DNA of 64,000 nucleotides from Leptolyngbyaceae cyanobacterium (GTDB lineage: Bacteria; Cyanobacteriota; Cyanobacteriia; Cyanobacteriales; Aerosakkonemataceae), in assembly GCA_036703985.1 (NCBI GenBank), contig DATNQN010000119.1:62001-126000 (forward strand), in the 5' to 3' direction. A program made the translations under genes and the position numbers. The notes below the pieces were generated by a model. That model ran no database searches. It saw nothing but the letters and a program-made list of their open reading frames with translations, and was not told where the DNA came from. This document shows, piece after piece, positions 1-64,000 of this stretch; position 1 is the stretch's first letter, and each line of letters starts with the position of its first letter.

Positions 1-902
1 ATAAAAATTCGGCTGAGATTAAATAACCAAATTTGAATTAACGAAATTAAGGAGATTTTTGATTTGAGTTGGCTAGTGGTATCTTGAATGGTGGAAGTGT
101 TGGCGATCGCAATTGTCAACCAAGGTAAAAATGTGAATAATCCAAAGGAAGATGCTAACAAAAAATTAATTTTTTTGCGACTCCATTGCCAACCCTCAAT
201 GCCAAATACATAAATTACATGACCGATTAAAATTAAGATGGAAAATAAATAAGTGTATAGGAGTATTGGCAAACTAACAGCATACGTTATCCAGCTAAAC
301 TTGCTATTCAAACGCATCGCACGTAGCAATAACCAACTTGATAGCAAAATGGTAACAGTCCACAAACTATACTCCCTTACTTCCTGGGCGTACAGTACGT
401 GAAAAGGTGAAACTGCTACTATTGCCATTGCTATCCATCCCATGATGGGTGATGCAAATAATTCTAAACAGAGTAAATATAAAAAAGGAAATACAAATAA
501 ACTAATTAAGGCGGGTAAACTTCTTCTAATTACTAAATCGGAACCCAAGAATTTTTCCCAATAATAGGCAATTATATAATACAATGGCGGATGTTGCGAA
601 TCTTCAATCGCTAACGATTTAATAGTATCGGTAATATTTCTTTCATTATTAGGTTGTTGATAGTGCTGTAACTGTTTAAATGTTTTTGGCTGATTATCAA
701 AAACATCTTGAATAACTTCTTGTATCGTATAGCCAGCAATCCGGAATGAAGTAAAAACTTCGTCTCCCCAATACACTTTTTTATCTAAATTGGCGAAGCG
801 AAAAAAGATACCTAATATTAAGACAATGATGACTAAAAATTTTATGCTATTCGCATAAATCAACTCAACATTTTTCGATTTTAATTTTGGCAGTTTAATC
901 AT
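1..902 (-). CDS. GT-C/PMT-like membrane glycosyltransferase, 3'-truncated by window edge
   Basis: An open frame runs leftward from an ATG at 902 to the window edge (300 codons visible, no stop). After a short basic N-terminus there is a membrane segment (VIIVLILGIFFRFANLD), then the motif VYWGDEVFTSFR. A luminal D-E pair just after the first membrane helix is typical of family-39/ArnT-like GT-C enzymes that use polyprenyl-phosphate sugars. Further hydrophobic segments follow, with QHPPLYYIIAYYW and SPFHVLYAQEVREYSLW, both hallmarks of this family in cyanobacteria. It lies 65 bp downstream of the sulfotransferase on the same strand, separated by a REP-like hairpin, and probably ends the polysaccharide operon. 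Family assignment is firm; the sugar and acceptor are unknown. Confidence 0.8.
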   Translation of the reverse strand, partial: MIKLPKLKSKNVELIYANSIKFLVIIVLILGIFFRFANLDKKVYWGDEVFTSFRIAGYTIQEVIQDVFDNQPKTFKQLQHYQQPNNERNITDTIKSLAIEDSQHPPLYYIIAYYWEKFLGSDLVIRRSLPALISLFVFPFLYLLCLELFASPIMGWIAMAIVAVSPFHVLYAQEVREYSLWTVTILLSSWLLLRAMRLNSKFSWITYAVSLPILLYTYLFSILILIGHVIYVFGIEGWQWSRKKINFLLASSFGLFTFLPWLTIAIANTSTIQDTTSQLKSKISLISLIQIWLFNLSRIF

Positions 903-963
903 GGTTTGTAGTAAGGACTTTAGTCCTTTTTAATTTTTGAGGACTGAAGTCCTCACTACTAAC
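903..963. repeat. REP-like inverted repeat
   Basis: The two arms are GTAGTAAGGACTTTAGTCCT and its near-complement AGGACTGAAGTCCTCACTAC, separated by a T-rich spacer. Each arm also contains its own small palindrome (AGGACT..AGTCCT). A second copy of the same element lies at 21638-21704. It fills the gap between two polysaccharide genes and could form a hairpin in the transcript. Confidence 0.8.
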
Positions 964-967
964 TGAG

Positions 968-1777
968 TTAATCAAAGCTAATACCGAATGAATCTTTGAG
1001 TTTTTGATTGTCAGGCTGGAAATAGGATGTGAGTTGATTGTATAAACTTTCATCAACAGGCGGATAATCGTTACTATTATATTTTTCATATTGAACGATT
1101 GGACGAGGGGGTAATTTTAAGAATTCCCATACTCTATCCATAATCATATCTGGCTGGTTGTCAAGTTCTTCAGTTTTAATAATCAACATCTGTTCCTTCG
1201 GAAAAAATTTCAGCCAATCTGTTAATTGTTCTACATATTTACCTCTTGAGAGATAAGTGTAGTGCTGGTGATTAAAGCTATAATAATTTTCTTGAGTGAG
1301 AAGTTTCTCAGTTTCGTCTTTGAGGCGAGTTTCTTCTTGCGCGATCGCATCTTCCAAAGACAAACTTTCAAAACCTAATTTTACTTCATGATAATAATGA
1401 GAAATTGCCCGATTTACAGGATTTCTCAACAACAGAATTAGCTTTACTTGAGGAAATGTTTGATAAACTCGCTGGGGAACTAAGGGATGAAATACGTAAT
1501 AAGGACTCGCTTCCCCAGTGATAAAACCACGGACATATTTATCCTCGCTATAGCTTTCATTTTCTGGGGAAATGGATTTAGCCATTCTCGCAAATTGCTG
1601 GCGATACCATTCGACGCCATTACTAAAATTTAAGTCAAAAAAATGAACTTCTTTTTGTTCGGCTGGAACAACTTGCGGATGTTGATTTAGATAAGCATAC
1701 AGAGAAGTTGTTCCGCTTTTTTGAGCGCCAATAATTAGGTAATCAGGTTGTCTTTCTTTCTGCTCTATTTTGACCAT
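968..1777 (-). CDS. Sulfotransferase domain protein
   Basis: A 269-residue cytosolic-type sulfotransferase. The N-terminus carries the 5'-phosphosulfate-binding loop (IIGAQKSGTTSLYAYL), and the middle carries the 3'-phosphate-binding motif (RNPVNRAISHYYHEVKLG). It should transfer sulfate from PAPS to a hydroxyl, here most likely on a sugar. I chose the ATG at 1777 because it is preceded by AGGGAAA and leaves a 14-bp gap after the upstream stop. The longer frame from 1822 would overlap the upstream gene by 31 bp. Gene order with several glycosyltransferases and an ABC exporter points to sulfation of an exported polysaccharide. The acceptor is inferred from context only. Confidence 0.88.
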   Translation of the reverse strand: MVKIEQKERQPDYLIIGAQKSGTTSLYAYLNQHPQVVPAEQKEVHFFDLNFSNGVEWYRQQFARMAKSISPENESYSEDKYVRGFITGEASPYYVFHPLVPQRVYQTFPQVKLILLLRNPVNRAISHYYHEVKLGFESLSLEDAIAQEETRLKDETEKLLTQENYYSFNHQHYTYLSRGKYVEQLTDWLKFFPKEQMLIIKTEELDNQPDMIMDRVWEFLKLPPRPIVQYEKYNSNDYPPVDESLYNQLTSYFQPDNQKLKDSFGISFD

Positions 1778-1791
1778 GAAAATTTCCCTAG

Positions 1792-4700
1792 CTACTTTAA
1801 TAATACTTCTTTTGTCAGCCAAAGTTGTTTTTGTAAATGTGGTTCTTCATCAAACATTCGGCAAACTTTACTATAAGCATTTCTAGCCATTTTTGCTGAC
1901 TTTTCTGGATTCTCCAAACATTCACGAAGGGCATTTGCCAAGGCTTGAGGATTTCCCGGATCTACTAAATATCCTTCATTGCCATCGCAAATCATTTCCG
2001 GAATACCAAAGACATTGGTGCTGACAATTTTCATCTCGAATGCCATTGCTTCTAAGAGTACTCTAGGAAATGATTCTTCAAAGCTAGAACAAACAAAAAT
2101 ATCGCTCAATTGAAAAAAGTCGTAAACCTCTTTGGTTTTATCAAAAATGTAAACTTTTTCCAAACCTAATTTTTTGATTTGGTTTTGGATAAAATTAAGA
2201 TAACTTACTACGTTACCCCCAACTAACAAATAAGATATATTGGCTTTCTTATCTGGTAGCTGTTGTTGTAATTCTTTAATTGCTTCGATGAAAATATGTT
2301 GTCCTTTCCGTTCGCAAATCGTTCCTACAATCGCGATGACTGTATCGTTTGCGTTGATGCCATGTTTAGTCCGTAGTTCAAATTTATCGTGAGTAGCCCG
2401 GAAGTAATCGATTTTATCAATGGGAACTGCACCGTGTATCGTTCGGAAGTTGTCTTTAATATTCAAGCCTTCAAAGACATTGCGGGATGCTTGAGAGCAA
2501 AAGACAACTCTGGTGGCGTTTAAATAGCTTTCTTTCAACAAGTGGCGCATGGATTCTTCGGAAGCTTCGCCAAAGAAGTTTTTAATACTTCTTTCAATAT
2601 TGGAACTTTCATGAATATACCAAATGCTGGGTAAGCCAAATAAATGAGCTAATTCAATGCCCCAAAAAGTAATTAGAGTGTTGGCAACTACTAAATCAAA
2701 GGAATCCAATTCAAGGGAATTACCCAAGGATTTCAAGTGGTTATGAAATTCTGCGATCGGCTGTTCTGGAAGAGGTACTGGTTTAGGTACAATTTTGACG
2801 GGAATATTTAAATTTTCATAGGCGTCCCGTAAGATCCCATCTTCGCAAGATAGTACTTGCACTTGATAGCCGCCAACTGTGGCAAAGTATCGGGCGTAGT
2901 TGTAAATAACTAAAGGTGCGCCTTCTAAATTTAAATTATGAGTAATTATTAGTAATTTTGATTTAGTGGCTCTTTCTGGATGGCAATATTGATAAGGATT
3001 GATGCTCATCCACATAGAATTAATATCGAGATTTTCGTTGAAAAATGGATCGCGAAAACCGGGGTATCTTCTAATAAAATTCAGATGTTCGGTGTAATCG
3101 TACTCTTTCCCTCTAGATGCGCTGGTGAGATGTATTAAGGTTGACTGTGGAGTAAATACAACTCGTTTACCTGATTCCAAAACGCGCAAACAATAGTCAA
3201 CATCGTTGTATTGAACGGCAAATTTTTCTTCGTTAAATCCGGCTAATTCTTGATATAAATTAGTGGAAGTTAACAGACAAGCGCCTGTAACTGCGGAGAC
3301 GTTGCGTGCTGCATGAGGTAAACAATTATAGCCAATTTCTTCATGGGGTAATTGATGAAATAAATGATCGGCAAGCCCATCATAAGGCCCAATGATGACC
3401 CCTGCGTGTTGAATTGTGCGATCGGGATATAATAGTTTTGCTCCCACTATGGCGACGCCATCGATCGACATCCATCCCACCATATCTTCTAACCAACCGG
3501 GCGCGATCGCTTCGATATCATTGTTGAGATGAAGCATATAAGGCGTCTCAACATATTGAGCGCCTAAGTTCATCAATCGGGCATAATTAAATGAACCAGA
3601 TGTCCGTCCCGATTTAACAACTCGGCATTGAAAAACTTGATTTTGTTCTAATTCTTGGAAATAAGCAAGAGTTTTCGCTTCTTGGGAACCATCATCAACG
3701 ATTATTAGTTTGACGTAACGGGGATTTACGGTTTTTTCTAAACTAGTTACGCATTTTTTTAATAGTTCTACTCTATCTCTGGTGGGAATGACGATCGTCA
3801 CGGGATTTTCTGCTAGCAAACTGTCATCCCATTTAATTTGATGCAAGCACAAACCGTGCTTTTGAGCGATCGCAGGTAAAAATGGTTGAGCTTTTAGATT
3901 TCGGCGTTCGATCGCTTCTGCGATCGCGCGATAAGCACTATCAAATACATACCGTTTTTGAGTACCTTCGGAAGCGGTACTTTCCGCATGACATCGCCAG
4001 TGATAACAAACTTTAGGAATATGCTTAATTTTATCAGCCGTCGTGTGTTCGCTTACCCGTAAATATAAATCGATATCTTGTGCGCCTTCAAATCCTTTTC
4101 GCATCCGCCCTACTCGATCGACCAAGCTTTTACGAATCACCGTAAAATGTTGAGTATAGTTGTGGGTGAGCAGCATCTCCGGACTCCAGTCACCCTTCAT
4201 TTGCGGATCGTAGTGGCGTCCGGTTGAATCTATTTTATCCTCATCGGTATAAATCCAATCTACATCGGGATATTTATTGATATATTCGGCAACTTGTAAT
4301 AAAGCATCTGGTGAAATTATATCGTCATGATCTAACAGGGCAATATATTCACCAGTAGCTAAATCTAAAGCCGAATTAGTGGCTTCTGCAATGTGACCGT
4401 TTTGCGACCTAAAAGTTACTTTAATTCGCGAATCAGCAGCGCTGGCGCGTTCTAAAATTTGTTTAACATGAGGTTGAGTTGAAGCATCATCAGCCAAACA
4501 AAGTTCCCAATTGGGATAAATTTGGCTGGTGACAGAATCGATCGTCTCCTGCAAAAATTGAGCGGGAGTGTTGTAAGTAGGAACGATAATACTAATTTTT
4601 TTGCCGATGGGGTTTAATTTTTCGGCATCCTCTGCCATCCGCGATAACAATTTAGGAGTGAGGCGATTTGTTTCGATCCATCTTTGGTAAGCATCTTGCA

Positions 4701-5349
4701 TTTGCCAAGGATGGGTGACGCTGAGACTTTCGATCGCAATTGCCGGATTAGCTTTTAATTTTTGGTAATAAAGACGAAATTTGCGAATCCACTCAAGAGG
4801 AGACGCTGATAAACGTCCGTGTTGGTAGGCGGCTATCGCTTTTTTGATAGCACCGTAAACAACTATGTAGGCATTAATTTTTTTAGGGTGTTCTGGAATA
4901 GGAAGATTAATAGTAATGCGCCGGGAAAAACAACCAACTTTTTCCCCGTTCTCCAGTACTACGGAAATTTTAATAATAATATTTCCAGAAAAGGTCTGGT
5001 CTAAAAATATATTCCATCTAAAACCAGACAAGCCAGCATTTGCCACGTCGGGAAATACTTGTGCTACATCTGGTCGAGGCAAACCGTAAGTGATGGGATC
5101 TTCTGGCAAGTCATCTCTCGATAATAAAAGAGATTGAATGCGAACATTTCTGCTGCAAAGCCAACCAACAACGGTTAAGTTACCGTTTACGTTAATTTCA
5201 TTAATAGTCGGAGCATCCAAACAACCCAGTAAATCTCCCGTCGGCACTTCTTCGACAAACAAATCTTCGGGCTGAGGAATTTCTGTTTCAGTTTCTTTCA
5301 AACGGGTAATTTGTCCTTTTTTAACGATATTCTTGACCAGTTTTTTCAT
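1792..5349 (-). CDS. Triple-domain glycosyltransferase (GT2-GT2-GT4)
   Basis: A 1185-residue protein with three glycosyltransferase modules. Residues about 50-160 form an N-terminal beta-rich domain (WLCSRN...PRPDVAQVFPDVANAGLSGF) of a type seen fused to bacterial glycosyltransferases. The first GT-A/GT2 domain starts near 250 (ISIIVPTYNTP, with ALLDHDD as the DxD-like site). A second GT2 domain starts near 515 (VTIVIPTRDRVELL, HLNNDIE). A GT-B/GT4 domain starts near 800 (LLIITHNLNLEGAPLV) and has the E-x7-E motif in EESFPRVLLEA near 1090. No membrane segment or signal peptide is evident, so it is cytoplasmic. Its start ATG overlaps the stop of the upstream fusion gene (ATGA), indicating translational coupling. 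One polypeptide could add two or three successive sugars of a repeat unit. Confidence 0.9.
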   Translation of the reverse strand: MKKLVKNIVKKGQITRLKETETEIPQPEDLFVEEVPTGDLLGCLDAPTINEINVNGNLTVVGWLCSRNVRIQSLLLSRDDLPEDPITYGLPRPDVAQVFPDVANAGLSGFRWNIFLDQTFSGNIIIKISVVLENGEKVGCFSRRITINLPIPEHPKKINAYIVVYGAIKKAIAAYQHGRLSASPLEWIRKFRLYYQKLKANPAIAIESLSVTHPWQMQDAYQRWIETNRLTPKLLSRMAEDAEKLNPIGKKISIIVPTYNTPAQFLQETIDSVTSQIYPNWELCLADDASTQPHVKQILERASAADSRIKVTFRSQNGHIAEATNSALDLATGEYIALLDHDDIISPDALLQVAEYINKYPDVDWIYTDEDKIDSTGRHYDPQMKGDWSPEMLLTHNYTQHFTVIRKSLVDRVGRMRKGFEGAQDIDLYLRVSEHTTADKIKHIPKVCYHWRCHAESTASEGTQKRYVFDSAYRAIAEAIERRNLKAQPFLPAIAQKHGLCLHQIKWDDSLLAENPVTIVIPTRDRVELLKKCVTSLEKTVNPRYVKLIIVDDGSQEAKTLAYFQELEQNQVFQCRVVKSGRTSGSFNYARLMNLGAQYVETPYMLHLNNDIEAIAPGWLEDMVGWMSIDGVAIVGAKLLYPDRTIQHAGVIIGPYDGLADHLFHQLPHEEIGYNCLPHAARNVSAVTGACLLTSTNLYQELAGFNEEKFAVQYNDVDYCLRVLESGKRVVFTPQSTLIHLTSASRGKEYDYTEHLNFIRRYPGFRDPFFNENLDINSMWMSINPYQYCHPERATKSKLLIITHNLNLEGAPLVIYNYARYFATVGGYQVQVLSCEDGILRDAYENLNIPVKIVPKPVPLPEQPIAEFHNHLKSLGNSLELDSFDLVVANTLITFWGIELAHLFGLPSIWYIHESSNIERSIKNFFGEASEESMRHLLKESYLNATRVVFCSQASRNVFEGLNIKDNFRTIHGAVPIDKIDYFRATHDKFELRTKHGINANDTVIAIVGTICERKGQHIFIEAIKELQQQLPDKKANISYLLVGGNVVSYLNFIQNQIKKLGLEKVYIFDKTKEVYDFFQLSDIFVCSSFEESFPRVLLEAMAFEMKIVSTNVFGIPEMICDGNEGYLVDPGNPQALANALRECLENPEKSAKMARNAYSKVCRMFDEEPHLQKQLWLTKEVLLK

Positions 5350-8066
5350 TGTTTTTCAATATTATTACTTAAACCAATTGCCTGCTTGAAACGAACCCAT
5401 GCTGTTCTGATTTTCCAAAATTTACTGCTTTCCATGTGATTAATTATGGTGCGTGAATGTTGGAGTTCTGCATGAGTAACTTGTAGTTGATTTTGGATTT
5501 GTTCCCACTGAGTTAGTAAGTGTTGGTATTGAGATTGGGATTGCTGCCATTCAGTTTGCATTTGTGCTAGCTGAGATTGCGATCGCTCAGCTTGTTGTTG
5601 TGCTTGTTGTTGTGCTTGTTGTTGTGCTTGTTCCCACGATGTTTGGATCTGCTGCACTTGTTGCTGTGCTTGCTCCCACGCCAGGTGAAGGTGATGAACT
5701 TGTTGTTGTGCTTGTTCCCAAGCAACGTGAATTAAGTGCGCTTGCTGCTGAGCTTTTTGCCACTCAGTGTTGGTAAGCTGTAATTGCTGTTGCGCTTTTT
5801 CCCATTCTCCATTAGTTAAGCGCAATTGCTCCTGAGAACTTTCCCAAGCAGCTTGGACGTGCTGCACTTCCGATTGCGTTTTTTCCCAAGCAGCTTGGAT
5901 ACGCTGTACTTCTTGTTGAGAAATTTGTTGAGAATTTTCCCATTCAGCATGAGTTTGTCGTAATTGCTCTTGAGAGTTTTCCCAAGCAGTTTGAATTCGG
6001 TGTACTTCTGATTGCGATCGCTGCCACTCTTGAGAAGTTAAACGCAATTCAGTTTGCGAATTTTCCCAAGCAGTTTGAATTCGCTGTAACTCCGACTGCG
6101 CTTCCTCCCAAACACTTTGAATTTGTCGTAATTCCGATTGAGCTTTTTCGCTAGCAATGTAAGCAGTTCGCACTTCTAACTGTGCTTCTTCCCAAGCAGT
6201 TTGAATGCGTTTTACTTCTAACTGTGCTTCTTCCCAAACAGTTTGAATGCGTTGCAGATTCACTTGGGATTCTTCCCAAGCAAATCGGATGCGATCGAGT
6301 TCTTCTTGGGATTCTTCAAATGCAAGTCGTGTTTTTTGCAGTTCCATATCCATTTCTTCACAACGCATCTGCTCTTTTAATAAAGCAGATTCTTTCTCGG
6401 CTAAAATGCTGGCAAAATTAGTCGTATAAATATTTAAATGTTTAGCACATATATAATGTACTAGTCTTTCATGATTTTCGGGTATTCTACACCGACTCAC
6501 CATCGAATCTGCTCTTACCCGATAATCAAATAGCAATTCTGGAATATGGTGAAACTTCCAACCTTTTTCCACTGCTCCCAGCCAAAAATCCCAATCTTCA
6601 TATCCTAATTTACCCGGTATTTTTGAATCGTAACCTCCACAATCTTCCCACACTTGTTTGCGATAGACAGCACAAGCATCAATGTAGTTTCTGGCGGCTA
6701 TTTTGTTGATGTTAAATTCTGGGACTTCCCACACCCCCGTTCTTTCGCCAAAAAATTGAGCGTTTCCATAAACCACACCTATTTCCGGGCATTTATCCAG
6801 AATATCGATGGCTTTGAGCATATATTCCGGGCGAATCTTGTTATCCGAATCTAAAGGCAAAATATACTGCCCTTTTGCCTTTTTAACTCCAGTATTTCTA
6901 GCTTCAGCCAGTCCTTGATTTACTTCGTGATCGATCACTTCGTAACCGCGATCGCGCAAATAATTTAAAACCTTAATCGTTAATTTTTCAGTTGAACAAT
7001 CATTAATAATCAAAATTTCGTAAATTCTGTCTTGGCAAGCTTCTACGCTAGAAATTGCCTCTAAAATGAATTCGCCTTGATTGTAACAAGGAACGATTAC
7101 CGAGACTACTATTTCTTGTCGATCGGTATTATTTAGCAATAAGTCTTCAGCATAATTAATCATTTTTTCTTGAGATTCGATTTCCGCGTCCCTAACTGAT
7201 TTTTCCGTTTTTTGGTCTTGGTTTTTCAAGGGAAAATTAGCCTCAGACATTTCGGGGTGATTCAATTTCAATGACAAAGAAAAGCCGCTGGGTATATCAG
7301 CAACCCGATCTAAATCTGCCAACAATGAAAAATATTCAGGATAAAACTCAGACAATTTATGAATTATCCCATTTTGCCAATTTAAACTCTTAAATATTTG
7401 TTCATCATAAATTTCTTCAAACTTTATTTCTTCTATTTTTTTCTGGCAATCGATTTCCAACTTATCGCTTAATAATTGTACTAATTTAGCTGGTTTTTTT
7501 AGCCAAGCGTTTACATTAAAAAGTATGGACTTATTTGAATGGTCATTGTAAAATTTTAGTAAATGGCGGTTATAAAATGCCCAGATTTTTAAAGGATAAT
7601 CAGGATGTTCGGCAAAAATAGGAGCTTTCAAACGCGCAATTGAATCCGCTACATCCCAAGGAAAACGATAAACTAATAAATATTTGGCTTCCGGCAGTAA
7701 ATGATGCCAGAAATCAAGCATTAATGTAGTACGCGGGTCTTTCCAACCCCAAATAGGAAAATTTTCGCTACGACCATCAATTAAATTTTTCGCAGTTTCA
7801 ATATAATTATTAAAATTATTGTAATCTAAATATTCGCTTTCCGTCCAACCCCAATCAGGCCATCCCGCTTCTTCAGAATGGCAAGAATTTTGTAATACCA
7901 GCCTTTGAAATTCTAAAAAATCTACATCCTCAAAATAGCCTTTTGAATTGTGGCGATCGGCTGCAAAAAAACTATCTCCGATGTTAATTCCGATTGCTTT
8001 GATAAACGAAGCAGTCAGAGAAGTCCCAGAACGGTGCATTCCAGCAATTATGAGAGGAGAAGACAT
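5346..8066 (-). CDS. Sulfotransferase-GT2-coiled-coil fusion protein
   Basis: A 906-residue multidomain protein. Residues 1-230 are a sulfotransferase-family domain (LIIAGMHRSGTSLTASFI at the extreme N-terminus, then KDPRTTLMLDFW). Residues about 318-540 are a GT2 domain (VSVIVPCYNQGEFI, DSD in LPLDSDNKIRP, EDWDFWLGAVEKGW). From about 560 to 870 there is a long coiled coil of imperfect 14-residue units such as RIQTAWEEAQLEVR, with 17 tryptophans at one repeat position. The C-terminus (MESSKFWKIRTAWVRFK) is a basic, aromatic tail seen in other polysaccharide coiled-coil proteins. It lies 27 bp after the methyltransferase gene and is translationally coupled to the next gene. The coiled coil may scaffold the synthase or set chain length; that is inference. 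Confidence 0.87.
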   Translation of the reverse strand: MSSPLIIAGMHRSGTSLTASFIKAIGINIGDSFFAADRHNSKGYFEDVDFLEFQRLVLQNSCHSEEAGWPDWGWTESEYLDYNNFNNYIETAKNLIDGRSENFPIWGWKDPRTTLMLDFWHHLLPEAKYLLVYRFPWDVADSIARLKAPIFAEHPDYPLKIWAFYNRHLLKFYNDHSNKSILFNVNAWLKKPAKLVQLLSDKLEIDCQKKIEEIKFEEIYDEQIFKSLNWQNGIIHKLSEFYPEYFSLLADLDRVADIPSGFSLSLKLNHPEMSEANFPLKNQDQKTEKSVRDAEIESQEKMINYAEDLLLNNTDRQEIVVSVIVPCYNQGEFILEAISSVEACQDRIYEILIINDCSTEKLTIKVLNYLRDRGYEVIDHEVNQGLAEARNTGVKKAKGQYILPLDSDNKIRPEYMLKAIDILDKCPEIGVVYGNAQFFGERTGVWEVPEFNINKIAARNYIDACAVYRKQVWEDCGGYDSKIPGKLGYEDWDFWLGAVEKGWKFHHIPELLFDYRVRADSMVSRCRIPENHERLVHYICAKHLNIYTTNFASILAEKESALLKEQMRCEEMDMELQKTRLAFEESQEELDRIRFAWEESQVNLQRIQTVWEEAQLEVKRIQTAWEEAQLEVRTAYIASEKAQSELRQIQSVWEEAQSELQRIQTAWENSQTELRLTSQEWQRSQSEVHRIQTAWENSQEQLRQTHAEWENSQQISQQEVQRIQAAWEKTQSEVQHVQAAWESSQEQLRLTNGEWEKAQQQLQLTNTEWQKAQQQAHLIHVAWEQAQQQVHHLHLAWEQAQQQVQQIQTSWEQAQQQAQQQAQQQAERSQSQLAQMQTEWQQSQSQYQHLLTQWEQIQNQLQVTHAELQHSRTIINHMESSKFWKIRTAWVRFKQAIGLSNNIEKQ
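5430..6310 (-). repeat. 42-bp-period coding repeat (14-residue Trp coiled-coil units)
   Basis: Within the fusion gene, about 19 imperfect 42-bp units encode RIQTAWEEAQxEVx-like blocks. Some neighbouring units are nearly identical at DNA level. At 5593-5631 a CTTGTTGTTGTG-type run encodes repeated AQQQ. The period of two heptads keeps Trp in one coiled-coil register throughout. Confidence 0.85.
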
Positions 8067-8093
8067 ATTTTAATCCGTACTTTTTCTGCTTAA

Positions 8094-8951
8094 TTATTTA
8101 TTCTCTGGCCATCTTTCCCAATTTATTTGGTTGGCAAAGGTTGAGGAAATTATTTGTTGTTGTTTTCCTTTAATGGCCACGAATGTATTGCGATCGGCTT
8201 CTTGTTTTTGCCTCATCATTTCATACTTGATTACCGGAGGATTATGACACTCATACACCGAAGTAAAACCGACTTCTGACAATAAGTTATACAAAGAAGG
8301 ACGGGTCAACCAAAAGCTATTTACATTATCCAACGACGCCCATAACAATTTTTCCCTTTCACTCACTGTTGATTCGGGATTATGCTCGAAATACGAGCTA
8401 CCCCAGTATTCCCGATCTTTGTAAAGATAGCATTTTTCTGCGGTTATACTGACATGAGTATCTAATATTAGCAACTTTTGGCACACATCTGCTATTTTTT
8501 CCAAAAAAGTAAAAACATCCGGTACATCTAAATGGTAAAAGATACCCAAACACAAGACCACATCAAAACAGCCGTACTTTTCCCGATCGAGATTTCGTAC
8601 ATCGTCTTGGATAAGTGCCAAATTATCTAAACAAAGCACTTCTTTAACAAATCGCGCCTTCTCAATATTTGCCTTTCTACCTTCTATCCCAACTACTTCT
8701 GCACCTTGAAGCGCCATTTCTATCCCGTAAAGTCCCTCCAGACAGGCTAAATCTAGAATACGTAAATCTGCTAATGGTTGATCGGTTAAGTCGCAGACAA
8801 GTTGCAAAATTCGTCTTAATTTTACCTCTGAACCGGTAATTCTTTCGCCAACTGTGTAAAGGTCGCGATCGAGTTTTATATTATGGTTAGTCCATTCTCC
8901 ATATTCTTGGACGATCTGCTGCTTTTTCTGCTTGATTATTTCTGTTTCCAT
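8094..8951 (-). CDS. Class I SAM-dependent methyltransferase
   Basis: A 285-residue soluble protein with a Rossmann-type SAM-binding core. Motif I is LRILDLACLEGLYGIEMA (glycine-rich loop slightly degenerate), followed by the acidic end of beta-2 (VVGIEGR), motif II (LIQDDVRNLD) and motif IV (DVVLCLGIFYHL). The family includes sugar and small-molecule methyltransferases. It sits between the Wzt-type ATPase gene (47 bp upstream) and the coiled-coil fusion gene (27 bp downstream). Its substrate is therefore likely the exported glycan, as an internal or terminal methyl group. Substrate assignment is inference. Confidence 0.82.
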   Translation of the reverse strand: METEIIKQKKQQIVQEYGEWTNHNIKLDRDLYTVGERITGSEVKLRRILQLVCDLTDQPLADLRILDLACLEGLYGIEMALQGAEVVGIEGRKANIEKARFVKEVLCLDNLALIQDDVRNLDREKYGCFDVVLCLGIFYHLDVPDVFTFLEKIADVCQKLLILDTHVSITAEKCYLYKDREYWGSSYFEHNPESTVSEREKLLWASLDNVNSFWLTRPSLYNLLSEVGFTSVYECHNPPVIKYEMMRQKQEADRNTFVAIKGKQQQIISSTFANQINWERWPENK

Positions 8952-8998
8952 TTCAGTTGTACTTTGGCTTGATGGCTGGCAGTTTAATCAACAAAGAA

Positions 8999-10420
8999 TT
9001 AAGAAACTTTGATTTCTTGCAATTTTTCAGTTAAGTCTGCATTAATAGTTAAACTTGGTTCGATTACCAAATCAACTATACCGCTAGCATAAGAATTAGT
9101 TTCTGGCTGGACTCTAAACATTGCTACATCAATATGTCTTGCCAAATAAGTAAAGTGTCCGTCAACCAAACCAGTTACTCCCGCATTTAAGAAATAAACA
9201 CCGGGATTTAACAGACATTTAAACCGAAATTTAACTATGACGATCGTTTCTGGTTCAACTTCGTGAATAGATTGGGATGAAGCAGTAAAAGAAGCGCCTC
9301 CCAACTCTAAACCACTCACAGTTTTCACCAACATTCCAAATCTGACTTGTTGGGCATATTTCAAGAAAGAAACCGAGTAAGTATAGATATATTCTTTCCG
9401 CCCAACTAAGTTATTCACTACTGTACCGTCTAGCATGATGATATGAGGATTGGTAATTTTGGCTCCTCTAGGTACGTAGGAAATTGTGTTTTGAGGTACT
9501 AATTCCGGATCGTAAAATTCCCTAATTTCAATTTCTGTTTGTGGGACTTCTGCCAATTGTACGGGTTCGTTACCAACAGTTAACAACGACTTATTTTCCA
9601 ATAGGGAAATATTTTGTTTAACCGAATCGAAACTGACAGATGTTTGTAATTCTCTGATTTCTTGCCTAATAGTATGTGCCTTATCTTCCGGCGCATACAG
9701 TAATTTATAATATTTATCCATCACGAACTTAGGATGATGGAATAATAGCTTTTCACCCCGATCCATTAAGATGGCGGCATCGCACAGTTCGATTACAGAG
9801 CCAGCCGAGTGAGAAACAAACAAAATCGTGCCGCCTTTGGCGCGGATATTTTCGATTCGAGCAAAGCACTTACGCTGAAAAGCATCATCTCCTACAGAAA
9901 GAGCTTCATCTACTATTAAGATGTCCGGTTCAACACTAGTAGAAACAGCAAAAGCTAGCCGAACGAACATTCCGCTAGAGTAAGTTTTTACAGGGCGATC
10001 GAGAAAATCGCCAATGTCTGCGAAAGCAGCAATTTCATCAAATTTACCTTCTATTTCTTGTTGGCTTAAACCCATTAAACGCCCGTTAAAAAATACGTTT
10101 TGTCTGCCCGTAAACTCTGGGTTAAACCCGCTACCAAGCTCTAAGAGCGCGGCAATTCTGCCATTTACTTTAACTTCACCAGTAGTAGGTTTGAGAGTTC
10201 CTACAATAGTTTGCAATAACGTACTTTTCCCAGAACCATTACGTCCGACAATTCCTAAGCTTTGTCCTTTAATAACTTCCAGGTTTATATCGCGTAAAGC
10301 CCAAAATTCATTAGCTTTACCTTTTCCTGGTAGAAGTAAATCTTTTAAACGCTCGGTAGGGCGATCGTAACATTTAAAGCACTTGGAGACGTTATTGAGA
10401 GAAATGGCTATTTCAGTCAT
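8999..10420 (-). CDS. Wzt-type ABC transporter ATP-binding protein with C-terminal substrate-binding domain
   Basis: A 473-residue ATPase for ABC-dependent polysaccharide export. Residues 1-235 form the nucleotide-binding domain: Walker A GRNGSGKSTLLQ, signature YSSGMFVRLAFA, Walker B DILIVDEALSVGD and the H-loop in LFVSHSAGSV. From about 300 to 470 a beta-sandwich C-terminal domain (GAKITNPHIIMLDGTVVNNLVGR through a GVYFLNAGV-like strand) corresponds to the Wzt carbohydrate-binding domain, which in O9a-type systems recognises the capped end of the glycan. Longer than NBD-only homologues of about 260 residues. It follows the permease gene by 67 bp. Confidence 0.93.
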   Translation of the reverse strand: MTEIAISLNNVSKCFKCYDRPTERLKDLLLPGKGKANEFWALRDINLEVIKGQSLGIVGRNGSGKSTLLQTIVGTLKPTTGEVKVNGRIAALLELGSGFNPEFTGRQNVFFNGRLMGLSQQEIEGKFDEIAAFADIGDFLDRPVKTYSSGMFVRLAFAVSTSVEPDILIVDEALSVGDDAFQRKCFARIENIRAKGGTILFVSHSAGSVIELCDAAILMDRGEKLLFHHPKFVMDKYYKLLYAPEDKAHTIRQEIRELQTSVSFDSVKQNISLLENKSLLTVGNEPVQLAEVPQTEIEIREFYDPELVPQNTISYVPRGAKITNPHIIMLDGTVVNNLVGRKEYIYTYSVSFLKYAQQVRFGMLVKTVSGLELGGASFTASSQSIHEVEPETIVIVKFRFKCLLNPGVYFLNAGVTGLVDGHFTYLARHIDVAMFRVQPETNSYASGIVDLVIEPSLTINADLTEKLQEIKVS

Positions 10421-10487
10421 GACGCTATTGCTAAAATAAAATGATTGGATTTATTAACGAATTTCCAGACAAACTTTGCTTAAAATC

Positions 10488-11345
10488 CTAGAGTACGTCA
10501 GGAAACCCCGGACGCAGCTTTTGATAGAGGGAAAAGCCCCCTATAAACACTAGTAAGGAAATCAGATAAACTACACCCAGTTCTGGTAAATAGTTGACTG
10601 TACCCTGTAATAAGAGGTTGCGGTATGTTTCGACGATCGGGGTCATGGGATTTAACCAGAATATCCAAACACGCCACTTTTCGGGAATTAAGGAAGCAGG
10701 ATAAACAATTGGAGTAAGATAAAACCACAAATTGAGTAACAAGCTTAATGACTGGGGTACGTCCCTTAAGAATACGGTTAAACCTGCAACTAAATAACTT
10801 AAACCTGCGGTTAAAAGCAATTGAGGTATCCAAACTAAGGGTAATAACCACAAGGTTGCGTGAACGGTTTGGGCAGTGATACCTATCAACAAAATTAAGG
10901 CGACTAATCCGATCGAATTCTCAATAAAGGCAGAAAAAATCGGTACTAACGGCAGGAGGCTTAACGGAAATACTACCTTTTTTACCAGATTGGGTTGGTT
11001 GATTACAGAAACAGTGGCGGGGATTAAACCGTTGGTAAATGCAGTCCAAGGTAATAGTCCGGCAAACATCCACAGCCCGAAAGTTAAGTTATTTTGTGGT
11101 AATCCTGGCAGGTTAAGTTTAACCCGCATGACGATCGCGAAAACGTAAGTATAAATCAATAACTGGCATAATTGGTTTAGTAAAGACCAAAAATTGCCTA
11201 AAATAGCCCCTTTGTATCGAGCTTCTAAGTCTCTAACTACTAGTGTTCTGAGGAGATCTAATTTAGCCCACCATAAAGAATTTAATGGCAGAGTGCTGCT
11301 AAATCTCCCTGCTTGCCGGATAGCTCCTCTCATTGACCTTCGCAA
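10488..11345 (-). CDS. Wzm-type ABC transporter permease (polysaccharide export)
   Basis: A 285-residue integral membrane protein of the ABC-2 family. The N-terminus has the amphipathic segment LLRTLVVRDLEARYKGAILG, the hallmark of O-antigen/teichoic acid export permeases. About six membrane helices follow, with LNPMTPIVETYRNLLLQG near the C-terminus. The start at 11345 is a TTG preceded by GAGGAA at good distance; an internal ATG at 11333 is the alternative. It is the first gene of the leftward cluster and pairs with the Wzt-like ATPase to flip a lipid-linked glycan across the inner membrane. Confidence 0.92.
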   Translation of the reverse strand: MRRSMRGAIRQAGRFSSTLPLNSLWWAKLDLLRTLVVRDLEARYKGAILGNFWSLLNQLCQLLIYTYVFAIVMRVKLNLPGLPQNNLTFGLWMFAGLLPWTAFTNGLIPATVSVINQPNLVKKVVFPLSLLPLVPIFSAFIENSIGLVALILLIGITAQTVHATLWLLPLVWIPQLLLTAGLSYLVAGLTVFLRDVPQSLSLLLNLWFYLTPIVYPASLIPEKWRVWIFWLNPMTPIVETYRNLLLQGTVNYLPELGVVYLISLLVFIGGFSLYQKLRPGFPDVL

Positions 11346-11742
11346 TGCCTGTTTCCTCGCTCACTACCAACACACCACTCAAAAAAACGGTCTTAGGTTA
11401 AGATTCTATTCACATTTTTGCAATTTGGGCAAAAAATTTATTGGAGAGTCGGCAATGGGGCATCGAGCATCCAGCATCGATCGTGCTGAATTAGTTGATT
11501 ATTTGCCCCTGCTACCCTGATTTTTTTCTTTTTTGCAAACCCAAATACAACTAAAAGATAAACGATCGACTAAAAGGTTTGCTATTACATCTACTGCTGA
11601 GTGCCGATCTTCAAAAAATTTCTCCCCTTGCCCTCGCGCCTCATCTCGCTATTTAAAGCCTCCTCATTTAAATAAAATAAGGCAATTGCTCCCATGCCAG
11701 ACTAAATATAGACTGTGGAATGGTTCTTAGATTGGAGTTCTA
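11346..11742. other. Divergent intergenic region (wzm-like / petP)
   Basis: About 400 bp between divergently transcribed units. It must hold the promoter of the leftward polysaccharide operon and that of petP. TTGCTC at 11686 and TATAGA at 11707 make a weak candidate petP promoter (15-bp spacing). GGAG at 11734 is the petP ribosome-binding site. I see no gene or strong hairpin here. Confidence 0.5.
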
Positions 11743-11937
11743 ATGGAAATCGGTCAAAAAGTTCTGATCCGCCGTCTTCGCGATCGCGCACCTGCTAACG
11801 TGGTGAAATACCTGGGTAAGACAGGCACGATTCAAGGCTACAAAATGGTAGATGGCAGTGGTGTGGGAGTAGTTGTACAGTTTGAAGACAAGTTTGCTAC
11901 TTGGTTCTTTGAAGACGAACTAGAACCCCTTAATTAA
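11743..11937 (+). CDS. petP: PetP-like cytochrome b6f subunit (DUF2862)
   Basis: A 64-residue protein with the compact SH3-like sequence of the cyanobacterial DUF2862 family: MEIGQKVLIRRLRDRAP, a central GKTGTIQGYKMVDGSGVGVV and the terminal block ATWFFEDELEPL. The family corresponds to PetP, a peripheral cytoplasmic-side subunit of the cytochrome b6f complex that influences linear electron flow. It has no membrane span, as expected for PetP. GGAG lies 6 bp before the ATG. It ends 12 bp before get3d on the same strand. The assignment rests on recognised sequence pattern and length. Confidence 0.78.
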   Translation: MEIGQKVLIRRLRDRAPANVVKYLGKTGTIQGYKMVDGSGVGVVVQFEDKFATWFFEDELEPLN

Positions 11938-11949
11938 TAAGGAAGAGAA

Positions 11950-13119
11950 ATGTCCCTGATTTTGACGTTTTTGGGCAAAGGTGGCACTGGTCGTACCACA
12001 GTTGCGATCGCCGCAGCCAAAAAGTTAGCCAGCCAAGGCAAGCGCGTCCTACTGGCTGGCCAGGGCAATAGCCCCGATTTAAACTTAATCTTAGGTGCTA
12101 GCCTTGGCCCCGATCCGCAGGAATTAGCAGCCAATCTGCAAGGAGTGCAATTTCAAACGGCTTTACTCCTAGAACGCAGTTGGGAACAACTGAAAGATTT
12201 AGAAGCCCAATATCTCCGCACTCCTACCCTCAAAGAAGTGTTCGGTCAAGAATTAGGCGTACTGCCGGGAATGGATAGTGCATTAGCCCTGAATGCTTTG
12301 CGAGAATACGATAAAAGCGGCAAGTACGATGCGATCGTCTATGACGGAACGGGCGACCAGTTGATGCTGCGGATGTTGGGAATGCCGGAAATTCTCAGTT
12401 GGTATCTGCGCCGCTTTCAGAATATTTTAACCAATTCCGATTTGGGTAGAACCGTTTCCCCCTTTCTCCAACCAGTAGTTAGTGCTGTCTTCAACGTGGG
12501 CTGGGGTGAAGATGCCTTCTCTCAACCGACCAGCCAGGTGAATAACCTGTTAGATGAAGGGAAACAGGCAATTGCCAACCCTAACCGGGCAGCCGCTTAT
12601 TTGGTGACGACAGACGACCCAACCGCGATCGCAACAGCTAAATACCTCTGGGGAAGCGCCCAACAAATCGGTTTAACCGTAGGAGGCGTCATTCTCAATC
12701 AACCCAGCGTAGCAGGCACTCTCACGGCGGAAATCGCCCAAAGCCTAGCCAAAATCAATAAAGCTGCCGATCGGGAAACGGCTGTTGCCGAAACTGTTTC
12801 GGCTGAGTTTGCTCCCCTGGCGGTCAGCCCCATTCCCACCCGCAAAGAAGATAACTGGCAACCGATCGTCGATGCCTTGCCAGACTTCACGCAAGCAGCA
12901 GCCGCACCCAAAGCGATCGAAATCGACATTGCTTCCCGCCAAGTCAAGTTATTCCTACCGGGATTTGACAAAAAGCAAGTTAAACTTACCCAATACGGCC
13001 CAGAAGTCACCATCGAAGCCGGCGATCAGCGCCGGAATATTTTCTTACCTACCCAATTAAGGGGCCAACCCGTCAAGGGAGCTAAATTTCAAAATAATTA
13101 CCTGACCATTTCCTTCTAG
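11950..13119 (+). CDS. get3d: Get3d-type ATPase with C-terminal alpha-crystallin-like domain
   Basis: A 389-residue ArsA/Get3-superfamily ATPase. The N-terminal deviant Walker A is FLGKGGTGRTTVAIA, and the switch/Walker B regions include DAIVYDGTGDQLMLRML. The eukaryotic Get3 zinc CxxC is absent. Residues about 310-389 form an HSP20/alpha-crystallin-like beta-sandwich (LFLPGFDKKQVKLTQYG, VTIEAGDQRRNIFLP, GAKFQNNYLTISF). This architecture defines Get3d, the photosynthetic-lineage homologue of the tail-anchored-protein chaperone ATPase. It is probably cytosolic or thylakoid-associated. It lies between petP (12 bp upstream) and chlG (about 120 bp downstream), suggesting a role in pigment-protein or membrane-protein assembly. 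Clients are unknown. Confidence 0.88.
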   Translation: MSLILTFLGKGGTGRTTVAIAAAKKLASQGKRVLLAGQGNSPDLNLILGASLGPDPQELAANLQGVQFQTALLLERSWEQLKDLEAQYLRTPTLKEVFGQELGVLPGMDSALALNALREYDKSGKYDAIVYDGTGDQLMLRMLGMPEILSWYLRRFQNILTNSDLGRTVSPFLQPVVSAVFNVGWGEDAFSQPTSQVNNLLDEGKQAIANPNRAAAYLVTTDDPTAIATAKYLWGSAQQIGLTVGGVILNQPSVAGTLTAEIAQSLAKINKAADRETAVAETVSAEFAPLAVSPIPTRKEDNWQPIVDALPDFTQAAAAPKAIEIDIASRQVKLFLPGFDKKQVKLTQYGPEVTIEAGDQRRNIFLPTQLRGQPVKGAKFQNNYLTISF

Positions 13120-13210
13120 CCATCAGTTAAAGGCGATCGGCTTCAGTGATAACAAAAGGGTAAACCTATTTCTTGTCACGATTTTGGTCAATTTTCGCCA
13201 TATCCCATCC

Positions 13211-13236
13211 AAAATCGAAAATCTAAACTCCAAAAT
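13211..13236. repeat. STRR copy (AAAATCG/AAAATCT heptamers)
   Basis: The sequence AAAATCGAAAATCTAAA with a degenerate continuation CTCCAAAATC lies immediately before the chlG start. The same heptamer family occurs upstream of the genes at 18867 and 26207. Confidence 0.7.
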
Positions 13237-13240
13237 CAAT

Positions 13241-14293
13241 ATGTCTGACCCAAGTTCCTCCCAGTTTTCGCAAGAATCCGAAACCCTCACACCACCTGCC
13301 CCAGTAGAAGTAAATCCCTCTACCGACGCACCTTTAACCGCTAACCGCACCGCCAAAACCAGGCAAATGCTAGGGATGAAAGGTGCCGCCTCTGGGGAAA
13401 CCAATATTTGGAAAATTCGGTTGCAATTAATGAAGCCGATCACCTGGATTCCCCTGATTTGGGGCGTCGTCTGCGGTGCGGCTTCTTCCGGTAACTACAC
13501 CTGGACGTTAGAAAACGTACTGATCGCTGCCGCTTGTATGCTGATGTCTGGGCCACTGCTGGCCGGGTATACCCAAACCATCAACGATTTCTACGACAAG
13601 GACATCGACGCGATCAACGAACCCTATCGCCCGATTCCTTATGGGGCAATTTCCATTCCGCAAGTAATATCCCAAGTTTGGGTGCTGTTGTTAGCTGGGA
13701 TTGGGGTAGCATATCTTCTCGATCTGTGGGCTGGTCATTCTTTTCCTACTATCACCGTATTAGCTTTAGGCGGTTCGTTCGTTTCCTACATTTATTCCGC
13801 ACCACCCCTGAAATTAAAGAAAAATGGCTGGCTGGGCAATTATGCTTTAGGTTCCAGCTATATTGCACTCCCTTGGTGGGCTGGTCATGCTTTATTTGGC
13901 GACCTCAATGCCACAATTGTCATTTTGACCCTGCTGTACAGTTTTGCTGGCTTGGGGATTGCAGTTGTCAACGACTTTAAAAGTGTCGAGGGAGACAGAC
14001 AACTCGGTTTACAATCTCTGCCAGTTATGTTTGGGGTACAAACAGCTGCTTGGATTTGCGTGTTGGCGATCGACATCTTCCAAGTAGGAGTGGCTGGTTA
14101 TTTGGTTAGCATTCACCAGAACTTGTATGCGGCGATTCTCATGCTGTTGGTGATTCCCCAAATCACGTTTCAGGATATGTATTTCCTGCGCGACCCTCTC
14201 AAAAATGATGTAAAGTATCAAGCAAGCGCCCAGCCATTCCTGGTTTTAGGTATGTTAGTGACAGGTTTAGCGTTGGGTCACGCAGGAGTCTAA
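13241..14293 (+). CDS. chlG: Chlorophyll a synthase
   Basis: A 350-residue UbiA-family membrane prenyltransferase. It esterifies chlorophyllide a with geranylgeranyl or phytyl diphosphate in the thylakoid membrane, the last step of chlorophyll a synthesis. The first aspartate-rich motif is NDFYDKDIDAINEPYRPIP, the second is NDFKSVEGDRQLGLQSLPV. The core from MLGMKGAASGE through LMKPITWIPLIWGVVCGA is diagnostic of ChlG. I chose the ATG at 13241 (MSDPSSS) because known ChlG proteins begin with MSD and the longer frame from 13184 runs through a repeat. No clear Shine-Dalgarno precedes it. Downstream of get3d on the same strand. Confidence 0.97.
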   Translation: MSDPSSSQFSQESETLTPPAPVEVNPSTDAPLTANRTAKTRQMLGMKGAASGETNIWKIRLQLMKPITWIPLIWGVVCGAASSGNYTWTLENVLIAAACMLMSGPLLAGYTQTINDFYDKDIDAINEPYRPIPYGAISIPQVISQVWVLLLAGIGVAYLLDLWAGHSFPTITVLALGGSFVSYIYSAPPLKLKKNGWLGNYALGSSYIALPWWAGHALFGDLNATIVILTLLYSFAGLGIAVVNDFKSVEGDRQLGLQSLPVMFGVQTAAWICVLAIDIFQVGVAGYLVSIHQNLYAAILMLLVIPQITFQDMYFLRDPLKNDVKYQASAQPFLVLGMLVTGLALGHAGV

Positions 14294-14374
14294 CCTCTCT
14301 TGTGGTGGATAAACCAAGCTGGTTAAATTTCTTAACATTAAACTGTTACTTCGATCCTCAATAAGTGAGTTGCC

Positions 14375-14662
14375 GTGTTCCAAGTTCTACAACCTCTGAT
14401 TCATGCCATCCAACCTTTATTAGTACCGATCTGTTTTGTACTAGCTTGGATGTTGATGTTTCTGCTAGCTTGGAATGTTTGGTCAGCACTTACGGACGGC
14501 GTAACTAAGGCGAAGCGGATGCACCAAATTCCCTGTCCTGGCTGTCAGTTTTTCACTAACGATTATCGGCTCAAGTGTACGGTGCATCCGACTATTGCCA
14601 ATTCTGAATCTGCGATCGGTTGTGCTGATTATTGCCCGAAAACTAATTCTTTTTACTATTAG
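14375..14662 (+). CDS. Small conserved-type membrane protein with C-terminal cysteine cluster
   Basis: A 95-residue protein starting with GTG. One hydrophobic span covers about residues 15-40 (LVPICFVLAWMLMFLLAWNVW), followed by a polar tail with five cysteines in the spacing C-x2-C-x10-C-x14-C-x3-C (PCPGC, LKC, GC, YC). The tail could bind a metal or form disulfides. I do not recognise the family. It follows chlG by 80 bp on the same strand and may be cotranscribed. Codon use and the well-formed topology make it look like a real gene. Confidence 0.72.
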   Translation: MFQVLQPLIHAIQPLLVPICFVLAWMLMFLLAWNVWSALTDGVTKAKRMHQIPCPGCQFFTNDYRLKCTVHPTIANSESAIGCADYCPKTNSFYY

Positions 14663-14760
14663 GGGTAATGGGTAGTAGGTGGTTGGTAGTAAGCATTGAA
14701 GAAGAATTCAGTAATCAGAATCAATCAGTGGTAAATAAAAGACCCGCCATTGAATTGTTG

Positions 14761-14786
14761 CACCACCAAATGAAAATTTGGTGGTG
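14761..14786. terminator. Perfect 11-bp hairpin, possible terminator
   Basis: CACCACCAAAT and ATTTGGTGGTG flank a GAAA tetraloop. It lies about 100 bp after the small Cys protein gene. The following sequence (TTTATGG) is a poor T-tract, so this may be a structural element rather than a strong terminator. Confidence 0.4.
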
Positions 14787-14934
14787 TTTATGGAATCCAC
14801 TTATTCATCCGTCAGTAGTACAGAATTTATACTGAATTGAAGGCTCTTGGCTTCTGAATTCTGGTTGATAAAAAGAAAATTATTTTACTGATTACAGTCT
14901 ACTCACTCGCTCGAAAACTAACTATCATTTGTTA

Positions 14935-15354
14935 TTACTCGCCCCACGAAAATAATACGATCGCTCCCAGCGCAAGTAAAATACTGAAACCTTGTCGTAA
15001 AGTAATTGGCTCTTTTAAGATAAAGAAAGCTAGCAAAATACTAACTAAAGGATACAATCCGGTGAGGGTAACTACCATCGCCACTTTGCCTTTGCTGAGG
15101 GCAACTAAATAAAACAACGATGCTAGCATTGCTAGAATACCCCCCACAATTGCAGATACGATCCCTACCTTACCTACCTGCAATTGAAAACCAGATTGAC
15201 AAAATACAAATATACCAACTAGTGTAATGCCAATTCCTTGATAAACTAGCGCACTTTGCGGTTGAATGTAATTAGTAGTTAACTTGCTGAAAAATCCCCA
15301 CAATCCATATAAGAGGCAGGAAATTACCGTGTAAATCAGCCAATCGCCGCTCAT
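14935..15354 (-). CDS. Half-size EamA/DMT-family transporter
   Basis: A 139-residue membrane protein with a single EamA unit of about five helices. Features include VISCLLYGLWGFFSKLTTNY at the start and FYLVALSKGKVAMVVTLTGLYPLVS near helix 3-4, with the family-typical ending ILKEPITLRQGFSILLALGAI. Most DMT exporters carry two such units (about 300 residues), so this would have to work as a dimer, like EmrE-type small transporters. Nothing suggests truncation: it has its own start and stop and no remnant of a second repeat nearby. Substrate unknown. Confidence 0.85.
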   Translation of the reverse strand: MSGDWLIYTVISCLLYGLWGFFSKLTTNYIQPQSALVYQGIGITLVGIFVFCQSGFQLQVGKVGIVSAIVGGILAMLASLFYLVALSKGKVAMVVTLTGLYPLVSILLAFFILKEPITLRQGFSILLALGAIVLFSWGE

Positions 15355-15466
15355 AAATTTCTACAATAAACATCCGATCGCAATCCAGTCTATTGCACAG
15401 TTTTTAGTCCTGTACTATTAATCCTTTGGTGAAGGCATTTACTCCGGAGGCGGATAAAATTAATTA

Positions 15467-16450
15467 TTACTCAGGATTGATTTCTAACAGAATTTTTAAG
15501 ACTCCTCGCTGTTGAGCGCGATCGAATGCCGCGATCGCATTTTCCAATTCATAACGTTCTTGAATCAAGTAATTGACATTTACCTTATTTTCTGATAATA
15601 CTTTCAAGGCTTCTGGAAAAGGGCCGCAACGAGAGCCAATCAGGGTAATTTCATCTACCACTAGAGAAGAGGCATCAAAAGTTAGATGTCCGGCATAAGT
15701 GCTTTTCAGTACCAGCGTGCCGCGAGGACGGAGAGCGCGACGAGCGATCGCAAATCCTTCCGGATTACCAGTGCATTCAACCGAGATGTCAAAAGCGCGA
15801 TCGCGAAGCGTTGCGTCAGCAGTATCGCTTACCAAATCTACAAAACCCGTTTTGATACCAAGCGCAGCTAAGTAATCCAACTTCTGGCGATGACGCCCAA
15901 CAACCAATAAATCGCACCCAGTCAACGCCAATGTCTGCGCCACCAACTGCCCTAGCTTACCATCACCAACTACCAAAACTCGTTCGTTTGGAGTTATTTT
16001 CACCTGCTGCTGAATTTCCAACGCAGCCGCCACAGGTTCGGTAAAAGTAGCGACATCGGTTGGCAAGTTATCCGGTACGGGATGCAAATTTTCGATCGGC
16101 AAAGTTAGATATTCCGCAAAAGCGCCATTGCGGTTAACGATACCCAAAACCGTGCGATTTTCACAGTGAGTCGGGTATCCGTTACAACAATACCAACACT
16201 GACCGCAAACCGCATTAATTTCTCCCACTACCCGTTTATTTTGCAGTTCCCTTGACCCTTGTTCCACAATACCGACAAATTCGTGGCCTAAAATACCAGT
16301 GTAGGGGTAATAACCTCTGAGTAATTCCAAATCCGTATTGCAAATCCCCGCGCGCACTACTCGCACCAGTGCTTCTCCCGGTGGCGGAGTAGGGGCGGGG
16401 ACATCGGTACGAAGTTCGAGTTGGTTGTTTTCTAGCCAGAGGGCTTTCAT
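15467..16450 (-). CDS. Zinc-dependent MDR alcohol/sorbitol dehydrogenase-like protein
   Basis: A 327-residue medium-chain dehydrogenase. The catalytic zinc site is in RAGICNTDLELLRGYYP and LGHEFVGIVEQG. The structural zinc cysteines appear as CGQCWYCCNGYPTHC. The NAD(P)-binding Rossmann motif is VLVVGDGKLGQLVAQTLAL. It oxidises alcohols or polyols in the cytosol; the substrate cannot be told from sequence. It is separated by about 110 bp from the EamA gene on the same strand, so cotranscription is possible but unsupported by other signals. Confidence 0.9.
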   Translation of the reverse strand: MKALWLENNQLELRTDVPAPTPPPGEALVRVVRAGICNTDLELLRGYYPYTGILGHEFVGIVEQGSRELQNKRVVGEINAVCGQCWYCCNGYPTHCENRTVLGIVNRNGAFAEYLTLPIENLHPVPDNLPTDVATFTEPVAAALEIQQQVKITPNERVLVVGDGKLGQLVAQTLALTGCDLLVVGRHRQKLDYLAALGIKTGFVDLVSDTADATLRDRAFDISVECTGNPEGFAIARRALRPRGTLVLKSTYAGHLTFDASSLVVDEITLIGSRCGPFPEALKVLSENKVNVNYLIQERYELENAIAAFDRAQQRGVLKILLEINPE

Positions 16451-16522
16451 AGTAAGTATTGGGGTAATTCACACAATATTGTATGAGATGTGGGAAGAGC
16501 TAGAGCGATCCTATTTAAGTAA

Positions 16523-16573
16523 TCAACCCCACCCTAGCCCTCCCCTTGGTAAGGAGAGGGTTGGGAGGGGTTT
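16523..16573. repeat. REP-like palindrome (CCCTCCCCTTGG family)
   Basis: An imperfect palindrome: AACCCCACCCTAGCCCTCCC on the left and GAGGGTTGGGAGGGGTT on the right, around CTTGGTAAGGA. This is a widespread cyanobacterial extragenic repeat type. Confidence 0.75.
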
Positions 16574-16655
16574 AGTTGTTCGCAATTCATTTAGTATCCC
16601 TATAGATGTATTAAAGTTTTACTTAATAGATAACACTTACAGCACTTTTGAGATG

Positions 16656-16714
16656 TATGAGGTACAAAGTGATGCCTAAAACCCTTGTGAAGTTAGCTTC
16701 TACTGTACCTCATA
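16656..16714. repeat. 11-bp inverted repeat with 37-nt interior
   Basis: TATGAGGTACA (16656-16666) is exactly complementary to TGTACCTCATA (16704-16714). The interior holds a small GAAG-TTAG-CTTC hairpin. It could be a structured RNA or a decayed small mobile element; no function is evident. Confidence 0.6.
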
Positions 16715-17048
16715 AACCCCGAATCCGCTGTAAATTGCTCGTTAGCCGATCGCCAATTTTTAAAGGAGTGCAAAATTCACGATCGACATTATCAAAAATG
16801 TTAAATTTATGGTCAATTAATTTCTTTTAAATGGGTTATTAATTAACCTTAAATTGTTTTTAGTCAGTCTTATTTATAAACGAAAAGTTTATTTATGCCA
16901 CTGTAATTGACCGTAAACAGCGACTAAAGTTGACTAAAACCCTACCATAAGTTGATGACGAGCCTTAAAAAAAGTATTTCCGATCTATCCTGTTAAATAA
17001 CCTTATGTCACATTTTCGCTCTGCAATACAAACGTGGAAAACATTTTT

Positions 17049-17942
17049 ATGAAAAAACACCGCTTTATTCGCTTATTCGCTTTGTTTGTTGGTATTGTTC
17101 TATTCTGTAGCCAGTGGGTTCATGCTCAAAGAGTACCTATTCCCGTTCAACCAATAAGTTACAATTCCCAAGCTGTCATAGATCAATTAGCCAGAGCGAA
17201 TGTAGTGTACTTAGGAGAAACTCACAACAAGGCTGAAGATCACTTAGCTCAATTACAAATTATTGAAGAACTCCATCGGCGAAATCCTAATATTGCGATC
17301 GGCATGGAAATGTTCCAGCGTCCTTTCCAGTTCTACATCGATCGCTTTTTGGCTAACGATATGATGGAGCCTATCCTGCGAGAAAGAACTCAATACAACA
17401 AAAGATGGGGCTTTCCTTGGGAATATTATGCTCCCATTCTGCGGTTTGCCAAAGCTAATCGACTACCAGTGTTAGCTTTAAATGCTCCTACAGAAATTAT
17501 CCGCAAAGTTGCTCGTAGTGGATTGGAAAGTTTGTCTTCAACAGAACAGCAGTTCTATATTCCGCCTCTTTCAGATATTCGGACAGATAACCAAGCTTAT
17601 CGTCAGTTGATGCAAGAAATTTACCAACAATCCCATCAGGGACTGGGAAAAAGTAATAATTTTGAGCGGTTTTTTCAGGCTCAAGTAGTATGGGATGAAA
17701 CAATGGCAGATGTTATTGCCAAATATTTAAAAGATAACCCAGATTTTCAAGTAGTTGTATTGGCTGGTCAAGGTCACATTGTATACGGACATGGAATACC
17801 CAGCCGCGTGGCTCGACGGTTGGGAGATGCTAACATCGTACAGCGTACAGTGCTATTAAATCCTCCGGCGGAAATGCAATCGACAAATAATAGTCCGATC
17901 GCAGTCGCTGATTTTGTTTGGAGAACTACGCCCGGTCAGTAA
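17049..17942 (+). CDS. ChaN family protein (DUF399), secreted
   Basis: A 297-residue protein with a signal peptide (MKKHRFIRLFALFVGIVLFC, likely cleaved after WVHA). The ChaN/DUF399 signature follows: VVYLGETHNKAEDHLAQL, GMEMFQRPFQ, and VVLAGQGHIVYGHGIPSRVA near the end. ChaN of Campylobacter binds haem, and the family is linked to iron or haem handling in the periplasm or on membranes. I chose the ATG at 17049 because it gives a clean signal peptide; a GTG at 17034 would add five residues. No lipobox cysteine follows the predicted signal, so it is probably soluble periplasmic or lumenal. Confidence 0.88.
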   Translation: MKKHRFIRLFALFVGIVLFCSQWVHAQRVPIPVQPISYNSQAVIDQLARANVVYLGETHNKAEDHLAQLQIIEELHRRNPNIAIGMEMFQRPFQFYIDRFLANDMMEPILRERTQYNKRWGFPWEYYAPILRFAKANRLPVLALNAPTEIIRKVARSGLESLSSTEQQFYIPPLSDIRTDNQAYRQLMQEIYQQSHQGLGKSNNFERFFQAQVVWDETMADVIAKYLKDNPDFQVVVLAGQGHIVYGHGIPSRVARRLGDANIVQRTVLLNPPAEMQSTNNSPIAVADFVWRTTPGQ

Positions 17943-17950
17943 GCTTTGTA

Positions 17951-17978
17951 GGGTGCGTTACACTACGTTAACGCACCA
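17951..17978. terminator. GGTGCGTTA hairpin downstream of the ChaN-like gene
   Basis: GGTGCGTTA and TAACGCACC (9-bp arms) flank CACTACGT. Only a short AT-stretch follows. The core matches the stronger terminator at 22446-22478, so this may be a terminator or a repeat of the same type. Confidence 0.5.
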
Positions 17979-18054
17979 TTCTGGCAGGAGGTTTCGGAGT
18001 AAAGGAAAAATTAGTGGCACAGAAGAGAGTGAATTGGTATATACGTCTCTAAAT

Positions 18055-18867
18055 TTACTTATTTTTTACCAAAAATTCTACTAACGGTTTAAATACAGGT
18101 ATTAATTCTGCATTGCTAGCTACTAAAGTAGGAAAAGAACGATCGCCATAATCTTCTCCTCCTACCAAAGGAAACACCGACTCGGAATTTAATGGTACTA
18201 AAACCCCGCCTGCTGCTTGTACGATCGCCCAAACAGCTGCTAGATCCCACACTTTTGGCGTAGACTCCACCCCCCCCAGCGCTGCACCGCAAGCAACCGA
18301 GAGAAAATTGTAAGTAGTTACCCCCAACATCCGAACTTTGCAGGGTAAAGACTGGTTAAAAATTGCCGTGCTTCTAGCACAAACATTAAAAAAGTGGCTG
18401 TGACTGGGAGAATCAGTGCTTGTATGGATGGGACGATTATTTAAAAAAGCGCCACTTTCCCCATTACCAGATGAGCCATACCAATAACCGTGAAAAGATT
18501 GATTAATAGTAGGAAAATGGACATAACCGAAAAACGGATTACCTTGATACAGTAGACCTAATGAAATACCCCAAATCGGAATACCGCGAGTAAAGTTAGT
18601 TGTTCCGTCAATCGGATCGATTACCCAGCACCATTCTTTACCGCTAAAAAGATGTTCTCCCTCTTCACTAAGAACATCGTGACTGGGGAAAGTATGGAAA
18701 ATCGCGTTACGAATTTCCTCATCTGACCACTTATCAGCTTGAGTTACTAAGCTGCCGTCAGGCTTATGAGAAGCCTGGATATGGCCGAAGTCTTGTAAGA
18801 TTTTGGTGCCGATTCTGCTCGTTGTTTCCCTGGCAAAATCAAGAACTGCGATCGAAAAATCAGTCAT
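18055..18867 (-). CDS. Inositol monophosphatase family protein
   Basis: A 270-residue Mg-dependent phosphatase. Metal-binding motifs are LSEEGE (Glu), WVIDPIDGTTNFTRGIP and, near the C-terminus, PKVWDLAAVWAIVQAAGG. Homologues dephosphorylate inositol phosphates, histidinol phosphate, fructose bisphosphate or PAP; sequence alone does not decide. PAP turnover would be pertinent given the two PAPS-using sulfotransferases elsewhere in the window, but that link is speculative. The ATG at 18867 is directly preceded by a heptamer tandem repeat and lacks a Shine-Dalgarno. Confidence 0.9.
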   Translation of the reverse strand: MTDFSIAVLDFARETTSRIGTKILQDFGHIQASHKPDGSLVTQADKWSDEEIRNAIFHTFPSHDVLSEEGEHLFSGKEWCWVIDPIDGTTNFTRGIPIWGISLGLLYQGNPFFGYVHFPTINQSFHGYWYGSSGNGESGAFLNNRPIHTSTDSPSHSHFFNVCARSTAIFNQSLPCKVRMLGVTTYNFLSVACGAALGGVESTPKVWDLAAVWAIVQAAGGVLVPLNSESVFPLVGGEDYGDRSFPTLVASNAELIPVFKPLVEFLVKNK

Positions 18868-18869
18868 TC

Positions 18870-18959
18870 GATTTTAGATTTTAGATTTTAGATTTTAGAT
18901 TGGGAAAGGATGAAATCTGAAGGATGAAGTCTGAAGGATAAAGTCTGAAGGATGAGGGA
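18870..18959. repeat. STRR: heptamer (ATTTTAG) array plus 14-bp repeats
   Basis: ATTTTAG is repeated about four and a half times from 18870 to 18901. It is followed by about four degenerate 14-bp units of the form GGATGAAGTCTGAA (18907-18959). On the coding strand it occupies the 5' leader of the phosphatase gene. Confidence 0.9.
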
Positions 18960-19079
18960 TAAAAATTAACTTATTTTCTTTTTCTCCCCTGCTCCCCTGT
19001 TCCCATATTCCCATCAGCCCATCAGGTTAAATATTCAAATTAATTGTCCCGCAACCGCTTTGCTGCAAGGATTCGGTCA

Positions 19080-20519
19080 TCAATCTAAATCACCTTCCAT
19101 TACGGCAGAAATAGCTGCTTTTGCATTATCCCTGAATTCTTGCACGTTTACCCGTCCCAAAAACCAAATTGCCAAAACCATTCCCACTGCTTGTAGCGCA
19201 AATACCAAGTCGTAAGCCATCGTAGGCTTAGCAAACAAAGCTTTTCCTACATCCAGTACTACTCCACCAAACAACACCGCCGTTCCTCTCGCCATTGCTT
19301 GAGCCAATCCCCAAGCGCCCACAAAAGTACCCGCAGTTTCTGCTGCCGTCAAATCTAACATCAAACTGAGCGCTCCGGTAGTAGTTACCCCAGCAGACAA
19401 ACCAAATAAAACTAAGGTTCCTTGAAATAACTTGGGGTTGCCGATGAAACCAGAAAGAATAATCAATAAAAAGCACCCTGCCACTGCCAAACAACCAATA
19501 GCAGTAGTTCTTCTCTTGCCAAAGTGAGGAATAATTAAAAAGCCAGTAGCGCCCAAACTGATTAACATTCCCGTAGCCCAAAAAGTGTTGAGCAAAGAAG
19601 TTTGCGGGATCGACATCCGGAACACTTCACCGCCGAACGGTTCGAGAACGGCTTCCTGCATGAACAAGCTGATAGTCATTACCAGTAAAAAAGTGAAAAA
19701 TAGCCCGGTTTGCCGACTGGCTGTTAATATTTTGAGTGCTTTAAGCAAAGTAATCTTATCTTCTCGGTTAATTACTATCGAACGAGAAGAATAGCGGGAA
19801 TATTTATTTTCTACCCCTAAAGTAGCGATGAAGGCTAATCCTAATACGATCGCGGGTACGATAATAAACAACCAAGTAATTGAAGAACGCAATACTTCTG
19901 GTGATGCGTTGATATTTTCTAATCGACTGAGTAGTATTTTACTGCTGATACCACCGACAGCTAATCCTACTGTCATCATCGACCAAACAATCCCAATTAA
20001 TTGACCTCGATTATCTTCATCAGAAACATCTACTAATAAAGCAAAAAAAGGTGTAGAACTGATACAACTAGCTAAACCGTAAAGGGCAAACATCAAAGCT
20101 GCCAAAGCTGCCCATCCGTAAGTTTGGGTTGTCTGCGTCCAACCACCATTAGTTTGTACGATAGTACCCAATTGCCAAATTACCTGTATGGCTGAGGATA
20201 ATGTAACTGTAAAAAAAGCTGCTCCCAGCCATACATAACCAGTGCGGTGATGACCGAAAAGCGGTTTGGCATCGGACATTTGACCGAACCATATCCTTGT
20301 GGGAGCCATAAATTGTGCGATCGCTAGAATTCCGGCAGTAATAGTAGCAGGAATTGCTAATTCTGCGATCATCACTCGATTAAGCACTCCCAGCGTGAGA
20401 ACTGCCAGGATACCTAATCCCATTTGAAATAATCCCAACCGGAACATTGTCAGCAGATTAAGTTTGGGAAGTGAGGTATTTGCTGATTCGTTTGGTTGTA
20501 CAAAATCACCAGTTGCCAT
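19080..20519 (-). CDS. BCD/PucC-family MFS transporter
   Basis: A 479-residue major facilitator with about 12 membrane helices. It shows the BCD family pattern: LLTMFRLGLFQMGLGILAVL at the N-terminus, MAPTRIWFGQMSDAKPLFGHHRTGY in the first loop, and LLVDVSDEDNRGQLIGIVW after helix 5. In purple bacteria PucC and LhaA help light-harvesting complex assembly, possibly by delivering (bacterio)chlorophyll. Cyanobacterial homologues are common and presumed to act in pigment or pigment-protein biogenesis in thylakoids. It is monocistronic here. Confidence 0.9.
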   Translation of the reverse strand: MATGDFVQPNESANTSLPKLNLLTMFRLGLFQMGLGILAVLTLGVLNRVMIAELAIPATITAGILAIAQFMAPTRIWFGQMSDAKPLFGHHRTGYVWLGAAFFTVTLSSAIQVIWQLGTIVQTNGGWTQTTQTYGWAALAALMFALYGLASCISSTPFFALLVDVSDEDNRGQLIGIVWSMMTVGLAVGGISSKILLSRLENINASPEVLRSSITWLFIIVPAIVLGLAFIATLGVENKYSRYSSRSIVINREDKITLLKALKILTASRQTGLFFTFLLVMTISLFMQEAVLEPFGGEVFRMSIPQTSLLNTFWATGMLISLGATGFLIIPHFGKRRTTAIGCLAVAGCFLLIILSGFIGNPKLFQGTLVLFGLSAGVTTTGALSLMLDLTAAETAGTFVGAWGLAQAMARGTAVLFGGVVLDVGKALFAKPTMAYDLVFALQAVGMVLAIWFLGRVNVQEFRDNAKAAISAVMEGDLD

Positions 20520-20681
20520 CTGTTTAAAGAGCGATATTTTATGAGCTACTTATCTTACTAATCTTTAAGATAAACGTTATTAGCTAATTCGGATGTCTAG
20601 TTTACCAGAACCACCCAGCCAGAAAGATGGGATAGCGATAAACTGAGAGAGTATTAATAAATGTAAAGGTAAGGAACAAAC

Positions 20682-21632
20682 GTGCGATCGATCTCTTTAG
20701 GTAAAAATGGCCCTGCTGTCACTCCTTTGTGTATAGGCACTTGGGCTTGGGGTGATAAACTTTTTTGGAACTACGGTAGCAATTACGGGGAAGCTCAAGT
20801 TAAAGAAGCTTTCCAGGCAGCCTTAGAAGCTGGCGTTAACTTTTTTGATACGGCTGAAGTTTACGGGATGGGCTTATCAGAGGAGTTACTCGGAAAGTTC
20901 ATGCAGCAAACCGAACAAAAAGTGCAGATTGCGACTAAATTTGGCCCTTTACCTTGGCGGTTTTCAGGTGAATCGGTTTCTGACGCTCTGACAGCTAGTT
21001 TACAACGATTACGAGTAGAAAAAGTAGTTCTTTATCAAGTACATTGGCCTTTTACTTTTTTATTGAGCCAAGAATCTTTAATGAAAGCTTTAGCAGAAGA
21101 AGTAAAGCGAGGCAGAATTGAGGCGGTAGGTGTCAGCAATTATTCGGCAGAACAAATGCGACAAGCACACCAACTCTTGGCTAGTCATGGAGTTACTCTT
21201 GCTACTAATCAAGTACGTTATTCGCTACTATCTAGGCAAATTGAAAGCCAAGGTATTTTGAGTACTGCCAAAGAATTGAGTGTTACGATTTTGGCTTATA
21301 GTCCTTTGGCTCAAGGTTTAGTTACTGGCAAGTATACCCTGGAAAATTATCAAGAGCCGACAGGTGCGCGGAGGTTTGATTCTCGTTTTAACCGCAGCGG
21401 TTTAGAAAAAATTGCTCCAGTCATCTCATTACTAAAACAAATGGGAGAAAAATACGATCGCACTCCCGCACAAGTTGCCCTGAATTGGTTAATTGCTCAA
21501 GGAAACGTGATTCCGATCCCAGGCGCAAAAACAGGCAAACAAGCCAAAGAAAATGCTGGTGCTTTGGGTTGGCAATTGAGCGATGATGAAGTTGCCGAAT
21601 TGGAAAAGGCAACTCGTCCTTGGTTAAGATGA
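20682..21632 (+). CDS. Aldo/keto reductase
   Basis: A 316-residue NADPH-dependent (beta/alpha)8 reductase. The catalytic tetrad is visible: Asp and Tyr in NFFDTAEVYG, Lys in IATKFGPLPW, His in YQVHWPFTF. The C-terminal cofactor motif is VIPIPGAKTGKQAKENAGAL. The gene begins with GTG and has AAGGAA six bases upstream. Homologues belong to the AKR group found in plants and cyanobacteria that reduces small aldehydes or pyridoxal-like substrates; the substrate is undetermined. Confidence 0.92.
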   Translation: MRSISLGKNGPAVTPLCIGTWAWGDKLFWNYGSNYGEAQVKEAFQAALEAGVNFFDTAEVYGMGLSEELLGKFMQQTEQKVQIATKFGPLPWRFSGESVSDALTASLQRLRVEKVVLYQVHWPFTFLLSQESLMKALAEEVKRGRIEAVGVSNYSAEQMRQAHQLLASHGVTLATNQVRYSLLSRQIESQGILSTAKELSVTILAYSPLAQGLVTGKYTLENYQEPTGARRFDSRFNRSGLEKIAPVISLLKQMGEKYDRTPAQVALNWLIAQGNVIPIPGAKTGKQAKENAGALGWQLSDDEVAELEKATRPWLR

Positions 21633-21637
21633 ATTAT

Positions 21638-21704
21638 AGTTTGTAGTAAGGGCTTCAGTTTTTAGCTCGTGACTTTGGGAGGACTAAAGTCCTCACTACA
21701 AACA
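21638..21704. repeat. REP-like inverted repeat, second copy
   Basis: GTTTGTAGTAAGGGCTTCAG on the left and AGGACTAAAGTCCTCACTAC followed by AAAC on the right form an inverted repeat. This is the same element as at 903-963. It separates the aldo/keto reductase from the next gene and ends 13 bp before that gene's start. Confidence 0.8.
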
Positions 21705-21716
21705 ATAGAGACATCT

Positions 21717-22232
21717 ATGAAAATTTTTACAGATTGGGGCTTCACCCGCGAAGGTTGGCGCAATAATCAACGAGGCGAATACTGGGTATTAGCTCAAAGC
21801 ATTTTAATCATAATCTTTATCTTTTTACCCGTTTATCGTCCAAGTAGGTTAAATTTTCCTAATTCTGAATTGTTGTATTTTAATTGGGGAATCGCTGCTA
21901 TTTTGGCGCTGGCAGCATTAATTATATTTTTGAAAGGATTACTAGATTTAGGACAACAGTTAACGCCTTTGCCATATCCGAAAGAAAAAGGCGAACTAAT
22001 TCAGTCAGGTGTTTATAGTATAGTCCGCCATCCTGTATATAGCGGCGTAATTTTATTAATGCTGAGTTGGTCAATTTTCCAACTAAGCTTATCTCACTTT
22101 TTGGCTGTAGCGGTTATTTTTATTTTTTTGAATGCGAAAGCTAATCGAGAAGAAGCTTGGTTAACTGAAAAATATCCTGATTATTCAGATTATCGACAAC
22201 GGGTAAAAAAGTTAATTCCTTGGTTGTATTAG
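21717..22232 (+). CDS. ICMT/PEMT-like membrane methyltransferase family protein
   Basis: A 171-residue membrane protein of the isoprenylcysteine methyltransferase-like family. Two or three N-terminal helices are followed by the signature GVYSIVRHPVYSGVILLML and the C-terminal EEAWLTEKYPDYSDYRQRVKKLIPW. The RHPxY and the E-E-x-x-L/F...Y-x-x-Y blocks bind SAM. I chose the ATG at 21717 because the longer frame (21669) would translate part of the REP element. Bacterial substrates are generally unknown (lipids or small amines). Confidence 0.86.
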   Translation: MKIFTDWGFTREGWRNNQRGEYWVLAQSILIIIFIFLPVYRPSRLNFPNSELLYFNWGIAAILALAALIIFLKGLLDLGQQLTPLPYPKEKGELIQSGVYSIVRHPVYSGVILLMLSWSIFQLSLSHFLAVAVIFIFLNAKANREEAWLTEKYPDYSDYRQRVKKLIPWLY

Positions 22233-22344
22233 ACCTGTTGCATAAATTGATAACGTATCAAAATTATAGCTAGAGACTAGAGGTTAGGAGCTAGGAGTGA
22301 GAGTTTGGTGCAATTAATAATGACTTAACCGCTTTGACGGTTGC

Positions 22345-22387
22345 TACATCTGCGTTTATCTGCGTTTATCTGTTTACATCTGCGGTT
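22345..22387. repeat. Decamer tandem repeat (TGCGTTTATC)
   Basis: TGCGTTTATC is repeated twice exactly, with degenerate copies on both sides. The complementary form of the same decamer family recurs at 40559-40606. Confidence 0.75.
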
Positions 22388-22445
22388 AAATTTTAACTAT
22401 TTATTCCCACAAAAAATTCAGGACATCATTCATTTCCTGAAAATA

Positions 22446-22478
22446 AAAAAGGTGCGTTTGAACGCACCTTTTTTTTCT
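22446..22478. terminator. Bidirectional intrinsic terminator
   Basis: GGTGCGTT-TG-AACGCACC hairpin (22451-22468) flanked by A6 on the left and T8 on the right. It serves both the methyltransferase gene (plus) and the helicase gene (minus), which converge here. Confidence 0.92.
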
Positions 22479-22484
22479 TAATCC

Positions 22485-23915
22485 CTACTTATTCAGTTCC
22501 ACTTTTGGTTCAACCTTCGGAGCTGCAGAAGGTTTAGGGCTAGAACGTTTGAGAACGGGTTTGGGTTTGCCATTGAGCGAAGCAATATCTTCCTCTGGGC
22601 CATAGTTTTCCGAACGCATCCAAGCGGGACGAGTTTGGTCGTAAGCTAATTGCAGAGCAGCAGCTGCGATCGCGTGAGCATCGTATTCTTCACCTAATTG
22701 TGCTACCAAAGGCAAGAAAGACGCCATCCGTTCGCCAGTAAGAGCTTCCCGTACTTGTCCTTGTAATTTTTCCAAGTGACGTGCTTCAATTTGAGAGCGG
22801 CTGGGAATCGATCGCACTACCAAACTTTGCTTGACGTGACGCTCGATTAAGCGCAATTTCCGACGATCCAAAGGTTCGATCAAGGAAATCGCCGTACCTT
22901 CCCGTCCGGCACGTCCAGTCCGACCGATCCGGTGAACGTAGCTTTCGACGCTATCAGGTAAATCGTAGTTGATTACGTGGGTGAGGTGATCCACATCCAA
23001 ACCCCGGGCGGCGATATCGGTAGCAACTACCAAACGCACTTGCTTATTGCGGAAACGAATTAACAAACGTTCCCGTGCTTGTTGGTTCAAATCGCCGTGA
23101 TATTCATCTACGCTATGTCCGGCAGCTTGTAATTGGGTGGTCAGTTCTGCTGCTGCACGGCGCGTCCGCACGAAGATCAAAGCAGTTTCCGGATCTTCTA
23201 GTTCTAAAATCGGTTGCAGGGCGCGTGCTTTCGTCCACCCGCGAGGCACCATGTAAGCAACTTGATTGATTTGCTTGGGTGCGGCTTTTGGTTGTTCGAC
23301 GGTTACCGTGACGGGAGAGTGCAGGAACTTGGCAACCAATTCCCGAATTACTGGTGGCATGGTAGCGGAGAAAAAGGCGGTTTGCCGTTCTACCGGTACT
23401 TGTTTGAGGATTTTTTCCACATCGTCGATAAAGCCCATGCTTAACATTTCATCGGCTTCATCTAATACCAGCCAGCTAACTTTATCGAGTTTTAAATCTC
23501 CCCGTTCCAACAGGTCGATTACTCGTCCTGGGGTGCCGACGACGATTTGCGCGCCTTGTTGTAAGCGGCGGATTTGCCGATCGATCGATTGCCCGCCGTA
23601 AACTGGTAAAATCCACAAGTTACGGTCAACTTTGAAGTCGCGAATCGCATCGGAAACCTGCATCGCTAATTCGCGAGTTGGGGTTAAAATCAACGCTTGA
23701 ACATCTTTTTGATTAACGTCGATCCTTTCTAAAATCGGTAATGAAAAAGCTGCCGTTTTACCTGTTCCGGTTTGCGATTGTCCTACGACATCTCTCCCTG
23801 CCAACAATTGGGGAATTGCTTGAGTTTGAATAGTAGTAGGAGTCGTAAGTCCTAATTTTTCCAGTAGTTGAACGCGCGCTTCCGAAAGACCTAAAGAGTT
23901 GAAAGTTAAAGTCAT
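22485..23915 (-). CDS. DEAD-box ATP-dependent RNA helicase (CrhR/DeaD-like)
   Basis: A 476-residue RNA helicase with all core motifs: Q-motif TPTTIQTQAIP, I SQTGTGKTAAF, Ia PTRELA, Ib GTPGR, II VLDEADEM, III FSATMP, V VVATDIAARGLDVDH, VI HRIGRTGRAGREG. The C-terminal extension includes MASFLPLVAQLGEEYDAHAIAAAALQLAYD, as in cyanobacterial CrhR/DeaD-like helicases, then a basic low-complexity tail rich in K, P and S. It remodels RNA secondary structure, typically in cold or redox stress. It is monocistronic and ends at the hairpin terminator. Confidence 0.95.
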   Translation of the reverse strand: MTLTFNSLGLSEARVQLLEKLGLTTPTTIQTQAIPQLLAGRDVVGQSQTGTGKTAAFSLPILERIDVNQKDVQALILTPTRELAMQVSDAIRDFKVDRNLWILPVYGGQSIDRQIRRLQQGAQIVVGTPGRVIDLLERGDLKLDKVSWLVLDEADEMLSMGFIDDVEKILKQVPVERQTAFFSATMPPVIRELVAKFLHSPVTVTVEQPKAAPKQINQVAYMVPRGWTKARALQPILELEDPETALIFVRTRRAAAELTTQLQAAGHSVDEYHGDLNQQARERLLIRFRNKQVRLVVATDIAARGLDVDHLTHVINYDLPDSVESYVHRIGRTGRAGREGTAISLIEPLDRRKLRLIERHVKQSLVVRSIPSRSQIEARHLEKLQGQVREALTGERMASFLPLVAQLGEEYDAHAIAAAALQLAYDQTRPAWMRSENYGPEEDIASLNGKPKPVLKRSSPKPSAAPKVEPKVELNK

Positions 23916-23990
23916 TGAATCAGCTGTTAGTTGTTAGGTGATATTTTCTGTTTTTTTCTTTTTTGACTAGCCATTAGTTAAAAAATTTGG

Positions 23991-25322
23991 CTAATGACTC
24001 TTGACCTTTCCGTAAAGGTCATAGGTGTCAGCGTCTTCGATCGCGACTGGCACGAGCGAACCTAAATGGGCATTGCCCCGGACGTACACCAATCCATCTA
24101 CTTCTGGCGAAAACCTAGCCGAACGGCCTATCAACTCCCCAGTCTCCGGGTTCTCCTGTTCAATTAAGACATCGACTACCTTACCTACTTCCGCTTTATT
24201 TTTGTTGAGGGAGATAGGTTGCTGGACTCGCATGAGGATTTCCCGGCGATCGTCCATTAATGATTGGGGTATTTGATTTGGCAATTTGTATGCAGGCGTT
24301 TCCTCCTCTGGAGAAAACGTAAAAACACCTACATGATCGAATTCGTGACGCTGGACGAACTGCACCAGGTGATTGAAGTGTTCGTCTGTTTCTCCTGGAA
24401 ACCCAACGATAAAGGTTGTACGCAGAATCGCCTCTGGCAACGCTTTCTTTATTGTATCAATAATTTTATCATTGACCTGCCCTTGCCAAGGACGGTTCAT
24501 GGCACGCAGTATTTCCGGATGGGAATGCTGTAAGGGAAGATCCAGGTACGGCAGTACGTTTGGGGTTTCCTGAATTGTCTTGATGACGGCGGGAGTAAGA
24601 CCCGTTGGATAAGAATAATGTATCCGAATCCACGGTACGTCTACTTTACCTAAAGCCTGCAACAGTTCCGCTAGCTTTGGCTCACCGTAAATATCTATAC
24701 CATAATTAGTGGTGATTTGGGAAATTAAAATGATTTCCTTGACACCTTCAGAAGCTAATTGTTCGGCTTCTGCCACGATGGATTCGATCGATCGCGATCG
24801 CTGTTTTCCTCTTAAGTGAGGAATAATGCAAAAAGCACATCGATAATCGCAGCCTTCCGCTACGCGCAAATAAGCCACTGCTTCCGGAGTGGTGCGGTAG
24901 CGAGGTGTAGTTTCATCTGCAATGTAAATCGGTTCCGGGGAAACTTCTTTTACTCTCTCGCCAGCTTCCGCTCTTTGAATTACGTCTACGATTTTGTTGT
25001 AATCACCGCTTCCTACGACAGCTACCGCTTCTGGTATTTCTTCTAGTAGCTGTGCTTGGAAGTGCTGAGCCATACAGCCAGTAATTACAATTTTTTTATT
25101 GGCTTCTGCCAGTTCTACCAAGGTACGCACGGATTCTTCTCGTGCTGCTTGGATAAAACTACAAGTGTTAACAATGACGTAATCGGCTAACTCTTCGTTG
25201 GTGTCTACTTGGTAACCTGCTGCTACCAGCAGTCCCAACATATGTTCGCTATCAACGCGATTTTTTTCACAGCCTAAGTGAGATATGGCAATGGTTGGCT
25301 TTTGGCCCATTATTTGAGGCAT
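23991..25322 (-). CDS. rimO: Ribosomal protein S12 methylthiotransferase
   Basis: A 443-residue methylthiotransferase. The N-terminal domain begins [20 protein letters not shown] with additional cysteines in [10 protein letters not shown] and VITGCMAQ (the auxiliary cluster). The radical SAM cluster is [25 protein letters not shown] domain closes the protein ([21 protein letters not shown]). The ISHLGCEKN start and the RSRSIESI block separate RimO from MiaB. It methylthiolates an aspartate of ribosomal protein S12. The first ATG is used here; an in-frame ATG four codons on is equally plausible. Confidence 0.95.
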
Positions 25323-25842
25323 TAGCGAATTGAAAAGGTTTGTTCAGGTCGTTAAACGGTCGCTATACTAGCGTTACGGCTCTGATGCAAGTATCCGTTG
25401 CGCTGGTGAAGCAACCAGCAACGGCGCGATTTGTTTGTCGCTCCCTTTAATACGCTACTGCAATGAGCAAAAAGTAAGCGGTTGAGCGATCGCTTACCTA
25501 AAAGGTCAGCGTGCGCCTGGTGGCAATCGCACCGATGTTAATACTCTGAATCGTAGCGCAAAATTAACAATCTCAACATATCTAAACAAAAATTTGTTTG
25601 TCGTGTTTACCGCACCTAGGGAGTAAATCGGAAAAAATAGCCAGAAAATGCACTAAAGAGGCTAAATAGCGAAATTGGGGTTCCTATATAGGTAATAGTC
25701 TTAATTTAATCTCCAAAAGCTTTTTTTAAGTCTATTTTCATTAAAATTATTATTCGTGAGGGTACGCGCTCCTCATCCGTCAGCCCACGAGCTTTATCAT
25801 TTGAGCGTCGTGACAGGGAACGGGCAAAAGAAAGTGAACCGA

Positions 25843-25865
25843 GCTCAATGCAACTTGCATTGAGC
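25843..25865. repeat. Perfect 10-bp hairpin
   Basis: GCTCAATGCA and TGCATTGAGC flank a 3-nt loop (ACT). No T-tract follows on either strand, so a standard terminator is unlikely. Confidence 0.6.
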
Positions 25866-26146
25866 ACTCCAGGTCAAACTAATCGTTTAGCGTTAGAAAT
25901 AAGTGGCGCTAGGAAGGACATCAACCCTGTTAAGATCGAACAAAGGAATCAATTAAAATATAAAATTCCTCAAGTTAGCCAACTCCATTCAACTTCTGTA
26001 ATTTAATTTGACAGAAAAATAAGGATAAAATCTTGACAAATATCCTTAAAAGTGTATGAGATGGCTAAAAGACCGATCGATGTTTAGATGAAAGATTAGA
26101 GAAAATAGATTGTTTGGGATTGCACCCACAATCAAGCTAAAGAACA

Positions 26147-26170
26147 AATCGAAAATCGAAAATCTAAAAC
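26147..26170. repeat. STRR copy (AAAATCG/AAAATCT)
   Basis: AAATCGAAAATCGAAAATCT followed by AAAAC lies 37 bp before the btpA start. It belongs to the same heptamer family as the sites before chlG and the inositol monophosphatase gene. Confidence 0.75.
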
Positions 26171-26206
26171 GATTGATTTTGCCGCTAAGTCGGAATAGTA
26201 AATCAG

Positions 26207-27055
26207 GTGGATTTGAAACAGATATTTAAAACCTCACATCCGATCGTAGGAGTCGTACATTTAATGCCGCTACCCACGTCTCCCCGCTGGGGGGGCAGCC
26301 TGAAAGCGGCAATCGATCGCGCCGAACAAGAGGCAGTAGCCTTAGCTTCTGGCGGCGTAGATGGCATCATGATCGAAAACTTTTTCGATGCGCCATTTAC
26401 CAACGGACAGGTAGACCCGGCAGTAGTCAGCGCGATGACGTTGATTACCCAACGTTTGATGAATTTGGTAACCCTGCCAGTGGGAATCAACGTCTTGCGT
26501 AATGATGCTCATAGTGCTATGGCGATCGCGAGTTGCGTAAACGCCCAATTTATCCGAGTCAACGTGCTGACTGGCGTAATGGCCACGGATCAAGGATTAA
26601 TCGAGGGGCAAGCTCATCAACTGCTGCGCTATCGGCGCGAGTTAGGCAGCGATGTAAAGATTTTGGCTGACGTGCTAGTGAAACACGCACGGCCTCTCGG
26701 TTCGCCCAATCTTACCGTAGCAGTACAAGATACGATCGAGCGAGGTTTAGCCGACGCCGTAATTTTATCTGGTTGGGCTACTGGCAGTCCTCCTAGCTTA
26801 GAAGATTTAGAATTAGCGATCGACGCAGCAAAAGGAACCCCAGTATTTATCGGCAGCGGGGCTGACTGGGAAAATATTTCTACTCTCATGCAGGCAGCAG
26901 ATGGAGTAATAGTCTCTAGTTCCCTCAAGCGACATGGAAGGCGAGACCAACCGATCGATCCGATTCGGGTCAGTCAATTTGTGGAAGCGGCGCGGCGTAG
27001 CGTAACCGATCGATCTCAACCTCAGCCAATGCCCTCGGTTAAACTCCATTCCTAG
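26207..27055 (+). CDS. btpA: BtpA family photosystem I biogenesis protein
   Basis: A 282-residue TIM-barrel-like protein of the BtpA family: PIVGVVHLMPLPTSPRWGGS, DGIMIENFFDAPF, GINVLRNDAHSAMAIA, FIRVNVLTGVMATDQGLIEG and GVIVSSSLKRHG. In Synechocystis BtpA is a peripheral thylakoid protein needed to stabilise photosystem I reaction-centre proteins. The GTG start gives the family-typical MDL beginning. The upstream leader contains an STRR repeat. It is on the same strand as the VKOR gene 79 bp downstream, which may be cotranscribed. Confidence 0.96.
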   Translation: MDLKQIFKTSHPIVGVVHLMPLPTSPRWGGSLKAAIDRAEQEAVALASGGVDGIMIENFFDAPFTNGQVDPAVVSAMTLITQRLMNLVTLPVGINVLRNDAHSAMAIASCVNAQFIRVNVLTGVMATDQGLIEGQAHQLLRYRRELGSDVKILADVLVKHARPLGSPNLTVAVQDTIERGLADAVILSGWATGSPPSLEDLELAIDAAKGTPVFIGSGADWENISTLMQAADGVIVSSSLKRHGRRDQPIDPIRVSQFVEAARRSVTDRSQPQPMPSVKLHS

Positions 27056-27134
27056 ACAGCATGGGTCAAAATGGGATTGTCATTCCTGGCAAAGTAATTG
27101 CCAGACAAGATGAAATAGTAACCCTGAAAATTTT

Positions 27135-28091
27135 ATGAGTCGCCGACGTTCTACCCCTTGGATTCATCGCTGGTCACGACCCCTGATCGGTGCGATCGCA
27201 GGTTTAGGTATCCTAGACACAATTTACTTAACTCTGGTGGAATGGGGAGTCATCAAAGAAGCCCTCTGCCCCACCACTGGGATCATCAACTGCAATGCCG
27301 TCCTATCGAGTTCTTATGCTAAGTTCTTTGGCGTGCCATTATCGCTGTTAGGATTTTTTGCTTATCTTGGCATGGCCGTTCTAGCATTAAGTCCTCTTTT
27401 AGTTAATCCTGAAGAAAAGAAAGGCTTGCGTTCTCAGTTGGAAAACTGGACTTGGTTAGCCATGTTTGCCCTGGCAACCGCAATGCTGTTCTTCAGCGGC
27501 TATCTGTTTTATTTAATGGCTTTTGTAATCAAAGCATTTTGTCTCTACTGTCTGCTGTCAACCCTCACCTCAATTGCCATCTTTGTAGTAGTCTTAATTG
27601 GCCGCACTTGGGAAGACATCGGCCAGTTACTCTTTACTGGCATTGTAGTGGGAATGGTATCCCTGATCGGTATATTGGGCGTTTATGCTACAGCTGCTAA
27701 ACCACCTACTGCTGGTGGGGGTGGAACAACTAGTGCTGGTGGAGAAGTTGGTCTTCCCGTCAAAAACACATCTGGCCCAGCAGAAATTGCTTTAGCACGT
27801 CATCTTACCCAAGTCGGTGCAAAAGAATACGGTGCTTTCTGGTGTCCTCACTGCCACGACCAAAAAGAGTTATTTGGCAAAGAAGCATTTGTTCTATTAG
27901 ATTACGTTGAGTGCGATCCCAGAGGGAAAAATGCTCGACCGAACCTTTGTCAAACAGCTAAAATCGAAGGTTATCCAACTTGGGAAATCAATGGTAAGCT
28001 GTACCCGGGCGTTCAAAATTTGAATAAACTGGCTGATTTAACTGGCTATCAAGGGCCACGCAATTTTAAGAATTCTCTTCCTGGAAGTTAG
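27135..28091 (+). CDS. VKOR-thioredoxin fusion disulfide-forming protein
   Basis: A 318-residue protein. The N-terminal four-helix vitamin K epoxide reductase domain has loop cysteines in ALCPTTGIINCNA and the quinone-proximal CxxC in IKAFCLYCLLSTL. A fifth helix and a Gly/Thr linker (about residues 195-210) lead to a thioredoxin-like domain with active site GAFWCPHCHDQK and a cis-Pro in KIEGYPTWEI. Such fusions oxidise lumenal or periplasmic thiols and pass electrons to quinone; in cyanobacteria and plants (LTO1) they support photosystem assembly. The adjacent btpA suits that role. A strong hairpin terminator follows. Confidence 0.95.
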   Translation: MSRRRSTPWIHRWSRPLIGAIAGLGILDTIYLTLVEWGVIKEALCPTTGIINCNAVLSSSYAKFFGVPLSLLGFFAYLGMAVLALSPLLVNPEEKKGLRSQLENWTWLAMFALATAMLFFSGYLFYLMAFVIKAFCLYCLLSTLTSIAIFVVVLIGRTWEDIGQLLFTGIVVGMVSLIGILGVYATAAKPPTAGGGGTTSAGGEVGLPVKNTSGPAEIALARHLTQVGAKEYGAFWCPHCHDQKELFGKEAFVLLDYVECDPRGKNARPNLCQTAKIEGYPTWEINGKLYPGVQNLNKLADLTGYQGPRNFKNSLPGS

Positions 28092-28130
28092 TATTTTAGA
28101 ACTTCCTTAATTTAGTCAAAGCTTTAGCAA

Positions 28131-28182
28131 AAAAGAGAAACCCGGCTTATTCAATTCTTCAAGAAGCCGGGTTTCTCTTTTT
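28131..28182 (+). terminator. Intrinsic terminator of the btpA-VKOR unit
   Basis: GAGAAACCCGGCTT pairs with AAGCCGGGTTTCTC across a 14-nt loop, followed by T5. The upstream A-run makes it symmetrical. Confidence 0.92.
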
Positions 28183-28981
28183 ACAAAAATAAGCTGGGGT
28201 GCATTTGAGTAATTTGTGATACCAAATCCGGGTTAGTACCCACGTTATTTTTGGGGGAAAGGGGGTAATAGACCCGAATTTGCTTAAACAAGCCGGAGAT
28301 TTATCTCAAACTTCCCTTCGGGTAAGTGTGGGGATGAAAGCATAATTAGCTAAATACTTCCCTTTATATACGCCTTTGTACTTGTATCGAAAGATATATT
28401 TTATTAAATCTAATTCACGAAACACCATATCCCAAATCGCCTCTTCATGGCGATTAAATCGGGATTTAATATTAAATTGGCCGCAAACGCAAGATTATGA
28501 ATTACGTTTAAGACAAGCCGATCGCCAAGAGCAAAACGCGGTAGTAACAATTTTGTATAAAATTTAACATTTCATATTTAATACTAAAGGTAGATGAATT
28601 AATAAAGAGCGAATTATATGCAAGTTAACAATTAACTTAATTCAAATTGAGTAAAAAAGTTCAAGCAAGCTCATTATTTTATTGTCATCTGCATAAAGGT
28701 TAATTTTAAGTTAGTTTCGGTTTTCACTGGGATGAAATAAGAACGCCAGGTTGTTGCTTCATCTAAGCTTCAAAACTCTCATCAAAAAAAATCGAAAGTT
28801 TAAAGATTCCGTGAAGGTACATACTTCAAATAGCAATCGTTCGTAGTAGTTGGTTATTATTTACGAAGATTTACTTAACCAAGGTTTTGCTACTTACGCA
28901 TATAGGAAAATAGCAGGGTGGCAAACTAATCCAGAACGCAAATTCTTGCATTTAACAAAGAATCCTTTCATTAGTAGAACT
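28183..28981. other. Long AT-rich leader/intergenic region
   Basis: About 800 bp before the AlkP-superfamily gene. It contains only an unconvincing 63-codon frame (28376-28567) and no strong hairpin. It should contain the promoter of the second polysaccharide locus, possibly with a long 5' leader. Confidence 0.45.
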
Positions 28982-30652
28982 ATGAAAAATCCGGTTATTG
29001 CCATTGGCTTGGATGCAGCAGACCCAGTTTTGCTTGAAAAATGGATGTCTCAGGGGCATTTGAAAAACTTGAGACGTTTGAGAGAACAAGGTGCTTATAC
29101 TCACTTAGATACTTTTGATTACTACAGAGCAGAAACACCGTGGACAACTTTTTTAACAGGTTGCCCGCCGCAAAAAACAGGCTATTGGGCACCTGTAAAA
29201 TTGCGCGAAGGTACTTATGAAGTAGAAGAAATTAATGCCTACGATTTTCAAGAATTTGCACCATTTTATGCGTTGGGCAAAGATTACCGGGTAGCTGTAT
29301 TTGATATGCCTCAATCTACGCTATCCAAGCAAGTCAATGGCGTGCAAGTTTTGGCTTGGGGCGCTCATTCTCCACTCACTCCCAGTCATTCTCAACCGAC
29401 AGAGCTTTTAGATGAATTAATTAATCAATATGGGGAACACCCGACACTAAATAAAGATAATGCCAACACTCTCGATGTAGATGCTTTAATCCGTCTTAAG
29501 GAACAGATGGAAATTGGCATTAAAAGAAGGGCAGAAATTTGTCAGGATTTACTGCAAAGGGAAAATTGGGATTTATTTTTAACTATTTTTGGGGAAACTC
29601 ATTCAGCAGGTCATTATTTGTGGCATTTGAGCGAGATTGCCGATCATCCGCTTTATCAGTCGGTAGGAGCGAAATATCAAGGCGATCCGCTACTAGAAAT
29701 TTTTGAAGCGATCGATAATGCGATCGGCGACATCCTCAGTAAAGCGCCCGAAAATGCTAACGTGATAGTTTTTGCGGCTCACGGTATGGGTTCCAACGTG
29801 ATGGATTTGCCCAGTATGCTGTTTTTACCAGAGCTACTTTATCGATTTAGTTTACCAGGTAAGTTTGGATTGGCAAAAGGTGAATTGGGAACTACTCCCA
29901 AACCGCCAATAACTGGTGAAAAGGCTAAGAAGTGTTGGTTGAGAACTGTTTGGAATCTCAAATACGATTCTAATCCGCTCAAAATGTTTTTGAGAGCGAA
30001 TTTGCCTCTAAAAGTTTTTAATATCCTCGAATCTACCGTATTTGGCGGTCGTGCGAAACCCGATCTGATTTCGCCTTTCGAGTTAGTCGAACAATCAGAT
30101 CCTCAGTACTTCCAGCCAGCGCTGTGGTATAAACCATTTTGGTCGCAAATGAAGGCTTTCGCCCTACCTAGCTATTCGGAAGGTTACATCCGAATTAACC
30201 TGCAAGGACGGGAACCTAATGGAGTAGTTGCACCATCTGAATATCATGCGGTTTGTGACGAATTGTGCGAGATGCTTTACCGTCTGAAAGATGCTCGCAC
30301 GGGCAGATTGATGGTAGACAAAATTATGCGTACTCGCCAAAATCCTACCGATAATGACCCGAAATTGCCTGATGCCGATTTGGTGATTATTTGGCAAGAA
30401 GACTATGCAACTGATGTGGTGGATAGCCCGGATGTGGGACGCATCGGGCCAGTGCCTTACCATCGCACGGGAAGCCATCGCGCCAGGGGATTTTTCGCGG
30501 CCAAAGGGCCAGATTTTCCGGCTGGTGCTGATTTACCAGTGGGTCATGCTTTAGATTTAGCTCCTACGATTCTGGCATTGATGGACGCGCCTATTCCCAA
30601 TCATTGTGAAGGGAAGCCGATATTGCAAAGAGCGGTGATGTCAGCAATTTGA
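28982..30652 (+). CDS. Alkaline phosphatase superfamily phosphodiesterase/phosphohydrolase
   Basis: A 556-residue AlkP-superfamily protein. Metal-binding Asp residues lie in AIGLDAADPVLLEKW, and the nucleophile Thr region is RAETPWTTFLTGCPPQ. Further motifs are GETHSAGHYLWH, VIVFAAHGMGSN and, near the end, PYHRTGSHRARGFF with a DLAPTILALMD closing helix. I chose the ATG at 28982 (MKNPVIAIGLDAADP), the family-typical beginning; the longer frame from 28850 starts at TTG and adds unrelated residues. No signal peptide is visible. The family hydrolyses phosphodiesters or phosphoglycans; its place at the head of a polysaccharide locus suggests a glycan or nucleotide-sugar substrate. Confidence 0.87.
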   Translation: MKNPVIAIGLDAADPVLLEKWMSQGHLKNLRRLREQGAYTHLDTFDYYRAETPWTTFLTGCPPQKTGYWAPVKLREGTYEVEEINAYDFQEFAPFYALGKDYRVAVFDMPQSTLSKQVNGVQVLAWGAHSPLTPSHSQPTELLDELINQYGEHPTLNKDNANTLDVDALIRLKEQMEIGIKRRAEICQDLLQRENWDLFLTIFGETHSAGHYLWHLSEIADHPLYQSVGAKYQGDPLLEIFEAIDNAIGDILSKAPENANVIVFAAHGMGSNVMDLPSMLFLPELLYRFSLPGKFGLAKGELGTTPKPPITGEKAKKCWLRTVWNLKYDSNPLKMFLRANLPLKVFNILESTVFGGRAKPDLISPFELVEQSDPQYFQPALWYKPFWSQMKAFALPSYSEGYIRINLQGREPNGVVAPSEYHAVCDELCEMLYRLKDARTGRLMVDKIMRTRQNPTDNDPKLPDADLVIIWQEDYATDVVDSPDVGRIGPVPYHRTGSHRARGFFAAKGPDFPAGADLPVGHALDLAPTILALMDAPIPNHCEGKPILQRAVMSAI

Positions 30653-30875
30653 TAAACCGATCGAAGACGCAAGCAAGATCTGTATGAAAGGAAAATCAAA
30701 ATCCCTTAGTCAATCTTGCTTTGTGTCTGACAGTACGAATAAAGGTTGGGGGACGTATCAGTCAATCTCGATTCGATCGGCAATCTAATTTTAATTCTCA
30801 AGACTGATACCCACTTAAGAAAAGCCCCCTATAATCTGACTCTAATGGCCAATTTTTAGCCGATGGCGAGATTCT

Positions 30876-32372
30876 ATGATCAGCGATTCATTGACTATAT
30901 CTAAACTTTCTTCCCCATCATCGGTAAGGCGAACTTGGCCAATTTACTTGTTCGCGGGGATAGCGATTAATGCAACTATTTGGGGTTTAGCTTTATTTTA
31001 TTTAAAAATGGCATCTCCCAGTTACACCAGTGATTTTGCGATTAGTTTGCCTGCGGCTAGTTCGGCTGCTAATGTAAATTTACCAGGAATCGGACAAGCA
31101 AGTGCTTCTAGCGAATCGCCTTATCAAGTAACTTCTCAAGACCCTAGAGAAAATTATAAGTTTTTGCTTACTAGTAGAGAAGTATTGAACGCAGCAGCAG
31201 AATCTCTGAAGATCGAATCTTCAGAGTTTGGTCAGCCCAGAGTAACGACTATTGGTAATACGACAATTATGAAAGTGGAGCTAGCCGGAGAGACTCCAGA
31301 GCAAGCTCAAAGTAAAACTGTAGCGCTGTTAAATGCTTTGCAAAACAAGCTTAATGAACTTAGGCTCAAGCAAAGTTCACAACAGGATTTAATTTTACAA
31401 CAGTCTTTGAACTCATCCCAAAATAAATTGAAAGAAGCACAAAAAAAACTGTTAGATTATAAAGCTAATTCTAATTTAAATTCTGCCGATCAAGTTAGTA
31501 GTTTAACTACTAATATTGAAGATTTAAGAAAACAGAGAGCGCAAATAATAGGTCAAGAACGCTTAGCTAATGGTCGGTTGCAGGAGCTATCTATAAATTT
31601 AAATTTAAATGCCAAGCAAGCTGGAGATGCTTTTATTCTCCAAACTGACCCGATCGTTCAGAAGTTGCTCCAGGATTACACGGAATCAAATGCAGTATTG
31701 ATCGACCTTAATAACAAGTTTTTGCCCAACCATCCCGCCGTGATCGATCGCGTGAGTAGGCGGGACGCCGCTCAAGCTGCTTTGCTCAGACGGGCCAGTG
31801 CTATAGTAGGGCGATCGGTCAGCATCGCAGAACTTACCCAACTAAACTTGAGCAATACCGAACAGGGAGCTTCTGCAAAGGCGGATCTTTCCCAACAATT
31901 AGTGGTAGCCCAAGCAGAAAGACAAGGATTAGCGGCACAAGCGCGAGCATTAGACCAACAAATCGCTCAGTTGGAATCTAGACTCAAAATATTAACTCAA
32001 AAAGAAGCTACTTTAGTTAATTTAGAGCGAGATGTCCGAACCGCAGAAGCAGTATTCTCCTCTACCCTAGCTCGTTTGGATTTGGGTAAATCGACTGTTT
32101 CCGGTGCTTACCCTCTGATTCAGTTATTTTCAGAACCTAGCTTGCCAGGTAGCTCAACTTCTCCGAAAAAGATTTTTGTTTATGTTGGTGCGGCTTTAGC
32201 CTCCCTCTTTTGCAGCAACGGTTTATTTTTACTTTGGTTGCGGCAACGGCAAAAGCGGAAGCCCAAACAATTGGAACCTACTACTGGTGAGCTTGTCGCT
32301 GCCCTTTCAGTGCCAAAGCCAGAAGCGGCGGACGTAAATAAAAACGGCAAAAAACCGCTCGCTACAAGGTAA
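30876..32372 (+). CDS. Wzz/GumC-like polysaccharide copolymerase without kinase domain
   Basis: A 498-residue membrane protein. The first membrane helix is at about residues 24-46 (IYLFAGIAINATIWGLALFYL). A large periplasmic region follows with long coiled coils (residues about 160-235 and 330-400), then the proline-rich motif SEPSLPGSSTSPKK and a second helix (IFVYVGAALASLFCSNGLFLLWL). The C-terminal tail of about 45 residues is short, basic and Pro-rich, with no Walker motifs. It would set chain length and aid export in Wzy-dependent synthesis. A separate BY-kinase is not present in the window. Confidence 0.9.
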   Translation: MISDSLTISKLSSPSSVRRTWPIYLFAGIAINATIWGLALFYLKMASPSYTSDFAISLPAASSAANVNLPGIGQASASSESPYQVTSQDPRENYKFLLTSREVLNAAAESLKIESSEFGQPRVTTIGNTTIMKVELAGETPEQAQSKTVALLNALQNKLNELRLKQSSQQDLILQQSLNSSQNKLKEAQKKLLDYKANSNLNSADQVSSLTTNIEDLRKQRAQIIGQERLANGRLQELSINLNLNAKQAGDAFILQTDPIVQKLLQDYTESNAVLIDLNNKFLPNHPAVIDRVSRRDAAQAALLRRASAIVGRSVSIAELTQLNLSNTEQGASAKADLSQQLVVAQAERQGLAAQARALDQQIAQLESRLKILTQKEATLVNLERDVRTAEAVFSSTLARLDLGKSTVSGAYPLIQLFSEPSLPGSSTSPKKIFVYVGAALASLFCSNGLFLLWLRQRQKRKPKQLEPTTGELVAALSVPKPEAADVNKNGKKPLATR

Positions 32373-32398
32373 TTACTATTTTGTTCGAGGTACTTATT

Positions 32399-33160
32399 AT
32401 GAATACTCAAAAAAAGTTTTCTAAGGCTAGGTGGTTAGATTTAAAAGAAACTTTAGTAATTAATATAGCGGGATGGATACCATTTTCGATCGGTAGAGCA
32501 TTACGAAAAACCTTTTATCGGGCAATTTTTAGAAAATTCGGTACTTCTGTCCGCATCGAACCAGACGTTGAATTTCAAGTCGCCCATAGAATCCAAATTG
32601 GCAATCGGGTTGTTTGCGATCGCAACGTGCGGATCAGATGCTTTGGTAAAAACAGTCAAATTTATCTGAAAGATGGCGTATTTCTCGATCGCGGCGTGGA
32701 TATCAAAGCTCATATTAGTGCTGAGATTGAAATTGGCGAAAACACTTACATTGGCCCGTATACTTGCTTGTCTGGTGACCATATCAAAATCGGCAAGTAC
32801 TGTTTAATCGCATCTCATTCAGCTATTTATGCCAATAATCATAACTTTGCCGATCCCACTCGTTATATCCAAGAACAAGGAAATAATTACAAGGGAATTG
32901 CGATCGAAGATGATTGTTGGTTAGGCAGTGGGGTGAGAGTTTTAGATGGAGTCACTATTGGTAAAGGTAGCGTAATCGGAGCCGGAGCAGTTGTGACCAA
33001 AGATATTCCGCCCTATTCAATAGCTGTTGGCGTGCCTGCTAAAGTAATCGGTCACCGAGATAGTATTAAGCACTCATCCGAAGAGCCAAATTTTTTGCCA
33101 ATGCAGGAGTCTTTAAAAGAGGCTGTTTCACTAGGGATGGTTAAACCTAATTTATCTTGA
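32399..33160 (+). CDS. Hexapeptide-repeat (LbetaH) acyltransferase
   Basis: A 253-residue left-handed beta-helix acyltransferase. Repeats run from about 60 to 215 (VEFQVAHRIQIGNRVVCDRN, IEIGENTYIGPYTCLSGDHI, VTIGKGSVIGAGAVVTKDIP), with the catalytic-type His in SHSAIYANNHNF and a closing VGVPAKVIGHRD. It resembles sugar O-acetyltransferases such as WbbJ and NodL. I chose the ATG at 32399 (GAGG nine bases upstream) over the TTG at 32381. It is tightly linked to the Wzz-like gene and likely acetylates a sugar of the repeat unit in the cytoplasm. Confidence 0.9.
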   Translation: MNTQKKFSKARWLDLKETLVINIAGWIPFSIGRALRKTFYRAIFRKFGTSVRIEPDVEFQVAHRIQIGNRVVCDRNVRIRCFGKNSQIYLKDGVFLDRGVDIKAHISAEIEIGENTYIGPYTCLSGDHIKIGKYCLIASHSAIYANNHNFADPTRYIQEQGNNYKGIAIEDDCWLGSGVRVLDGVTIGKGSVIGAGAVVTKDIPPYSIAVGVPAKVIGHRDSIKHSSEEPNFLPMQESLKEAVSLGMVKPNLS

Positions 33161-33215
33161 TTGTAAATCCCATACTCAGGCCAGCATAGTACAAATTAAA
33201 AAAATAATTTTCATC

Positions 33216-34514
33216 ATGATCGCGACAATTACTCATAAAAAACCACGTATTTGCATTGCTTTGCCAGGGATAAACTACTTATCCTATTCTCCCTACGTAT
33301 TAAGTACTCTACCAGTAGTTCAATATTTAGAAAAAAATTTTGATGTAACGGTTGTATATCGAAAAATCTTGGAAAATAAGGCACTTGATTATAAGTACTT
33401 AACTATTCTTAATGAAGATCAGATGTCAGAGAAAGAAAAAAGAAATAATCAAGGCTATTTCTCTCCTCCTAACTACATTAGTTTGCTCAAATATCAAGAT
33501 AAATTAGATAAATTTGCTCGGAAGCACGCCAAAGATTTTGATTTAATTATGGAAAAAGAATGGCCCTATTTGGGAGCTTTTTCTCACGCTTTTAGCAAGT
33601 ATAACGTGCCAACAGTATTACTGGCTGAAGCTGTATATAAATTTGAAGAAAGGTCTCAACCTTTTTGGCAAGGTAATCCGCTGAAGAAAGCGATGAGTAT
33701 CGGTATCGGTCAATGGCGGTTACATCTTAGAAAGCAATGGGGTAACGAAGCAGGCAGCATTATCGTAGAAACAGAGCAATTAAAAGAATTTTTGCTTGAC
33801 GGCGGTTATGCTAATCCCAAAACACCCATTTATTCAATTCCTTACGGTGTTAATTCAGACCGTTTTTATCCTCGCGATCGCGATTTTTGTCGCGAGCAAT
33901 TAGGTATTAGTAAAGATCGGTTCGTCTTAACTTACGTTGGTTCGTTAAATCGTTTTATCCAAGAACCAAGCCCGATTATTGAAGCATTAGGATTGGAAAA
34001 GCCTCAAAATGTAGTTCTGCATATAGTTGGAGATGGCGGCAAGCGCAAGGAATTGGAAGATATTGCGAGAAAATTTAACGCCCCTGCGATCTTTCATGGC
34101 AGGGTAGAACAGCAAGAAGCTGCTCTCTACATTGGAGCATCTAACATATGTATTGCTCCTTACAACAAAGATTTATTCCCCGAACGGAAGTTTACTACCG
34201 CTAGTCTCAAGGTTTGCGAATATTTGGGTTGCGGTCGTCCCGTTCTGACTATTCCCTGCGAAAGAATGCAGCATTTACTTGATGGTGGACAATATGGATT
34301 TTTGGTGGAAAATACGGTTGATGACTACAGAAAATTTTTCCGTAACCTGCCGAATTTAGAAATATTTATGAAAAAGGAGGCTGCACTATTAAGAGATATC
34401 GATAACTCAATGATTAGGAAGAAAAAAATCGTTTTGTCTTGGGAAGATATCGCTGGAATGCACCAGCAAGTAATTAACGAAACTCTCTCAGAAAAATTTA
34501 GTTTAGTTCGTTAA
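33216..34514 (+). CDS. Glycosyltransferase family 4 protein
   Basis: A 432-residue GT-B enzyme. The N-terminal domain ends near 200 with IIVETEQLKEFLLDGGY and IPYGVNSDRFYPRDR. The donor-binding C-terminal domain starts LTYVGSLNRFIQEPSPIIEAL and includes LHIVGDGGKRKELEDIA and FHGRVEQQEAALYIGASNICIAPY. The retaining E-x7-E region appears as ERKFTTASLKVCEYLGCGRPVL. No membrane segment is seen. It should add one sugar to the lipid-linked repeat unit. Confidence 0.9.
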   Translation: MIATITHKKPRICIALPGINYLSYSPYVLSTLPVVQYLEKNFDVTVVYRKILENKALDYKYLTILNEDQMSEKEKRNNQGYFSPPNYISLLKYQDKLDKFARKHAKDFDLIMEKEWPYLGAFSHAFSKYNVPTVLLAEAVYKFEERSQPFWQGNPLKKAMSIGIGQWRLHLRKQWGNEAGSIIVETEQLKEFLLDGGYANPKTPIYSIPYGVNSDRFYPRDRDFCREQLGISKDRFVLTYVGSLNRFIQEPSPIIEALGLEKPQNVVLHIVGDGGKRKELEDIARKFNAPAIFHGRVEQQEAALYIGASNICIAPYNKDLFPERKFTTASLKVCEYLGCGRPVLTIPCERMQHLLDGGQYGFLVENTVDDYRKFFRNLPNLEIFMKKEAALLRDIDNSMIRKKKIVLSWEDIAGMHQQVINETLSEKFSLVR

Positions 34515-34568
34515 GATAGGTATTTAAATTTCGTTCAGACCGACTTGCAATTATTAACTAAAAAATTG

Positions 34569-35900
34569 ATGAATTTACAAAAAATCTTAGGACAAAAAAT
34601 TCGCAATTACCTGGGCACGCCCCAAAATTTTCCAGAAAAAGTAGTGTGGTATTACATGACGGGGATATACGTGCTGTATTTGCTAGGCGCACAGCATATA
34701 TTAGCTTTTTTGGTGGCTTGGTTATTGTTTTTTTATTTATGCAAAAAACTGTGGGAGCAAACAGAAGAAACTCCTGAAGAAGAAAGAATTACTATTCCAT
34801 TAGGAGTATGGGTGTGGATTATTTCCATGTTATTTATGGAAGTAGCTTTAATTGGCGCTCATCTCGATTTTAATATGGATTTAGCGCGTGTTATCAGGTC
34901 AACTATCAACTTTTTCATCAGAACTTGGGCGCTGTTTGCTTTATTTCCTTTAGTTGGTTGCTTGAAAATACGGCCACAATTAATTTATAGAGCAGGCTGT
35001 ATTCTTTGTTTACAAAGTTTAATTTTATTTCCACTTTGCCAAGTAGCAATTGCCCTGCACTTACCTTCAGAATTATATATTTCTCCGCTTCAGAAAGTAG
35101 GAGGTGTTGGAGCAGAATATTATCAAGTATTCCTTTACGGTGTTGACGGTGAAACTCTTAAACCGCGCCTTTATTTATTTACACCTTGGGCACCTGCTTT
35201 AGGTCTAGTAGGCAACATATATTTTTTTCTTACCTCGCAAGACCCTAACGTGAAATGGCGATGGATCGGCAGGATCGGTGCTGTTTTAATGGTGATCGGA
35301 GCAGATTCTCGATTGGGTACTTTATGTCTGGTAAGTCTGCCGTTCGTAATAATATTTTTAGTCAATTTTATTCGCCCTAGCGTCCAAATTGGTGCGGGAA
35401 TAGTTAGTTTATTATCTGGTATTTTCGGTCTCCAGATAGTTACTTGGCTTAAGGATTTCAAAGCTCAATTCGACGGCCAACGAGCAGGTTCTTCGCGAGT
35501 GAGAGAAATTTTGGGTGAAATAGCTTTGTACCGATGGAAAACTGATGCACCGATTTGGGGCCACGGTCTAATCGAACCGAAAGGCCCTCCAGTGACGACT
35601 CGCAAGCCGATCGGCTCTCACCATACTTGGTTTGGCCTTTTATTCGCACACGGAATCATTGGCTTTATTGCATTTGCAGTTCCTTTGATTTGGAGTTTTG
35701 TAGAGCTTTTTATTAAGGGCCAAAGAAGCAAGACCGCCCAAGCCGGTTTAAGTGTAATTATGGTCTTATTTCTCTTTTCTTTTGCGGAAAACTTGGAAGC
35801 TTTGATCTATATCTATTGGCCGGCTTTGGTATTACTAGGTATTGCACTTAAAGAGAAACTTCCCTCTTCATATAAACTTTACGAACCGCTAAAAACTTAG
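34569..35900 (+). CDS. Wzy/O-antigen ligase-like polysaccharide polymerase
   Basis: A 443-residue membrane protein with about 10-11 helices. A large loop leads into GADSRLGTLCLVSLPFVIIFL and RAGSSRVREILGEIALYRW. The C-terminal part includes WGHGLIEPKGPP and GSHHTWFGLLFAHGIIGFIAF. The arginine-bearing R-x-x-x-L/GS-H-H-T-W pattern is that of the WaaL/Wzy superfamily. It polymerises or ligates undecaprenyl-linked repeats on the periplasmic face. Start is uncertain: a TTG at 34545 would add eight residues; I use the ATG. Confidence 0.87.
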   Translation: MNLQKILGQKIRNYLGTPQNFPEKVVWYYMTGIYVLYLLGAQHILAFLVAWLLFFYLCKKLWEQTEETPEEERITIPLGVWVWIISMLFMEVALIGAHLDFNMDLARVIRSTINFFIRTWALFALFPLVGCLKIRPQLIYRAGCILCLQSLILFPLCQVAIALHLPSELYISPLQKVGGVGAEYYQVFLYGVDGETLKPRLYLFTPWAPALGLVGNIYFFLTSQDPNVKWRWIGRIGAVLMVIGADSRLGTLCLVSLPFVIIFLVNFIRPSVQIGAGIVSLLSGIFGLQIVTWLKDFKAQFDGQRAGSSRVREILGEIALYRWKTDAPIWGHGLIEPKGPPVTTRKPIGSHHTWFGLLFAHGIIGFIAFAVPLIWSFVELFIKGQRSKTAQAGLSVIMVLFLFSFAENLEALIYIYWPALVLLGIALKEKLPSSYKLYEPLKT

Positions 35901-36018
35901 CAGTTATTTAAAGATTACATGAAATAATCTTGAATTGGTTGCTGTATTTTTACGTATTCAATAACATAGCTTTAAAGGGTTATTAAAAAATAATTACACA
36001 ATAAAGAAGGGAGTATCT

Positions 36019-36999
36019 ATGCCAGTTGTATCCGTGATTATTCCTGCCTTCAATGCTGAAAAAACCATCTTAGAAACGATTCAATCTTTACAGAAACAAA
36101 CTTTTCTAGATTTTGAGATTATTGTTATTAACGATGGTTCCACGGACAGAACTGTAGAAGTACTAAATGAAATTGAAGATGGGCGACTGAAAGTTTTTTC
36201 CTATGAAAATGGAGGGCTACCTGTTGCTCGCAATCGGGGGATCGATCGCGCTACCGGAGAATACATCACCTTCCTCGATGCCGACGATTTGTGGACACCA
36301 GATAAAATAGAACTACAGTTAGCAGCTTTGCAACAAAATCCAGAAGCAGGAGTAGCCTACAGTTGGACTGCTTTCATCAATGAAAAAAGCGAGTTTTTAT
36401 ACGCCTGGGAGCCTTTATACTACCAAGGAAATATATATCCTCAATTATTATTGAGAAATTTTATTTCTAGTGGTTCAAATATCATGGTTCGCAGCAAATA
36501 TATCCAAGCAGCAGGCAAGTTCGATCCTACACTTAAATCGGCTGAAGATTGGGATTATTACATTCGGTTAGCGGCTTTATGCCATTTCGTTTTGGTTCCC
36601 AAATACCAAATTTTGTACCGTCGATCTTCCCAGTCAATGACATCAAAAGTAGATGTCATGGAAAAATACATTCTCACCGTCAGTGAAAGAGCATTTCAGC
36701 AAGCACCAGCAGAGTTACAATTTTTAAAAAATCAAAGCACAGCCTACACTTACCGATTCTTATCTCAACTTTGCATAGCTCATACCCTTGATGATAAAGG
36801 AGCTAAACTTGCCAAGAAAAAATTGCAAAAATCTATTTGGTCGTATCCTAAAATTTTACTCGATCGCCAGACACAAAGGCTCTTTTTAAAATTGGCATTA
36901 ATGCAGCTAATACCATACAAAACTTCTAGCAAAATTACCAGTTTTCTGGGAAGAATATTTCCACAAACTACTACTAAAACATTAACGCTAGAAATTTAA
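36019..36999 (+). CDS. Glycosyltransferase family 2 protein
   Basis: A 326-residue GT-A enzyme: VSVIIPAFNAEKTILETIQ, IVINDGSTDRT, ARNRGIDRATGEYITFLDADD (DxD) and SAEDWDYYIRLA as the conserved acidic site. AAGAAGGGAG upstream is a strong ribosome-binding site for the ATG. It sits between the polymerase-like and flippase-like genes. It is shorter and more divergent than the two tandem GT2 paralogues downstream. Confidence 0.93.
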   Translation: MPVVSVIIPAFNAEKTILETIQSLQKQTFLDFEIIVINDGSTDRTVEVLNEIEDGRLKVFSYENGGLPVARNRGIDRATGEYITFLDADDLWTPDKIELQLAALQQNPEAGVAYSWTAFINEKSEFLYAWEPLYYQGNIYPQLLLRNFISSGSNIMVRSKYIQAAGKFDPTLKSAEDWDYYIRLAALCHFVLVPKYQILYRRSSQSMTSKVDVMEKYILTVSERAFQQAPAELQFLKNQSTAYTYRFLSQLCIAHTLDDKGAKLAKKKLQKSIWSYPKILLDRQTQRLFLKLALMQLIPYKTSSKITSFLGRIFPQTTTKTLTLEI

Positions 37000-37071
37000 A
37001 ATTTAACGTGAGCATTTTAAGCAAGAGAGCTTTAACTACCATATTTTTGTCTATCCAAAGCGCCATTAATC

Positions 37072-38379
37072 ATGAACTTAGCAGCAAGTTTAGCTAAACC
37101 AATCGATCGGATCAAGCAAAAGCTAAATGACGGTTTTATCCGCAATTTGGGCTGGTTGGGGGCTGCGGAGATAATTAACCGAGTCTTCCGTTTAGTAACA
37201 ACTGTCGTATTAGCCCGTTTTTTAACAGCTTATGATTATGGATTAGCAGCTTTGGTTCTAACCACTTATGAATTTACACAAGCATTCGCTAGAATCGGGA
37301 TTGGCGGTAAGGTAATCCAAGCTGATGAAGAGAGCCTGGAATCTATTTGTAATGGTGCATACTGGCTAAACTGGGTAGTTTGTTTGGGGTTGTTTATTAT
37401 TCAATGTATTGCGGCTTTTCCCGTAGCTTGGTTTTATAATGACAACCAACTTATTATGCCCATTTGCCTTTTATCAACTATTTATTTAGTTACTCCTATA
37501 GGTCGAATTCAAACAGCTTTAATTCAAAGAGAAAACCGCTTAAAAATTACCGCTGTAAGTAGCAGTATTCAACTAGCCGTTGGCAATATTTTAACCGCTG
37601 TATTTGCTGCTCTAGGTATGGGAATGTGGGCAATTATTCTACCCAGAATATTAGTAGCTCCTTTAGATGCGTTAATAAGTTTGGCGTATCATAGTTGGCG
37701 ACCTAAAAAAGGGTTTACCACAGAACGTTGGAGAGAAATTTTTACTTTTGGCATCAGCATATTAGGTACTTCGCTGCTAGGAACTCTCAGGAATAATTTG
37801 GATTATTTGATAGTTGGTCGGTTTGTAGGAGTGAAAGCACTGGGAGTATATTATTTTGCTTTCAATGCGGGATTGGGGATTAGTTTTAGTATTATCCAAT
37901 CTATTACCGTAGCATTGTATCCTCACTTGTGTGCTGCGCGATCGGACTTAGCAAAATTTCAGCAGTGCTATTTGAAAAGCCTCAAAACGATCGCAACAAT
38001 TATTATTCCCTTTGTGTTATTGCAGTCAAGCTTGGCTCCCTTGTACGTACCGATAATTTTTGGCAGACAAGAGTGGGTGGCTGCCATTCCCATTCTGATT
38101 TTGATTTGTTTATCAGCGATACCTCGTCCTTTTGGGATCGCCTCTTCTTATCTATTATTGGCGATGGGCAAACCTAACTTAGCTTTGAAATGGGATATCT
38201 GGTTTACGGTTATTTTTGCTGGGGGACTGGTTTTGGGCGCTCAATGGCAACCCGGTAATCTAGAAACGTTAGGAGTTGCGATCGCTGTTTTAGTAACCCA
38301 CTTGATTTTCATTCCTGTATTTACCTTGTGGAGTACTCGATACGTATTTGGTGCCAATAAATCACTGAGAGCAGTTTAA
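37072..38379 (+). CDS. Wzx-like flippase (MOP/PST polysaccharide transporter)
   Basis: A 435-residue membrane protein with about 11-12 helices, in the lipopolysaccharide biosynthesis/PST family. The N-terminal pattern GFIRNLGWLGAAEIINRVFRL and the segments RFLTAYDYGLAALVLT and FGISILGTSLLGTLRNNLDYLIVGRFVG are typical of WzxC-like flippases. It moves the undecaprenyl-linked repeat unit to the periplasmic side for the Wzy-like polymerase. Its position within the cluster supports this. Confidence 0.93.
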   Translation: MNLAASLAKPIDRIKQKLNDGFIRNLGWLGAAEIINRVFRLVTTVVLARFLTAYDYGLAALVLTTYEFTQAFARIGIGGKVIQADEESLESICNGAYWLNWVVCLGLFIIQCIAAFPVAWFYNDNQLIMPICLLSTIYLVTPIGRIQTALIQRENRLKITAVSSSIQLAVGNILTAVFAALGMGMWAIILPRILVAPLDALISLAYHSWRPKKGFTTERWREIFTFGISILGTSLLGTLRNNLDYLIVGRFVGVKALGVYYFAFNAGLGISFSIIQSITVALYPHLCAARSDLAKFQQCYLKSLKTIATIIIPFVLLQSSLAPLYVPIIFGRQEWVAAIPILILICLSAIPRPFGIASSYLLLAMGKPNLALKWDIWFTVIFAGGLVLGAQWQPGNLETLGVAIAVLVTHLIFIPVFTLWSTRYVFGANKSLRAV

Positions 38380-38413
38380 CTAAACGATAATTGTCAGAAT
38401 TTGGGGTGATGAA

Positions 38414-39436
38414 ATGAAAAAAGTTTCTGTAATTATTCCGGTTTATAAAGTTGAAAAGTATATATCCCATACAGTGCGATCGGTTTTAGAGCAAACCTAC
38501 ACAAATTTTGAATTGCTGATCGTTGATGATGGTTCTCCCGATCGTAGTATAGAAATCTGCCAGCAATTCAGCGACGCCAGAATCAAACTCATTCGTCAAT
38601 CAAATCGAGGAGTTTCTAGCGCTCGCAATACTGGTATTCGCCATGCAACAGGAGAATATTTAGCATTTCTAGATGGGGACGACTTATGGACGCCGGAAAA
38701 ACTAGAAAAGCACGTTACTCATTTGGATAACTCCCCCAATTTGGGAATTAGCTTTAGCCGTTCTGCTTTCATTGATGAAGCTGGCAATCCGTTAAATCTT
38801 TACCAAATGCCGAAGCTCAAAGAAATTACTCCGGATTTGATATTCTGTCGAAATCCTGTTGGTAATGGTTCAACTCCTGTAATTCGGCGAGAGGTGTTTA
38901 AAGCGATCGCATTTCAAGATGATACTAACGATCCAGAACAGCTATGTTACTTTGACGAAAAATTACGCCATTTCGAGGATGTAGAATGCTGGCTGCGAAT
39001 TGCCCTTCAAACCGACTGGCAACTAGAAGGAATTGCCGAACCTTTAACCTTATACCGGGTAAATTTAACAGGAGCTTCCACTAATGTTTACAAACAAGTA
39101 GAAGATTTAGAAAAAGTAATTGAAAAAACTCGCTCCTATGCTCCCGAATTAATCGCGCGTTGTGCAAATCCAGCCAGAGCTTATGAATTGCGGTTTTTAG
39201 CTCGGCGGATGGTAAGTGTAAGAAATGGTAAAGAAGCCGTCAAATTTGCTCACCGTGCTTTAGCTACTCACTGGCAGATTGTCTTAGCAGAACCTCGCCG
39301 GACATTTTTGACTTTGGCTGCTGCTTATTCTTTATGGCTTTTACCCCAATCTTTTTATAAACAAATTGAAGAAATTGCTTTAAAAATTACAGGTGCTAAT
39401 CAAAAGCGCCGCATTCTACAAGAACAGCCAAGATAA
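38414..39436 (+). CDS. Glycosyltransferase family 2 protein (tandem paralogue A)
   Basis: A 340-residue GT-A enzyme: KKVSVIIPVYKVEKYISHTV, LLIVDDGSPDRS, ARNTGIRHATGEYLAFLDGD and FEDVECWLRIALQTDW. The C-terminal 80 residues have a hydrophobic, Trp-containing stretch (RTFLTLAAAYSLWLLPQSFY) that may dip into the membrane. The next gene is a full-length paralogue; the two are well over half identical by eye across the first 170 residues. A GGGGTGATGAAATG context provides the ribosome-binding site. Confidence 0.93.
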   Translation: MKKVSVIIPVYKVEKYISHTVRSVLEQTYTNFELLIVDDGSPDRSIEICQQFSDARIKLIRQSNRGVSSARNTGIRHATGEYLAFLDGDDLWTPEKLEKHVTHLDNSPNLGISFSRSAFIDEAGNPLNLYQMPKLKEITPDLIFCRNPVGNGSTPVIRREVFKAIAFQDDTNDPEQLCYFDEKLRHFEDVECWLRIALQTDWQLEGIAEPLTLYRVNLTGASTNVYKQVEDLEKVIEKTRSYAPELIARCANPARAYELRFLARRMVSVRNGKEAVKFAHRALATHWQIVLAEPRRTFLTLAAAYSLWLLPQSFYKQIEEIALKITGANQKRRILQEQPR

Positions 39437-39456
39437 TTTATGAGGTTGGTGTGATG

Positions 39457-40479
39457 ATGAAAAAAGTTTCTGTAATTATTCCCACTTATAACGTAGAAAA
39501 ATATATCGCTGCTGCTGTAAATTCGGTTTTAGCACAAACCTACCAAAATTTTGAACTGCTAATTGTTGACGACGAATCACCCGATCGCAGCGTCGAAATT
39601 TGCCAACAATTCACCGACCCCAGAATCAAAATTATCAGTCAGAAAAATCGCGGTTTAGCAGGTGCTAGAAATACTGGTATTCGCCATGCTAGCGGAGAAT
39701 ATTTAGCTTTCTTGGATGGTGACGATCTCTGGTTACCAGAAATGCTAGAAAAAAATATCGCTCACCTAGAAAATTCCCCAGATGTAGGAGTTAGCTTTAA
39801 TCGCTCTGCTTTTGTTAATGAACGAGGCGAAGATTTAGGTACTTATACAATGCCACAGCTTAAAGATATTGACGTGCCTTGTTTGTTACGCGGCAGTCCG
39901 ATCGGTAATGGTTCGGCGGTGGTAATTCGCCGAGAAGTTTTAGAAGAAATTCGATTTGAAGATAACCTTTACGGTACTGTAGAAGAATTTTATTTTGATG
40001 ACCGATTTCGTCGATCGGAAGATATTGAATGTTGGCTAAGAATTGCGCTGCAAACCGACTGGAAAATTGAAGGAATACCGGATGTTTTAACTCAGTATCG
40101 CGTCAATTCTGGCGGCCTTTCTGCTAACTTTTTCAAACAATTGGAATCTTGGGAACAGGTGTTTGAAAAGACCCGCTCTTATGCAGGCGAACGAGTTGCT
40201 AGATGGGAAAATATGGCTATGGCATATCAGCTGCGCTATTTAGCAAGAAGTGCGGTTCGTATGCAGGCTGGTGATGTGGCTTTCCAACTCATTAATCGAT
40301 CTTTATCTATTTATTGGCGTATTTTGTTTGAGGAACCGCGTCGGACGATTCTTACCTGGATAGCAGCTTGTCTGTTATGGCTTTTGCCTCGCGCTCTCTA
40401 TTCTCAAATAGATGTTTTTGCATCTAAGATTAGAGGTAATACTCAAAGGCAGCAAATATTACAAGAGCAGTCTAGTTAA
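39457..40479 (+). CDS. Glycosyltransferase family 2 protein (tandem paralogue B)
   Basis: A 340-residue close paralogue of the preceding gene: KKVSVIIPTYNVEKYIAAAV, LLIVDDESPDRSVEICQQF, ARNTGIRHASGEYLAFLDGD, SEDIECWLRIALQTDW. In GDDLW both carry the same GDD acceptor-site variant. Three in-frame starts (GTG 39451, ATG 39454, ATG 39457) are possible; the last matches the paralogue. It begins about 20 bp after its partner. The pair probably arose by local duplication and may now add different sugars. Confidence 0.93.
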   Translation: MKKVSVIIPTYNVEKYIAAAVNSVLAQTYQNFELLIVDDESPDRSVEICQQFTDPRIKIISQKNRGLAGARNTGIRHASGEYLAFLDGDDLWLPEMLEKNIAHLENSPDVGVSFNRSAFVNERGEDLGTYTMPQLKDIDVPCLLRGSPIGNGSAVVIRREVLEEIRFEDNLYGTVEEFYFDDRFRRSEDIECWLRIALQTDWKIEGIPDVLTQYRVNSGGLSANFFKQLESWEQVFEKTRSYAGERVARWENMAMAYQLRYLARSAVRMQAGDVAFQLINRSLSIYWRILFEEPRRTILTWIAACLLWLLPRALYSQIDVFASKIRGNTQRQQILQEQSS

Positions 40480-40558
40480 TTTAGTTGAGCATTTTTACTT
40501 GCTATGGGGATTTAGCTATATTAGACTTCTTGCAAAAGTGTCAAATCTTGTTTTTTTA

Positions 40559-40606
40559 CCACAGATATCCACAGATAAACACAGATGAACACAGATGAAG
40601 ACAGAT
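40559..40606. repeat. Decamer tandem repeat (AACACAGATG family)
   Basis: About five degenerate copies of CCACAGATAT/AACACAGATG with 10-bp period. It is the reverse complement type of the repeat at 22345-22387. It lies between the GT2 pair and the GH74-like gene. Confidence 0.85.
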
Positions 40607-40748
40607 AATATTGATGAGATATCGACTTTTGTCTTCTGCTCAAAGTAGCGATATTTTTTAGTCGTTGCTGTGAGTTTCTTTTTCTTGAAAGTTTACCCGT
40701 TTAGACCGATCGCGATCGTGAGATATAGAAAAATTAGGCTTTTCTAAA

Positions 40749-42929
40749 ATGGGTCGATTCAATAAGCACCTAAAATATTTATTGGCAGGCTCGATTACTA
40801 TTACGATAACTGCTATATGGGCGATTATTTTAACCCCTTCAAATCCCCGCTTCAAATTTAATTTATTGCAGGCGCAGGTTACTCCTTCTTCATCTCAACA
40901 AATTCCTCAATCTAAAGGTTGGCAAAATGTATCTTTAGGAGGAGGTGGTTACGTAACTGGCATCTATCTCCATCCTTTAGAAAAAGACCTCGTTTATATC
41001 AAAACCGATGTGGGTGGTTTTTATCGTTGGAATCCTCAAAATCAAACCTGGATACCATTAACCGATCGATTTCTGCTTTCCCAACGTCATTATTACGGCG
41101 GAGAATCACTGGCGATCGATCCGAACAATCCAAATGTTGTTTATATTGCCGCAGGTATTTACCTTTGGGATAAGCCGGGAACGATTTTTAAATCAACGAA
41201 TCGAGGTAAAACCTGGACTAAGTTGAACATTGATTTACCGATGGGAGGTAATGAAACAAAAAGATGGATGGGAGAAAGATTAGCTGTTAATCCATTTAAT
41301 TCAAATATTATTTTTTTTGGCTCGCGTCGGGATGGATTGTGGAAATCGTTAGATGCTGGGATAACTTGGCGTAAAATCGATTCTTTTCCCGGAAAACCAG
41401 CAAAAGATATCGGCATTTCCGGGGTTTTGTTCGATCGCCAAAGATCCGGTTTAGTTTATGCGATCGCATACGGAGATGGAATATATAAATCTACGGACAC
41501 AGGCGTCACTTGGCAGAAAATCGAAGCAAGTCCGAAATGGCCCAGGCGAATGGCAACTGGTAACAACCAGAGCTTATACGTAACCAGCGCCAAGGAAGAA
41601 GGAGTTACTAAGTATGCCAACGGCGTTTGGCGCAATATCACGCCGAACAACTCCCAAGCAGTTTTTAACGCCTTAAGCGTCAACCCAGCTAATCCCAACC
41701 AACTAATCGTGGCATTGGGAGAAACCCCATCTACGAAAATTTACCGATCTGCGGATGGGGGTGCTACCTGGACGGAAATGGAACGCTCTATGAACAATAG
41801 CGTTCCTTGGTGGAAAGGTATCATGCTCAGACAACCTTGGATTTCCGCCATTGAGTTTGACCCGAAAGTGGAGAGCAGAGTTTGGCTAACTGACTGGTAC
41901 GGCATATGGCGCACGGAAAATGCCAAAGCAAATCCAGTAGTGTGGACTAACTATCAGAAAGGACATGAAGAACTGGTTATTTTTTCCCTCGTTTCACCTC
42001 CCAAAGGCTCGCTGTTATTAAGTGGCGTAGCAGATGTGGATGGTTTTAATCATGGCGATCGATTAGATGCTTACCCATCCCAAAAATTTAGCGGCAGGGG
42101 GCTAGAGTTTCAAGATACTTATAGTATTGATTACAACCAACGAGATCCCTTACAACTAGTGCGGGTGAGCGGAAATCGCTGGAACAATACCTATTCTGGA
42201 GCTACTTCACGAGACGGCGGCTTATCTTGGCAACAATTTAGCTCGTTTCCTACTAATAAAATGCCCATCCGAGTAGCGATGTCGGCAACAGATTCAAAGG
42301 TGTTCGTCGTTACTCTTAACAACGACGTACCCATTCGCACTAACGATGGCGGTGTTACATGGCAAACCGTCACGGGATTACCCAATGGCGCTCGCGGGCC
42401 TTGGCACTGGTCTCAATCTCTGGCGGCAGATGCAGTAGATGGCAATACGTTTTATTACTACTGGAACGATACGTTTTATCGCAGTACCGATCGGGGTGCT
42501 TCTTTTACTCCTATATATAAGCCACTGGTGGGTAAAAATGGGTGGCACGCCGTTAAAACCGTACCGGGAGTAAAAGGTGAAGTTTGGGTTGGTTTAGATG
42601 AAAATGGACTATATCGTTCCACAGATGCGGGCGAGACTTTTTCTAAAATTAATACAGTAGAAAAAGCTTATTTGTTTGCTTTTGGCAAACCCAAACCAGG
42701 TAGTACAATTCCGGCTCTTTACTTGTATGGAAAAATTACTGGTATGGGAGATGGTATTTTTCAGTCTTTAGATCGAGGAATCACATGGAAAAAAATTAGC
42801 GATCGCACCAATCCCATCGGCAATAATCCGCAAGTTATGGAAGCTAGTAAACAGTACTTTGGGATGGTTTTTATCGGCACTAATGGCCGGGGAATATTTT
42901 ATTACGCTGCGGGTCAAGAAAATCCATAA
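40749..42929 (+). CDS. GH74-like secreted or anchored glycoside hydrolase (xyloglucanase-type beta-propellers)
   Basis: A 726-residue protein. A hydrophobic N-terminal segment (residues 9-29, YLLAGSITITITAIWAIIL) acts as signal peptide or anchor. The GH74 hallmark follows: WQNVSLGGGGYVTGIYLHPL and LVYIKTDVGGFYRWNPQN, with Asp87 in KTDVGG matching the catalytic base position. BNR/Asp-box repeats recur throughout (STNRGKTWTKL, SLDAGITWRKI, STDTGVTWQKI, SADGGATWTEM, STDAGETFSKI), giving two seven-bladed propellers. The block SGVADVDGFNHGDRLDAYPS corresponds to the region carrying the second catalytic acid in GH74. GH74 enzymes are endo-beta-glucanases; here, inside an exopolysaccharide locus, it may trim or release the cell's own polymer. 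Confidence 0.85.
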   Translation: MGRFNKHLKYLLAGSITITITAIWAIILTPSNPRFKFNLLQAQVTPSSSQQIPQSKGWQNVSLGGGGYVTGIYLHPLEKDLVYIKTDVGGFYRWNPQNQTWIPLTDRFLLSQRHYYGGESLAIDPNNPNVVYIAAGIYLWDKPGTIFKSTNRGKTWTKLNIDLPMGGNETKRWMGERLAVNPFNSNIIFFGSRRDGLWKSLDAGITWRKIDSFPGKPAKDIGISGVLFDRQRSGLVYAIAYGDGIYKSTDTGVTWQKIEASPKWPRRMATGNNQSLYVTSAKEEGVTKYANGVWRNITPNNSQAVFNALSVNPANPNQLIVALGETPSTKIYRSADGGATWTEMERSMNNSVPWWKGIMLRQPWISAIEFDPKVESRVWLTDWYGIWRTENAKANPVVWTNYQKGHEELVIFSLVSPPKGSLLLSGVADVDGFNHGDRLDAYPSQKFSGRGLEFQDTYSIDYNQRDPLQLVRVSGNRWNNTYSGATSRDGGLSWQQFSSFPTNKMPIRVAMSATDSKVFVVTLNNDVPIRTNDGGVTWQTVTGLPNGARGPWHWSQSLAADAVDGNTFYYYWNDTFYRSTDRGASFTPIYKPLVGKNGWHAVKTVPGVKGEVWVGLDENGLYRSTDAGETFSKINTVEKAYLFAFGKPKPGSTIPALYLYGKITGMGDGIFQSLDRGITWKKISDRTNPIGNNPQVMEASKQYFGMVFIGTNGRGIFYYAAGQENP

Positions 42930-43239
42930 TTTAGAAAGAAGAAAATCTAGAGCAAAAAAATATTTTTATTTTATTAATTTATTCGAGCGATTTACTGAAT
43001 TCTCAACAAAACCTGAAAAATCGGGTAAACCCACGAAAAATATAGGCTTTTAAGTTTAAATTTTTGCCAGAAACCCGGTTTCTTTGCCTGGTGCAAGGAC
43101 TAAATTTACCTAACTGATGTTATACAGCAGATTCCAGTTAAGTGAAGTACAGGATAGAAACCCGGTTTCTTGAAGAAACCGGGTTTCTGTTAGCAGTTAT
43201 GTGTACTTCATTTACTGGGAAAACGCTGTAGATACCACT
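42930..43239. other. Intergenic region with AAACCCGG hairpins
   Basis: About 310 bp between the convergent GH74-like gene and the SGNH-like gene. It contains a half-site GAAACCCGGTTTC at 43073 and the full hairpin at 43156-43188. No gene is visible. Confidence 0.6.
43156..43188. terminator. AAACCCGG hairpin, likely bidirectional terminator/repeat
   Basis: AGAAACCCGGTTTCTT and GAAGAAACCGGGTTTCT form a long stem that is itself doubly palindromic. Flanking T-tracts are poor. The same GAAACCCGG core makes up the terminator at 28131-28182. Confidence 0.65.
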
Positions 43240-44256
43240 TTATTGCTTAAAATTATGCCTGGTAGCAACTTTTATTTTGCCTTCTTTCTCTAAAAACTCT
43301 TGGATTTTCGCATGATAAATTTCTTGATATTCAGGGAATTTATATCGATCGAGTCTAATGCCAAAGGTAGGATTTTTTCCTTGCAGAGTATCAGCTACTT
43401 TCTGTTGAATTTTAGGATAAAAATGACTGCCATCATAGCTATTTTTAGCTTCTGCCGTCACGGTGGAAGGTACTGAAAAATCATACATAACGTTAAATAT
43501 TTTAGATACTTGATAGAAAGCTTGTAAGTCGCAATCTGTCAAATTACGAAAATAGGTTTCATTAACGACGTTCCAGGCTGATATAGGAGGTACGTACCCG
43601 ACAAACTCAGCTTTAGGAAATACATCTCGCAGTTTTTGATATTCTTTAACTTTAGAGCGATCGCAAATCCCAGGCTTTTGGCGATCGTAAAATTCCGGTT
43701 TAAAAGTAGGAGGATTTTCAACCAGTTCGCTCTCAAATTGTTCATTATAATACCTTGGATCGGGCGACATCCCCAGAAGCGTTCTGGCTGAAAATAAGAA
43801 TACATCTAATGAGAAGTAAGCTTGATATGCAGGTTGAGGAGCTATTTTACCAATCCCAGCCGAAGAAGCAGGGGTTTTCTCAAAATTGAAGGCATCGACT
43901 CCAACGTAAACTTTTTTAGGATTAAGCCCTTTTGACTTGGCGTATTTAGCATATTCGACAAACTCTTCAATTCTTCCTGCACTGAAGGAATAATTAAAAC
44001 AACGTTGCTTTTTAAATGAAGAAGCTTTTATTAAAGTTACTCTGGAACTCCCTAAAATTAAGCAATCATAGTTCTGGATTTCGCTATTCAGCAAAAGGTT
44101 AGTTTTTGAAACGCGCTCGTTAAATGAAAAATTTTTACCTGTCAGTTTATTTCCTTTACTATACCAAAGCGGATCGATAGTAAAGTTAATTATTCCTACT
44201 AAAAATAAAATTATAGCCGATAAGCTGAAGTAAGTCCTTAAGTAAAATTTTAACAT
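43240..44256 (-). CDS. SGNH-hydrolase-like membrane-anchored protein (O-acetylation partner)
   Basis: A 338-residue protein with one N-terminal membrane helix (YFSLSAIILFLVGIINFTI) and a periplasmic domain. It has SGNH-type catalytic signatures: the nucleophile block DCLILGSSRVTLI and the C-terminal D-x-x-H block SYDGSHFYPKIQQ. It lies 73 bp downstream of an MBOAT gene. That pairing, as in AlgI with AlgJ/AlgX or DltB with DltD, indicates transfer of an acyl group to an exported polysaccharide. Specific acetyl donor and glycan are inferred. Confidence 0.78.
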   Translation of the reverse strand: MLKFYLRTYFSLSAIILFLVGIINFTIDPLWYSKGNKLTGKNFSFNERVSKTNLLLNSEIQNYDCLILGSSRVTLIKASSFKKQRCFNYSFSAGRIEEFVEYAKYAKSKGLNPKKVYVGVDAFNFEKTPASSAGIGKIAPQPAYQAYFSLDVFLFSARTLLGMSPDPRYYNEQFESELVENPPTFKPEFYDRQKPGICDRSKVKEYQKLRDVFPKAEFVGYVPPISAWNVVNETYFRNLTDCDLQAFYQVSKIFNVMYDFSVPSTVTAEAKNSYDGSHFYPKIQQKVADTLQGKNPTFGIRLDRYKFPEYQEIYHAKIQEFLEKEGKIKVATRHNFKQ

Positions 44257-44329
44257 CCCTATTTACTCCCAAATTTGGCAAAAAAGCTGACGTTAGTTTT
44301 TGGCAAGCCAAAAGGTTTTCGTTGAACGC

Positions 44330-45913
44330 TCAGAACTGAAAATATAAAAACTCGCTGACTCGTGTAAGGCTGAGCAGAGAAATACCAGTTATAAGAGCGC
44401 TAGCTACAGCCCATATTTGATTTGGTTGCCATTGTAAACTGCGCCAAATGCGATCGTACCAATTGGCAGAAACGTTTATTCCCTGTTGCTTTATCTTAAT
44501 AGGATTGTATTGGCCCATCCATTGTTGAGTATTAGGAGTAAACCAAGCAACTAACAATAAAAAAGTTATTCCCCCCATTACATAGCCTACTGGTAACTCC
44601 GTCGCATTCGTAAGTCCGTTAAACTGAATAATTCCAAAGTTTTCCAAAAAGCCTAGTTTTGTCAACAAAACTCTGGGCAGAGATATTCCATTAACACCCA
44701 TCATTGCACTCAGAATAGCAGTTGCAGCATCAATAGTTTTTGCTCTGAAGAAAACCCATGATATTACCACGGCCAAAAATGTTACAAACCAGCTTATTCC
44801 TTGACTAAACCAGTGGCTCTTATTGAGATCGTGTCCCAACCAGCGACGGAACGATCGCCATTGATGATTAATTACTAAATAAATTCCATGTAATCCACCC
44901 CATACCACGAAATTCCAACCAGCACCATGCCAAAGACCGCCTAATAGCATCGTAATCATTAAGTTGAGATAGCGTCGCAACTTTCCTTGGCGATTTCCCC
45001 CTAGTGGAATGTATAAATAATCTCGCAAAAAATTAGACAGCGTAATGTGCCACCGTCGCCAAAAATCGATTATATTAGTTGCTTTGTAAGGCGAATCAAA
45101 GTTGAGTGGTAGCTTAATACCAAACAGATAAGCAGAACCGATCGCCATATCAGAATAGCCTGAAAAATCAAAGTAAAGCTGCAATGTATATGCAAGAACT
45201 CCAGCCCAAGCCTCAAAAAATGTGAGAGGTAAACCTCGATTTGCCGCATCAAAAACTGGAACGGCGTAGACAGCTATTCGATCGGCAAATACTACTTTTT
45301 TGAACAGTCCTATAAAGAAAATTGTTAGTCCTATGATTAAAAATTTGCGTTTAAACTGATAAATTGATTTGTCAGCAAATTGGGGCATCAAATCTTTATG
45401 ATGAACGATCGGCCCCGCTATTAAGTGGGGAAAAAAGGTAACGAAAAGGCAGTAATTTAAAAAGCTATCTTCTTTTGTTTCGCCTCGGTAAGCATCCACC
45501 AGATAAGTAATTTGGACAAAGGTAAAAAATGATATAGCTAGTGGCAAAGCAATCGTCTCTAAATTAAGATTACTCCCAGTTATTTGGTTGAAGTTATCAA
45601 TAAAAAAGTTGGCATACTTGAAATAAGCAATTAAAGCTAGGTTAACAATAATGCCAAAAATTAATAAAGTTTTTTTACTGGTTATTAAAAAAGTGATTTT
45701 TCTTAGAGCATAACCAATAAAGTAATTAAATAAAATTGAAAAAGTTAGCAAACTCAAATTAGCTGGATTCCACCGCCCGTAGAAAAAGAAAGATGCAGCT
45801 ACAAGCCACAGGATTGCCCATTTTTGATGATGTTTTTGTCTGCCAATTAAAAAGAAAATTACTACAGAAATCGGCAGAAACAAAAAAATAAATTCAAATG
45901 AGTTAAATAACAT
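44330..45913 (-). CDS. MBOAT family O-acyltransferase (AlgI-like)
   Basis: A 527-residue membrane enzyme. It begins MLFNSFEFIFLFLPI, the common start of AlgI-like MBOAT proteins; I therefore use the ATG at 45913 rather than the frame from 45964. Conserved blocks are YFDFSGYSDMAIGSAYLFGI, NFDSPYKATNIIDFWRRWHI, LRDYLYIPLGGN and LLGGLWHGAGWNFVVWGGLH, the last with the catalytic histidine. Such proteins pass acetyl groups from cytoplasmic donors across the membrane. With the adjacent SGNH-like protein it should O-acetylate the exopolysaccharide. Confidence 0.94.
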   Translation of the reverse strand: MLFNSFEFIFLFLPISVVIFFLIGRQKHHQKWAILWLVAASFFFYGRWNPANLSLLTFSILFNYFIGYALRKITFLITSKKTLLIFGIIVNLALIAYFKYANFFIDNFNQITGSNLNLETIALPLAISFFTFVQITYLVDAYRGETKEDSFLNYCLFVTFFPHLIAGPIVHHKDLMPQFADKSIYQFKRKFLIIGLTIFFIGLFKKVVFADRIAVYAVPVFDAANRGLPLTFFEAWAGVLAYTLQLYFDFSGYSDMAIGSAYLFGIKLPLNFDSPYKATNIIDFWRRWHITLSNFLRDYLYIPLGGNRQGKLRRYLNLMITMLLGGLWHGAGWNFVVWGGLHGIYLVINHQWRSFRRWLGHDLNKSHWFSQGISWFVTFLAVVISWVFFRAKTIDAATAILSAMMGVNGISLPRVLLTKLGFLENFGIIQFNGLTNATELPVGYVMGGITFLLLVAWFTPNTQQWMGQYNPIKIKQQGINVSANWYDRIWRSLQWQPNQIWAVASALITGISLLSLTRVSEFLYFQF

Positions 45914-46241
45914 AATCGTTGGCTTTATACCTGCTATAGCTGTGATAAAATAATCAAATGCCAATGGTTAGAGACCCCTAACGGGTAACTAACCTAGTGG
46001 ATATATAGCCAAAATTTTCGCTTAGTGCTGATGGTAACTTGCAGAGAGAGTCTGGCTATTTTTTCTAAGGCATGAAAAGAGAGCGTGCATTAAATTGCAC
46101 ATTAGCTTAAAAACGGTTAAGAGATGGAAAACGATAGTAAATTGGTGTTTTCTTACCTCATCCTTGTCTAAATTTACTTAGCCGCTTTTTGCTAGAAAAT
46201 GGCATTACAAAATATTCCCTTTCTTGTAAGGTTAACCTTTT
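45914..46241. other. Intergenic region upstream of MBOAT gene
   Basis: About 330 bp with no gene seen. Only a weak GTGCA..TGCAC inverted repeat near 46087 is visible. It should hold the MBOAT promoter. Confidence 0.4.
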
Positions 46242-47048
46242 TTAAGCCGCTTTACCCGTATTCAATTCTGCGTCAAACTCCTCTACTATTTCTTCCCTCA
46301 AGAAAGGTATTTTGTAAGAATTAAGTTTTTGTTTTATCACTAACCACAAAAAAGGAAGGTCTTCTATCAAATATCTTTTCCAAAGTCTTCTTGGTTCGGA
46401 AGAAAGTCTATATAACCATTCAATGCCTGCTTTGCTCATCCATTGAGGCGCTCTTGGTTTATGACCCGCTTCAAAGTCGATCGTAGCACCAATTGCTAGG
46501 AAAGTCTTGATATTTGGCAAACTATCTTTATACTTTACGATCCACTTTTCTTGTTTGGGAGCACCTACTCCTACTGCTAACACGGTAGCGCCGGATTCTT
46601 TAATAATTTCGATGATTTGCTGGCATTCTTTCTCGTTATTTTCAAAACCAAAAGATGGTGAATATGCCCCCACTATGATTTGTCTGCCTACTTTTTTATT
46701 AATTTCCTCCTGCGCTTTTTTAGCTATTCCTTCGGCGGCACCCAACAAAAATATCTTGACGTTTTCATCATCTTTATAGTAGTTGTAGAAAGCCGGAAAT
46801 AAATCGGAGCCAGAAATCTTTTCTTGGATTGGCGTACCTAAGAACTTAGAAGCATACATCACTATTTGACTATCACATACCTTATAAGTAGCGTTGTTAT
46901 AAATTTTATAAAATTCTCGGTCTTTTTGTAATTTAATCAAGTGGTCTACGTTGGGTGTAAATACAATTCCACCTATTTCCAGTTTTTCTAACAACTCTAC
47001 TTTTGATACGTTGTCAATTGGTATGTTTAGAACGTTAACTTTTTTCAT
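46242..47048 (-). CDS. WecG/TagA/CpsF family glycosyltransferase (GT26)
   Basis: A 268-residue GT26 enzyme: GIVFTPNVDHLIKLQKD (conserved T/N-x-x-x-D/H), YKVCDSQIVMYASKFLG, KISGSDLFPAF, FLLGAAEGIAKKAQEEI and GVGAPKQEKWIVKY, with the C-terminal GAGATID-like and RAPQWMSKAGIEWLYRL blocks. Related enzymes add the second sugar (for example ManNAc) to an undecaprenyl-PP-linked primer at the membrane. I chose the ATG at 47048, with GAGG nine bases upstream, over the frame from 47111. It is probably part of the Wzy-dependent pathway. Confidence 0.94.
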   Translation of the reverse strand: MKKVNVLNIPIDNVSKVELLEKLEIGGIVFTPNVDHLIKLQKDREFYKIYNNATYKVCDSQIVMYASKFLGTPIQEKISGSDLFPAFYNYYKDDENVKIFLLGAAEGIAKKAQEEINKKVGRQIIVGAYSPSFGFENNEKECQQIIEIIKESGATVLAVGVGAPKQEKWIVKYKDSLPNIKTFLAIGATIDFEAGHKPRAPQWMSKAGIEWLYRLSSEPRRLWKRYLIEDLPFLWLVIKQKLNSYKIPFLREEIVEEFDAELNTGKAA

Positions 47049-47617
47049 TGATGCAACCTCACAGGTAAATTTTATGTTTATATGAAGACTATGTTTTGTA
47101 GTTAGCAGCAAGTCTAATTTTGCAGTGATATATTCTTGGGGTTTTTCAGGTTGAAAAGGTTGCTTTTAATAAAATTAAAGCTTAGTAGTGAAATCTAATA
47201 AGCAATCAACCCAAGTCAATCGTTTTACATCTACGTGTAAATACTTGCCTTACATAGAGAGCATAACAAAGCTTTTAAAGGTTAATTTAAAGTTATTATG
47301 AAGTTTAAGTATTTTATTATGAAAAAAATATAAAGATAATAATAAGATTCAGTGGTTTTTTGAAAATTAAGATTAATCTATCTAAAGTCTAATTTATTTA
47401 CAGCAAGCAGTCTAGCAATTTCAACCATAAAATCTATCTTTTGACTGTTGCTTATGATATAACCGTAATTATACTGAGAAACTTCTGTTTTTACTTGCTT
47501 TGTCTTCAGCCGATCGCTAGTTTTCCCAAATAAAGGAAAACTTCCTGTTTGGCAAACCATTAGTTATTTAGTTATTAATAAATTTATGCACAACAACGAC
47601 ACCCTAAGGCAGTGGGG
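47049..47617. other. Divergent control region (GT26 / CHASE2-GGDEF)
   Basis: Nearly 570 bp, very AT-rich. It contains an inverted repeat and phased direct repeats (47221-47320) that look like response-regulator sites. A 60-codon minus-strand frame at 47378-47560 has no recognisable protein character. Promoters for both flanking genes must lie here. Confidence 0.5.
47224..47313. promoter_or_regulatory. Candidate operator: inverted repeat plus 11-bp-phased GTTA repeats
   Basis: TTTACA-TCTACG-TGTAAA (47224-47241) is a perfect 6-bp inverted repeat. At 47281, 47292 and 47303, GTTAATT, GTTATTA and GTTTAAG recur at exact 11-bp spacing. That spacing is typical of OmpR/PhoB-family regulator sites. 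The regulator is unknown. Confidence 0.4.
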
Positions 47618-49792
47618 ATGATAAACGACCAAACTAAAAGCCCCATCAGGCTGTGGAAACAACTCAAAGAACAGGCGTTAGAAGAGCGCAGGATCTTTAT
47701 TACCTCCTTCAGCATAGCCGTCTGTGTCATCCTACTGCGCCTGACAGGGCTTCTACAGTCTTGGGAGTGGGCAACTTTAGATTTATTTTTTCGGCTGCGC
47801 CCCTCTACAGGTATAGAAGATCGGATTCTGATTGTCGGAATAGATGAAGAAAATCTCCGGAAAGTCGGTCAATGGCCGATTCCCGATCGAGTAATGGCCG
47901 AATTACTTCAAAAATTGCACTCGCTGCAACCTCGCGCGATCGGATTAGACATTTATCGAGATTTACCCGTAGAACCCGGTCATGCCCAATTACACGAGGC
48001 TTTTCAAGAAATACCCAACTTAATTGCGATCGAAAAAGTGAAAGATCGCACAAATCCGGAAGTCCCACCACCACCAGCCTTAAAACAGAAGAATCAGTTC
48101 GGTTTCAATAACGTAGTACTTGACGCCGATGGGAAAGTCAGGCGCAGTCTGCTCTACTGGTGGGTGAATAATCAGCCCCATCAAAGTTTTGCCCTCCGTT
48201 TAGCGCTCATTCATCTAAAAACGCAAGGTATCGAACCGCAAGCCGCCAAAGGCACTACCCATCTGCAACTGGGTAAAGCCGTGTTCGTGCCTTTTGAAAC
48301 TAATGATGGGGGTTACGTCAGAGCAGATGCCGCAGGTTACCAAATTTTGGCTAACTTTCAAAAACCCGGTAAAACTTTTCCCACCGTTTCTATTGCAGAT
48401 GTGCTAGCCAATCAAGTACCTGCTGAATTAGTTCGCGATCGAATTGTTTTAATCGGTTCGACTGCCGTCAGCCTGAATGATTTTTTCTATACACCTTTTA
48501 GCGGCGACCTGATCGAATCTGCCCAACCAATTCCGGGCGTAGAACTGCAAGCAAATTTTCTGCTCCAGATCCTGAATGCCGCAGAGACGGGACGGGGGTT
48601 AATTAAAGTTTGGCCAGACTCCTTGGAATGGCTGTGGATCTATATTTGCAGTTGCTTAGGAGCAATTTTAATTTGGCGATCGCGTTCTGCAACCAAATCT
48701 ATATCGATTATCCTCCTAGCAGGCGCCGTGCTGACAACCAGTTCATACATACTTTTCTTAGCAGATTGGTGGATACCTTTAATTCCACCTCTGTTGTCCC
48801 TATTCGCTTCTGCTATAGCAATCACCAGTTACATTGCCCACCTAAAAGAAGAATTAAAACGCTCCAAAGAATTCTTACAAAACGTTATTAATGCCATTCC
48901 AGACCCCGTATTTGTAAAAGATAAACAACATCGATGGATTGTTTTAAATGATGCTTATTGCCAATTTTTGGGTTATCCCTTGAGCGACTTAAGGGATAAG
49001 TCAGATTATGATTTTTTTCCCAAACACGAAGCGGATATTTTCTGGCAGCAAGAAGAACTCGTTTTTCAAGGCGGCAAGCCTATAGAGCATGAAGAGGAAT
49101 TTACTGATGCCAAGGGAAAGACTCATTTAATTGCTACTAAAAGATCCCTGCACAAAGATGCTGTAGGTAACTTATTTTTAGTTGGAGTAATGCGAGATAT
49201 TACCGAGCGAAAACAACTAGAAGAAGAATTAAAACGCACTGCTGCTGAATTAGTTAATTCTAACAACGAACTCAAAATTTCTGAAGACCGTTTGCGCTAT
49301 TTAGCTTATCATGACTCGCTGACCGGGTTGCCAAATCGAAAACTTTTCTCCGAACGCCTCAATCAATCTTTGGACTGGGCTAATGACAATCAACAACTAG
49401 TAGCTTTGTTATTTTTAGATTTAGATGGTTTCAAGCAAATCAACGATACCAAAGGACATGATATGGGCGATTTACTCTTGCAGAGTGTCGCCGGACGCCT
49501 ATCTCGCTGTTTGCGGGGTAGCGATACGGTCTCTCGTTTAGGCGGTGATGAGTTTACCGTGATCTTACCTGCAATTCCTGGGGAGTCCGAGATCGAAAAA
49601 GTAGCTGAAAAAATTTTAGAGACGATTACTCGACCTTTTGAGTTAAACGGTCAAATAATTGCCATTACTCTCAGTATCGGGATCAGCGTATTTCCACGGA
49701 ATGGCAATGATATAGAAACATTGATCAAAAATGCTGATGCGGCGATGTATCGCGCTAAGCAACAGGGAAAGAATAAGTATGAATTTTTTTAA
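47618..49792 (+). CDS. CHASE2-PAS-GGDEF diguanylate cyclase
   Basis: A 724-residue membrane sensor. An N-terminal helix (FITSFSIAVCVILLRLTGLL) leads to a CHASE2 domain at about 40-325 (ILIVGIDEENLRKVGQWPIPD, RAIGLDIYRD, IVLIGSTAVSLNDFFYTPF). Three membrane helices follow, then a PAS domain at about 415-535 (NAIPDPVFVKDKQHRWIVLN), and a C-terminal GGDEF domain (DSLTGLPNRKLF, SRLGGDEFTVILP). The RGSD inhibitory I-site lies five residues before GGDEF. Catalytic residues are intact, so it should make cyclic di-GMP in response to an extracellular signal. I chose the ATG at 47618 for its AAGG spacing; GTG 47612 is possible. It is divergent from the polysaccharide GT26 gene. Confidence 0.95.
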   Translation: MINDQTKSPIRLWKQLKEQALEERRIFITSFSIAVCVILLRLTGLLQSWEWATLDLFFRLRPSTGIEDRILIVGIDEENLRKVGQWPIPDRVMAELLQKLHSLQPRAIGLDIYRDLPVEPGHAQLHEAFQEIPNLIAIEKVKDRTNPEVPPPPALKQKNQFGFNNVVLDADGKVRRSLLYWWVNNQPHQSFALRLALIHLKTQGIEPQAAKGTTHLQLGKAVFVPFETNDGGYVRADAAGYQILANFQKPGKTFPTVSIADVLANQVPAELVRDRIVLIGSTAVSLNDFFYTPFSGDLIESAQPIPGVELQANFLLQILNAAETGRGLIKVWPDSLEWLWIYICSCLGAILIWRSRSATKSISIILLAGAVLTTSSYILFLADWWIPLIPPLLSLFASAIAITSYIAHLKEELKRSKEFLQNVINAIPDPVFVKDKQHRWIVLNDAYCQFLGYPLSDLRDKSDYDFFPKHEADIFWQQEELVFQGGKPIEHEEEFTDAKGKTHLIATKRSLHKDAVGNLFLVGVMRDITERKQLEEELKRTAAELVNSNNELKISEDRLRYLAYHDSLTGLPNRKLFSERLNQSLDWANDNQQLVALLFLDLDGFKQINDTKGHDMGDLLLQSVAGRLSRCLRGSDTVSRLGGDEFTVILPAIPGESEIEKVAEKILETITRPFELNGQIIAITLSIGISVFPRNGNDIETLIKNADAAMYRAKQQGKNKYEFF

Positions 49793-50224
49793 ACAAAGAA
49801 GGTTTATGGTTGTTTGCAGGGTTTTAAAGGTAGCTTTGCAATTTGCTGTCTTTTTCCTTTCTCTTCCGCTTTTTTCTCTCCTTTTCTATGGAGCGCAGCG
49901 ATCGCGATCGCTACTTAAGCCAACCAATTGTTAAAGAATGTTAAAATTTAATCTCATAAATCTTAATATTATTTACAATAATTAACACGATTTACCAAGC
50001 TTTTGAGTATCGGATCGGAGTTTTCTACTCTCACTCAAATCTTGATAGAGCGAGCCAAGCATCTACAAAACGGCCAAAAATAGCTTCTTTTTTGTTTTAT
50101 CTGGGGTATTTTATCACAGCCGTAGTTTAAAGAAGAGCTAAGGGATGTGTAAAGATTAAGTAAATATACTGAATTTACTTAATCTCGTGAATATACTCGA
50201 ATTGAGCGAGATCGGTTCTTTGCG
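49793..50224. other. Intergenic region upstream of the small secreted protein
   Basis: About 430 bp without a gene. A 13-bp perfect inverted repeat at 50153-50185 is the notable element. A short frame overlapping the cyclase end (to 49934) is hydrophobic but lacks support. Confidence 0.5.
50153..50185. promoter_or_regulatory. 13-bp perfect inverted repeat, candidate operator or leader hairpin
   Basis: AGATTAAGTAAAT (50153-50165) and ATTTACTTAATCT (50173-50185) surround ATACTGA. A partial direct repeat AATATACTCGAA follows near 50190. It lies 39 bp before the small secreted protein's start, in promoter or leader position. It is AT-rich, so regulator binding is more likely than termination. 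Confidence 0.5.
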
Positions 50225-50449
50225 ATGAATAATTATTTTAAATTTGCAGGCGTAGCCAGCCTAGTTATGGGGGCATTGATAGCCGATCCAACTAGGGTGG
50301 AAGCTACCACTGTGAGAACTACCCAGCCAATCTTTGCCTATGCCAGTAACGTGTTAAAAAAAACGTTCATACTCCAACAATATACCCCTCAATGTATTGG
50401 CGATCGATGTAAGAGTCCCGTTGATTCGAGAGGTTCTGGAACCCGCTAG
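50225..50449 (+). CDS. Small secreted protein, unknown function
   Basis: A 74-residue frame with a convincing signal peptide (MNNYFKFAGVASLVMGALIA, likely cleaved after VEA near residue 27). The mature part is about 47 residues with two cysteines (QCIGDRC) and an Arg-rich tail. I do not recognise a family. It overlaps the 3' end of nadB by 4 bp tail-to-tail and is preceded by a strong inverted repeat. It could be a real secreted peptide or a chance frame; the signal peptide favours the former. Confidence 0.5.
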   Translation: MNNYFKFAGVASLVMGALIADPTRVEATTVRTTQPIFAYASNVLKKTFILQQYTPQCIGDRCKSPVDSRGSGTR

Positions 50450-52143
50450 GCATCTAAAGGAGGAGATTTCCACCAAGTATGGTTTTGAATCAACGTGTGG
50501 ACTTGCCAATCAGAGTCCGATCGAGGGAAATCGATTCGATAATGACCGCCTCGACTTTCTTGACGAAAAGCCGCACTTTTCAAGATTAAATAACTTACAT
50601 CCAATAAATTATAAGTTTCTCTCCAGAGCCTTAATTGTCGATCGCTACCGAGTTCATTAAATTCAACTATTTGACCGGGCTGTAAATTTAACAAATATTT
50701 ACTAACTTCCAAAGCCGCAAATTCCGCTCGCCATTTTTCCACTCGATCGATCGCGCTCTCCAAAACATCCCCGTAACGACAAATCCCGGCACCGTGCCAC
50801 ATCAAGCGAGGTAACTCTTCTCGCCACCACTCGATCTTGGCAACTTCAGCCGGATCGATCGCTGGTAACTGAGAAAAGATTTCCTGACTTTCCATCTCCC
50901 TACTCTCTTCCCATTCCTCATCCAAATAAGCCATTTGAGCGCCGAACACCACGCATTCGAGCAAAGAATTACTTGCCAAACGATTGGCACCGTGAACGCC
51001 CGTACTAGCAGTTTCACCCACCGCATACAATCCCGGAATCGAAGTGCGGTTCATCAAATCGGTGACTATTCCCCCCATCCAATAATGGGCGGCTGGCGTA
51101 ACGGGAATCGGTTGAGAAAACGGATCGACACCCCAATGTTGACAAACTTTAATAATATTCGGAAATCGGTGGCGAATTTTTTCGGTTGGAATCGGGCGCA
51201 AATCCAACCAAACGTGGCTTTCCCGGTTTTTTTCCAAATGACTGAAGATAGCGCGACTAACCACATCTCTAGGGGCGAGTTCTCCACTTGGATGGTAATC
51301 GAAAGCAAAGCGTCGTCCTTGAGAATCAACCAAATGAGCACCTTCACCCCGCACGGCTTCACTGATTAAAAACCGAGGCGCACCAGCCTTGCATAAAGCG
51401 GTAGGGTGAAACTGAAAGAATTCCAAGTCTCTTAAGATCGCACCAGCACGATAAGCGATCGCTACCCCATCCCCCGTACTTACCTCTGGATTCGTCGTCT
51501 GAGCAAATACCTGACCCCCGCCCCCCGTTGCCAGCACTACTGCTTTCGCCCGCACCCAAATCAAACGATTTTGGTAGATCAGAGCGACTCCCTGACAACG
51601 ACCATTTTCGGGATTTTTCCACAAATCCAGGGCAAAAGCTTCCGAAATCACTTGAATATTCGGACGAGATAAAACTTTGGTTGTCAGGGTACTCACCACT
51701 GCTCGTCCGGTAGTATCAGCCGCGTGCAATACGCGGGGACGAGAATGGGCCGCTTCCAAGGTCATGGCCAATCGCTCCCCACGGCGATCGAAACCTACTC
51801 CCAAATCTACTAACGAATTAATACATCGAGGCGCTTGCTCTACTAAAAACTTGACCGCTGGCAGATCGCAAAGACCCGCACCCGCTTGCATCGTATCCTC
51901 GATATGTAAAGCCAGAGAATCAGCCGGATCGATGACGGCGGCAATTCCCCCCTGCGCCCAATCACTAGCCGATAGGGGTAAATTATCTTTGGTAATTAAG
52001 CCGATCTGCAAATGCTCTGGCAAGCAAAGGGCTGCATAGAGACCAGCAGCACCCGCCCCAACTACTAAAACGTCAAATTTGGTGGGCAAATCTAGGCTCG
52101 GTAAAAAAGTCACATCTTGAAGATTCAATGCTAAGGCTACCAA
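50446..52143 (-). CDS. nadB: L-aspartate oxidase
   Basis: A 565-residue FAD enzyme that oxidises L-aspartate to iminoaspartate for NAD synthesis. The dinucleotide motif is FDVLVVGAGAAGLYAALCL. Other blocks are LSASDWAQGGIAA, AHSRPRVLHAADTTGRA, FQFHPTAL, PRFLISEAVRGEGAHLV and TGVHGANRLASNSLLE. The C-terminal helical domain is present. The start is unclear: no ATG precedes the FAD motif. The longest frame begins at a TTG (52143) lying in the T-tract of the psbU terminator; a GTG at 52113 or TTG at 52089 would also keep the enzyme intact. Confidence 0.95.
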   Translation of the reverse strand: MVALALNLQDVTFLPSLDLPTKFDVLVVGAGAAGLYAALCLPEHLQIGLITKDNLPLSASDWAQGGIAAVIDPADSLALHIEDTMQAGAGLCDLPAVKFLVEQAPRCINSLVDLGVGFDRRGERLAMTLEAAHSRPRVLHAADTTGRAVVSTLTTKVLSRPNIQVISEAFALDLWKNPENGRCQGVALIYQNRLIWVRAKAVVLATGGGGQVFAQTTNPEVSTGDGVAIAYRAGAILRDLEFFQFHPTALCKAGAPRFLISEAVRGEGAHLVDSQGRRFAFDYHPSGELAPRDVVSRAIFSHLEKNRESHVWLDLRPIPTEKIRHRFPNIIKVCQHWGVDPFSQPIPVTPAAHYWMGGIVTDLMNRTSIPGLYAVGETASTGVHGANRLASNSLLECVVFGAQMAYLDEEWEESREMESQEIFSQLPAIDPAEVAKIEWWREELPRLMWHGAGICRYGDVLESAIDRVEKWRAEFAALEVSKYLLNLQPGQIVEFNELGSDRQLRLWRETYNLLDVSYLILKSAAFRQESRGGHYRIDFPRSDSDWQVHTLIQNHTWWKSPPLDA

Positions 52144-52173
52144 AAAAATCCCACTACCAGGGTAGTGGGATTT
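52142..52173 (-). terminator. Intrinsic terminator after psbU
   Basis: On the minus strand, AAATCCCACTACC pairs with GGTAGTGGGATTT across a 2-nt loop and is followed by T7. It lies 40 bp after the psbU stop and touches the annotated nadB start. Confidence 0.92.
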
Positions 52174-52212
52174 GAGAAGATTTTGCCAGCAGCGAGGCTG
52201 GTAACTTGATGA

Positions 52213-52641
52213 TTAACGATAAATACCGTTATTGATCCGATCGTCTCCTTCTACCAAAGCAGATTCCACATCGGTGACGGTAAATTGCTCCAGATAAGCT
52301 TGCAAAATTTCTTTTTGGCGATCGCTCAGTCCTGGAATTTCCAGTACATCTTCTACACTTTCGTAGGGAGCGTTCTTGATAATTTTGCTAGCCAAAATTG
52401 GGTACATCCCTGGCAAGTTCCTAAAAGCCCGGACGTTAGTATTATTCAAATCAATTTTGCCAGACATCTCACCGAGCTTTCGATCTACCGCATTCCGCAG
52501 CGTATCGACTGCCAAAATCGGCATCGGACGCAACGAGACACTAGTTAAGGAAGCCGCCATCGCTGACTGTGATTGCCCTAACCATCCAAAGCAACCCAGT
52601 ACCAAGGCAAATGTCATCAATAAGCGCAGTAATTGTTTCAT
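52213..52641 (-). CDS. psbU: Photosystem II 12 kDa extrinsic protein
   Basis: A 142-residue precursor with a lumenal signal peptide ([20 protein letters not shown], cleavage probably after AMA). The mature PsbU sequence carries a tandem helix-hairpin-helix-like fold: [59 protein letters not shown]. PsbU stabilises the oxygen-evolving Mn cluster on the lumenal side of photosystem II. I chose the ATG at 52641 because GGGAGG lies upstream and the signal peptide fits; the frame from 52689 adds an unrelated stretch. It ends in a strong terminator. Confidence 0.97.
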
Positions 52642-53079
52642 AGAATAAAAACCTCCCTGAAAGAGCGGACTCAAATCCACACACAGCAATGTATCAAAGA
52701 TTATTATCAGGCTTTTGACGTAATCCCCTGACTAAACTCGAAGGGATTTTTCAAAGGTTGTGACGAAGCAAGGGCTTGGGCTTGCCTCTGTCCCTTTTTT
52801 TTGGAGCTTTTCGGACTCTGAACCAGACAGTGACCCGTCCCCATCAGACCTTCTCCCAGCCATTCTCTTTCACGTTTAGGATGCGTCCCACCCCAAACAC
52901 TCCGCGATCGCGCCACTATTTGAGCCGCCGCTACATCGCAGTGAGTTACTTACCCCACATTTGGGATAAGAATGAATCTATCAGTCTTGTGTCTGAACGA
53001 TCAAATTTTTTAAAGAAAAGGGTGTGGAGAAAAGGGAAAAAGAGGAAGATAGCATCTATCCCCTCATCCCCCATTTGCC
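52642..53079. other. Intergenic region upstream of psbU
   Basis: About 440 bp holding the psbU promoter and the 3' side of the cyclase gene. Short frames on both strands here (for example 52707-52916 and 52776-53141) have biased composition and no recognised family. No strong repeat is seen. Confidence 0.45.
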
Positions 53080-54075
53080 TCAACCCTCTCCTTCACCCTG
53101 CAAAAGGCGATCTAAATCTGCAAAAGTCCCTGCATAAGTAACCATTGGCTTTTCATAGCCCTTGAGATTGACCGTGTATTCTTTGAATCCCGATCGATCT
53201 GCTCCCAACGCTAAAAGGTATTTATAGGTAGTTTCCCCTAAAGCAATGTCTAAGTGCAGTTCTTTGGTAGAAGATTCCAAACGAAAAGCAGCATTTACAG
53301 TATCTCCCAACGCAGTGTAATCGGGCCGATCGCCACTACCCGTATTACCAACCATTGCATACCCAGTATTAATACCAGCCCCAATCCGTAAAGGAAACGG
53401 TAAGGGATACTGATTATATAAATCCTGAGTCATCTTGTGAAGGTCGCTGAGAGCTTGACAAATACTCTTGATCTCATCATCAGTAATGCCTCGGCTACCG
53501 TGGAACCACACAGCCATTACCGCATCACCAATGTATTTGTCAACCCAACTTCCCTGCTCTCGAATAATGCTGCCGGAATGACGAAACCAGGTACCAATTA
53601 ATTCAGAAAGTATTTTTTCATCTAATTGTCGCGTGAGAACGGTAAATTCCCGGATATCCACCACCATCACCGAAATGAGGCGGCGGACGTGCAAAGTAGA
53701 AGTGGCAGTCAACTCATCTGAATTAGAACTATTCGCAGAGTTAGCTTGGTAGCTAACCGTCGGTGAGTAAAATTCCAATTCAGTTTGACCAAAGGTAAGA
53801 TGATCGCCATGCTTTAAGGTCACCGGGACACTCACCCGTCGCCCATTGACAAACGAACCATTCCGACTACCCAAATCGATGAGATAGAATTCGCCCGTTT
53901 CCATGCACTGTAACATAGCGTGGTTCCGGGAAATCCAGCGATCGGGTATCACAAAATTGTTATCGTCACTTCGGCCCACAGTCCAGCAATGACTGCCCAC
54001 TAATGGAAGGTAACGATTGCCAGAATCAGTCCGAAGTAAAAGATACGGTGTAGTAGTGGGTTGCAACGTCACCAC
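53080..54075 (-). CDS. FHA domain-containing class III adenylate cyclase
   Basis: A 331-residue soluble protein. Residues about 20-105 form an FHA phosphothreonine-binding domain (WTVGRSDDNNFVIPD, ISRNHAMLQ, LIDLGSRNGSFVNGRRV). Residues about 130-310 form a class III cyclase catalytic domain. Metal Asp residues are in VMVVDIREFTVL and YIGDAVMAVW. Adenine-selecting Lys and Asp lie in VDKYIGD and RPDYTALGD, and the transition-state Asn/Arg in GDTVNAAFRLES. All key residues are present, so it should make cAMP when docked to a phosphoprotein. The start is a GTG (a second GTG follows directly). Confidence 0.95.
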   Translation of the reverse strand: MVTLQPTTTPYLLLRTDSGNRYLPLVGSHCWTVGRSDDNNFVIPDRWISRNHAMLQCMETGEFYLIDLGSRNGSFVNGRRVSVPVTLKHGDHLTFGQTELEFYSPTVSYQANSANSSNSDELTATSTLHVRRLISVMVVDIREFTVLTRQLDEKILSELIGTWFRHSGSIIREQGSWVDKYIGDAVMAVWFHGSRGITDDEIKSICQALSDLHKMTQDLYNQYPLPFPLRIGAGINTGYAMVGNTGSGDRPDYTALGDTVNAAFRLESSTKELHLDIALGETTYKYLLALGADRSGFKEYTVNLKGYEKPMVTYAGTFADLDRLLQGEGEG

Positions 54076-54189
54076 AGACTAAAGAAGCGACGAAAAGCCA
54101 GTTCGAGTATAACTTTTAGATAGCGATTCAGATACTATTAGTATCTGTCATACCTCTCAAGAGTGGTTCTGTTTACGACATAAATTCGC

Positions 54190-54927
54190 TCAGGCGGCTG
54201 ATGCAGCCAACCAAAACAGGCTATCTACAAAAATTGTACTCAACACTGCTCCGCTGAACGCCCACCAGTGTAACTGTCCCGAACGCAAGGGTAAAGTACC
54301 CACGGCTAATAAAATTGCTACCATGACTGCGGCCCAGCCAATTCCCCAAGGAGTTTGTACTTGGGCGATCGCATTTTGTAAAATTGGCATCGCCAAACTT
54401 GGCTCTACCTGCATTAACTGTCGCCAAGCCGGAATTAAATCAACTAAATAAAAATATATATCCGTCACTGCCGTACCGAACAGAGAACCCAAATAAAATA
54501 AGCTACCGACCTTCCACCGTTCCTGCTTCAAACACCACAAAGCCAACGGCAGGCAAATCGCTTCCACAGGTAAGTGGATCAAAGGTTCCCAACGCAGCCA
54601 TCCCCAATAAATCGATCCTGCCAGCCAACTACCGCTGAACCCCAGCAATAAATCTCCCCACATCTGCGTTCTATGACGCTTCATCAAAGCTAAACTCAAT
54701 CCCACCCACCCAGCAGTCAAAATTAAGCTTAGAAGCGGCCAGAGCCTCACCAGCGGCGCTTGCAAAAACACCGGCACCGAAACCAAAAACCCAGCCGCCC
54801 CAAAAATTAACCAAGCTTTCTTATCACCGATGGGCAACCAAAACGAGGCTGACTGCCTTCCGTCAGGCTTGGCAGGAGATATAGAGGCGGGAACAGAAGT
54901 ATAAGCCGACAAGATTTCGTTAAACAA
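54190..54927 (-). CDS. DUF3120-like cyanobacterial membrane protein
   Basis: A 245-residue integral membrane protein with about seven hydrophobic segments after a polar N-terminus of about 35 residues. Features include AAGFLVSVPVFLQAPLVRLW, GSWLAGSIYWGWLRWEPLIH, GSLFGTAVTDIYFYLVDLIP and LHWWAFSGAVLSTIFVDSLF. The pattern fits the cyanobacterial DUF3120 family, whose function is unknown. The only upstream start is a TTG at 54927. It is on the same strand as the cyclase 115 bp downstream. Confidence 0.75.
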   Translation of the reverse strand: MFNEILSAYTSVPASISPAKPDGRQSASFWLPIGDKKAWLIFGAAGFLVSVPVFLQAPLVRLWPLLSLILTAGWVGLSLALMKRHRTQMWGDLLLGFSGSWLAGSIYWGWLRWEPLIHLPVEAICLPLALWCLKQERWKVGSLFYLGSLFGTAVTDIYFYLVDLIPAWRQLMQVEPSLAMPILQNAIAQVQTPWGIGWAAVMVAILLAVGTLPLRSGQLHWWAFSGAVLSTIFVDSLFWLAASAA

Positions 54928-55183
54928 AATATTTTTAATTATTTGTTACTAAAGTTTACCTTATTTAAATTAACATACTCCAATATCCCCCCAGGGGGGA
55001 TCATCGTTATTCTATCCAATACCATGCACTGACTTCAACCAATGTTTTTGGCTGGAGAAAGATAAAGATCGCGGATGAAGTATCAAAGAAGGATCGAGGA
55101 AAAAATTTTTCCCATCTCCTCATCCCCCTACCCCCAGCCTTTAGATAAGCTATGCTGTGGGCTCCGAATCGTTAGAGGACAAC

Positions 55184-56137
55184 ATGACCTTATCGAAACG
55201 TCAATTATTCAGAATTTTAGGCATAGGAACTATCAGCGCTATCCTTGCCTTTCCTATCAAAGCTTTCAGCACGCAAACACCGATCGCACAAGAACAGTCC
55301 ATTATATTTGAGCTATTTCAGGCGGTAGTTTTAGGATTAATACAAGGGCTAACCGAATTTTTGCCCATTAGCAGTACCGCCCATTTAGAGGTTTTCGCTA
55401 AAATTTTTCAGTGGAACGCGGTAGGAGGAAAACCATTTATCGCCAGCATTCAATTCGGCAGCGTAATCGCAGTTTTAATCTATTTTTGGGCAGATATCGT
55501 TCAAATCGTGACTGGAGGCTGGCAAGCTGTCCGCCACAAAAATTGGGATAAAGAAGAATGGCGCTTAATTGTCGGGATCGCTGTCGGAACTTTACCGATA
55601 TTAGTCATGGGATTTCTCCTCAAAGAAAAATTAAATGATGAAAATTCCCTAATTAACAGTATGACTACTCTTGCGTTAGCTTCTATCGTGATGTCTTTGT
55701 TGTTAGGAGCAGCCGAAAAATTTGGTAGCCGCAAACGGGATTTTCATCACTTACAGACTAGTGATGGCATTATGATGGGATTAGGCCAAATGCTAGCCCT
55801 CGTTCCCGGTGTTTCCCGCTCTGGTTCTACGATGACGGCTGGGTTGTTTCTGGGACTAGAAAGGCAAACAGCGGCTCGCTTTTCCTTCTTGTTAGGTATT
55901 CCAGCCTTAACTATTTCTACTCTCTATCAATTTTTTAAAGAGGTTTTGGGTAGCGATATTAGCTTGTTACAAGTATCGGTAGGTATCGCATCAGCATTTG
56001 TATTTTCTTATGCTTCTATCGCTTGGTTATTAGGATACCTGCAAACCAGAAATAATTGGATATTTGTCTGGTATCGCTTGGCATTCGGCATCATAATTTT
56101 AACTGCGGTCGCAACTGGAATATTGAAAAATAACTAA
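55184..56137 (+). CDS. uppP: Undecaprenyl-diphosphatase
   Basis: A 317-residue UppP/BacA membrane phosphatase. It dephosphorylates undecaprenyl diphosphate so the carrier can be reused for peptidoglycan and polysaccharide synthesis. Catalytic blocks are GLIQGLTEFLPISSTAHLEV and VPGVSRSGSTMTAGLFLGLE. The first of the two acidic residues in the E-x3-E motif is Gln here, as in other cyanobacterial forms I recall. About 40 extra N-terminal residues form a signal-like segment (LFRILGIGTISAILAFPIKA). The ATG at 55184 has GAGG five bases upstream. Confidence 0.96.
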   Translation: MTLSKRQLFRILGIGTISAILAFPIKAFSTQTPIAQEQSIIFELFQAVVLGLIQGLTEFLPISSTAHLEVFAKIFQWNAVGGKPFIASIQFGSVIAVLIYFWADIVQIVTGGWQAVRHKNWDKEEWRLIVGIAVGTLPILVMGFLLKEKLNDENSLINSMTTLALASIVMSLLLGAAEKFGSRKRDFHHLQTSDGIMMGLGQMLALVPGVSRSGSTMTAGLFLGLERQTAARFSFLLGIPALTISTLYQFFKEVLGSDISLLQVSVGIASAFVFSYASIAWLLGYLQTRNNWIFVWYRLAFGIIILTAVATGILKNN

Positions 56138-56199
56138 TCGATTTATTAGTCATTAGCGATCGGAAATTGGTAAATAATAATTACCCCAAACCGATCGCA

Positions 56200-56235
56200 A
56201 ATGACCAATGACAAATAACTAATGACTAATGACTA
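56200..56235. repeat. STRR (AATGACTAATGAC type)
   Basis: Degenerate repeats of AATGACYA/ACTAATGACT run directly into the start region of the radical SAM gene. A related remnant lies at 62751-62772. Confidence 0.7.
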
Positions 56236-56241
56236 CTATTT

Positions 56242-57594
56242 ATGAGTGAAACTTCTATTCGTCCGGCTTTAATAACCAAAGTATTGCCCAATTCCATTGC
56301 TGCTGAAGTGGGTTTTGAAAAAGGCGATCGCTTAGTTGCTATCAACGGCACTCACCCCCGCGATTTAATTGATTATAAGTTCTTATGCGCCGATGAATTT
56401 CTCGAATTAGAAATTTTAGATGCCGCAGGTAAAACCCATTATATTGAAATCGAAAAAGACTACGATGATGAATTGGGTTTAGAATTTGAAACAGCCTTAT
56501 TCGACGGTTTAATTCAGTGTAACAATCGTTGTCCCTTTTGCTTCATCGATCAGCAACCCCCCGGAAAACGGCAATCCCTTTATCTAAAAGATGATGATTA
56601 TCGGCTGAGTTTTCTTTACGGTTCTTACTTAACTCTCACGAACTTAACTCAGCGGGAATGGGACAGAATTGAACAAATGCGCCTATCTCCATTGTACGTA
56701 TCCGTTCATGCGACACAACCAGAAGTGCGAATTCGCCTGTTAAAAAATAACCGTGCTGGAGAAATTTTAGATCGACTAAAATGGTTTAAAAAACGCCGCC
56801 TGCAAATTCACGCTCAAGTAGTAGTTTGTCCCGGCATTAATGATGGAGTGCATTTAGAGCAAACCCTGCGAGATTTAGCAAAATTTCATACCGGAGAAGT
56901 TCCCGCTGTTGCTTCAGTAGCGGTTGTCCCAGTTGGGTTAACTCGTTTTCGTCCCGCCGAAGATGAACTAACCCCAGTCACTAGAGAAAAAGCACAAGAA
57001 GTAATCAAACAAGTTCAGTCATTACAAAAAGAATTTAGTAAAAAATTAAAATCAAATTGTGTTTGGTTAGCTGATGAATGGTTTCTAATTGCCGGACAAG
57101 AATTGCCACCAGAATCTCATTATGAAGATTATCCACAAATTGATAATGGCGTTGGTTCAATTCGCCTGTTTTTAAGAAAATTTGAGGAATCAGCTAAAAA
57201 TTTACCGACGCAAATTTCCCCGTCGAGAAAGTTTACTTGGGTAGTAGGTAACGCCGTTGAGTTGGCATTTCAACCAATTCTCAACAGATTAAATGAAGTG
57301 AAAGGTTTGCAAGTCAATATGGCAGCTTTTCCCAGTAAATATTGGGGGCAAAGTATTACGGTGACAGGCTTATTGACAGGTCAAGATTTGTTGGAAAATT
57401 TGCAAGCTAAAGATTTAGGTGATGGGATTTTATTACCTGCTTTGATGTTGAAGCATGGCGATACTCGCTTTTTAGATGATATGACTGTTGAAGAAGTAGC
57501 CGATAAGTTGGGAACGAAAATTTTTCCAGTGGTGGGTATTGAGGGGTTGATTGAAGGTTGTATCCAAAATTTAAAACAAGAATTAAATAAATGA
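56242..57594 (+). CDS. TIGR03279-type radical SAM/DUF512 FeS protein
   Basis: A 450-residue protein of a cyanobacterium-wide family. Residues about 8-70 form a PDZ-like domain (ITKVLPNSIAAEVGFEKGDR). A radical SAM-like cluster motif follows (GLIQCNNRCPFCFIDQQPPG, C-x3-C-x2-C). The DUF512 region (VASVAVVPVGLTRFR, CVWLADEWFLIAGQELP) closes the protein. The reaction is unknown. The family is usually single-copy in cyanobacteria. It converges with the pseudokinase gene. Confidence 0.9.
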   Translation: MSETSIRPALITKVLPNSIAAEVGFEKGDRLVAINGTHPRDLIDYKFLCADEFLELEILDAAGKTHYIEIEKDYDDELGLEFETALFDGLIQCNNRCPFCFIDQQPPGKRQSLYLKDDDYRLSFLYGSYLTLTNLTQREWDRIEQMRLSPLYVSVHATQPEVRIRLLKNNRAGEILDRLKWFKKRRLQIHAQVVVCPGINDGVHLEQTLRDLAKFHTGEVPAVASVAVVPVGLTRFRPAEDELTPVTREKAQEVIKQVQSLQKEFSKKLKSNCVWLADEWFLIAGQELPPESHYEDYPQIDNGVGSIRLFLRKFEESAKNLPTQISPSRKFTWVVGNAVELAFQPILNRLNEVKGLQVNMAAFPSKYWGQSITVTGLLTGQDLLENLQAKDLGDGILLPALMLKHGDTRFLDDMTVEEVADKLGTKIFPVVGIEGLIEGCIQNLKQELNK

Positions 57595-57629
57595 TAGAAA
57601 AATGAAAAACCCTTAAAGGTGAAATAAAA

Positions 57630-59465
57630 TTAATCACAACGCCAAATTTTCACTGTCATATCATTACTACCACTGACGATAGTATTTCCTTGGGGACTAA
57701 ATGCTACAGAATTTACCCAATTGGCGTGATCGCTAAGATTGGCAATCTTGTTGCCAGTTTTCACTTGCCATAATTTGATCGTGTGATCGGCACTAGCACT
57801 AGCTAATATCTCACCATTTGGGCTAAAAGAAATCGACCAAACATAGCTATGATGACCAGAAAAAGTAGCTAATTCTTTGCCTGTACTTAACTGCCAAAGC
57901 TTAATATTTCGATCGTAACTACCGCTAGCTAAAATCTGTCCATCTTGACTGATAGCTACTGCATTAACCCAACTTGAATGTCCGGTAAGAGTGTGTAAAA
58001 GTCTCTTTTTATTCAAATTCCATATTTTAATAGTTTTATCATAACTACCACTAGCTAATATTTCACCATCAGGACTAATCGCTGTTGAATAAACTGAGTC
58101 AGAATGACCCTTAAATATATGTTTAAATTGGCCTGTAAAATGTAAGAGTTTGATGCTGTTATCTTTACTACTACTAATTATGGTTTGGCCATCAGGAGTA
58201 ATATTAACAGACCAAACTGGTGCTGAATGCGCCGCAAAATTATGTAATAACTTGCCTGTTTCTATCTGCCAGATTTTAATAGTACCATCATCACTTCCAC
58301 TAACAAGAATTTTGGCATCTGGACTGAAAGCAAGGCATCTAACCCAAGCCGTATGCCCCTGGAGTTCGTATAGTAATTTTCCAGTATTTAAATCACAAAT
58401 TTTAATAAACTTATCTCTACTTCCGCTAGCAAAAATTTTTCCACAAGGACTAATAACAGTACAAAAAACCCAATTGGCATGATTGAGTGTACGGACGCAT
58501 TTCCAATTTTGAAATACTGTTTGCTCTGAGGGCAAAGACTGTGTTATTTTGGGAGCGATCGGATCGGGCTGAATATTGGCAGAGGAAATATCTTGAATTT
58601 TTTTAATCACCTCAGATATAGAGCGATCGCGCTGTTTAGTTGCTTTTATAATTAACTTATCTAGAATAATACTCAATTCATTACTGATTGGTTTTTGTAA
58701 AAAATTCTGCCATACCCAGTTGTCCTCAACAAAAGAATATAGATCGAAAGGGTGTTTTTGAGTTAGCAAATGAATGCAGGTGATCCCTAAACTATAGAAG
58801 TCGCTGGAATTTTCGATTTTCCCTACGGCTTGTTCGGGTGCAACATATCGAAAATCGTTAATTATTTTTCCGGTTCTAGCGATCTCAGATATTAATCTTG
58901 CTGAGTTAGATGCAGAAAAACCGACTAAAAAAAGCTGCTTATCTTGTTGAACGCGAATGATATTTTGAGGATTGATATTTTGATGAATGATTTGTTTGCC
59001 ATGAATAAATTGTAGTACTGGTATTAGATCTGTTAATAACTGCCAAATTTTAGGTTCAGTAAAAATTCCCGTTGTTTGCAATTCTTCAACTAAGTTTATT
59101 CCTTCAATAAACTCTTGAACTAAATAGAGGCAATTGTCTTGTACGAAATGAGCAAGTAATTTGGGAATTTGAGGATGAGTGTTAAGTTTAACCAATTGTA
59201 CGGCTTCTTGTTGAAATAGAGCGGCTGTTTTTTGAGGATCGCCACTCCATCGAGGGGGAGGAAAAATCTGCTCGATCTTACATTTTGGTTGTGATGGCTT
59301 TTTCTCATCTACTGCCAAAAAAGTTCTGCCAAAGTGGTTTTGATTAATCTGTTTAATGCAATTGTATCGGCTTTTGAGTAACAATTTTGCACCGCAACTG
59401 TGGCAAATTTCAGTATCTTGGATATTTTGAGGTTTTCTACATCTAAAATTGAAACAATATTTCAT
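57630..59465 (-). CDS. Zinc-ribbon pseudokinase with seven WD40 repeats
   Basis: A 611-residue protein. It starts with a zinc-ribbon-like Cys pattern (YCFNFRC...ICHSCGAKLL). Residues about 32-295 form a protein kinase fold of the cyanobacterial Ser/Thr kinase-WD40 class. The catalytic HRDxKxxN loop reads HQNINPQN, and the DFG position reads VGFSAS, so the proton acceptor and metal ligands are missing. The glycine-rich loop is also degenerate (QINQNHFGRTF). From about 325 seven WD40 repeats follow (for example GHTAWVRCLAFSPDAKILVS, GSDDGTIKIW), forming one propeller. It is likely a non-catalytic scaffold or ATP-binding switch. Confidence 0.9.
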   Translation of the reverse strand: MKYCFNFRCRKPQNIQDTEICHSCGAKLLLKSRYNCIKQINQNHFGRTFLAVDEKKPSQPKCKIEQIFPPPRWSGDPQKTAALFQQEAVQLVKLNTHPQIPKLLAHFVQDNCLYLVQEFIEGINLVEELQTTGIFTEPKIWQLLTDLIPVLQFIHGKQIIHQNINPQNIIRVQQDKQLFLVGFSASNSARLISEIARTGKIINDFRYVAPEQAVGKIENSSDFYSLGITCIHLLTQKHPFDLYSFVEDNWVWQNFLQKPISNELSIILDKLIIKATKQRDRSISEVIKKIQDISSANIQPDPIAPKITQSLPSEQTVFQNWKCVRTLNHANWVFCTVISPCGKIFASGSRDKFIKICDLNTGKLLYELQGHTAWVRCLAFSPDAKILVSGSDDGTIKIWQIETGKLLHNFAAHSAPVWSVNITPDGQTIISSSKDNSIKLLHFTGQFKHIFKGHSDSVYSTAISPDGEILASGSYDKTIKIWNLNKKRLLHTLTGHSSWVNAVAISQDGQILASGSYDRNIKLWQLSTGKELATFSGHHSYVWSISFSPNGEILASASADHTIKLWQVKTGNKIANLSDHANWVNSVAFSPQGNTIVSGSNDMTVKIWRCD

Positions 59466-59839
59466 GCTGATGAAGAGGCAAAGGAAGAATTACAAGTAAA
59501 TTATCTTAATTATCAAAAAACTATATCTTTGATTATAAACTTCACTCATAATAATTAAAACAGAACTACCTTCATAAATTTTGACTATGAGCTAATAATA
59601 ACTTGCTTGCGTATACAAGAAGTTTTCAATTTTATGATGATAATACATATTTTTAAATAACTCTTGTCTAATATATGCAATGATATAAAATTTAATATAT
59701 GTCTACAATCCAAGCACAACAGTTTACAATAATGCGTGTATCTCTTCTTGGCTATTCCAAAGCATTAAATAAGTCTTTCGGGTGCTGCTTAACCTAAACG
59801 AATTTAGCAAAATAAGTTAACCAATAAATCTAAAAAACA
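59466..59839. other. Divergent intergenic region, no gene seen
   Basis: About 370 AT-rich bases between the pseudokinase-WD40 gene and the esterase gene. I see no hairpin or recognisable motif; it should contain both promoters. Confidence 0.4.
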
Positions 59840-60610
59840 ATGGGCAACATCAAAATCATTCGGGATTTTTTTTCCTTCTCGGAACAAGTTAACCGCACCA
59901 TTCGTATTTTCACGCCTGACGCTTACCAATTTCAACCAGATAAGCGATTCCCGGTGCTGTATATGTTCGACGGACAAAACATTTTTTCTCATCCCGAATC
60001 TGCTTTGTACGATACTTGGTGTGCCAATACAACTTTAGAAAATCTAGCATCGCAAAAAATTATTGAACCTTGGATTATTGTAGGAATCGACCACTTACCA
60101 AACAGACTAGAAGAATATTCTCCTGGTATAGGAGGTCGCGCTAATTTAACAGGGGAATTCTTAGTTAATCATTTAAAACCATTAATCGATAAAACTTATC
60201 GGACACTACCGGAAACTTATAATACTGCTGTAATGGGTGCTAGTTTAGGCGGCTTATTTTCTCTATATTTAGGCAAAACCTATCCGCAAATCTTCGGTCG
60301 CATTGGCGGGATTTCTCCCGCGCTGATGTTGGGTGGTAATCAGATGTTTGAATATTGGGATAAACACACTCATCAATGGTCAAAAATTCTCTTGCACGTT
60401 GGTAGCAAAGAACAATACTCATTTTATGGAGTTTGGTTAGATTACGTGCCTGTTACCAAAGACTTTTATCATCATTTGAAAAAGCTCGGTTATGCCGATT
60501 ATGAATTACACTTTGTGCTAGCAGAAGGTGATATTCACCATGAAACATCTTGGCAAAAACGCTTACCTAATATTATGACTTGGTTGCTAGAACCAGCACA
60601 GGGGATTTAA
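59840..60610 (+). CDS. Alpha/beta-hydrolase fold esterase (Fes/esterase D-like)
   Basis: A 256-residue hydrolase of the putative esterase family. The N-terminal strand RIFTPDAYQFQPDKRFPVLY leads to FDGQNIF. The nucleophile elbow is VMGASLGGLFSLYLG, and the likely catalytic His is in AEGDIHHETSW near the C-terminus. Related proteins hydrolyse enterobactin-type esters or S-formylglutathione. No signal peptide is seen. It stands alone between divergent and downstream genes; substrate unknown. Confidence 0.87.
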   Translation: MGNIKIIRDFFSFSEQVNRTIRIFTPDAYQFQPDKRFPVLYMFDGQNIFSHPESALYDTWCANTTLENLASQKIIEPWIIVGIDHLPNRLEEYSPGIGGRANLTGEFLVNHLKPLIDKTYRTLPETYNTAVMGASLGGLFSLYLGKTYPQIFGRIGGISPALMLGGNQMFEYWDKHTHQWSKILLHVGSKEQYSFYGVWLDYVPVTKDFYHHLKKLGYADYELHFVLAEGDIHHETSWQKRLPNIMTWLLEPAQGI

Positions 60611-60775
60611 TTTGGAAAAATTTACGATTTTTAAAGAAGGTTAACCATAATTTTTGCATTCAATATTCAAAACAAAGTAATGAAAACATTTCCCATCCTT
60701 TCCAAGTCTTTCACTATTTACAAATAACGAATGTGAACGAGATAATGACAAATACTAGAAAATCGTGCATATCTT

Positions 60776-61651
60776 ATGGCTCAACCAGCAGATATTGGCA
60801 GTAAGCGCTTAATTAGTTTGTCACCCCAACGCTGGGTGCAATGGGTGACACAAATTGCTAACGTTCAAGTACGAGATATCATTTCCTCTGAATTCCAGTG
60901 GGTAAGTCGGGAGAGTGATGTGTTGGTACGCGCCTACACTCCCGAAGACGGGGAGTTTCTCGTACTAAATGAATTACAAATACGTTATAAACCTCAGCTG
61001 CCGCTGCGAATGCGAGCTTATGCAGCATTAGCACAAGAACGCTACAATCTACCTACTTACCCAGTATTAATTAATATTCTCCCTTCCAGCCCCTCGGTTG
61101 AAATTCCTACTAGCTATCAATCCGAGTTCAAAGGTTTAATAGCTCGCCAAGACTATCGGGTAATTAATCTTTGGCAAGTAGATGCCGAAATTGCTTTTCA
61201 ACAACCGCTTCCTTCTCTGATACCTTTTGTTCCCGTACTGCGGGGAGGCGGTAACGAACCGGCAGTTCGACAAGCTTTGCAGGTTTTACGAACGGAACAA
61301 CAATTAAATGATTTAGAACCTTTGCTAGCCTTTTTTGCTAGCTTCGTATTAGAAATACCTCTAGTTCAGCAAATCATGAGGTGGGATATGGCAGTGCTAC
61401 GGGAATCACCCTGGTATCAGGAGATTTTGCAGCAAGGTATGCAGCAAGGTATGCAGCAAGGTATGCAACAAGGTATGCGGCAAGGGCTAATTTCAGGTAT
61501 TGCGTTGGGTTTAGAATTAAAATTTGGCGTTTCCGCGTTAGAACTGATGCCAGAAATTCGTGAAATAGAAGATTTGGCAAAATTGGAAACGATTCAAGAA
61601 GGGATCAAAAGGGTAAGCAATTTAGAGGAACTACGTCAAATATATCGGTGA
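60776..61651 (+). CDS. Rpn/PD-(D/E)XK nuclease-like protein with QQGM repeats
   Basis: A 291-residue protein of the cyanobacterial family often labelled Rpn or putative transposase. The N-terminal PD-(D/E)XK-like core includes SDVLVRAYTPEDGEFLVLNE followed by LQIRYKP (an E-x-Q-like third motif). The rest resembles the YPVLINIL...VINLWQVDAE block of the family. Near residues 219-237 there is a run of four-residue units (QQGM x4, then RQG), encoded by a 12-bp tandem repeat. The C-terminus (LGLELKFGVSALELMPEIRE) matches the DUF4351-like helical tail. Role: possibly DNA-modifying or recombination-promoting; in cyanobacteria unproven. Confidence 0.75.
   Translation: MAQPADIGSKRLISLSPQRWVQWVTQIANVQVRDIISSEFQWVSRESDVLVRAYTPEDGEFLVLNELQIRYKPQLPLRMRAYAALAQERYNLPTYPVLINILPSSPSVEIPTSYQSEFKGLIARQDYRVINLWQVDAEIAFQQPLPSLIPFVPVLRGGGNEPAVRQALQVLRTEQQLNDLEPLLAFFASFVLEIPLVQQIMRWDMAVLRESPWYQEILQQGMQQGMQQGMQQGMRQGLISGIALGLELKFGVSALELMPEIREIEDLAKLETIQEGIKRVSNLEELRQIYR
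61429..61488 (+). repeat. 12-bp coding tandem repeat (GCAGCAAGGTAT)
   Basis: GCAGCAAGGTAT is present three times exactly, followed by GCAACAAGGTAT and a partial GCGGCAAGG unit. Being a multiple of three, expansion or contraction would keep the frame. Confidence 0.92.
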
Positions 61652-61683
61652 GTTTCTCCATTTGATACACTTACGGAACTAAA

Positions 61684-61755
61684 TGGGCGACCAGGGGCTC
61701 GAACCCTGAACCACCAGATTAAGAGTCTGCTGCTCTACCATTGAGCTAGTCGCCC
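61684..61755 (-). tRNA. tRNA-Lys (CUU anticodon)
   Basis: A 72-nt cloverleaf on the minus strand. Acceptor GGGCGAC pairs with GTCGCCC, with discriminator A. The D arm is GCTC/GAGC, the anticodon loop is CTCTTAA with CTT at the anticodon position, and the T arm is CAGGG-TTCGAGC-CCCTG. CCA is not encoded. The first anticodon-stem pair is a G-G mismatch. Confidence 0.93.
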
Positions 61756-61824
61756 GTCCGAATTGCTATTATAACAACTTTTTGGGGGAATGAAAGGGCG
61801 ATCGCCAAAAATTCTTTCTATTGC

Positions 61825-62661
61825 TCAACTAACCAAATAATATTTGGAGCCAGCAAAACTCCGATCGCGTTGGTGCTGACGGGGTAAAAACTGGCAATCC
61901 TTCATAATTTGATAAAGGTTAACATCGTGTTCTAGCAGACAAGCATGACCGCTCTCAGGTAAAACTACCATTTGTCCGTTACGGAAAATACCTACTAACC
62001 GTTGTGCTTCCGATACCGATGGTAATAGGCGATCGCTTCCGCCGGCTATTACCAATACCGGTTGAGTAATGCGCCGTAACTGCCATTCGTCAATATGAAA
62101 ATCTTTGAGGAGAGATAAGCGCCAAACTGCTGTTTTTTGAGGAACTATCTGCACTGCTTGCATTAAAGCTAAGCGATCCTCTGGCGAAATCCGGTTTAAA
62201 GCTGCTAACACTGGCAAACCGATCGTCGAGCCAAAATGATAAAAAGGTTCTGGTACTAACTTAGTTAAGGGAATGCCAAAATACATCCAGGGACGAAAAC
62301 CGATCGAAGAAGCTGGATTAACTAAAATTATCCGCTCAAATAAATGCGGCGCTTTTAGCGCCACTTCGATCGCCAAACAACCACCGAACGACTCGCCGCA
62401 CAGGTAAACAGATCGCTTGGGGTCTTGTTTGATTTCGGTTTCTACTAAACCTACAACCTTGTCTGTTAAAACATCCCAGCTAGTTAAGTCGTCAGGGGGA
62501 ATCGCTAAACAACGGATATCAAAACCGACTTCTAAACCAGCCGTTTGAGTTCGCAACAACTGACCAGTACCGTCCATTCCCGGCAAAAATACAAATAACG
62601 GACATTCTGGCTTAATTTGTTTGGGAGTTAAAAAACAAGGATGACTTTTGATCTGTGGCAT
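61825..62661 (-). CDS. PES-like alpha/beta hydrolase
   Basis: A 278-residue alpha/beta hydrolase resembling the hydrolase half of plant phytyl ester synthase (PES): PLFVFLPGMDGTGQLLRTQ, FDIRCLAIPPDDLTSWDVL, nucleophile elbow VYLCGESFGGCLAIEVALKA, and IILVNPASSIGFRPW. The acid and base are likely in IAGGSDRLLPS and LPESGHACLLEHD. It may act on chlorophyll-derived or galactolipid-derived esters. Starts are ATG 62661 or TTG 62679; I use the ATG. It follows a PlsC-like acyltransferase gene by about 120 bp on the same strand, paralleling the two domains of plant PES. Confidence 0.85.
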   Translation of the reverse strand: MPQIKSHPCFLTPKQIKPECPLFVFLPGMDGTGQLLRTQTAGLEVGFDIRCLAIPPDDLTSWDVLTDKVVGLVETEIKQDPKRSVYLCGESFGGCLAIEVALKAPHLFERIILVNPASSIGFRPWMYFGIPLTKLVPEPFYHFGSTIGLPVLAALNRISPEDRLALMQAVQIVPQKTAVWRLSLLKDFHIDEWQLRRITQPVLVIAGGSDRLLPSVSEAQRLVGIFRNGQMVVLPESGHACLLEHDVNLYQIMKDCQFLPRQHQRDRSFAGSKYYLVS

Positions 62662-62782
62662 CGTTAAATTTAAATTCAACAGCTTTATTATTTGTTTAAT
62701 TGTGATCTGTCACTTTGTTATAGTTCCCATCATGCTAGCCGTAAATAGCAATGACCGATGACTAATAATGACCGAGCGGAAC

Positions 62783-63505
62783 TCAATAATATCCTTGCTC
62801 GAGCAAAGAAACAATTTCAGTTTGACAGTGATACATAATATCAGCTACAGTCGCTTTTGCTTGTTTACCTCGATAAGATTTTCTTTGTGATTCGCCAATC
62901 CAATAAGGACGACCGATCGAGACGTTGGCACGACGGTATAATACTAAAGGATGCCAGCCCGATCGATCGAACAACGGCTCTGAAGGATCGAATAAACTCA
63001 GTAGTTTCAAAGGCACGGCAGAACTAACGCTTTCTTCCACAGAAGCGATCGCGATCGGCAAAACCATTAAATCCGGCACAGTTGCTCGCAAAGCTAAATG
63101 GGCAAATCCTTTTTGAAATTTACCCATGCGATCGGGTTGAGTAAAATTTACCATTGGAAAAGCACCCTCTGGAAAAATTCCTACCACCTGTCTTCGCTGC
63201 AACAGTTGAACCGCTTGCCCAAAAAACTGCTTTTGCCTTGCTCCCGGTTCATCTAAAGGAAAGCATCCTAATTGTTCGATCGCTTCTCGCAATATCGGTA
63301 CTTGACCCATGTAATGATGGCAAGCAAAGTGAATATTACGTCCTAAAGATGCCATTAGCAGAGGTGCGTCTAAAAAACTGCGATGATTGCTCACCACTAA
63401 TACAGCGCCAGACTGAGGAATTCGATCTTGATGGTAAACAAACATCTGAGTGCCAATGGCACCTAGCAACGATCGAGAAATCAGTAATGGAGTATTCAGA
63501 TACAT
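62783..63505 (-). CDS. PlsC-like lysophospholipid/1-acylglycerol-phosphate acyltransferase
   Basis: A 240-residue LPLAT-family acyltransferase. The H-x4-D motif is VVSNHRSFLDAPLL, a second block is FHYMGQ-like HFACHHYMGQVPILRE, and the FPEG motif is VVGIFPEGAFPM. A later VLPIAIASVEESV strand completes the fold. It acylates a glycerolipid intermediate at the membrane. It is upstream of, and probably cotranscribed with, the PES-like hydrolase gene. It could be the cell's PlsC or a special enzyme for ester-lipid remodelling. Confidence 0.92.
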   Translation of the reverse strand: MYLNTPLLISRSLLGAIGTQMFVYHQDRIPQSGAVLVVSNHRSFLDAPLLMASLGRNIHFACHHYMGQVPILREAIEQLGCFPLDEPGARQKQFFGQAVQLLQRRQVVGIFPEGAFPMVNFTQPDRMGKFQKGFAHLALRATVPDLMVLPIAIASVEESVSSAVPLKLLSLFDPSEPLFDRSGWHPLVLYRRANVSIGRPYWIGESQRKSYRGKQAKATVADIMYHCQTEIVSLLEQGYY

Positions 63506-63763
63506 GAGTTGGCAACATTAAAAGCCATCAAAAAGGCTGGTTATCTTTATAATTCTTAACTTTTATTTAATCATCTAGGCAAATACCCCAAGGTAGAGGC
63601 AACCCCGACCAAAAGATATGTAAATAAAGATCGGTCTGAGAATGGCTAAACTAGTAGATTATTCCCGTAAAAACACGGCATAAGATTTATTTATACAAAA
63701 CATAATAAAAAGAAATACAATCAGGTGTTGAAGAGCCTCATGTATGATTAAAAACAGTTTTAG

Positions 63764-64000
<237 letters not shown>

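Follow-up and report, generated by a model that had tools for sequence, protein, structure and literature searches.

What does an enzyme of family GH74 do next to the genes with which a cyanobacterium makes its own exopolysaccharide (EPS)? GH74 is an inverting family known for enzymes that digest the xyloglucan of plants. The question is raised by a stretch of 64,000 nucleotides, called the window in the following, for which a preliminary description had proposed a GH74-like enzyme in an EPS locus of a photoautotroph. A photoautotrophic host is borne out by BtpA, PUCC and DUF3120 genes in the window and by the seven relatives found by name, all of which are cyanobacteria (Argonema, Trichocoleus, Iningainema, Plectonema, Rivularia, Richelia and an uncultured cyanobacterium).

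The GH74 protein and its gene cluster

Membership of the GH74 family is supported by full-length homology to solved xyloglucanases, as solved GH74 enzymes match residues 55-718 of the protein end to end in phmmer searches (6p2m, E 1.4e-107; 2cn2, E 6.7e-101), and 17 distinct PDB sequences match at E <= 0.001. The aligned identity is 37.9% to 6p2m and likewise to 2cn2. The gene is a single unbroken frame of 726 codons and the sole GH74 copy of the host genome (Table 1). Pfam reports Sortilin/BNR repeats only and the best NCBIfam model does not reach its cut-off (107.9 vs 175 bits), so that automatic annotation may miss the GH74 name. A structure model built from only seven sequences is weak (pLDDT 68, pTM 0.53), and the best 25 Foldseek rows obtained with this weak model are all GH74, with a TM score of about 0.5 and an rmsd of about 10. 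A Ycf48-like photosystem factor is rejected, as the GH74 match is full-length and no Ycf48 model is listed for the protein, and so is a viral enzyme, with no relative confirmed among 32 candidate viral-contig stretches; one unannotated faecal phage record stands at 31%. The N-terminus is hydrophobic, as it is in the relatives, suggesting that the protein is exported.

Upstream of the GH74 gene lies a Wzx/Wzy-type cluster with all genes on the + strand, in agreement with the EPS locus proposed earlier. The placement of GH74 inside this locus holds for cluster membership but not for position, since the gene stands at the 3' end as the last gene on the + strand, starting 269 bp past the last glycosyltransferase gene, and the next three genes (43240-47111) lie on the - strand. 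Unlike xyloglucan utilisation loci, the window's cluster has no recognisable gene for sugar uptake or side-chain hydrolysis. The host genome encodes two PF13440 flippases, one of them in this cluster, and seven PF02397 priming transferases, all on other contigs. Hormogonium-polysaccharide (Hps) models reached their cut-off with none of the ten EPS-locus proteins scanned, and a scan for promoter-like sites (25 vs 23.0 expected) and terminator-like sites (9 vs 8.8) remained at chance level.

Beside the cluster, a CHASE2-PAS-GGDEF diguanylate cyclase is encoded at 47612-49792 (+), and homologues of it come after the cluster in loci L002, L003, L055, L056 and L057; because of this recurrence c-di-GMP may control the cluster. 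Further downstream, 57630-59465 encodes a protein that combines a kinase-like N-terminal part with seven WD40 repeats.

Table 1. Features of the GH74 gene and of the EPS cluster; positions refer to the window
Feature	Position	Strand	Basis or remark
Type I phosphodiesterase-like protein	28850..30652	+	PF01663
Chain-length protein, weakly Wzz-like	30876..32372	+	PF02706 and GNVR below cut-off; weak NCBIfam matches
Hexapeptide acetyltransferase	32381..33160	+	PF00132, WbbJ/WcaF-like
GT4-type glycosyltransferase	33216..34514	+	PF13692
Wzy-like polymerase	34545..35900	+	PF04932
GT2 glycosyltransferase	36019..36999	+	PF10111, PF00535
Wzx-like flippase	37072..38379	+	PF13440
GT2 glycosyltransferase	38414..39436	+	PF00535
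GT2 glycosyltransferase, last before GH74	39451..40479	+	PF00535
GH74-family protein, 726 aa	40749..42929	+	ORF, solved GH74 homologues, single genome copy
Residues 4-27, hydrophobic N-terminal helix, putative signal peptide or membrane anchor	40758..40829	+	Modelled helix, low confidence there
Asp87, catalytic base	41007..41009	+	Aligned with D of 2cn2 / A of 2cn3
Trp140, probable -4 platform	41166..41168	+	Aligned with ClGH74A W126
Trp387, probable +1 platform	41907..41909	+	+1 assigned from the Xanthomonas enzyme (excerpted source)
Asp429, catalytic acid	42033..42035	+	Aligned with D of 1sqj / N of 2ebs
Residues 546-557, extra D-A loop with Trp552 (42402-42404)	42384..42419	+	Longer than in 8/8 references
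Trp599, probable -5 platform	42543..42545	+	Aligned with ClGH74A W599
338-aa protein without family match	43240..44256	-	Pfam/NCBIfam search
MBOAT O-acyltransferase, possible polymer acylation	44330..45964	-	PF03062
GT26 (WecG/TagA/CpsF) glycosyltransferase	46242..47111	-	PF03808, TIGR00696 over cut-off

Catalytic residues and predicted mode of action

Is the protein equipped to act as an enzyme? The deposited sequences of 2cn2 and 2cn3 differ by a D to A exchange in RADIGGAYRW, and those of 1sqj and 2ebs by a D to N exchange in GIGDISG, the title of 2ebs naming D465N. In the alignment the first position corresponds to Asp87, which had been suggested as catalytic base, and the second to Asp429, which gives the second acidic block of the preliminary description its residue. 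Substitution of both catalytic aspartates was looked for in the sequence alignment and found nowhere: all 62 cyanobacterial rows (47 of clade I including the window protein, 15 of clade II) have Asp at both positions, as do the eight references (six plasmid GH74s, 6p2m and 2cn2), the Bradyrhizobium row and the Persicobacter row. A catalytically dead propeller is rejected on the basis of the 62 rows. It is part of the best explanation that the window protein would be a catalytically competent GH74-type enzyme, an activity predicted from its sequence.

Residue numbers of ClGH74A, taken from excerpts of the source (PMC8245568), fit the 6p2m chain at a constant offset of 30, and the candidate platforms of the substrate cleft could be assigned accordingly. 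The position of Trp140 holds Trp in 41/47 rows of clade I, 0/15 of clade II and 5/8 references, that of Trp387 in 47/47, 10/15 and 5/8, and that of Trp599 in 41/47, 13/15 and 3/8, respectively. A Trp-Trp pair of the +3/+5 subsites, which an excerpt of PMC10317168 describes as needed for GH74 processivity, is present in five of the eight references (including 6p2m and 2cn2) and missing from three; the alignment contains no such pair in the window protein or any cyanobacterial row. The GH74 enzyme of Xanthomonas lacks these aromatics and is characterized as endo-dissociative and non-processive in PMC8245568. As the motif is missing in the same way, non-processive action is predicted, and the window GH74 is probably a non-processive endo-enzyme. 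At the place where we take the exo loop of 1sqj to be located, the window protein has an insertion of 16 residues vs 53 in the exo-acting 1sqj; exo-action is rejected for want of a long insertion there.

Furthermore, the protein carries an extra loop with a tryptophan, Trp552. The interval between residues 544 and 558 comprises 15 residues in all 47 rows of clade I and 16-21 in all 15 of clade II, against seven in six references and 11 in the other two. Trp552 is found in 61 of the 62 cyanobacterial rows (46/47 and 15/15), as well as in the Bradyrhizobium and Persicobacter GH74, and in none of the eight references. A loop of this type is missing from the alignments of seven solved enzymes (6p2m, 2cn2, 1sqj, 6p2o, 6p2n, 5jwz, 6mgj), the last four of which were aligned against a Streptomyces or Croceicoccus GH74 itself devoid of the loop. 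In the propeller, D-A and B-C loops share one face, and since Trp552 belongs to a D-A loop and Asp87 to a B-C loop, the strand order places the Trp552 loop probably on the catalytic face; for placing it by distance the structure model is too weak. In Persicobacter the GH74 gene with this loop is neighboured by GH9 and amylo-alpha-1,6-glucosidase genes and not by EPS genes, so that the loop is no strict marker of EPS linkage.

Recurrence of the GH74-EPS linkage

How general is the arrangement? With the host's own genome included in each count, GH74 was detected in eight of ten genomes of the host's family at E 1e-3 (seven full length), in 49 of 291 genomes of its order at E 1e-60 and in 12 of 386 genomes of a phylum sample. 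The GH74 of Argonema antarcticum (L002) is 72.5% identical to the window protein. Neighbourhoods were compared for 62 GH74 loci, made up of 55 further copies with up to 20 kb around each and seven named loci. Counted by place, 67 GH74 places lie outside the window's copy at E <= 1e-60, of which 58 neighbourhoods were examined, together with four named loci; the nine left out are those in genomes G133, G186, G211, G221 (two), G242, G246 and G275 and a broken copy in G047. The latter, a fragment with two stops (G047:C35:115850-116509), lies about 7 kb from an intact copy of the same genome. Locus L008, which has a broken frame, is counted among the 62 and left out of the tree, alignment, residue and N-terminus sets. 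Gene starts in the neighbourhood counts are those of the longest ORF.

At least two glycosyltransferase genes occur within about 20 kb at 57/62 GH74 loci vs 1/40 random stretches, supporting a recurrent tie of GH74 to EPS synthesis; the GH74 loci are related and not independent, and as the models behind the gene labels were seeded with window and GH74-locus proteins and the 40 controls stem from eight one-contig genomes, this ratio is indicative. A Wzy gene is near GH74 at 47/62 loci (0/40 random), a Wzx gene at 49/62 (2/40), both together at 44/62 (0/40) and a GT26 gene at 23/62 (1/40), the latter at only one of the 15 clade II copies. The linkage is found in both clades, with at least two glycosyltransferase genes at 42/46 clade I and 14/15 clade II loci (L008 not counted). 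According to Pfam, clade I is exemplified by L069/L070 with Wzy, Wzx, Wzc-like, GT2 and GT4 genes and clade II by L096, L101 and L107 with Wzy, GT2, GT4 and GT61 genes. At five loci the number of glycosyltransferase genes is below two (L062, L073, L076, L090, L106); among them L073 and L076 contain no labelled EPS gene, and in L090 GH74 is situated at a contig end.

In 38 of 61 loci an upstream gene on the same strand lies within 150 bp of GH74. The GH74 gene overlaps an upstream GT2 gene by 4 bp in L003, L055 and L056, and a GH5-like gene by 4 bp in L086, L087, L088, L094 and L109, so that two hydrolases stand at one EPS operon in five loci, all of one genus. The GH5 identity is given by Pfam for L086 (L086:7766-8872) and by similarity for the other four, and the nearest solved relatives of this partner are beta-mannanases, followed by endoglucanases. 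Other neighbours include a 1438-aa protein with weak UvrD/Schlafen-helicase matches adjoining the clade II GH74 of L101 (L101:12529-16845), ORFs of about the same size near GH74 in L098, L099, L103 and L104, and a TnpB/IS605-like gene (PF07282, PF12323) directly downstream of GH74 in L067 (L067:11174-12871).

Phylogeny and double copies

In a quick tree search with 72 rows, few references and no bootstrap, a branch with support 100 separates all eight references from the cyanobacterial GH74; the supports of the cyanobacterial clades are 99 (clade I) and 86 (clade II). In the same quick tree the Persicobacter GH74 joins clade I on a very long branch, and the Bradyrhizobium GH74 is not placed firmly.

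Do enzyme and cluster travel as a matched pair? Distances of GH74 correlate with those of Wzy and Wzx (Mantel 0.45 and 0.43, with none of 2000 permutations as high), for loci that are not independent. Moreover, 14 genomes have two GH74 copies, which are 37-90% identical to each other. Wzy could be compared in eight such pairs, giving 12-16% identity in five and 42-90% in three, and in four of the five former pairs both GH74s belong to clade I. With enzymes of the same clade beside polymerases that barely resemble each other, a single GH74 clade serves assembly genes of very different kinds. This suggests that the polymers have a cutting site in common; alternatively, the GH74 gene may have moved from one cluster to another. 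In genome G149, two GH74 copies of different clades (37% identical) lie beside rather similar Wzy proteins (49%), which shows that a given enzyme does not strictly go with a given cluster.

What does the enzyme cut?

The same pairing of GH74 with EPS genes in many cyanobacteria suggests that the enzyme trims the polymer of its own producer. Trimming of a self-polymer with a beta-glucan-like backbone had been put forward in the preliminary description, and the findings are consistent with it; the family-wide pattern, the missing Trp-Trp motif, the Trp552 loop and the GH5 neighbour of some relatives go beyond that description. From the sequence evidence we hold it to be rather likely that GH74 serves EPS synthesis, being exported and cutting beta-1,4-linked, glucan-like stretches in the polymer of its own cluster. 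The protein would pass the inner membrane and, in the periplasm or at the surface, cut beta-1,4-linked stretches, probably of glucose with side chains, in the product of its Wzx/Wzy cluster, which could set chain length, release polymer or clear stalled chains. AlgL clears periplasmic alginate (excerpt of PMC8829089) and PslG shapes the Psl biofilm (excerpt of PMC9075953), and by analogy with both the cut would most likely fall during or after export.

The proposed backbone draws on GH74 chemistry, the conserved aromatic platforms, GT26, the GH5 neighbour of one genus and a 1-4-linked xylogalactoglucan backbone reported for Nostoc (excerpt of PMC5635763; linkage data are also reported for N. 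sphaeroides in an excerpt of PMC6017307), none of which is decisive. GT26, the family of GumM, also includes TagA, which transfers ManNAc (both in excerpts of PMC6493773), and the GH5 partner looks mannanase-like, for which reasons these two do not settle the backbone; that GT26, cited for the beta-1,4 linkage, is near so few copies speaks against our explanation. One rival view is that the enzyme cuts the polymer of its own cluster but that this has a backbone other than a glucan-like one, such as a mannan or mixed heteroglycan, GH74 specificity having changed with the Trp552 loop as part of the change. The near-universal presence of this loop in cyanobacteria and its absence from the references, the missing -4 Trp of clade II, the mannanase-like partner and the ManNAc transfer by TagA would all fit; Trp387 in every clade I row, both aspartates in all 62 and the high specificity for xyloglucan ascribed to GH74 in PMC8245568 argue against it, and we regard such a change as unlikely.

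Alternatively, the enzyme might scavenge, digesting xyloglucan or beta-glucan that comes from plants, algae or neighbouring organisms, with an incidental location in EPS clusters. Plasmid GH74 genes of Burkholderia, Croceibacterium, Croceicoccus and Novosphingobium do have xylose, xylosidase or TonB-receptor genes as neighbours (the Streptomyces and Asticcacaulis copies show no clear pattern), the host genome encodes one GH31 protein, and an excerpt of PMC4937211 states that cyanobacteria can reuse extracellular carbon. The same source names a putative GH74 endoglucanase of heterotrophs that live in a cyanobacterial biofilm. The EPS genes at 57 of 62 copies are hard to reconcile with scavenging, as are the lack of recognised uptake or side-chain hydrolase genes in the window's cluster and the fact that the host's GH31 and two GH5 genes are located on contigs other than the window's; we consider scavenging quite improbable. 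On the other hand, these GH31 and GH5 proteins count against our own explanation in that the host may use glucan by other routes. That the protein is a non-catalytic propeller, helping the EPS export machinery to bind or assemble, would be in line with the occurrence of BNR/Sortilin repeats in non-enzymes such as sortilin, which appears at lower Foldseek ranks, and with both catalytic aspartates kept throughout two clades it appears most improbable.

Returning to a GH74 that cuts the polymer of its own cluster, a wider proposal can be made, tentatively and with doubt prevailing: cyanobacteria and at least one Bradyrhizobium would hold a biosynthetic GH74 branch with the Trp552 loop that travels with EPS clusters, and many sheath and slime polymers of cyanobacteria that otherwise differ would share a cutting site in the form of a xyloglucan-like branched beta-1,4-glucan. 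Such a common stretch is suggested because one enzyme clade serves clusters with barely alike polymerases and flippases. If true, presence of GH74 would foretell backbone chemistry from sequence. Cyanobacterial exopolysaccharide structures are hard to predict from genes, and a linked hydrolase of a well-studied family yields a backbone prediction, a candidate tool enzyme for polymer dissection and a gene whose loss should alter polymer size or release; with such a role the GH74 family would reach from plant-wall digestion to the building of the producer's own matrix.

Comparison with known systems

With the solved GH74 endo-xyloglucanases (ClGH74A 6p2m, Xgh74A 2cn2, PoGH74 6mgj/6mgl, XccXeg74 7kn8) the window protein has full-length homology, both aspartates, Trp387, Trp140 and Trp599 in common. 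It differs from them in its place outside the reference branch of the quick tree and in its extra Trp552 loop, and from 6p2m and 2cn2 in lacking the Trp-Trp motif, which is reported missing in Xanthomonas too. In contrast to GH74 genes in catabolic loci, the cyanobacterial genes have EPS neighbours. Another parallel is the GH74 of the Bradyrhizobium barranii plasmid pBb323S2a, known from one strain in two assemblies, which is 40-41% identical, has both aspartates and Trp552 and is adjoined by sugar-transferase and glycosyltransferase genes; it differs by asnB and type I secretion genes and by its orientation opposite to its neighbours.

Searches of open-access literature listed no report of GH74 paired with cyanobacterial EPS synthesis. 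To our knowledge, none of AlgL, PslG, PelA, BcsZ and PgaB is a GH74 enzyme. Like the window's GH74, these are polysaccharide-degrading enzymes encoded together with polymer-making genes, AlgL, PelA, BcsZ and PgaB in synthase-dependent systems, whereas genes for Wzx and Wzy mark the window cluster. That EPS operons can encode hydrolases is already known, and the pairing of GH74 with cyanobacterial EPS clusters would, as far as the literature searched goes, be the new part.
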